Shown here piece after piece: positions 1 to 26,688 of a DNA stretch of 26,688 nt. The notes beneath the pieces were generated by a model that did no database searches, was not told the DNA's origin, and saw only the letters and a program-made list of their open reading frames with translations. Made by a program: the position numbers and the translations under genes. The stretch's first letter is position 1. Every line of letters starts with the position of its first letter. Origin of the DNA: a virus; IMG/VR virus record IMGVR_UViG_3300042541_000619, positions 1-26,688 of that record. One strand, given 5' to 3'.

Positions 1-15
1 TTTACTTTTGCTCAT
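1..15 (-). CDS. Start of a gene running off the left edge
   Basis: The first five codons of a minus-strand gene appear to be present (ATG AGC AAA AGT AAA, giving MSKSK). They are preceded by an A-rich leader (AAAAACAAAAAACAAA) like that of other genes here. This would be the next gene of the recombination operon. Only five codons are visible, so neither its reality nor its product can be judged. Confidence 0.35.
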
Positions 16-32
16 TTTGTTTTTTGTTTTTA

Positions 33-57
33 TAACCCCCTAAATTAATAGGGGGTA
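33..57. terminator. GC-rich hairpin after the SSB-like gene
   Basis: ACCCCC and GGGGGT form a perfect 6-bp stem with a 10-nt AT loop, 12 nt beyond the stop of the SSB-like gene. On the plus strand the stem is followed by ATTTTATT, but on the minus strand there is no U-run. It may therefore act as an mRNA-stabilising or attenuating hairpin ahead of the next gene rather than as a strong minus-strand terminator. Confidence 0.45.
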
Positions 58-68
58 TTTTATTAATA

Positions 69-398
69 TTAAAATGGTAATCCTGAATCGTCAGCATCAA
101 CTTCAGCAGCTTGTTGTTCTTTAACGTCTGAAAGTTTTTTAATTTTCCATCCTGAAATAGTATTAAAATACTTGTCTATTCCTTCAGCGTTAGTCCATTT
201 ACGACCTCTTAAATTGATTTCAATTTCTACTTCTTGACCAATTACATAATCTTTTACCAATTCGCTTTTATTGCCACCAAACTCAACTAAAATGCTTTGA
301 GGATACTGCTCGTTAGTTTCAATTACTAATTCGCTCTTTTGAAATTTTTCGTTTCCTACATTTTCGTTTTTTACTGAAATTCTACCTGTTACTACCAT
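69..398 (-). CDS. SSB-like OB-fold protein (DUF3127-type)
   Basis: A 109-residue protein resembling the DUF3127 family of Bacteroidetes, predicted OB-fold proteins that stand in for single-strand DNA-binding protein. It opens with a beta-rich segment (VVTGRISVKNENVG), has a central FGGNKSELVKDYVIGQ region, and ends in an acidic tail closing with DDSGLPF. That tail is like the C-terminal tip by which SSB proteins recruit partners. The ATG overlaps the end of the YqaJ nuclease gene by 7 nt, implying coupled translation. It probably coats single-stranded DNA during phage replication or recombination. The assignment rests on recalled family features and the SSB-like tail. Confidence 0.75.
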   Translation of the reverse strand: MVVTGRISVKNENVGNEKFQKSELVIETNEQYPQSILVEFGGNKSELVKDYVIGQEVEIEINLRGRKWTNAEGIDKYFNTISGWKIKKLSDVKEQQAAEVDADDSGLPF

Positions 399-1012
399 TG
401 TTTATTTGTATTTAATTTGTTAATGAATTCGTTTTTTATTTCTGTTGCTTCTAAAATTCTGTTTTTAATCAATTCAATCATAACCTCATCACGTTCAACC
501 AATATTTCGTGCCAATACTCTTTTCCTTCGTGAACTAAATAATTAAAGAAATAGGCTTTATTTCGATCCGTAGCCAACATTTGCATTTGCATCTGTGCGT
601 AATACTTTTTGTCTACTTCATTTGTAGCTACTAATTCAAAGAAAGTAGTTGAACGTGGGCATTTTATTTCTAAAATTGCATCTTCTCCAACCAAGCCATC
701 AGGACTTGCTCCAGCATCTTCTCCAAACTCAAAGAAACCGCACGTTTTAACATCAATAAATTCTAATTCTTTTGTGTCTGCAAATTTAGCAAAGGCTAAC
801 GGTTCTAAATCAATACCTCTTTGCATATCATAAGAAACAAATGTTTCGTCCATTTCTCCGTATAATTGCTCAATCGCTTTATCAATTGCATAACTTTTAC
901 CAGTTTCGCCTAATCCACGAACGCCAATCAGTTTAACAATTTCTGAAGCCGTGAAACGCCCCTTACGTTGTTCGTGCCATTCAGCAGTTCTTTGTTCAAT
1001 GTTATTTTCCAT
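392..1012 (-). CDS. YqaJ-like recombination exonuclease
   Basis: A 206-residue nuclease of the YqaJ/lambda exonuclease group (PD-(D/E)XK fold). The N-terminal motif EWHEQRKGRFTASE is typical of YqaJ proteins. E70 sits in the IDLEPLA segment, and the catalytic core is SPDGL (D105) followed by LEIKCP (E115, K117). Such enzymes resect duplex ends 5' to 3' to expose single strands for annealing. The gene overlaps the upstream 168-codon gene by 11 nt and the SSB-like gene by 7 nt, so all three are probably translated together. No RecT or Erf annealing protein is visible next to it. Length is normal for the family. Confidence 0.88.
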   Translation of the reverse strand: MENNIEQRTAEWHEQRKGRFTASEIVKLIGVRGLGETGKSYAIDKAIEQLYGEMDETFVSYDMQRGIDLEPLAFAKFADTKELEFIDVKTCGFFEFGEDAGASPDGLVGEDAILEIKCPRSTTFFELVATNEVDKKYYAQMQMQMLATDRNKAYFFNYLVHEGKEYWHEILVERDEVMIELIKNRILEATEIKNEFINKLNTNKQW

Positions 1013-1508
1013 AGTTTAAATATTTACTTTTAATTTCTTCAGTAATTGTATAAGACTTTTCTATTTGCTCGATAGTTGCATTGGCTTTAAATGCTGCCTC
1101 AAAATTACTTTCTGTAAATTCCTTTTTTACCTTTGCTTTTGGTCTTAATGGTTTGATACGAATACCATCGGTAATTGCGCCCATCATTTTAACATTACGG
1201 TCTACAAACAATTCTATTTTCATTCCTGACCAATTCTCGATAACGTGGCACTCTTTACCAATTAAACCATCTTGTTTGGCAAATCCTGCTAAAATCTTAT
1301 TGTTTGTACTGTTTAATTTTAACGGCTTTACAGCTTCCATAAAGTAACAAAATATACCATCTTGTTTAGTTCCTGAAACATCTACATTAGTTTCGTATTT
1401 TACCTCTTTAATTTGGAATATTAACGCTAAACCATCCGTTTCCATTGCATCCAAATCTGCACTTGCTAAATGTGTGCTTTTTCTGTATTTTCTCCAATCA
1501 GTCGCCAT
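1002..1508 (-). CDS. Conserved phage recombination-operon protein, unknown function
   Basis: A 168-residue protein starting MATDWRKYRKSTHLASADLDA, with a beta-rich central part and a basic stretch (KPLRPKAKVKKEF, about residues 119-131). Proteins of this general look are commonly found beside phage YqaJ nucleases and may bind DNA or assist strand annealing, but I cannot assign a named family from sequence alone. It overlaps the nuclease start by 11 nt and follows the 83-codon gene by 2 nt. The context supports a role in replication or recombination; the biochemical function is unknown. Confidence 0.6.
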   Translation of the reverse strand: MATDWRKYRKSTHLASADLDAMETDGLALIFQIKEVKYETNVDVSGTKQDGIFCYFMEAVKPLKLNSTNNKILAGFAKQDGLIGKECHVIENWSGMKIELFVDRNVKMMGAITDGIRIKPLRPKAKVKKEFTESNFEAAFKANATIEQIEKSYTITEEIKSKYLNYGK

Positions 1509-1510
1509 AA

Positions 1511-1762
1511 TTATTTACATTTATTTATTAAATCTTCAATTCTACTTTTTGTTCCTGATGCGTTTAATTTTGCTATTTCTAAAAGGATATCTAATTCTTT
1601 TAATATTTCTATTTGAACATCGTAAAAAGCGTGAACGTGTCCGCTGTAGTAGGCTTGTGATAATGTATCGTATCCTGTAACTATTTCGGCATCTGTTTCA
1701 ATTTGGTTTATTGGTGATGTACTATCAAATCTTCCATCCTTCCAAGCATCGTAACTATTCAT
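1511..1762 (-). CDS. Small hypothetical protein (83 aa)
   Basis: An 83-residue acidic protein with a Y/D-rich N-terminal half and a leucine-rich helical segment (EILKELDILLEIAKL). It has no signal peptide and no recognised motif. It sits in the recombination operon, 2 nt from its neighbours on each side, so it is co-translated with them. I do not recognise a family. Confidence 0.6.
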   Translation of the reverse strand: MNSYDAWKDGRFDSTSPINQIETDAEIVTGYDTLSQAYYSGHVHAFYDVQIEILKELDILLEIAKLNASGTKSRIEDLINKCK

Positions 1763-1763
1763 A

Positions 1764-1865
1764 TTAATTGATTTTAGTGTAAGCGTTAGTCATTTGTTCG
1801 TTATCTGCAAAATAGATATTTTTAATCTTTTGCATCCATTCGTTAAATTTAATTTTGTTTTCCAT
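1764..1865 (-). CDS. Tiny hypothetical protein (33 aa)
   Basis: A 33-codon gene beginning MENKIKFNEWMQKIKNIYF. Its ATG overlaps the TAA of the upstream 30-codon gene (TAATG), and its own stop lies 1 nt before the start of the 83-codon gene. This tight packing with no spare bases is the main evidence for coding. The peptide is helical, charged and soluble. Function unknown. Confidence 0.55.
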   Translation of the reverse strand: MENKIKFNEWMQKIKNIYFADNEQMTNAYTKIN

Positions 1866-1957
1866 TATGCTCTAAAAATAAAGTTTAAGATAAAAATGAT
1901 TGCTAAAATGTAGCAAAATTTAATTTGATAGTCTAATTTTAAAAAGAAGTTTTTCAT
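1865..1957 (-). CDS. Tiny membrane protein (30 aa), first gene of the recombination operon
   Basis: A 30-residue peptide, MKNFFLKLDYQIKF followed by one hydrophobic segment (CYILAIIFILNFIF) and a final RA. The single membrane span covers most of its second half. It is the first open frame after a strong Bacteroidetes-type promoter, with an A-rich leader (AAACAAAAACAAAACACT) directly before the ATG. Its stop overlaps the start of the next gene (TAATG). It could be a functional membrane peptide or a leader that sets translation of the operon. Confidence 0.5.
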   Translation of the reverse strand: MKNFFLKLDYQIKFCYILAIIFILNFIFRA

Positions 1958-1978
1958 AGTGTTTTGTTTTTGTTTTGA

Positions 1979-2009
1979 CAAAGATAGTAATAATTTTTAA
2001 TTACGCAAA
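1979..2009 (-). promoter_or_regulatory. Bacteroidetes-type promoter of the recombination operon
   Basis: On the minus strand TTTG, a 19-nt spacer, then TATCTTTG. This fits the Bacteroidetes consensus TTTG/TTG plus TAnnTTTG at normal spacing. Transcription should start about 15 nt upstream of the tiny membrane-protein ATG. It lies between the Mom-like gene and the recombination operon, so it gives that operon its own control. Confidence 0.8.
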
Positions 2010-2036
2010 TAATTCTTTAAAATAATATTTAATTTA

Positions 2037-2804
2037 TTAATTACATTTAGGACAAGAGTAATACGCATTAAATCTTTTATCTAAAACTATGTTTGTTCCG
2101 TTACAACATTCATAATTGTTTGTATTTTCGATATTTGGTCTTTTTTCTTCTTTAAGTAAACATATTAAATTTTTATTAATAATATATGCGTATCTATGTT
2201 TTCTATTTCTTGGTAACCATACGCCTTGAATATCTTTTGTCTGCCCTCTTGGGTTTACTTTACCATCAGCAGTAAAAAAATCTGTTTTTTTATCAGTCAA
2301 TCCATAATATTTAAAATTACATACTTGGTAAATTGAACCAACATGGCGTGAATCATCGGCTAATGTTATTACAGCTTTTATTTTTTTTGATTTTAATTTT
2401 GTTATAGAATTACCAAGCAAATAACTTGTTGCGTTACTTCCGTTTAAAATAGGCAACACACATAATCTACTTAACTCTAAAACATCTTGATTGTCATTTT
2501 CTAATCCAAACCAAGATTTCATTGCTACAATTCCTTGAGGATTTGAGAAAGTTGAACATCCAACTAAATTATCGTTTAAAAATAACCCGTAACAATATTT
2601 AGCAAAAAATTTAGCTTCTTTTAAATAATGAAATTTTAATATAAAATTAAATGCAGTTGATTTTTCAATTTGTTTTATTATAAATATTTCTTTTGCTTTT
2701 ATTTTTCTATTTTTAAAATTTTCAATTTTATTTTTAAAATCATCATAATTAAAAAATAAATCTAAATTATTAATATTAGAAGTAATTATATTTTTATTTT
2801 CCAT
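2037..2804 (-). CDS. Mom-like DNA-modification protein with C-terminal zinc-ribbon
   Basis: A 255-residue protein resembling the Mom family. Phage Mu Mom adds a carbamoylmethyl group to adenines and protects phage DNA from restriction; it has a GNAT-like fold. Visible family features are the H59-Y60 pair (KFHYLKEA), ELSRL with R113, a TLADDS stretch (D150/D151), and the Y159 motif IYQVCNFKYYGLT. The C terminus carries CC (233-234) and CPKC (251-254), which look like a zinc-ribbon and are unlike the simple Mom core. The gene overlaps the upstream XRE-like gene by 11 nt, so the pair forms a small regulated unit between lysis and recombination modules. Catalytic activity is inferred. Confidence 0.75.
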   Translation of the reverse strand: MENKNIITSNINNLDLFFNYDDFKNKIENFKNRKIKAKEIFIIKQIEKSTAFNFILKFHYLKEAKFFAKYCYGLFLNDNLVGCSTFSNPQGIVAMKSWFGLENDNQDVLELSRLCVLPILNGSNATSYLLGNSITKLKSKKIKAVITLADDSRHVGSIYQVCNFKYYGLTDKKTDFFTADGKVNPRGQTKDIQGVWLPRNRKHRYAYIINKNLICLLKEEKRPNIENTNNYECCNGTNIVLDKRFNAYYSCPKCN

Positions 2805-2961
2805 AATACTGCTTTTTTATTTTTTCAAAAGTTGATAATTTCATCTCGTAAAGATCCGTTAAATACGGATTAAGATTTTGTTTTTTAATTCCGCACTTTC
2901 GGGAAAACTCGGCTTTTGTTAATCCTGATTTTAAAAATAGTTCTTTTAGTTTTTTATTCAT
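2794..2961 (-). CDS. Small XRE/Cro-like HTH regulator (55 aa)
   Basis: A 55-residue protein starting MNKKLKELFLKSGLTKAEF. It has a Cro/CI-type helix-turn-helix: LTKAEFSRKCGI for the first two helices and KKQNLNPYL for the recognition helix. It has no room for a dimerisation or protease domain, so it resembles Cro-size regulators. The ATG lies just downstream of a strong promoter that contains an 18-bp palindrome, the natural site for self-repression. The gene overlaps the Mom-like start by 11 nt. It probably controls itself and the modification gene. Confidence 0.75.
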   Translation of the reverse strand: MNKKLKELFLKSGLTKAEFSRKCGIKKQNLNPYLTDLYEMKLSTFEKIKKQYYGK

Positions 2962-2989
2962 AGCATTTTGTTTTTATGATTATTAAATG

Positions 2990-3019
2990 CAAATATAAGT
3001 AATTAAATTTAATTACAAA
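2990..3019 (-). promoter_or_regulatory. Promoter of the XRE/Mom-like operon
   Basis: Minus-strand TTTG, an 18-nt spacer and TATATTTG, matching the Bacteroidetes promoter consensus. The -7 box ends 28 nt before the XRE-like ATG. The spacer is almost entirely a palindrome (see the operator entry), so repressor binding would block polymerase. Confidence 0.75.
2999..3016. promoter_or_regulatory. Perfect 18-bp palindromic operator inside the promoter
   Basis: GTAATTAAATTTAATTAC reads the same on both strands over 18 bp and lies between the -33 and -7 boxes of the XRE/Mom-like promoter. A perfect even-length palindrome placed there is typical of an operator for a dimeric HTH repressor. The likely ligand is the XRE-like protein encoded immediately downstream; this pairing is inferred. 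Confidence 0.65.
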
Positions 3020-3028
3020 CTATTGTAT

Positions 3029-3060
3029 AAAAAAACCGCTAAAATTAATTAACGGCTATT
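3029..3060 (-). terminator. Intrinsic terminator after the lysis genes
   Basis: On the minus strand AGCCG pairs with CGGTT (one G-U pair) around an AT-rich 14-nt loop, and the stem runs into a stretch of seven T. It lies about 30 nt past the last gene of the long late transcript and just upstream of the XRE/Mom-like promoter, separating the two units. Confidence 0.6.
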
Positions 3061-3092
3061 TTTTTAAAGGCGTCGAATTCGACCATTTTAAA

Positions 3093-3293
3093 TTACCTAC
3101 TCAATTTATGCGCAAATGCCTTAACAATTAAATCAGTCGGCAAATACTTTACAATTAACCTCAACCACCTTCCAGCGTTTGTAGTTGCTGGACTTTCGCT
3201 ATATTTAATAGCCACTTCTTTTAATGCTAAATTAATCAAATCTTTTTTTTCCATTTCTTTATTAAATTTTAGGGTATGTAATTCCGTTATCAT
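3093..3293 (-). CDS. Small hypothetical protein downstream of endolysin
   Basis: A 66-codon frame. A second ATG at 3254 (MEKKDLINLALKEV) would give 53 residues and avoid most of the 32-nt overlap with the endolysin gene; the longer start has an AAAGGA sequence about 10 nt upstream. The protein is helical and basic, with a GRWLRLIVKYLPTDLIVKAFAHKL segment split by charged residues and no clear membrane span. It is the last gene of the lysis cluster, which suggests a lysis or late accessory role, but no spanin features (signal peptide, lipobox) are present. Confidence 0.55.
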   Translation of the reverse strand: MITELHTLKFNKEMEKKDLINLALKEVAIKYSESPATTNAGRWLRLIVKYLPTDLIVKAFAHKLSR

Positions 3294-3738
3294 TTATAAT
3301 TATTCCTTTGTCAAATCTACTTTTAAGCGTTTTCCAATCAAAGCCAAAATTCTTTTCAAAATGTGGTTTATCTTTAAATGATTTCCAATCGCCACCCCAC
3401 TCATAACCTTTGCTTTTAAAATAATTTACTACTCGATCCCAATGCTCATCTATTGTCCAAGATGCAGTTTCGAAAGTGCCATCTCCATTTTTATCGTATA
3501 ATAAAACAATATCGAAAGCTAATCCGTAATTATGGATAGATTGCCACGAATCAGCGTTAGTTACTTTTGGCTTTTGTATATAAAGTGCGTGTTGCTCTTG
3601 TGGACTTCTAAAAACGTGGCTAAAACGAAGCCTAACGTGTTTAGGAAGTAAGTTGTTACATTCTCTATAATATACGCTTAATTCCTCTCTAATTTTAGGA
3701 TGCGCCTTTTGTATTTTTTCAAGCGTTATTTTGTCCAT
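3262..3738 (-). CDS. Endolysin, M15 L-alanyl-D-glutamate peptidase type
   Basis: A 158-residue enzyme of the VanY/M15 metallopeptidase group used by phages to cut the peptide stems of peptidoglycan. The zinc site is visible as H69 and D76 in SIHNYGLAFDI and H126 in KPHFE, with D117 in WGGDW nearby; R44 and Q47 lie in VFRSPQEQ. Residues 82-90 (DKNGDGTFE) look like an EF-hand-type calcium loop inserted after the AFD motif. There is no signal peptide, so export depends on the holin. It overlaps the holin stop by 20 nt. Confidence 0.88.
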   Translation of the reverse strand: MDKITLEKIQKAHPKIREELSVYYRECNNLLPKHVRLRFSHVFRSPQEQHALYIQKPKVTNADSWQSIHNYGLAFDIVLLYDKNGDGTFETASWTIDEHWDRVVNYFKSKGYEWGGDWKSFKDKPHFEKNFGFDWKTLKSRFDKGIIINDNGITYPKI

Positions 3739-4192
3739 TTTCTATCTCGTTTTTGATTTCTTTGCCAAATATAATCATTTTTTTGAACTCCGTAACGAAT
3801 CTTTTACCTGTAATTTTATAAAAGTTCTCATCTATTGAGTTTAATTCTAACCATATTAAACCAACGCTTATAACCTTTGTAATTAATAAAGGTACTCCTA
3901 TTATCATTTTAACGAATTCGCCTAATAAATTAACCTCTAAAACGTAAATAATTATCAAACAAATGTTATAAGATAGGAATTTTAATACCAATCTTTTAAT
4001 AAAAGTAGGGCAAAATTGATGGTTTTTAAATGAATTTATAACCTCAAGTAAAGCATCAGCTAAAATAAAAGTTATAACGGTTGCCATTAATGGGTAAATA
4101 GGCGCAATAAATGCTAAAGCAATTCCTATAAATGTGATCGGCTCTATTCTTTTAATTGGTAATGTCATAACGCAAAATTTAAAAAAGTTCAT
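3719..4192 (-). CDS. Putative holin, multi-span membrane protein
   Basis: A 157-residue protein with hydrophobic segments at about residues 20-45 (FIGIALAFIAPIYPLMATVITFILA), 72-90 and 95-113, and a charged C terminus (KEIKNEIENGQNNA). Position directly before the endolysin, overlapping it by 20 nt, and the membrane profile fit a holin of the type common in Bacteroidetes phages. A second ATG at 4168 (MTLPIKRIEPITF) would remove the 14-nt overlap with the upstream gene and is an equally good start. Confidence 0.65.
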   Translation of the reverse strand: MNFFKFCVMTLPIKRIEPITFIGIALAFIAPIYPLMATVITFILADALLEVINSFKNHQFCPTFIKRLVLKFLSYNICLIIIYVLEVNLLGEFVKMIIGVPLLITKVISVGLIWLELNSIDENFYKITGKRFVTEFKKMIIFGKEIKNEIENGQNNA

Positions 4193-4388
4193 TTATTATA
4201 GGATTATAATTGATTAACGGCAAATCTTTAACCCATTGAAAAGATTCATTTGTACAATTATTATATACCTCCATAGATATAAAAAAATTGCCATCCGCAT
4301 CTAAAGTTGGGTTAAAATATTGTACACCGTCATAAGTTTGACCGATTAAATCTTCTTTTTGTTCTGTTGTTAATTTGTATACTTCCAT
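4179..4388 (-). CDS. Small conserved tail-region protein (69 aa)
   Basis: A 69-residue acidic protein: MEVYKLTTEQKEDL, then a FNPTLDADGNFFIS segment, then CTNESFQWVKDLPLI. Proteins of this pattern are found in Bacteroidetes phages between the tail-fibre genes and the lysis genes. The role is unknown; a small virion component or fibre-assembly factor is possible from position alone. Confidence 0.55.
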   Translation of the reverse strand: MEVYKLTTEQKEDLIGQTYDGVQYFNPTLDADGNFFISMEVYNNCTNESFQWVKDLPLINYNPIINELF

Positions 4389-4390
4389 AA

Positions 4391-5218
4391 TTAAATATTT
4401 CTAGCTAAAGTTGTTTGAAATGCTTGTACGGCTGTGTAAAAATTAGCCGATTCAGTATCAGTTAATCCATTTCCAATTGATGCAAATGCTGTTTCTCTAT
4501 TACAATAAAAACTTGGTACATTATTAAAATTCCTCGCACCTATATATATATTCAAACTTGGTTGTGAATTTTGTGCTACGGTTTGAGTAGCTAAAGCAGT
4601 ACCATTTTTAAACATTTTTCTGACATTTGCCGTATTATTTTGATTTGCGTGATAAAATCCAGATGAACTTGTAGTATTGGAAAATGTATTGGTATCTGAC
4701 ATATTAATGGCAGCAGTACATATACTTGTTCCAAATTTAATAACTAAATTAAAAGAAGAACTATTATCCCTATTACCCATTTCAATTTGACTCGTTCCAG
4801 AATTATTAGTCCTTGAATAATAACTTAAATGACCATCGTTTGCATTAGCTATTACCGTAGCTGTATTTAAATATGTATTGGCTACAGAATCTATACCATT
4901 TGGTAATGCTCCTGTACTTGAATGAGTCCAACCTCCAAAAAAAGTTAATCTAAAAGCAGCATCTAAATCACGAGGATCTTTTAAATTATATTTATGTTGT
5001 TCGGCTCTTAATGCTGAGGTTGAAGCATCTGAAACCATTGGATAAATAGCTTTTGTTTTAGTCCATATGCCGTAGCTTTTTAAATCTAAAACTAAAGTAT
5101 TAATTGCGCTTTGTTGGGTTGTATTTGTTATTCCTGTAGCTGTTATAAATGCTTGAGCATCGGTATCAAATGCACTTGCCGAAGCTTTTTTCATCGAACT
5201 AATTAAACTATAATACAT
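4391..5218 (-). CDS. Tail-associated protein with lectin-like domain
   Basis: A 275-residue protein. An N-terminal helical part (DAQAFITATGITNTTQQSA) is followed by a motif around residues 70-100 (NLKDPRDLDAAFRL then FFGGWTHSSTGALPNG) and a Ser/Thr/Asn-rich beta region resembling a concanavalin/LamG-type fold. This pattern recurs in Bacteroidetes phages next to tail fibres and probably contributes to receptor contact. Its ATG overlaps the TAA of the 118-codon gene. No signal peptide. The structural role is inferred from position and composition. Confidence 0.6.
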   Translation of the reverse strand: MYYSLISSMKKASASAFDTDAQAFITATGITNTTQQSAINTLVLDLKSYGIWTKTKAIYPMVSDASTSALRAEQHKYNLKDPRDLDAAFRLTFFGGWTHSSTGALPNGIDSVANTYLNTATVIANANDGHLSYYSRTNNSGTSQIEMGNRDNSSSFNLVIKFGTSICTAAINMSDTNTFSNTTSSSGFYHANQNNTANVRKMFKNGTALATQTVAQNSQPSLNIYIGARNFNNVPSFYCNRETAFASIGNGLTDTESANFYTAVQAFQTTLARNI

Positions 5219-5574
5219 TAGGCTTCTTGATTTAATCCAACAATATCAAATTTTGTATCAGTAGCGTTCCATATGCAACCTAAATACAAAGTCTTACTTA
5301 TTACCGTTGTAGTTGGTAGTGTTATACCTAACGCTCTATAATTAGTGCCAAAAGCAATACTTCGAGCCGTTCCGTTATCTTTAATTCTAATCATTAATGC
5401 TTGACCTTGTACCATAGTTCCGCTTGGATTTGCAATTGTTAAACCAGCAGCTTGAGCTGTAATAACAACTAAATCATTTGCGCTCGTTGGTGTAACCGTT
5501 GCCGAACTTGTAACGGTTTGAACTGTTGGATTTATTTCTAATTGACCTCTCGATATTTTTTTAGTTCCTTCCAT
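5218..5574 (-). CDS. Small beta-rich virion or fibre protein (118 aa)
   Basis: A 118-residue Thr/Ala-rich protein with alternating short beta segments (VQTVTSSATVTPTSANDLVVIT, then SKTLYLGCIWNATDTKFDIVGL). The ending resembles terminal domains of phage fibre proteins. It overlaps both neighbours by a base (TAATG at each junction), in the fibre operon. Probably an adhesin or fibre accessory; exact role unknown. Confidence 0.5.
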   Translation of the reverse strand: MEGTKKISRGQLEINPTVQTVTSSATVTPTSANDLVVITAQAAGLTIANPSGTMVQGQALMIRIKDNGTARSIAFGTNYRALGITLPTTTVISKTLYLGCIWNATDTKFDIVGLNQEA

Positions 5575-5798
5575 TATAAATAGTAATTTTCTCTTATTGA
5601 TGAATCCATATTGTAATATAAAATAGGTGTCATTTCTGTAATAAAATTTGATAAGTCTGCCGTTGCATCGCTTAAATTTTCATAAATTTTAGAAGTTCCA
5701 ATATAATTAACTATTGCTGTGTTAATAGGTTTTAATTTTACATCAATTTTATTGTCGTCTAAAATAATGTTTTCGCTTTGTAAAATAAACTGTTCCAT
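5574..5798 (-). CDS. Small hypothetical protein in the fibre operon (74 aa)
   Basis: A 74-residue acidic protein (MEQFILQSENIILDDNKIDV at the N terminus, ending SIRENYYL). It begins 2 nt after the tail-fibre stop and its own stop overlaps the next start. I recognise no family. Location suggests a fibre-associated role. Confidence 0.5.
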   Translation of the reverse strand: MEQFILQSENIILDDNKIDVKLKPINTAIVNYIGTSKIYENLSDATADLSNFITEMTPILYYNMDSSIRENYYL

Positions 5799-5800
5799 AA

Positions 5801-8497
5801 TTAAATTGAATAAACGCCTAATGTTAATAAATCAAACTGTCCTGTATTTGTAACTCCAGCACCCATACAACGAGAAGCAAAGAAATTCAATCCTTGAGTA
5901 TGTAAAGGTAAGTTTGTGGTAATTGTACCCATTGCACTACTTCCTGTTTCTTTGTTTCTAACGCAATATTTAACTTCTGTACTTGCTGAATCATTGTATA
6001 ATTCAATAGAGTAAACCGTAGTTAAAGCTGCTCCTGCCGTTCTATTTGCTGGAAAATTAACTCCCAAATCAATTTTAGTAGCCGTTCCTGTAGCATCATT
6101 ATAAAATACTTGTAGATTTGTATCAGCAGCATCCGAACCTACTCCAATAATATTAGTTAAAGAAGAAACCAAAACTGAATCAGTATAAGTTAAATCAGTT
6201 GTTTGCCCTGCCATTCCATAAAATTGACGGCATCCACTACCGAACGCAGTATCTGAAATATAAACATCGCAAACGTATTTAAAACCGCCACCTAAATACC
6301 ATAATAAAGCCGAACCTCTTGTTCCTGTATAACGACCAGTTGAAACAACAGAACCATAAAAACCTTTACGAACTTGTTTTGATGCAAAATTTGTTGATGC
6401 AACAGATCTTGCAATTGTCGAACCAGTTGTTGCAATTGTGATACCACCGCTGGTTACTTCAGTAGTTGAGTTATTTGAATAATTTACACCTCTAAATGTT
6501 TCGTGTCCTCTTAATTTAGGTATAAAACCTTCATAATTAGGAATGTTTAAAGTTCCGCTTGAAAAAGTAGCAACACCGCTATAATTATTAGTCGTTAATG
6601 TTATAGGGTCTTGTTTTGCATTAAAATTATTAAATGCAGAACTACTTAAATATCCATCATAATCAGCATCAGCCATCGGGATTGATATTGTTCTATTTGC
6701 GCTTAAATCTCCACCTCCTGTTAATGGACTATCAACAGAAATTGTTCTTGTAGTTGAAACTTTATTTGTTAAAAATGTATCTGTTTCCGCTTTCGTGTAA
6801 TACTCTAAAAATCCGCTCGATGTCGGTGTATAAAGAATGTTTATTTTATCGCCACTTTGCAAAGTATCGCCAATAGTTAAAGTAGTAGTTATAAATGAAT
6901 ATTGAGAACTGTTTAACTCCTGACCATTTACAAAGACTGCATAAATAAAACTTGGCGTTCCTGATAATGTAAAATCCTGAGAACTTGTATAACTAAATTC
7001 TTCACGTGTTAAAGGCGAACCGCCACTTGGAATAACATTTAAAGGTACTGGAATAATACTTCTTACGGGATTTGAACCGCCAAATTGAAAATCATAAGTC
7101 GGACTTGAACCGCTACCCACTTTTGTACCGTAAAATTTAATTACAATTCTATCCGTTGAAACAAAAATTCCGTCATTCCATAATCCACTTGTAAAAAATT
7201 CAGCATAAATAGCCGATGTTATTTGCTGTGTATTACTAGACTGTAATATTAATGTTTCAGTTCCGCCTGAATCTCTTTTATAAACTCTAAAGAAAAATTC
7301 CGCTTGACCTGAACCAGCTGTTTTTCTAATATTACCGATAGTGGTTATATTAAATACACCGGGATTACCAATGATTTGGTTTTCGTCTGTTATCAATCCC
7401 GCTATTAATTGGTCTGTTCCTGTAATTGCTCCTGTACTTACGTCTACTGCTGTGGTATTATAGTCAGGGTCTGTAATTGAAGAAACTAATTTATTATAAC
7501 CGCCAATTCCACTCGCTACCGTTGTAGGATAAACTGTAAGTGTACTTGGTAAATCTTCTAATGATATGAAATGACTTGTACCGTTGTCGCCATCATTTAT
7601 TAAGTCGCTTGTTTTTGTTGGTATGTCTACTGTTGTAGCAATTGTATAACTTCCGACAGCTTTTTGTGGAAATTCTAAATTAACATTATTTGCAGTTAAA
7701 TCATTAGCTTGAATTGTACCCTCAAAATCACCGCTATTTATTCCAAGTTTTCCAGTATTTTCAATAAATGCATAAGCACCCGTAGCATCGCTTTCAGTTG
7801 TTACATTGGTTTTATTTACTATACTATAATCATCGCCTAATTGAACGTTTATAGCGTTTGTTGTTGTGCTGCCTAAATCGGTAACATTTTGCAAATTTTG
7901 CGTTCCAATTACTTGTAATTCCCAAACGGCAGCCGTACTTGTGTTGTCAGTACAAACATATAAATCGCCATCGTCTAAAATCCAACGTGAACCAACTATA
8001 AAGCCTTTACTTGTATCATCTGTAGCTGCAGGAGTTGTTGTAAAATTGTGAGATACTTCTCTTATTGTTGTACCTCCATCGCCCATTACGTAAAGTCTAC
8101 CCGCTTCCCACTTCAACTCGTAACCTACAGAACAAATTTGAGCTATACCGTTTGCCCCTCCATAACCTGCGTCAATTGTGCCTTTTCTAAGTAAAGAGCC
8201 ATTATCTAATATTATAGAATCTCCACTTGAAATAGATATATTTTCGCCATCGGTAGTATTGCCTAATATTAAAGTATCGGCTAAAGTTTGCGAACCTCCA
8301 CCACCACCACTACTTGAAATAATTGGATTTAAAGGATCAGTATCGTCTATAGTTATATTTGTACCCGCAACAACTGAATCTAATTTACTACCGTATAACT
8401 CGGTAAAATTTTGATTTGCTTTTTGTTGCGATAGTCTTAAAGTATCTCCTGTTCCATCGTTAGCGGTCGCTCCTACGTTTATTATTTGTTGACTCAT
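5801..8497 (-). CDS. Tail fibre / receptor-binding protein
   Basis: An 898-residue protein, among the largest here. The N terminus (MSQQIINVGATANDGTGD then LRLSQQKANQNFTELYG) is the characteristic anchor seen in many phage fibre proteins. A glycine linker SSSGGGGGSQ follows near residue 65, then long Thr/Ser/Asn/Gly-rich beta-repeat regions, including DSPLTGGGDLSANRTISIP near residue 600. This last motif is a common tail-fibre repeat. The C-terminal 240 residues look like a distinct globular domain and should bind the host surface. It overlaps the preceding small frame by 38 nt and is followed by three small fibre-operon genes. Confidence 0.82.
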   Translation of the reverse strand: MSQQIINVGATANDGTGDTLRLSQQKANQNFTELYGSKLDSVVAGTNITIDDTDPLNPIISSSGGGGGSQTLADTLILGNTTDGENISISSGDSIILDNGSLLRKGTIDAGYGGANGIAQICSVGYELKWEAGRLYVMGDGGTTIREVSHNFTTTPAATDDTSKGFIVGSRWILDDGDLYVCTDNTSTAAVWELQVIGTQNLQNVTDLGSTTTNAINVQLGDDYSIVNKTNVTTESDATGAYAFIENTGKLGINSGDFEGTIQANDLTANNVNLEFPQKAVGSYTIATTVDIPTKTSDLINDGDNGTSHFISLEDLPSTLTVYPTTVASGIGGYNKLVSSITDPDYNTTAVDVSTGAITGTDQLIAGLITDENQIIGNPGVFNITTIGNIRKTAGSGQAEFFFRVYKRDSGGTETLILQSSNTQQITSAIYAEFFTSGLWNDGIFVSTDRIVIKFYGTKVGSGSSPTYDFQFGGSNPVRSIIPVPLNVIPSGGSPLTREEFSYTSSQDFTLSGTPSFIYAVFVNGQELNSSQYSFITTTLTIGDTLQSGDKINILYTPTSSGFLEYYTKAETDTFLTNKVSTTRTISVDSPLTGGGDLSANRTISIPMADADYDGYLSSSAFNNFNAKQDPITLTTNNYSGVATFSSGTLNIPNYEGFIPKLRGHETFRGVNYSNNSTTEVTSGGITIATTGSTIARSVASTNFASKQVRKGFYGSVVSTGRYTGTRGSALLWYLGGGFKYVCDVYISDTAFGSGCRQFYGMAGQTTDLTYTDSVLVSSLTNIIGVGSDAADTNLQVFYNDATGTATKIDLGVNFPANRTAGAALTTVYSIELYNDSASTEVKYCVRNKETGSSAMGTITTNLPLHTQGLNFFASRCMGAGVTNTGQFDLLTLGVYSI

Positions 8498-8585
8498 TTT
8501 TCTTTAAATAGATTTGTAGTTTCTCAATCGTTTTTTTAGCTTCACGCTCTTTTTTACCAGTATCCGAAGTCAATGTCGTTGTCAT
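8460..8585 (-). CDS. Possible tiny basic protein between connector and fibre
   Basis: A 41-codon frame starting MTTTLTSDTGKKEREAKKTI and ending KRRSDR, strongly basic and helical. It bridges the gap between the connector gene (overlap 32 nt) and the fibre gene (overlap 38 nt), which is how real small genes sit in this genome. An in-frame ATG at 8642 would extend it further into the connector gene. The overlaps could also be chance, so confidence is limited. Confidence 0.4.
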   Translation of the reverse strand: MTTTLTSDTGKKEREAKKTIEKLQIYLKKNESTNNKRRSDR

Positions 8586-9114
8586 TATCGCTTTTGTTTC
8601 GTTTGTTTGTGTAGTCCATACCGTCATAATACCAATTACCAATACTTGACTTTCTTGCAGGTGTTACAGTTCCCGATACATAAGAATAATATTCGGGTAT
8701 TGTATTAACTGCTAACCATTTTTCCATTCTTTGTAAGTACATTTCAGCTTTAGACCTTTGGTTTTCAACTAAAAAATCCACCTCATTTTTTTCTATTGCT
8801 GTTCCGTTGCTTGGTGTATGTTTATATATTCCACCGTTGCTAACGTGGTACGCTCCGATTTTAAGGTATTCTAATGCGCTTTGATGAATTAAAAAAGGTT
8901 TAATATACTTTGTATGTAAAGTCAAATAATTACCCGCCAAATCATCGTTTTCAAAGTCTGTTTTAATCTTCTCATATAAAGTTTCGCCTAAACATTCTTC
9001 TAACTTTGAAATTTGAGCGTCTATAATACAAAACTTGTACCTGTCTACATCAATGTTCCCACCTAATAAAGTGCTTTCTGTTATCTCGTTATCGTTTAAT
9101 AAAATTGTTTCCAT
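8554..9114 (-). CDS. Head-tail connector-like protein (DUF6712-like)
   Basis: A 186-residue mostly helical protein with a segment at about 25-55 (DRYKFCIIDAQISKLEECLG then ETLYEKIKTD) and a Tyr/Trp-rich middle region. It resembles the connector-type proteins that follow the portal gene in Bacteroidetes phages, where a helical adaptor docks beneath the portal. It starts on the last base of the portal gene and so is coupled to it. The C terminus is unusually acidic (NKSDNDNDIDFGYW). Function is inferred from position and helical pattern. Confidence 0.5.
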   Translation of the reverse strand: METILLNDNEITESTLLGGNIDVDRYKFCIIDAQISKLEECLGETLYEKIKTDFENDDLAGNYLTLHTKYIKPFLIHQSALEYLKIGAYHVSNGGIYKHTPSNGTAIEKNEVDFLVENQRSKAEMYLQRMEKWLAVNTIPEYYSYVSGTVTPARKSSIGNWYYDGMDYTNKRNKSDNDNDIDFGYW

Positions 9115-10805
9115 TATTTACGGTAGTTTGGGTCTAATGACCAATAGTTATTGGAAGGCGAAGCTATTTGTGCTACTCTTACGTCGTTTTGCTCGAAGTT
9201 AGCTTCTTTACGCAAAGAAGGGTCTAAAGCATTTAATAATTCTCTTGCTTTTTTAGCCGTTATTTTATCGTTATTCTTTTTAATATAAATGTTTCTCATC
9301 CAAAAGTGCTTACAATTTACCCCACCTTTAAATAAAAATAAGTCGTAAGTATTAGCACCTCTCGGACCTAATCCTTTGTTAACTGCTTTCTTACTTGCTG
9401 AAACTATATCTTCTTTACGATAAATTAATTTAGATTGCACCATTTTACGACAAAATTCTCTTTCAGGATTTATATTACCTGAATAAGAATAACGTATTTT
9501 AAAAATAGAAGTATCTTGTTCGCTATCTTTCATTGGAAAATTAGAAGGAGCGTAAGCTAATTTAAAAGAAGTTTCTGAAATTGGGTCATCGATTCTATAT
9601 TCTCGTGAATCTAATAGTTCCCATTCGTTCTCGTCTAATTCTTCGCCTAATCCTAATAACTCATCCGCTAAAATATCGTCTGTATGTTCGTGTAAATCTT
9701 GCTTTGCTAATTGCGTAGGCTGTTCGCTTGTTGTTTTAGGTCTTAATGGAATAAAATCTAAATCAATATTAAAACCGTTTTGATTTAAAACAAACATTAA
9801 AGCATCTAAAATTACTTCCTGTTTTGGCTGTATAACATTTAACATCAATTCGTCAAATGCCACTTGCATTTCGTCTGCATTATTTCCAAATCCTGTAGCA
9901 TCTTTAATACCAAAAAGAATAGGCGAAGTTACCCTATGCGATAACATTATTTTTTGCATTGCATCAGCAGTTAAAAACTCGTATTGCTTATGCGCATCAC
10001 TTACAGTTAACGCTTCAATAGTAACGCTATTTTCTTTGTTATCGTTATAAGCTAAAACGAATTTACCTGCATTAGTGCTACCTGCTAAATTTTGTCTAAA
10101 TGAATCGAATATAGCTTTCTTTTGTTCTTCTGTTTTGTCAGCTCCATCGTTAAAATTAATAATATGACCAAACGATAAACCGTTTTTAATATGGTTAACA
10201 ACAAAATTAGAGTATTCTTCTTCAAAAACAGCATATGGCATTCCACTCAAGTAAGTCGGATCACTAAAATAAGTTTTGCCTACCTGATAGTCTGAAATTA
10301 TATAAATTGCTGAACCGTTTTTAATTGTATCAAAACCAAAGGCAGGAATTTGAATAGGCTCGTATTTTCTTGGTTGTGAAAAATCTCTTGAATACCAATA
10401 GCTTTTTATATCGCCATTCTCATCCATTTTATTAGGTACAATACAATTTTTTGGCGTGTGCTTAATTTGCATTACATTACCGCCTTTAAAAATTATCTCG
10501 ATACTTGCTTCTCCAAATAATGAATAATCCTGGCAAACGTTCTTTAAATCTTTTTTAGACAGTATTCTTAAAATGTCCGCAAATTGGATAGCCTTTGTGC
10601 TTTTTTGATTTGAAGTTAAACCTTTGCCGTAAATATATTGTGCATAAGCATCTATAATGGCTCTGTTGGTTGCGCTACCGTTATACCTATCAATAATCTC
10701 TTGGTAAAAACTATTTTTATCACCATTTAAAACAAAGTCTTTCGAAGCACTTTCTTTTATTTCAGGTCTTACATAGTTTGCTAATTGTAAAATCTCTATA
10801 CTCAT
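9114..10805 (-). CDS. Portal protein with C-terminal Cys/His extension
   Basis: A 563-residue protein. Residues about 30-350 fit a phage portal: an N-terminal region with NRAIIDAYAQYIYGKGL, and a long helical section containing a GFGNNADEMQ loop near 306 that resembles the portal motif before the stem helix. A linker near 355-430 leads to a separate domain with REFCRKM (C452), IYRKEDI, and GGVNCKHFW (C498, H500). This domain resembles MuF-like or other minor head domains, making it a portal fused to a head accessory domain. It follows the small 87-codon protein with a 4-nt ATGA overlap and precedes the connector gene. Confidence 0.75.
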   Translation of the reverse strand: MSIEILQLANYVRPEIKESASKDFVLNGDKNSFYQEIIDRYNGSATNRAIIDAYAQYIYGKGLTSNQKSTKAIQFADILRILSKKDLKNVCQDYSLFGEASIEIIFKGGNVMQIKHTPKNCIVPNKMDENGDIKSYWYSRDFSQPRKYEPIQIPAFGFDTIKNGSAIYIISDYQVGKTYFSDPTYLSGMPYAVFEEEYSNFVVNHIKNGLSFGHIINFNDGADKTEEQKKAIFDSFRQNLAGSTNAGKFVLAYNDNKENSVTIEALTVSDAHKQYEFLTADAMQKIMLSHRVTSPILFGIKDATGFGNNADEMQVAFDELMLNVIQPKQEVILDALMFVLNQNGFNIDLDFIPLRPKTTSEQPTQLAKQDLHEHTDDILADELLGLGEELDENEWELLDSREYRIDDPISETSFKLAYAPSNFPMKDSEQDTSIFKIRYSYSGNINPEREFCRKMVQSKLIYRKEDIVSASKKAVNKGLGPRGANTYDLFLFKGGVNCKHFWMRNIYIKKNNDKITAKKARELLNALDPSLRKEANFEQNDVRVAQIASPSNNYWSLDPNYRK

Positions 10806-11065
10806 ATGTTTGTAGTTGCGTAAGCTTTACCTCTGTAAAGTAAGTTGTCATTAGTATCATAAACCTCAAACTCAAAATTTTGACCTTCAGAAAAAGTATG
10901 CGTAAAATTAGCGGTTAAATATCCGTTTACATTAGTACAAGTAAGGTTATGAGTTGTTTCGGTTTGTCTTAATTCATTCCTTAAAACCATTGTCGCATTA
11001 CTCACGTATTCACGTGGTATAATTTGTAGTGTGTGCGTTGTATCGGTTGGATCAAATATCTTCAT
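10802..11065 (-). CDS. Small beta-rich virion protein (87 aa)
   Basis: An 87-residue protein starting MKIFDPTDTTHTLQIIPREY and made of alternating beta segments, like a single Ig-type domain. Short proteins with this opening occur beside head or portal genes in Bacteroidetes phages. It overlaps the portal start by 4 nt and begins the transcript after the hairpin terminator at about 11.1 kb. Likely a minor virion protein; exact role unknown. Confidence 0.55.
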   Translation of the reverse strand: MKIFDPTDTTHTLQIIPREYVSNATMVLRNELRQTETTHNLTCTNVNGYLTANFTHTFSEGQNFEFEVYDTNDNLLYRGKAYATTNI

Positions 11066-11070
11066 AACTA

Positions 11071-11106
11071 TTAAACGTTTTTTTTATTGTTTGGTATCAA
11101 ATAAAA
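11071..11106 (-). promoter_or_regulatory. Candidate upstream regulatory motif, copy 1
   Basis: Minus-strand TTGATACCAAACAATAAAA followed by ACGTTTAA, directly upstream of the gene starting at 11065. A closely similar block precedes the gene starting at 14192. It has no good TAnnTTTG box at normal spacing, so it may be a different (phage-specific) promoter or a leader element. This is inference from two copies. Confidence 0.35.
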
Positions 11107-11131
11107 AAGCGTACCGATTAAGATACGCTTT
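11101..11131 (-). terminator. Terminator after the 172-codon structural gene
   Basis: AAAGCGTA and TACGCTTT form a perfect 8-bp stem with a 10-nt loop. On the minus strand the stem runs into TTTTTTATTTG, a good intrinsic terminator. It separates the 172-codon gene from the portal operon. Confidence 0.8.
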
Positions 11132-11157
11132 AAAACAAAAACACTATGAAAAAAATA

Positions 11158-11676
11158 TTATGCAGTAACTACTTGTGCCGAAACTAAAGCTAATAAAGCT
11201 GTTTTGGCTGCACTTGAAAGAAACGGTGCAAAGTTATTATCTCTCGCTTCTAAAGCTAAAGTATATCCGCTCGCTTCTGTACTCATAACTCCTGTAGTTG
11301 CTTCAAGTCCTGAATCAATACCTACAGCTTTTACATTTCCGTTATAATCGTGGATAAAAGCTACTACTCTACCATAAAGTAAAGATTGCAATTCCACTTC
11401 AGTTTCTTTGCCTAATTTAGCTAAATTCAAAGCTAAAGCCTGAACAATTTCAATAGTTCTATTATCGTTGTTTACGGTTGCAGTTTCAATTAATGAATTA
11501 CCCGCACCTTTTACCTCATAACGAAAAACCTCTGTTAATCCAGCAGGTAAAGAAGCAATTTCTTGAGCGGATACCGTATAAGTATCGCCTGTATAAAGTC
11601 CAAAATCTACAAATCTAATTCCCGTTCTCGAATCTTTACACGGTAAAGTCCGACCTTTTAATATATCACAAGCCAT
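11158..11676 (-). CDS. Virion protein, possibly the tail-tube subunit
   Basis: A 172-residue protein beginning MACDILKGRTLPCKDSRTGI. It has a beta-rich core and a GYTLALEARDNNFAPFLSSA segment near the C terminus. The MACD..KGR..PCKD opening is a recurring signature in Bacteroidetes phages. It stands alone between two terminators directly after the major capsid gene, as expected for a highly made single-unit structural protein such as the tail tube. No tail-tube motif is decisive, so head decoration or stabilisation is an alternative. Confidence 0.5.
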   Translation of the reverse strand: MACDILKGRTLPCKDSRTGIRFVDFGLYTGDTYTVSAQEIASLPAGLTEVFRYEVKGAGNSLIETATVNNDNRTIEIVQALALNLAKLGKETEVELQSLLYGRVVAFIHDYNGNVKAVGIDSGLEATTGVMSTEASGYTLALEARDNNFAPFLSSAAKTALLALVSAQVVTA

Positions 11677-11692
11677 ATTTATATATTTTATT

Positions 11693-11720
11693 AAAAACCG
11701 CCCAAATTAATGAGCGGTTT
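11693..11720 (-). terminator. Terminator after the major capsid gene
   Basis: AAACCGC pairs with GCGGTTT (7 bp) around a 12-nt loop. On the minus strand it continues as TTTTTAATAAAA, an intrinsic terminator 11 nt past the capsid stop. Partial read-through would lower expression of downstream genes relative to capsid. Confidence 0.78.
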
Positions 11721-11730
11721 AAGTTATTGA

Positions 11731-12753
11731 CTATCCTACGTAAAGAACGTTGAATTTTTGATTAACAACGTGAGCGGCTAAAGTCATATTGTTTTTAAGG
11801 AACATATCTTCTCTGTTCAAAGCAATCTTGTCTAACTGCATAACATTAACATCTGAAGCTAAATCTGTAGCCCAAATCAAATGAGATTTTAAAGCAGCGA
11901 TCAAAACGTTTTCAGGAAGTGGAACGAATTCTACTTTCAAACCGTTAAAGTAAATATTCTCGTAAGCTGCGTCTGCGTCAAATGGTTTAGTGTAGTCAGT
12001 TGTTACATTGTTTGCTTGAGCAATCATTTGTTTAACTGATTTAGGAGCGTAAATGATTGGTTTTTCAGTACCATTCAAAGCTACAGCAGGAATAGCTGCG
12101 TAAACTTTGTCGAATTCAGCTTTTAAAACAGATGCAGTTAAAGTAGTACCTGCAACCTTTACACGAGTTCCTACTCCTGCAGTAGCTGAAGCGTTAGAGT
12201 CGTTATAAATCATTTTCACTAAAATACCATCTACTTGACTTGTAGTCAAAGCAGCAACTTTAGTTTTTTCAGCAGCACCTACTGAAGTATTAGCAGTTCC
12301 TGCAGTCAAAGCAGCTACAGCCGTTTTAGTTGCTGAAGTAGCACCATTCCAAAATTCATTTTCAAAAGCGTTAGAAATTTGTTTAGCGTATAAACCACCG
12401 ATAACAAGTTGTTCAAATTCGCTTGACATAATTTCCCAAGCACCTGGCTTCATATCTCTTTTAAAACGTGAGAATCTCAAAGTGTTAGGGTCAAACTCTT
12501 GATAAAATTGAACTTTTGTTGGAGTAACCGCTACATCAAAAGCAGTTAAAGAACCTGCTGAAGTTGGAACTCCTGAAGTATAAGCTTGTAAAGTTGCAGT
12601 TGCAGTAGCCTCTGTAAAAATAGTTTCTGCCTTAACATCTTCTTCAAATGTAACTAAAGCTTTTGCAATAGTGTTATTTTCAAATAATAATTCTTCTACG
12701 ATTGGCTCTGCTGCCTTTCCTCTGTAGTTAACTGAATTGTAAGTAATTGCCAT
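11731..12753 (-). CDS. Major capsid protein
   Basis: A 340-residue protein rich in Ala, Thr and Val. It is placed directly after the prohead protease gene (6-nt gap) and before a terminator. The N-terminal helical region is followed by FDVAVTPTKVQFYQEFDPNTL, a pattern seen in major capsid proteins of Bacteroidetes phages. A helical middle (FEQLVIGGLYAKQISNAFEN then EFWNGA) resembles the spine helix of HK97-fold capsids. Length and position fit well. No HK97 motif was tested computationally. Confidence 0.8.
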   Translation of the reverse strand: MAITYNSVNYRGKAAEPIVEELLFENNTIAKALVTFEEDVKAETIFTEATATATLQAYTSGVPTSAGSLTAFDVAVTPTKVQFYQEFDPNTLRFSRFKRDMKPGAWEIMSSEFEQLVIGGLYAKQISNAFENEFWNGATSATKTAVAALTAGTANTSVGAAEKTKVAALTTSQVDGILVKMIYNDSNASATAGVGTRVKVAGTTLTASVLKAEFDKVYAAIPAVALNGTEKPIIYAPKSVKQMIAQANNVTTDYTKPFDADAAYENIYFNGLKVEFVPLPENVLIAALKSHLIWATDLASDVNVMQLDKIALNREDMFLKNNMTLAAHVVNQKFNVLYVG

Positions 12754-12758
12754 AATTT

Positions 12759-13838
12759 TTATTTATTTTTTGTTAGTCTAAATTTTTCTAAAGCTGTCAT
12801 TTCTTCAAATGATTTTTCTTTAGCTGGTTTGTTTTTTGTTAATGAAACGATTTCTTTTTGTTCTTCTAATTTTGCAGTAAAATCAGCTTTCAATTCAGCT
12901 TTCATAGCTTCCAATTGAGTTCCAAATTCTTTTGCTAATTGGTAAAAAATTTCTTGCGTGTGTTTTTCACTTTTTACACCGCTTGGAGTTTCTTTTTCCA
13001 TTTCAGCAGGAAGTTCTTCTTCAGCTTCTTCAGCTTTTGCTTCTGACAATTCAGAAACTAAACCACCTGCAACGGTTAAAGTCATACCATTTTCAAGGAT
13101 GTACTCACCGTCAGGTAATGGCATAATATCTCCGTTCTCATTTTGGATAGTTAGCGGCATTCCTACTGCTAAAGTATCGCCCTCAAAGTCAATCGTCAAA
13201 GATTGGTCTTGAGTCATAACGCTACCAAGTACAATTTCTTCTTTCTTAATTAGAGAGGCGAAACCATCCTTTATAGCGGACAAAATTAAATCTACATTCA
13301 TATTCTCGGTTTTTAAATTAATACGTTCTAAATCAAAGAATCCATCTATGCTAAATCCTTTTACTTTGCCTGTCTTTACAAAGTCATTCCAAATCTCATC
13401 GTTATTTACTTTCATTGAAGCGAACCAAGTTCCAACTGGCTCGTTCATTCCGTATTTAACAGACTTATCGTTTACCTCATCTTCTTTGATCCAAGATTCA
13501 ACAAAAGTAACATCCTTAAGTTTTTGTTTCTCATCGTGTTCTAAAGTAGAAGCGTTTTGATAACCTTGTTCAAAAAAGTTTTCCATTGATAAACGAATAG
13601 TTTCAGCAGGAAAAACGATGTTAAACTCTTTACCGTTTTGGTTACGGTAAATTGGTTTATTTGGAATTAATACCGCACCTAAAAGAATCCTTTTTTCATT
13701 GTCAATAGCTTTTAATTGAATTTCCTTTTGTTCGCTTAATGCTATAAAATTAGATTCCATTGCAGGACTTTCAACTAATGAAATACCGAATACTCCTTCG
13801 GTTTCTTCTTTTTTAAATATTACGGTGTAAGTTTCCAT
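12759..13838 (-). CDS. Prohead protease (XkdF-like) fused to scaffold-like tail
   Basis: A 359-residue protein. Residues 1-170 resemble the XkdF-type prohead serine protease: an opening with ISLVESPAMESNFIAL, a candidate histidine H101 in ASTLEHDEK, and a candidate serine S163 in VKGFSIDGFF. The remainder is acidic and coiled-coil-like (SEAKAEEAEEELPAEMEKE and a Lys/Glu-rich stretch near 300-345), resembling an internal scaffold. A protease-scaffold fusion next to the capsid gene suits prohead assembly and maturation. It starts directly after the 117-codon gene. Confidence 0.72.
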   Translation of the reverse strand: METYTVIFKKEETEGVFGISLVESPAMESNFIALSEQKEIQLKAIDNEKRILLGAVLIPNKPIYRNQNGKEFNIVFPAETIRLSMENFFEQGYQNASTLEHDEKQKLKDVTFVESWIKEDEVNDKSVKYGMNEPVGTWFASMKVNNDEIWNDFVKTGKVKGFSIDGFFDLERINLKTENMNVDLILSAIKDGFASLIKKEEIVLGSVMTQDQSLTIDFEGDTLAVGMPLTIQNENGDIMPLPDGEYILENGMTLTVAGGLVSELSEAKAEEAEEELPAEMEKETPSGVKSEKHTQEIFYQLAKEFGTQLEAMKAELKADFTAKLEEQKEIVSLTKNKPAKEKSFEEMTALEKFRLTKNK

Positions 13839-14192
13839 TTATTGAAAAGTACTTGGTTCTTTAAAAGAGCTAATAGTATCGAAAATTTCTTTAGCTGTAT
13901 TTTGATTTTGTTTTAAAGCTGAATATCCGTTAATTGATTTAGGGTCAATTCCTAATTCTTTAGAAGATTTATCTACTTTATCTAGTAGTCCAAAAATAGG
14001 AGAAGTAGCTTTGTCTAAATTATTATAATTTAAAATCATTTTTTTGTATGGTGTGCTTGCTTTAGATAAATAATCTTGGTATTCTTTCCAAGAAGAATCA
14101 GCACTTTTTAAAGCTGTAACCATAGAATCATTAGCTTTTGCTAAATCATCAATCAAAGCCAACTCAAATTTAATCCCTTTAATACTTCCCAT
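13839..14192 (-). CDS. Hypothetical helical structural protein (117 aa)
   Basis: A 117-residue helical protein (MGSIKGIKFELALIDDLAKA at the N terminus, ending SSFKEPSTFQ), without recognised motifs, Cys residues or membrane span. It opens the head-gene transcript immediately before the protease gene with no intergenic base. It may be a small head or tail assembly factor. Its upstream region shares a motif with the region before the 87-codon gene. Confidence 0.5.
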   Translation of the reverse strand: MGSIKGIKFELALIDDLAKANDSMVTALKSADSSWKEYQDYLSKASTPYKKMILNYNNLDKATSPIFGLLDKVDKSSKELGIDPKSINGYSALKQNQNTAKEIFDTISSFKEPSTFQ

Positions 14193-14211
14193 AATTACTT
14201 TTATTTAATTG

Positions 14212-14250
14212 TTTAACGAAATTTATTTTTTTTGGTATCAATAAGTAAAA
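14212..14250 (-). promoter_or_regulatory. Candidate upstream regulatory motif, copy 2
   Basis: Minus-strand TTGATACCAAAAAAAATAAA and then CGTTAAA, upstream of the gene starting at 14192. It matches the block at about 11071-11106 (see that entry). It may be the start point for the head-gene transcript, which is cut off from the tail transcript by the terminator at about 14.75 kb. It overlaps the -33 region of the oppositely oriented moron promoter. Confidence 0.35.
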
Positions 14251-14265
14251 TTTATATTATATTTG
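14231..14265 (+). promoter_or_regulatory. Plus-strand promoter of the two-gene cassette
   Basis: TTTG, 23 nt, TATATTTG on the plus strand, consistent with the wide end of Bacteroidetes promoter spacing. The -7 box ends 23 nt before the ATG of the first cassette gene. It drives transcription opposite to all neighbouring genes. Confidence 0.65.
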
Positions 14266-14288
14266 TTTAAACAAAACAAGCAAAAAAA

Positions 14289-14534
14289 ATGGAAGAAATA
14301 AAAAGTAACGAGAGGTATTTAATTTTAAATAATTACAAAACATTTGACGAAATAGATTTATTTTTTTGGTATGATAAACTAACAAGAAGAATAAATTATT
14401 TACAACCTTTAATAAAAGAAATAGAATTAAAAAAAATGGATTTAAATATTATTTGTAAGCCATTAGCGCAAGAAATATTTGAAATACAACAATTGATAAA
14501 ATTTTTAGAACAATTTAAAATATACTTAAGATAA
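14289..14534 (+). CDS. Plus-strand cassette gene 1, unknown helical protein (81 aa)
   Basis: An 81-residue protein (MEEIKSNERYLILNNYKTFD at the start), rich in Ile, Leu, Lys and Glu and predicted to be largely helical or coiled-coil. It has no signal peptide, membrane span or known motif. It is one of only two convincing plus-strand genes in the window and is extremely AT-rich. A promoter lies upstream, and gene 2 follows 16 nt later. It resembles a phage moron product (host fitness, anti-defence or exclusion factor), but no function can be assigned. Confidence 0.65.
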   Translation: MEEIKSNERYLILNNYKTFDEIDLFFWYDKLTRRINYLQPLIKEIELKKMDLNIICKPLAQEIFEIQQLIKFLEQFKIYLR

Positions 14535-14550
14535 TTATAAAATTAAAAAA

Positions 14551-14733
14551 ATGGATTTAAACTTTATAGAGGTAACTTTAATAAATGGATGTAAATATAG
14601 TTTTAGAATAGAACGTTTAAACGCTTTTAGATATTTAGATATAAATAAAACAAGAATTTTTCTTAATAATAATGTTGATTATGATATAAATGAAAGTTAT
14701 GATGAATTTCTAAATAGAATTAAAAAAATATAA
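14551..14733 (+). CDS. Plus-strand cassette gene 2, FlbD-like small protein (60 aa)
   Basis: A 60-residue protein, MDLNFIEVTLINGCKYSF then RIERLNAFRYLDINK, TRIFLNNN and a closing ESYDEFLNRIKKI. The order (beta strand, turn, RIFLNN strand, then a charged ESYDE helix) resembles the small FlbD-like proteins found widely in Bacteroidetes phages and genomes. That is a fold resemblance; function is unknown. It ends just before a bidirectional terminator, closing the cassette. Confidence 0.6.
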   Translation: MDLNFIEVTLINGCKYSFRIERLNAFRYLDINKTRIFLNNNVDYDINESYDEFLNRIKKI

Positions 14734-14737
14734 AAAT

Positions 14738-14768
14738 AAAACCCTCGCTAATAACTAACGAGGGTTTT
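14738..14768. terminator. Bidirectional terminator between convergent genes
   Basis: AAAACCCTCG and CGAGGGTTTT make a perfect 10-bp stem with an 11-nt loop. T-runs follow on both strands (TTTTTT on plus; TTTTATTTTTATA on minus). It ends both the plus-strand cassette and the minus-strand tape measure transcript, so genes to the left need their own start point. Confidence 0.88.
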
Positions 14769-14773
14769 TTAAT

Positions 14774-16648
14774 TTAGCCACCGAAAGTAGCTGTTTTTAC
14801 TCTATTTCTGTCAAGTGCTTGGCTTGTTGTTACTGCTGAACTAACTACAAAAGCTTCTATTGGTTTATTTTGTTGTCCTGCTATTGTTTGCGCTAATTGG
14901 TTAGTACCGCTTTGCCCTACTATGTTAAATTGTGGCGGTGCTGGTGCTGATCCTCCGCCTCCTACTGCTGAACCTCCTCCGCCTGATTTCGGTGTACTCA
15001 TTATTTTTCTAATTTGCAAAGCTGAAAACGCACCCGCTAAACCTGCTTGTATAAAAGGGTATGCAGGAAATAAAGTTGTAATAGGCGATTTACTTGCAGT
15101 TGTAAATGCGTTTTGCGTTCCTTCTATTCCTGAAATAGTAGCTTGTGCAACTGCTACGCCTTTAGCAATATCGCTTCCCTCTCCTGCTATTTCAGCTACT
15201 AAATTCAAAGTGTTTTTAGCCAAATCTATTTTAGCATCGGAAACGGCTTTTTGTCTTTCTATTTCTTTGTCTGCTAATTCTTTATTTAAAGCATCATTTT
15301 GCATTGCTGCATCTGCTTGACCAAACCAATAATCTTGCTCGGCTTTTTTATCCGATTCTATTTTCTCATCTCTTAACTTTTGTTCAATTTCTTGCTGTTT
15401 AAGATTAAGTTCGTTTTTATCGTTTAGAAATTTAATCTCTAATTCTAACGTGCTTAATTTTTGTTTTTCTAAAATAGAACGCTCTAAATTATATTGTTCG
15501 GTTAATCTTTCTAATTCAGTTTTTCTAATTTCATCATTTGCTTTTTTAGCATTTTTAGCAATTTCTTGAGCTTCTTCTCTTAATCTTTTAGCTTTTTCTT
15601 TAGCTATTTCTTCCTTCTTATCTTTAGAAGCTTGTATCTCATCTTCTCTTTTAATTTGTTCGTTTAAAGAATCATTAACCTCTTTAACTACTTGAGCATT
15701 TTTATTTATATCATATTCAGTCCTTTTATCAGCTGCTTGTTTTTTAAAATCATTATATTGATCTTCTAACTCTTTTTTACGTTCGTTAGTCATATCACCT
15801 GCTTTTAATTCGGCTTTATAAACCTCATCAATAGCATCCATTTTACCTAAAATTAGATTTATTTCTCTATTTAAGTTTTGTTGTCTTGTTGCAAAAAGTT
15901 TTTCTTCATTTGCTCCTTGCGCTTCTAATAACTTTAAACTCCTTTCATTTTGAGAAACCAATTCGTCATTTAAAGAAATTGTTTCTTTTAGTTTATTATT
16001 TAAAATTTCAGCATTACTTGCACCTCCAAAAATAATTGATTTTAATTTATCAAAGTTTTCAATCAATAAACCAATACCAACAATTAACGCTCCGATACCC
16101 GTACTAATTAAAGCACCTCTTAAAGCTTTAGCCGCTAAAGTTGCTCCGTTCATTACAAAGGTTTGTATTGCGGTTGCTGCGGCTAATGCTTTTTGAAATA
16201 TAGCAGTATCTTTTATAGTTGCGCCTAATTGTTTAAAAGAGTCTATACTTTCTCCAACGGATTGAATCCCTTGCGAAATAGCCATTGCTGACTGAACTTT
16301 TAAAATAGCTTTCTCTACGTTTTGACTTTCTGAACCTAATAAACCAACTGCACCTTGAACGGCTGCAAATCCACCTGCTACACCTCCAAGCGTTGAAGTA
16401 AGTGCTTTAAATTTAGCATCAGGGTTAAAGGCATCGGTCAAACTTTTTGCATCGCCAATAGCATCTTTTAACTCGGCTGCTCTCTTTGCCGCTTCGACTG
16501 CTTCTTTAGAAGTTGCTCCGAATTTTGCACTTAATTCATTAACCTCATTTTGCGCTTGTCTTAATTGCGTTTTAAGATTGGCTACATTTTTAGTCGTTGC
16601 CTCTACGTTGTCAACTACTTTTACATTAACTACCTTTTCGATTGCCAT
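14774..16648 (-). CDS. Tape measure protein
   Basis: A 624-residue protein. The N terminus has coiled-coil segments with Ala/Lys/Glu heptads (NLKTQLRQAQNEVNELSAKF), followed by a hydrophobic region at about 175-200 (ALISTGIGALIVGIGLLI). A long charged coiled coil runs to about 480, with a second hydrophobic region and a Gly/Ser-rich linker (SGGGGSAVGGGGSAPAPP) near 555-575. This is the usual layout of a phage tape measure. At about 0.15 nm per residue it predicts a tail near 90-95 nm, typical of a siphovirus. It overlaps the tiny upstream gene by 19 nt. Confidence 0.87.
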   Translation of the reverse strand: MAIEKVVNVKVVDNVEATTKNVANLKTQLRQAQNEVNELSAKFGATSKEAVEAAKRAAELKDAIGDAKSLTDAFNPDAKFKALTSTLGGVAGGFAAVQGAVGLLGSESQNVEKAILKVQSAMAISQGIQSVGESIDSFKQLGATIKDTAIFQKALAAATAIQTFVMNGATLAAKALRGALISTGIGALIVGIGLLIENFDKLKSIIFGGASNAEILNNKLKETISLNDELVSQNERSLKLLEAQGANEEKLFATRQQNLNREINLILGKMDAIDEVYKAELKAGDMTNERKKELEDQYNDFKKQAADKRTEYDINKNAQVVKEVNDSLNEQIKREDEIQASKDKKEEIAKEKAKRLREEAQEIAKNAKKANDEIRKTELERLTEQYNLERSILEKQKLSTLELEIKFLNDKNELNLKQQEIEQKLRDEKIESDKKAEQDYWFGQADAAMQNDALNKELADKEIERQKAVSDAKIDLAKNTLNLVAEIAGEGSDIAKGVAVAQATISGIEGTQNAFTTASKSPITTLFPAYPFIQAGLAGAFSALQIRKIMSTPKSGGGGSAVGGGGSAPAPPQFNIVGQSGTNQLAQTIAGQQNKPIEAFVVSSAVTTSQALDRNRVKTATFGG

Positions 16649-16779
16649 TCTCTTTTTATTTTTTTAGTTGCTTTTTTAAATGTTTTCGGTAGTTCGTATT
16701 TACCCTTTGCAATATCTATATTTTCGCTACAATTTAACCACTCGTGCAATTGTAATAATTCTAAAACCGCTTTTATCAT
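16630..16779 (-). CDS. Tiny conserved-position protein before the tape measure (49 aa)
   Basis: A 49-codon gene, MIKAVLELLQLHEWLNCSEN then a basic end (KKATKKIKREWQSKR). Its ATG overlaps the TGA of the large tail gene (ATGA), and its stop lies 19 nt inside the tape measure start. This coupling at both ends strongly suggests real coding. It occupies a position between tail genes and tape measure where chaperone-like factors often sit. Function unknown. Confidence 0.6.
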   Translation of the reverse strand: MIKAVLELLQLHEWLNCSENIDIAKGKYELPKTFKKATKKIKREWQSKR

Positions 16780-19133
16780 TGTGTAATTATTAAGTCAAAA
16801 TTAACCCCTCCTATAATATAACGTAAAGTTCCCGTTCTGGATGCTCCTGCATTTGCATTTACAGTAACCATTGTATATTCTGACTTATCGCCAATATTTT
16901 TATCACAATTAAACCACGAAACCCCATCGCCTGTATCTATTTTAACTACCGACCAATTGGTATTGGCATTTACTTTTACTTCAAAAAATTCTTTAGCGTT
17001 TGTACTCGTATAAGTTGTTCGGCTTATTCCGTTAACTATAAACGAATATAAAGCGTCGTAAGTGCTTATTCTGTCAACTGTTAAGTTATCAGCATCTACG
17101 GTTATATCAGTTCTATCTACAGTTAAAGGAATTTCATTAGCAATAGTGTCAGCTGGCAAAGAATAATCAGTAAAAATCTCAAGGTCTGCATCGGAATTAA
17201 TTAAGTTTACTTTTAAATTAGATATTTTGTATTTATTTTTATTGATTATCAATTTATCGTTTAAAGATAAACGACTTAAAATTGATATTGGTAATTTACA
17301 TTTTAAATTTAATACCCTTGTTTTTGGATTGTATAAGTCATCCACATAAGTTTTCCAAAAGTTCTTATATAATGAATTTTCAACAATTGTTAAAAAGTAT
17401 GTCGATACTTCAGCACCGAAATTTAAACTGTTTGTTATTTGGTTAAAGTCTGCATTGTCTTCCGTTGCTGTTAGAAATACGCTACTTAAAGAAATTCCGT
17501 CAATGTAAATAGGATCGGTTAAAGTCACTAATCCATTCTTATAAAACATATAAGGCTTACCGCTATACGGCTCTAATTTTGAATCAATAGACGAACCTAA
17601 ATGAAAATTACTTGGAGCGTTTGGAATTACTGTAACATTTTGTAAACTTTCAAAGTTTAAATTTTCAAATTGGCTTTCTATTTTTAAATCACTTCCAGCA
17701 ACATCATCATATTTAGCTTTTAAATCTCCGTAGCCAATTCCGTTAGTATCTAAATATTGTTTACCTAAAATTGCTCCTGCTTCTTTATATTTAAACTCGA
17801 TTAGCTTTTTAATATCAGGCTTTTTAATTGTGATATCGTCAATGTCTATTAAGTGCGTTATGTCGAATGTATCGCCTTTAGAATACCAATTGTCTAACGT
17901 ATCGATATAATAACCATTTGCACTTGTTGGAACTATTATAAGGTTAAATTGGTTTATCAAACTACCGAAAAAGTCCTTTAGTTTTAACGTCGGCATATTG
18001 TTAGAAATAGAAATATTACCTACTATAGTTTGACTTGGTAAATTTGCAAATTTATTATAAGGTACTCCTCCAGGTGCTAAATAATAATTAATACCAATAC
18101 TTCCATTAAATTGAAATTCTTGAGTAACATTTACATAAAAACTATGTTTGTTTGTATCGTTATCGGTTCTAAAATAATTTATTGAGGTGCCTTTTTTTTC
18201 AGGTGTTTTGCTCCAAGGTTCTTCGTTTAAATAACGTTCTACAGTATAAGGTACATTTTCAAAACCTGCTAAAGGCACTATAGATATGTACAATTCAGAA
18301 AAATAAGAATCATTGCATATTATAGAATCTTCTGTTAAATCAACTGTAACCCCTGCTATATCTTCTAAATTACCTTTTGAATCTAAATTTACTCTTTGTT
18401 TTTGCCCTGCGTTGTCTACTTCTTTAGCATCTTTATGCAACCATAAAAAAAGATTATGGAAAACAGAACGACCGAAAAAATCACGTGAAAAAGTTACGTT
18501 TAAATCGTTTTCAATTGCTTCTATAATTCTAATTAATCTTATAGCAGGTTTAAAGTCTGTAAATTTAATTGTATTACCCGAATCAATTATATCGTTGTCT
18601 GTGCCATCGCCATAATTAATATCTTTTGTGCTTGTAATCATAGGGTAATAAATATCCCCATTATGAATCGAATCGCTATACATAGCATCTGTAACGTCTG
18701 TTTCGTTATAAGAATGGTCGAACGCTGTTAAGTCCAAATCTTTTAACTCAAGATCGCCCATTGAATCCGATAAATTAACTACCTTATTAAAAAAGGTTAA
18801 TTCATAAGAAGAAATTTGACCGCCTTTTAACTTGCAACTTTCTAATTGAATAACACCATATTTAAACGGCAAAGTATTTATTTCAATATATGATAATACC
18901 CTTTTATTTGCATTGAATAAACCATCTACAGTTGCATCGTACCAATGCGAAAATATAGCATTATTAGCAGGAGTTGCAGGAACGGAAAACCCTTGTGTAA
19001 ATTCGGCAAAGACTTTCGAAATATCAGATATATTTTTTGATGTTAGATTAATACTTATATCTTCATCTTTAAATAAATCTAATCTTTGATAGTTTACTTC
19101 AGCTACATCTGAAATATATAAAGCTATGTCCAT
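16776..19133 (-). CDS. Large tail protein with C-terminal BACON domain
   Basis: A 785-residue tail or tail-tip protein. Most of it is a conserved-looking beta-rich region (opening MDIALYISDVAEVNYQRLDL) with no named domain that I can place. Around 660-690 short repeats of LTVD/ITVD occur. The last 80 or so residues (VNANTNWSVV, then VSWFNC, then VTVNANAGASRTGTLRYIIG) form a BACON domain, a Bacteroidetes domain thought to bind glycans or mucins. It shares its start base with the stop of the 510-codon gene and precedes the tape measure, consistent with a structural tail component. Confidence 0.65.
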   Translation of the reverse strand: MDIALYISDVAEVNYQRLDLFKDEDISINLTSKNISDISKVFAEFTQGFSVPATPANNAIFSHWYDATVDGLFNANKRVLSYIEINTLPFKYGVIQLESCKLKGGQISSYELTFFNKVVNLSDSMGDLELKDLDLTAFDHSYNETDVTDAMYSDSIHNGDIYYPMITSTKDINYGDGTDNDIIDSGNTIKFTDFKPAIRLIRIIEAIENDLNVTFSRDFFGRSVFHNLFLWLHKDAKEVDNAGQKQRVNLDSKGNLEDIAGVTVDLTEDSIICNDSYFSELYISIVPLAGFENVPYTVERYLNEEPWSKTPEKKGTSINYFRTDNDTNKHSFYVNVTQEFQFNGSIGINYYLAPGGVPYNKFANLPSQTIVGNISISNNMPTLKLKDFFGSLINQFNLIIVPTSANGYYIDTLDNWYSKGDTFDITHLIDIDDITIKKPDIKKLIEFKYKEAGAILGKQYLDTNGIGYGDLKAKYDDVAGSDLKIESQFENLNFESLQNVTVIPNAPSNFHLGSSIDSKLEPYSGKPYMFYKNGLVTLTDPIYIDGISLSSVFLTATEDNADFNQITNSLNFGAEVSTYFLTIVENSLYKNFWKTYVDDLYNPKTRVLNLKCKLPISILSRLSLNDKLIINKNKYKISNLKVNLINSDADLEIFTDYSLPADTIANEIPLTVDRTDITVDADNLTVDRISTYDALYSFIVNGISRTTYTSTNAKEFFEVKVNANTNWSVVKIDTGDGVSWFNCDKNIGDKSEYTMVTVNANAGASRTGTLRYIIGGVNFDLIITQ

Positions 19134-20665
19134 TACAATATATCGTTTAAAAGGTTAAAGCTATATTCGAAGTCCATCGAGTATTGGATCAATTTATTAT
19201 TTAATTTAGTTTTCTTTTCAAATGTATTTTTTAGCAAATTAACTGGTAATACTGTTCCGTTTTCTTCAAGATAAATAAACTCACTTAACATTAACTCGGT
19301 AAATAATGCATTATAATTTTCAGGTATAAAATCAGTATTTACAGTAACCTTTTCTTTTCCGTTTACATTATATGTTTGTTTAACGTGTTTATTTAAGGCG
19401 TAACTGCCATAATTAGAAATTAAACCGTTATAACTTTCGTTAGTAAAGTCTTGAGTCTTTTTGCTTAATTTATTAAACGGAATTGTTTGCCAAAACCCAA
19501 ACTTATTTTTAAAAATGCAATTCATTAAAGGGAATTTACATTCGTCTTTAACTGTAAATTTATGGTCATAAGTAACATCTCCAAAACCATAAGCAAAAAC
19601 CACATCAAAAGAAGTAGAACCATCTATATAATTAGCTACATTAATATAACCTATTTTTTGGTTAGAGTAGTCTTGACTAAATGTAAACGGTACGTTAATA
19701 CCATTTGCAGTAATCGTTGTTAAACCTTCAGTAATAAAATATAAAGGGTAGTCGCTATCGTTGTAAATAATATGATTTGTAATATTACTCAAAATATTTT
19801 GCTGAAATTCTATAGTCGATAAGCTATCTACTTCGGTATGATATTTAAAACCATCTACAGCTAATACTGTTTGATTTGCTTGGTATTGTTCCGCACCTGC
19901 TAAATAAATCTTTGCATCGATATAAACCCAAACGCTATCTAATAATGAAGTAGTGAACGCTCCGTCTATTCCTATACCGTTGTAATTACTTTTTACGTAA
20001 TCATTAACCAATTTATGAATATCAAAATTAATAGCACCTTGACCAACTTGAACAACTGACTTGCTTAAATTATAATTAGAAACAGCAGGTCTATCGTCTA
20101 TTTTATGACCTCGATATATAAATACTTCGGCTGTAATTTCGTCGAATGTAATACCAGGAGTTAGTTTAAAATGATACGGACTTCTTGAAAGTATTATTTG
20201 TTCGTCTAATACTTCAGGAACTATTAAAGCAGGTATTGTATAAGCTTCGGTTGTATAAGTTAGCCAAGCTGATGTATGCGGTGTTTGGTCTGGAAAATTA
20301 ACAAACTCAAAAGTGTCCGTGCTACTATTACTTCCCCAAATTAACTCAACTACATTTCCAACTATTGAAACCTCGTAATAAAAGTTATTAAAAAAATAAG
20401 TTTCAACTGCGAGTTGATATGTTAGCCATAATTTAAAATTATTCGCAAAATTGTTAATATTTGCGCCCTTTACTATTTCGTTATTAGCAGGAGAATCCTG
20501 ATTTGGTAAAGTTAAAAGATAAGGATCAGTTCCATATTCAACTGTAGGAGTAAAAATCACTATCTTTTCAAATAATGTTACACCGTCTTTTTTAAGTCTA
20601 AAGTTTCTTTGGTTGTACCCTGTAATTGTACTTGTCGGAAAAGTAAATGTTATTTTTTGTCCCAT
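19133..20665 (-). CDS. Tail structural protein (510 aa)
   Basis: A 510-residue beta-rich protein (MGQKITFTFPTSTITGYNQR at the start). Near residues 390-415 it has a segment ECKFPLMNCIFKNKFGFWQT followed by IPFNKLSKKT. Proteins of this type lie beside tail genes in Flavobacteriia phages, and a distal-tail or baseplate-like role is likely. The start and stop each abut the neighbouring genes by one base. No enzyme motif or signal peptide is seen. The specific role is unknown. Confidence 0.55.
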   Translation of the reverse strand: MGQKITFTFPTSTITGYNQRNFRLKKDGVTLFEKIVIFTPTVEYGTDPYLLTLPNQDSPANNEIVKGANINNFANNFKLWLTYQLAVETYFFNNFYYEVSIVGNVVELIWGSNSSTDTFEFVNFPDQTPHTSAWLTYTTEAYTIPALIVPEVLDEQIILSRSPYHFKLTPGITFDEITAEVFIYRGHKIDDRPAVSNYNLSKSVVQVGQGAINFDIHKLVNDYVKSNYNGIGIDGAFTTSLLDSVWVYIDAKIYLAGAEQYQANQTVLAVDGFKYHTEVDSLSTIEFQQNILSNITNHIIYNDSDYPLYFITEGLTTITANGINVPFTFSQDYSNQKIGYINVANYIDGSTSFDVVFAYGFGDVTYDHKFTVKDECKFPLMNCIFKNKFGFWQTIPFNKLSKKTQDFTNESYNGLISNYGSYALNKHVKQTYNVNGKEKVTVNTDFIPENYNALFTELMLSEFIYLEENGTVLPVNLLKNTFEKKTKLNNKLIQYSMDFEYSFNLLNDIL

Positions 20666-21222
20666 TATTCTTTTAATGTAAATTTTAAAAATGATTCTAC
20701 GTCTAATCCATATGATTTTACTAATTCGTCAGGTAATTTCTTAAAACCATCTTCAAAAGGTTTGCTAAAAAATCTTGTCGGCTTTGTTCCTTTAGTCCAA
20801 ATTGACCGTATTATTAATTGTGCGGTTTGTTCATAACTCATAAATTTACCTGTAGAAGTTCCATCTGCTTTCCTTTGTCTAAATTGGAATCTTCTTGCTT
20901 TTACCCAACCTCTAATACCCTCCGTTAATCCTCCAGGCTTACCTGTACCGCTTCCAAACTTAAAAGGACTATTTGGCGCACGTTGGCTGCTGAATTTACC
21001 TTTAACTCCTAAATCTAAAAATTTACCGTGATCTGCCATCTCGATATAGTTCTCAATGGAATTCGGGTTTACTTTTGATGTAGCTTTTAAAGAGTCTGTT
21101 AATTTTTTAGTAACGTTATTTGTACCATACTTTCCACCCTTTAAAAGGTTCTCACGTGCTTCTTTAATTACAAAAGTATTAAATGCTTGTAAGGTTGTTA
21201 ACGTTTCTTTTTTATCTAACAT
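20665..21222 (-). CDS. Head-tail joining / tail-completion protein (HK97 gp10-like)
   Basis: A 185-residue protein: N-terminal helical part, then a basic region with PNSPFKFGSGTGKPGGL and RGWVKARRFQFRQRK, and a C-terminal helical part with PTRFFSKPFEDGF. The size, basic centre and position next to a tail-terminator-like gene resemble HK97 gp10-like neck or tail-completion proteins. It overlaps the upstream gene by 7 nt and the downstream one by a base. Assignment is by pattern, not by a strict motif. Confidence 0.5.
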   Translation of the reverse strand: MLDKKETLTTLQAFNTFVIKEARENLLKGGKYGTNNVTKKLTDSLKATSKVNPNSIENYIEMADHGKFLDLGVKGKFSSQRAPNSPFKFGSGTGKPGGLTEGIRGWVKARRFQFRQRKADGTSTGKFMSYEQTAQLIIRSIWTKGTKPTRFFSKPFEDGFKKLPDELVKSYGLDVESFLKFTLKE

Positions 21223-21659
21223 ACCGTAACCTCATTTGTTATTGACAATTGTAAGTCAACCGTCCAACCATCTAACGTATCTTTAAACTCATAAATCACT
21301 GGCAATAGACTTGGCTCGTTTAAAAGTTCAATATCTAAATTGTTTCTTTGTAATTTCAAATCCATTATTAATCGATTTAAGACAGCGAAACAAGTATTAA
21401 GGTTATCGAGTTCATTATCATTTTTTAGAAACTTATCTGTACTCATTTTCTTTGAAACGTTGCGAATATCTAAGACCTGAACCGTAAAATTAAATATAGA
21501 AGTACCTTGACCGAAAGAACCATTAGTTACCATTAAATGAGCCATTGGAAAAAGATCCTTTTTATTTTCAGGTGCTTCTCCGTGTACTATGGTATTAACA
21601 TCAATATCGTTTTCGAGTTGTGTCTTTAAATAATTGATAACTTTATAAAAACTATTCAT
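21216..21659 (-). CDS. Tail-terminator-like protein
   Basis: A 147-residue protein with an alpha/beta opening (MNSFYKVINYLKTQLENDID), a central beta region (GTSIFNFTVQVLDI) and a final hairpin (GWTVDLQLSITNEVTVC). This is the shape of tail-terminator (minor tail U-like) proteins, which cap the tail tube. It overlaps the chaperone extension by 8 nt and the gp10-like gene by 7 nt. The call is from length, strand order and neighbours, so moderate. Confidence 0.5.
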   Translation of the reverse strand: MNSFYKVINYLKTQLENDIDVNTIVHGEAPENKKDLFPMAHLMVTNGSFGQGTSIFNFTVQVLDIRNVSKKMSTDKFLKNDNELDNLNTCFAVLNRLIMDLKLQRNNLDIELLNEPSLLPVIYEFKDTLDGWTVDLQLSITNEVTVC

Positions 21660-21900
21660 ATTTCTTTATCTGTTTGTTACTTTCATTTGCCAAATCGACT
21701 TTAAACTCTAAAAACATTAGAAACTCGTGTAGTCGTAATTTAGTCGCTCTTTCAAAATCGAAGATATTTCCGTTACTAACGGTAAAAATTGATTGATACC
21801 AACTCCATTTTGCGCTAAAGCTGTTTCCAAAAGTATCTTGTTTTTCGGTTGTGCTAAATAATCCTTCATAGATATCAACAATTCGCTGCTTAAATTCCAA
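21652..21900 (-). CDS. -1 frame extension of the chaperone gene (82 codons)
   Basis: An open frame in -1 relation to the 218-codon gene. It has no ATG near its start; its first usable codon is TTG, which is the codon reached by a -1 slip on the run of nine T. After a charged start (EFKQRIVDIYEGLF) it contains AKWSWYQSIF and FERATKLRLHEFLMFLEF, which recall the WGWY segment of tail-chaperone extensions. If translated by frameshift, the fusion is 158 + 82 = 240 residues against 218 unshifted. Both frames look protein-like over the shared 184 nt. Confidence 0.7.
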   Translation of the reverse strand: MEFKQRIVDIYEGLFSTTEKQDTFGNSFSAKWSWYQSIFTVSNGNIFDFERATKLRLHEFLMFLEFKVDLANESNKQIKKYE

Positions 21901-22373
21901 AAAAAAAGCATAGAACCTAAAACAATTTCTAAATTTAGTTTATTAAAATCGGTGTGCTCTCCTTTATAATCCTCTATATTATAAAGGTTTTTCATTTTAT
22001 TGGCAATAGGTCTGTATAAAACATTCATCGCTTTAGAATATGTTTCTTCGCTCTTTAAATATGTTTCCAAATCGATGTACTCTCCAGCAGGAATGTCGTC
22101 TAAATTAGGAATAAAACCATATTCTTTGCCATTATAAATAAAACGCTGTATAAATCTTGGTTGTTGTTTTAATACTTCGCTTATTTGTAATACTATCTCG
22201 TTAAAATCTTTCAATTCTATATTTTGTGCATCAGGTACTGAAATATCGCAAAAGATGCTAACCATTGCTAAAGAAACAAATGAATCACTTTGGTTTTCTT
22301 TAATAACTTTTTGAAACAATAAAAATTGTTCTAATCTTATATCGCTTAATGATGTGGGTATTTTAATCTTCAT
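21717..22373 (-). CDS. Putative tail-assembly chaperone, zero-frame product (218 aa)
   Basis: A 218-residue helical protein: MKIKIPTSLSDIRLEQFLLF then a central RFIQRFIYNGKEYGFIPN, and an ending with NGVGINQFLPLVTEISSIL. Proteins with this order, including the NGVGI...F segment near the C terminus, recur in Bacteroidetes phages. It starts 15 nt after the terminase stop. At codons 156-159 the run CTT TTT TTT TGG allows a -1 slip into the overlapping 82-codon frame, the classic arrangement of phage tail-assembly chaperones (G and GT). A chaperone role is inferred from this arrangement. Confidence 0.65.
   Translation of the reverse strand: MKIKIPTSLSDIRLEQFLLFQKVIKENQSDSFVSLAMVSIFCDISVPDAQNIELKDFNEIVLQISEVLKQQPRFIQRFIYNGKEYGFIPNLDDIPAGEYIDLETYLKSEETYSKAMNVLYRPIANKMKNLYNIEDYKGEHTDFNKLNLEIVLGSMLFFWNLSSELLISMKDYLAQPKNKILLETALAQNGVGINQFLPLVTEISSILKERLNYDYTSF
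21899..21908 (-). other. Slippery run for -1 frameshifting (C followed by nine T)
   Basis: Minus-strand CTTTTTTTTT followed by GG. In the zero frame it is read CTT TTT TTT TGG, and a -1 slip on TTT TTT gives TTG GAA, which opens the 82-codon frame. It coincides exactly with the first codon of that frame. A homopolymer sequencing error is the alternative explanation, but then one of the two apparently coding frames would be left unexplained. Confidence 0.7.
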
Positions 22374-22388
22374 AATTATATAACGTTT

Positions 22389-23684
22389 TTATCCTAAAAT
22401 GGTTTGATTCTTTTTCTTTAATTCAAAGTAATACCTCATCATAATACTATCCCAATGATCGGGAGAACGTCCAATATTTGCTTTAATAGTATCTTTAGAT
22501 ATAATACCTAATCGAGTATCCTTATCAATTTCTTTTTGTTTTATTTGCTCCATTTCTTCGCTAACCAAATCACGAATTAAAGAATTATTATTTTGTTCTC
22601 CAGCTTCTCTATTTTGTATTTTTTTAGCCATTAAAATACTACATTGGCTTTTTAAATTTTCATAGTTTTCTCCCTTTAATGCTCGGCTATTATTTACAAA
22701 ACCTTCACATCTTAACATATCTACAAGTCCACCACCTACTCCATCTTCATCGGCAATAGTTTGACTATTTGGAATAATATATTTTGCCTGTAATTTTCGA
22801 GCCTCCTCAAAAGCTTCTACAATTGTGTTTTTAGCAAATACTTTCACGTCAATACACTTCCATTCATTCCAAACCCTAAAAACGGTTGTATCCTTACCTT
22901 TACGAGCAACGTCAATAGTTAAATAATGTTTGCCGTTTTCGTTTAAATGTATTGGATTAAAATAGTCTGTAATAGCATCCATATCAATTAACGTACTTGG
23001 ATCGTCATCATATTCCCAATTACCATAATAAAGTCTTTGTCTTGCATTGTTGTCTAATTGCAATAATGATTTTAAATAGCTTGGATGTAAGTGTGGATTA
23101 TCTTGTGGCAATGCTTGTATGAACTTTCTATAAGGTTTTAAAGTTCCATTTTTTGAAGGTTGGTAAAACTCTTTATAAGTCCAATTTTTTGCAGGATTTA
23201 AAGTACCTAACATTTTTGGCATTAAATCAAATTCAGTTAATTTATATCTAATCCTTGACTTTACAATTTGCCACGCTTTATAAACTATCTGATTGCACTC
23301 ATCTATAAACGCTCCTGTAATTTCTAATGAACCTAAACTATCATAGTTAGGGTCTGAAGGATATAAAAATAAATCTTTTAAAATTATTTCGCTACCATTA
23401 TGAAAGTAAATTATATTTGATTGTGCGTTGTAATTAAATTCGTTTCCTATATCTAATTTACTTGCTAATTCAAAAAAAGAATTTAAAGTAGTTTCTTTTA
23501 ATGTTTTTAATTTTGCTCTACCCATTAACCACCTACTACCTGGATATTTTTGGCAATTATGAATTAACCATAAACAACCAAAGGCGGATTTACCGCCTCC
23601 AGCAGCACCACCATAAAGAACCTCCTCGGTAATACTATCGTTTAAATAAAATGTAGCGTGTTCTTGTTTAACTAATAGTTTCAT
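22389..23684 (-). CDS. terL: Terminase large subunit
   Basis: A 431-residue packaging ATPase-nuclease. Walker A is GGAAGGGKS (25-33) and Walker B GAFIDE (124-129), with a coupling-type TLNP at about 161. The RNase H-like nuclease shows D258 in LTIDVARKGKD, D312/D314 in ADEDGVGGG, and SPDHWDSIMM (D409, H410, D412) near the end. All expected elements are intact and the length is normal. It overlaps the small-subunit candidate by 17 nt. It drives DNA into the prohead through the portal and cuts the concatemer. Confidence 0.95.
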   Translation of the reverse strand: MKLLVKQEHATFYLNDSITEEVLYGGAAGGGKSAFGCLWLIHNCQKYPGSRWLMGRAKLKTLKETTLNSFFELASKLDIGNEFNYNAQSNIIYFHNGSEIILKDLFLYPSDPNYDSLGSLEITGAFIDECNQIVYKAWQIVKSRIRYKLTEFDLMPKMLGTLNPAKNWTYKEFYQPSKNGTLKPYRKFIQALPQDNPHLHPSYLKSLLQLDNNARQRLYYGNWEYDDDPSTLIDMDAITDYFNPIHLNENGKHYLTIDVARKGKDTTVFRVWNEWKCIDVKVFAKNTIVEAFEEARKLQAKYIIPNSQTIADEDGVGGGLVDMLRCEGFVNNSRALKGENYENLKSQCSILMAKKIQNREAGEQNNNSLIRDLVSEEMEQIKQKEIDKDTRLGIISKDTIKANIGRSPDHWDSIMMRYYFELKKKNQTILG

Positions 23685-23937
23685 CGGGATTTATTCCTGC
23701 ACCTAAATTAATAACGTTTTGGATTTTTTCTCCCATTGAAGTTATATCGGTTTGTTGTTTAGGTTTACCAAAATAATATTCAAAAAACATTTTAACCGCC
23801 CAATCTTTACCATCTTCAATTGCGTATCTTAAAGCGTGAAAAGCCGAATCCTCTAATGGACTCAGCTTCTCAATTAAATTTTGTTCTTCTGCTTTACTTT
23901 TTCTTCCTGCTCCTTCTCTTTTTCCACCTAATGCCAT
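23668..23937 (-). CDS. terS: Putative terminase small subunit
   Basis: An 89-residue protein. Its N terminus (MALGGKREGAGRKSKAEEQN) carries an AT-hook-like GAGRK stretch, followed by a helical region (ALRYAIEDGKDWAVKMFFEY then YFGKPKQQTDITS). The gene lies directly before the large terminase with a 17-nt overlap. It is short for a typical TerS but matches the small TerS-like proteins of Bacteroidetes phages. It would recognise phage DNA and load the large subunit. Confidence 0.65.
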   Translation of the reverse strand: MALGGKREGAGRKSKAEEQNLIEKLSPLEDSAFHALRYAIEDGKDWAVKMFFEYYFGKPKQQTDITSMGEKIQNVINLGAGINPDETIS

Positions 23938-23964
23938 ATTGAAAAAAATTGATTATTCATTTGT

Positions 23965-24270
23965 TTATTTAGAATTATCGCAAAGTACTTTTAAATCATT
24001 TATAACTGCTTTGCGTATATTTATATTAAACGTATCAATAGTTAAATTGGTATTAAAAGAATCATTATAAATTTTTATTAGTTCCATATCTGATAAACTA
24101 TCTAACTTTGCAACTAACTTAATTTGCGTACTATTTAAAGCGTTAACTTGTTTAAATGGGAATAGTTTATTCAAAATGTTTTTTCGTTTCTCACAACCAA
24201 CGCACGGTTTTATCCCGACTGCTTCAGTTAGTTTTGCGATTGAATCTCCAATTCCTTTACTTTTTGACAT
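23965..24270 (-). CDS. Conserved phage protein before the terminase (101 aa)
   Basis: A 101-residue protein opening MSKSKGIGDSIAKLTEAVGI and then KPCVGCEKRKNILNKLFPF, with a CxxC pair. This GIGD..KLT...GI.PC..C..RK..LNKLFPF pattern recurs just upstream of terminase genes in Bacteroidetes phages. Two cysteines alone do not make a zinc site. It overlaps the end of the sigma-like gene by 43 nt, consistent with translation coupling. Function unknown; a packaging accessory is likely from position. Confidence 0.55.
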   Translation of the reverse strand: MSKSKGIGDSIAKLTEAVGIKPCVGCEKRKNILNKLFPFKQVNALNSTQIKLVAKLDSLSDMELIKIYNDSFNTNLTIDTFNINIRKAVINDLKVLCDNSK

Positions 24271-24679
24271 AGTATTGTTTTAAATTCGTTTCTGATCCTG
24301 ATTATTGTGGCTTTAGATATTCCGCTTTGCCTTGCAAAATTATTAACTCCATCTTTAGTGGAAAAATTAACAATCAATTGCTTATAACTTTTAAGTTCTT
24401 TTAAAGATTCTTCATAAGCTGCGGTAAAATCAATCTCCTCGTTTTGTTCGGTGTATTCTTCTTGGTAATAAACAGTTTTTTCTTTTACTTTATTTTTTCG
24501 GTATCGATCCAAGAATATATTCTTTATAACGCAATAAATATAAGAATGGTTTACTTCTTTAACGTATGCATTTTTAAATACATTTCTTGTACCAAGTCGT
24601 TAGCGTCATCACGGTTTCCGCAAATCTTTAATGCAAACTTTACCCAGTCCTCGTGATGTTGTGCTAACTTTTCAATCAT
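24228..24679 (-). CDS. Sigma-like regulator split by a -1 frameshift
   Basis: Two overlapping frames together make a 150-residue sigma-like protein. The first (24551-24679, MIEKLAQHHEDWVKFAL then GNRDDANDLVQEMYLK) looks like sigma region 2; the second carries the rest (NHSYIYCVIKNIFLDRYRK) and a C-terminal HTH (FARQSGISKATIIRIRNEF). The zero frame stops at TAA (24551), six codons after T TTA AAA (24578-24572). A -1 slip there continues without a gap as NAYVKEV. Neither part alone is a complete protein, and the second has no good start except TTG (24512). It is either a programmed frameshift, a recent mutation, or a sequencing error. If functional it would redirect host polymerase to phage promoters. 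Confidence 0.6.
24572..24578 (-). other. Possible slippery heptamer in the sigma-like gene
   Basis: T TTA AAA in the zero frame (codons 35-36 of the first frame), a known -1 slippery pattern of the X XXY YYZ form. It lies in the short region where both frames are open. No downstream hairpin was identified with certainty. Confidence 0.5.
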
Positions 24680-24685
24680 AATGCA

Positions 24686-24781
24686 TCAAATATACTTATT
24701 ATTTTTTAAAATATAAGCTACTAACATTAAAAAAACCCCTATAAAGAAACCTATTGTAATTCCTGTTGCAAATTCTATCAT
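24686..24781 (-). CDS. Tiny single-span membrane protein (31 aa)
   Basis: A 31-codon frame, MIEFATGITIGFFIGVFLML then VAYILKNNKYI. One membrane span (about residues 6-25) with a short basic cytoplasmic tail. It ends 6 nt before the sigma-like start, so the two are probably co-transcribed. Its upstream region holds two short inverted repeats. Function unknown. Confidence 0.45.
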   Translation of the reverse strand: MIEFATGITIGFFIGVFLMLVAYILKNNKYI

Positions 24782-24796
24782 AATTTATGCATTATT

Positions 24797-24819
24797 GGCA
24801 CTTTTTTTAATTTAGTGCC
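24797..24819. repeat. Inverted repeat upstream of the tiny membrane gene
   Basis: GGCACT and AGTGCC flank an 11-nt AT-rich loop. No U-run follows on the minus strand, so an operator or leader hairpin is more likely than a terminator. A second weaker repeat, GTCCC/GGGAC, lies at about 24840-24866 in the same 90-nt gap, which otherwise holds no gene. Confidence 0.45.
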
Positions 24820-24871
24820 GTATTATAGTTTTTAATTCTGTCCCTAATATTGTTTAAATTTGGGACTAAAG

Positions 24872-25063
24872 TTAGTCTATGATGCACAAATATACTGAAT
24901 CATTACTAACATACTGCACCCTTAATAAATCCCCCTCGCTTGGTTTAATTCCTTTTGTTGTTAATACTATTGTTTTATCCAAATGTTTATGATTTTTCAT
25001 ACCTAAATGAAACATTATAACTCCGACTGTCGCTATTAAAATCGTTATAAATACTATTCGCAT
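24872..25063 (-). CDS. Small membrane-anchored protein (63 aa)
   Basis: A 63-residue protein with one N-terminal hydrophobic segment (RIVFITILIATVGVIMFHLG, about 2-21), a basic linker (MKNHKHLDK) and a small beta-rich domain ending VQYVSNDSVYLCIID. The anchor has no clear cleavage site, so it probably stays membrane-bound with the domain on the outer face. It overlaps the upstream 50-codon gene by 10 nt. Confidence 0.5.
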   Translation of the reverse strand: MRIVFITILIATVGVIMFHLGMKNHKHLDKTIVLTTKGIKPSEGDLLRVQYVSNDSVYLCIID

Positions 25064-25206
25064 TTCTTATAAGTTTTAATTATTATTAAAATTATTATTA
25101 TCATTCCAAAAATAGCGCTATAAAGTGGTAAATCTGGAACGCAATCTTTGTGTCTTGGATGTTCTATGCACCAGCAATCACTTTTTGGCGGACAAGGTTT
25201 TTTCAT
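25054..25206 (-). CDS. Tiny Cys-rich membrane protein (50 aa)
   Basis: A 50-codon gene, MKKPCPPKSDCWCIEHPRHK then DCVPDLPLY, followed by a hydrophobic span (SAIFGMIIIILIIIKTY) and a short KKCE end. The C5, C11, C13, C22 pattern ahead of a membrane span recurs in small Bacteroidetes phage proteins. It overlaps neighbours on both sides (29 nt upstream, 10 nt downstream), typical of this dense cluster. Function unknown. Confidence 0.6.
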   Translation of the reverse strand: MKKPCPPKSDCWCIEHPRHKDCVPDLPLYSAIFGMIIIILIIIKTYKKCE

Positions 25207-25309
25207 TTTTTAATAGTTTTCTTTTAATCTCGTTTAATTTTTCTTTATTTGTACCTCTATCGTAGTAGTATTTTATAACATTTTCAATCCTTTGCATTTT
25301 TGTTTTCAT
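25178..25309 (-). CDS. Tiny basic protein (43 aa)
   Basis: A 43-codon frame, MKTKMQRIENVIKYYYDRGT then a Lys-rich helix (NEIKRKLLKNEK). Its ATG overlaps the TGA of the 90-codon gene (ATGA) and its end overlaps the next gene by 29 nt. Helical and basic, possibly nucleic-acid-binding. No family recognised. Confidence 0.5.
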   Translation of the reverse strand: MKTKMQRIENVIKYYYDRGTNKEKLNEIKRKLLKNEKTLSAKK

Positions 25310-25578
25310 TTTTCTTCACATTTAGTTGAACAATATAAATCTTTTGTTAATCCTGTGCTAATTATTTTACTGCATTTATTGCATAAGGTCGCACCTTTAC
25401 CATTATTAAACTTATGTATTGGTTTGGTTACTTCCCAGTAATAATCACAATTATTTTCGTCTAAATTAGGACTATTACAAAACCAAGATTGCCTAAATTT
25501 ACTCGGTTCGGCTTTAAATCTATAACAATTATCTTTTATATTGCAATTAGTTCCTTGACAAAGTGTTATATCTGGCAT
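25306..25578 (-). CDS. Cys-rich zinc-binding-like protein (90 aa)
   Basis: A 90-residue protein. The first half has the pattern C..G..C.....CYRF.A.P....QSWF followed by NNCDYYW. A second motif (LCNKCSK then LYCSTKCEEK) forms a four-cysteine knuckle, so two zinc sites are possible. The first half resembles a family of small Cys-rich proteins found in many phage genomes; the second looks like a separate zinc-ribbon, so the gene may be a fusion. It overlaps the 46-codon gene by 32 nt. Function unknown. Confidence 0.6.
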   Translation of the reverse strand: MPDITLCQGTNCNIKDNCYRFKAEPSKFRQSWFCNSPNLDENNCDYYWEVTKPIHKFNNGKGATLCNKCSKIISTGLTKDLYCSTKCEEK

Positions 25579-25687
25579 CTTCTTTTATTTTTTTTAGTAT
25601 TTCTTTTGCTTGTTCTTTCAATTTATATTCCTGCTCATAAATCGATAACCTTTGCGTTAACGGTTTAATATTTCTTTTATTTGCCAT
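25547..25687 (-). CDS. Tiny helical protein (46 aa)
   Basis: A 46-codon frame, MANKRNIKPLTQRLSIYEQE then a charged helix (KLKEQAKEILKKIKED). It overlaps the DnaA-like gene by 11 nt and the Cys-rich gene by 32 nt. Basic and helical; no family recognised. The overlaps on both sides and the absence of any other frame in the gap support coding. Confidence 0.5.
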   Translation of the reverse strand: MANKRNIKPLTQRLSIYEQEYKLKEQAKEILKKIKEDARYNTLSRN

Positions 25688-26165
25688 TTTCCAATTCTTC
25701 TAAAATTTTATAATCATTAATTGTAAATTCCTTCATCGGTTTATCCCATAACTTGTGCCTATTATCTTTTCTTAAGGCTTGGATAATCTTTAAATAATGC
25801 CATCTTACTTCAGGCATTTCTTCTTTTTTAATTGCCTTTGGCTTTTTACGTTCCATTTCTCGATAGTGAATGTACTTAACGTTATTTAATCTAAAATCAA
25901 TATCTTTAAATAAATCAGCATCTTTATTATCAAATGCTATTTTAACCTCGTTATACTCTTTGATGTTTTTATAAAAATCTTTACGTTGGAAGTAGTGAAA
26001 TCCTGTAGCGTGGTTGCATTTTAATTCCTTACAAATGTTTAAATTATTCCTACCGTTTTCAATTTCCTGGTCCATATAAATACCTCGTAAATATACAAAA
26101 TGCGGTTTTCTATTCTTAATTGTTAAATCGACTTTAAATAAGTCTTTAATTTCTTTTAGTGTCAT
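25677..26165 (-). CDS. DnaA domain IV-like DNA-binding protein (162 aa)
   Basis: A 162-residue protein from the ATG at 26165 (MTLKEIKDLF), 2 nt after the upstream stop. An upstream ATG at 26204 would add 13 residues but overlap that gene. The segment RKPHFVYLRGIYMDQEIE, then LNICKELKCNHATGFHYFQRK, matches the shape of the DnaA C-terminal domain. Its HATGFHYFQRK compares with the DnaA signature around HTTVLHACRK. No AAA+ ATPase part is present, so it is a stand-alone binding domain. It may bind the phage origin or act as a regulator; function is inferred. Confidence 0.5.
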   Translation of the reverse strand: MTLKEIKDLFKVDLTIKNRKPHFVYLRGIYMDQEIENGRNNLNICKELKCNHATGFHYFQRKDFYKNIKEYNEVKIAFDNKDADLFKDIDFRLNNVKYIHYREMERKKPKAIKKEEMPEVRWHYLKIIQALRKDNRHKLWDKPMKEFTINDYKILEELENGK

Positions 26166-26167
26166 AA

Positions 26168-26368
26168 TTACATTTTTTCTATTGCTTCTTTTACTTCCGA
26201 CCAATAATCAAAATAAAGGCTTTCTTCGTCTACCATTCCGAGTATCTCATCTATTGCAACTAATGCGCATTTTTTAGCGTTGTCAATTGACATATAATAA
26301 TCAGGATCATTTTTTATTCCGTGCATTGATAGCACTAATTTTTCGGCTTTGTTTTTTACTGTTAGCAT
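26168..26368 (-). CDS. Small conserved phage protein (66 aa)
   Basis: A 66-residue protein with the layout A.KLV, then DNAKKCALVAIDEIL, ending YFDYWSEVKEAIEKM. This AK.CAL..VDEI...YW.EVK pattern recurs widely as a small protein in Bacteroidetes phages and prophages. Helical and soluble. It lies 4 nt after the 49-codon gene and 2 nt before the DnaA-like gene. Function unknown. Confidence 0.6.
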   Translation of the reverse strand: MLTVKNKAEKLVLSMHGIKNDPDYYMSIDNAKKCALVAIDEILGMVDEESLYFDYWSEVKEAIEKM

Positions 26369-26372
26369 CTTT

Positions 26373-26522
26373 TTATCTTGTTATCTCGATTACTTCTTTA
26401 ACTTCATAGTTTTCAATATTCATCATTTTAGCGTACTTGTGTACTTCTTGAATTGTTTTAAAAGACCTATCAGAAGATCCTTGAACCTCTCTGTAATAGA
26501 TGTATTTTATTGTTCTTTTCAT
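26373..26522 (-). CDS. Tiny hypothetical protein (49 aa)
   Basis: A 49-codon frame, MKRTIKYIYYREVQGSSDRS then FKTIQEVHKYAK and a beta-rich ending (YEVKEVIEITR). It lies 4 nt before the 66-codon gene and just after the partial gene at the right edge. Strongly charged and soluble; alpha/beta profile. No family recognised. Confidence 0.5.
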   Translation of the reverse strand: MKRTIKYIYYREVQGSSDRSFKTIQEVHKYAKMMNIENYEVKEVIEITR

Positions 26523-26528
26523 TTTATT

Positions 26529-26688
26529 TTATTTTAAATTAATTATATAACTTATTCCCATTCCTGCGTGTACATCAATCATTGATTTTTTATTTTTTAT
26601 TAAATCAATTCTTAATTCTTTTTTATAATATTCTTTACTTTGTGGTCTTATTCTTTTAATACAATCGTCAATTAATAAATCTATATCA
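26529..26688 (-). CDS. C-terminal end of a gene entering from the right edge
   Basis: An open frame in from the right edge (DIDLLIDDCIKRIRPQSKEY then KKELRIDLIKNKKS and MGISYIINLK) that stops at TAA 6 nt before the 49-codon gene's ATG. About 52 residues are visible. No motif is recognised in this fragment. Its start and length lie outside the window. Confidence 0.5.
   Translation of the reverse strand, partial: DIDLLIDDCIKRIRPQSKEYYKKELRIDLIKNKKSMIDVHAGMGISYIINLK

Follow-up and report, generated by a model that had tools for sequence, protein, structure and literature searches.

The window analysed here is a stretch of 26,688 nucleotides of viral DNA (IMG/VR record IMGVR_UViG_3300042541_000619, positions 1 to 26,688). 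On its minus strand are two long open reading frames of 218 and 82 codons which, according to the list of open reading frames, overlap by 184 nt in -1 relation, as an earlier note on this DNA had described. The first of these (21717 to 22373, minus strand) encodes the zero-frame product of 218 amino acids, here called G, which possesses a conserved N-terminal domain (residues 1 to 158) and a C-terminus of 60 amino acids past a run of nine T residues. The second (21655 to 21900, minus strand; 21652 to 21900 including the stop codon) encodes an extension of 82 codons (LEFKQRI...KKYE), here called T. The T9 run (21907 to 21899, minus strand) has the zero-frame context ATG CTT TTT TTT TGG and is the sole A/T run of at least nine on either strand of the window. 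Inside it lies the candidate slippery heptamer T_TTT_TTT (21906 to 21900, minus strand), where a -1 slip would join residues 1 to 158 to the 82 codons of the second frame, giving a predicted fusion product (GT) of 240 amino acids. Between the run and the stop codon of the zero frame, the stretch read in both frames amounts to 179 nt (21720 to 21898, minus strand).

The 82-codon frame lacks an ATG near its start, as also stated in the earlier note, the first one in the window being situated 60 codons past the run. The same note had the frame opening exactly at the run, which requires correction; the open stretch begins 13 codons further upstream, with just a mechanical TTG 'start' to be found within the run itself. 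An independent start of the -1 frame was considered as a general mode of expression and rejected, as in most clusters of relatives this frame has no usable early start codon and no ATG before about codon 50. At its other end, the -1 frame stop codon (21654 to 21652) is overlapped by the start of the next gene (21659) at the junction ATGAATAG (21652 to 21659, minus strand). Among the relatives, 37 of 39 clusters have the following ATG at -14 to 0 nt relative to the stop of the -1 frame and at 15 to 123 nt beyond that of the zero frame, which indicates that the unit naturally ends with the -1 frame.

Relatives of the gene were collected from phage records, from six scans of a viral contig collection and from a single scan of GTDB genome contigs, with loci ranging from 99% down to approximately 28% identity and located on public phage contigs, in two phage isolates and on two host contigs. 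From bacterial genomes, two loci alone were obtained in the GTDB genome contigs. Profile HMMs for both parts were used to score the frame relation, and clustering at 70% identity resulted in 41 clusters that are less than 70% identical to one another. The two parts stand in -1 relation at every locus possessing both (263/263). The length of the run was measured directly at 262 loci, being T9 in 176 and T10 in 86, and in every measured relative and all 41 clusters it is uninterrupted and never shorter than nine. It begins at codon position 2 of the zero frame in 258 of the 262 loci and at position 1 in the other four, with T_TTT_TTT being in phase either way. Two loci (L099 and L123) appeared at first to be exceptions and were found to have a T10 slightly upstream. 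When the T part was aligned by itself, its variability precluded a pattern scan. At all 262 loci a TAA or TAG terminates the third (+1) frame 6 nt (T9) or 8 nt (T10) past the run; this stop was rejected as evidence of two-way slippage, as the protein sequences read in the zero and -1 frames already imply it.

Homopolymers are prone to error, and the records of the Nonlabens phages discussed below list two separate genes at this place, so that an error of sequencing or assembly at the T run, or two genes overlapping by chance, has to be considered. This explanation is regarded as extremely improbable and was excluded on the conservation of the run, its phase and both frames in relatives. The frame relation and the run recur in loci originating from many projects and from isolates, both frames are under selection (see below) and the second frame is without an early start codon in most clusters. 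Shared systematic homopolymer errors are conceivable in metagenome contigs, but the frame relation and the isolates speak against these also. The T9 of the window, on which the proposal of the earlier note depended, is thus not an error.

The pattern of substitution strongly supports selection on both frames across the overlap. In a codon-position analysis of 16 gap-free relatives, variable sites before the run fall mainly on position 3 of the zero frame (0.81 versus 0.21 to 0.30). Within the overlap they shift to position 2 of the zero frame, where the -1 frame has its wobble base (0.48 versus 0.25 and 0.32), and past the zero-frame stop this same position varies at its full rate (0.71 versus 0.10 and 0.20). 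Both the codon positions and simulations show that changes silent in the -1 frame are reduced within the overlap relative to the region after the zero-frame stop. With simulations constraining the -1 frame only, zero-frame changes were significantly fewer than expected in four of seven pairs, borderline in one and not significant in two, these seven pairs not being independent. In addition, the probability of the zero frame staying open by chance, given the -1 protein and local codon use, has a median of 0.003 per cluster. The summed log10 over the 41 clusters is -97, a figure which overstates independence as the clusters share ancestry.

The distance from the run to the zero-frame stop is 47 to 251 nt over the clusters, with a median of 166 nt and a value of 20 nt in one single locus. 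In 39 of the 41 clusters this zero-frame tail measures 107 to 251 nt, mostly near 165 nt, while some lineages have short tails of 20, 47 and 74 nt, indicating that the tail is not essential everywhere. These short tails, along with the two simulated pairs without extra constraint, would agree with an explanation in which the -1 product alone is of importance, with the C-terminus of the zero frame as a by-product. Given that the tail is long and open far beyond chance in 39 of the 41 clusters, and that silent -1 changes are lowered in the overlap, such a by-product is thought unlikely. Real dual coding of the shared stretch, as put forward in the earlier note from the protein-like appearance of both readings, is accordingly upheld by the codon-position switch, the simulations and the openness of the zero frame, and homologues were found to conserve both frames. 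In published tail-chaperone frameshifts the zero frame after the slip averages 26 nt and 36 nt (PMC10885494), compared to which long dual coding appears to be a trait of this family, a few short lineages aside.

Directly upstream of the frameshift gene and 15 nt from its 218-codon frame is the gene for the terminase large subunit, TerL (22389 to 23684, minus strand; PF04466, E-value 2e-12). The next gene downstream (21216 to 21659, minus strand) encodes a 147-amino acid protein which matched no named family and which we infer to be tail-terminator-like. It is followed by a gene (20665 to 21222, minus strand) for a protein of 185 amino acids that is considered tail-completion- or neck-like from the matches of its relatives, two of eight matching HK97-gp10_like (best E-value 1e-3) and four of eight matching phrog_5 'tail completion or Neck1' (best E-value 1e-4). 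Five genes downstream of the frameshift gene is a tape-measure-like protein of 624 amino acids (14774 to 16648, minus strand; phrog_167 tail length tape measure, E-value 5e-4), with genes encoding proteins of 147, 185, 510 and 785 amino acids in between. The earlier note had placed the gene right after the terminase and several genes away from the tape measure; this is accurate, with the number of intervening genes being four. No other frame-shifted pair was found beside the tape measure among the open reading frames of the window.

This arrangement is conserved among clusters with enough sequence, TerL being upstream in 35 of 36, the 147-amino acid gene being next in 39 of 39 and the 185-amino acid gene coming after it in 35 of 37. 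Extra small genes are present between TerL and the frameshift gene in many clusters (gaps of up to approximately 2 kb), and a tape measure was found in all eight of the larger records tested. When one relative (L008) was compared with positions 20665 to 23684 of the window, its terminase proved to be of a different family and its cassette to be 77–100% identical, suggesting that the frameshift gene is linked to the tail genes and not to the terminase. Membership of a tail-gene module is thus indicated by the conserved order of the cassette, the tail-completion-like neighbour, the downstream tape measure and the exchangeable terminase. The presence of two terminase families before nearly identical tail genes in L008 and the window is also an apparent case of packaging-module exchange in its own right. 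Elsewhere in the window (9114 to 16648) the gene order is unusual, with the tape measure, a protease (12759 to 13838), a likely capsid protein (11731 to 12753), a possible tail tube protein of 172 amino acids (11158 to 11676) and a portal protein (9114 to 10805). The region 5801 to 8497 codes for a protein of 898 amino acids, with weak matches of its N-terminus to T4 gp9/10 and to a PHROG of the baseplate wedge.

The gene probably makes both forms of a tail-assembly helper protein. The reading favoured here, to which we assign a probability of roughly three in four, is that of one gene with two decodings, working like the G/GT tail-assembly chaperone of phage lambda with two alternative C-termini. 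Most expression would end at the zero-frame stop to give G of 218 amino acids, while at the T9 a fraction would shift to the -1 frame and give GT of 240 amino acids with its different end domain of 82 amino acids. Being in excess, G would cover the tape measure, and the major tail protein would be brought in through the T domain, following the G/GT logic of tail chaperones (reviewed in PMC5009743). The anatomy of the predicted products agrees with this class, namely overlapping frames that are invariably in -1 relation together with a conserved T_TTT_TTT slip site.

Tail chaperone genes are usually positioned directly before the tape measure and after the major tail protein. The frameshift gene adjoins neither the tape measure nor the major tail protein gene, being four genes before the former in the window, and in other clusters it follows TerL and precedes the 147- and 185-amino acid genes. 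As it does not have the place directly before the tape measure, it is not filed here as a proven member of the chaperone class. Known tail chaperones share little sequence. In Pfam, NCBIfam, PHROGs and the PDB, no named chaperone family was matched by G, GT or T, and the frameshift gene matched no Pfam or NCBIfam family at all. G matches phrog_32199 (E-value 1e-14) and the T extension matches phrog_38404 (E-value 5e-4), both of these being of unknown function. An AlphaFold model of G has a pLDDT of 81, with values of 45–72 for the part past the run. When used in Foldseek, this model finds gene 38 of the Nonlabens phages and unnamed phage proteins, as well as weak matches to two proteins annotated as tail assembly chaperone (E-values 0.2–1.4), and a fold search of the PDB gave no clear match. 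The fold search with the model of T (pLDDT 71) produced one weak unnamed match. As regards the identification as a tail chaperone in the earlier note, the anatomy and the neighbourhood support it and homology to a named chaperone does not.

The position right behind the terminase, with TerL upstream in nearly all clusters, and the missing homology to a named chaperone could also suit a frame-shifted phage protein with two products and a different function, such as head completion or packaging. This is judged improbable, as the frameshift gene is retained together with the downstream cassette when the terminase is replaced by another, its neighbours resemble tail completion proteins, and a -1 fusion of such a size is typical of tail chaperones. 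With the chaperone reading retained, the gene resembles lambda gpG/gpGT and the frameshifted chaperone class in having a first product and a -1 fusion carrying a short extra domain, encoded by one gene in the tail setting of a long-tailed phage. It differs from that class in that no sequence similarity was found here, in its location behind the terminase and four genes before the tape measure, in having a T9/T10 run as slip site and in the approximately 165 nt of zero frame past the slip against averages of 26–36 nt (PMC10885494). Also, unlike lambda gpG/gpGT, the zero-frame product keeps a long C-terminus that is under selection.

Two features of the T run bear on how the slip occurs. The -1 shift at the run, proposed in the earlier note as a slip of the ribosome, is strongly supported by comparison of the relatives; a ribosomal slip is an assumption of that note, and the two features point towards RNA polymerase. 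Ribosomal slippage is still somewhat favoured, whereas slippage of RNA polymerase, alone or in addition, is a serious possibility at rather less than even odds. In the latter case one extra U would be present in some of the mRNA through slippage on the T9/T10, and the same two proteins would result. The join has sequence features of both: an in-phase heptamer of the form X_XXY_YYZ (T_TTT_TTT in the measured relatives) for the ribosome, and an unbroken A/T run of about nine or more (41/41 clusters) for transcriptional slippage.

The first feature is that the run is never below nine in the measured relatives, and it is at this length that many bacteria begin to show selection against slippery runs (PMC1088944). 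The second concerns the second Phe codon, whose wobble base is a T in all 31 informative clusters even though a C would be silent in both frames (P 0.004, most cautious estimate), while control Phe codons of the same gene are TTC in 21 of 65 cases. In E. coli both U_UUU_UUC and U_UUU_UUU are efficient ribosomal motifs (H_HH.U_UU.Y; tetramer U_UU.C > U_UU.U; PMC4066793), the hosts here being flavobacterial; that the silent C is never used, although U_UUU_UUC slips efficiently on E. coli ribosomes, argues for RNA polymerase. Further points in its favour are that A/T runs of at least nine are depleted in neighbouring genes, with one seen against approximately 16 expected and T7 being depleted in all phases (214 genes, 41 cluster representatives, expectation from synonymous shuffling), and that no downstream stimulatory RNA structure was found. 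The RNA downstream of the run folds no better than shuffled sequence (10 relatives, pseudoknot-free folds, z-scores 0.05 to 1.6), and neither covariation nor compensatory pairs were detected there. Some ribosomal frameshift sites do work without a stimulator.

Against RNA polymerase slippage is the fact that the shifts described so far in tail chaperones are ribosomal (PMC5009743). In addition, the run keeps to the X_XXY_YYZ phase in all measured relatives, all of its T residues but that one wobble base are explained by the amino acids of both frames together with the heptamer, and replication errors could also explain the avoidance of long runs. The gene is similar to known transcriptional slippage genes with nine A/T (PMC1088944, PMC5009743) in its unbroken T run of at least nine at the frame join, and in the conservation of this run beyond coding need at one base. 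It is unlike them in its setting of a phage tail cassette and in a run that also fits a ribosomal heptamer. A combined proposal, put forward as tentative and rather doubtful, is that Bacteroidetes phages possess a large family of so far unannotated tail chaperones whose two proteins, with alternative C-terminal domains encoded by the same 165 nt, would be made in a ratio set by RNA polymerase slipping on T9/T10 and not by ribosomal frameshifting.

The gene family is present in hundreds of phages, where it is currently listed as hypothetical, and it may now be given a testable name. It adds a frameshift gene with unusually long dual coding, in which one DNA stretch would supply two selected protein ends, and the invariant T9/T10 run makes it a clean natural case for separating ribosomal from RNA polymerase slippage. 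Annotators of Bacteroidetes phages may expect a fused product behind the terminase gene. Direct homologues are found in Nonlabens phages P12024S and P12024L (genes 38/39 and 40/41, 28–31% identity), with the same T9, -1 relation and neighbours. The annotation of these phages lists each frame as a hypothetical gene of its own, and the overlap is 74 nt only.

Cellulophaga phage phi10:1 and Flavobacterium phage 11b are also Bacteroidetes phages and have terminases 70% and 58% identical to that of the window. Both have two short genes before the tape measure, and these gene pairs displayed no similarity to the frameshift family. In phi10:1 there is an unannotated frame of 124 amino acids (23870 to 24244) in the slot of the missing gp85, before gp86 and the tape measure. 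In Flavobacterium phage 6H (approximately 9900 to 10927, minus strand), gene 10 shows a weak fold match to the family (Foldseek E-value 4e-4, TM 0.3), and between gene 10 and gene 9 of this phage there are additional open frames that look like protein but lie in other phases, which would fit one or two changes of frame.
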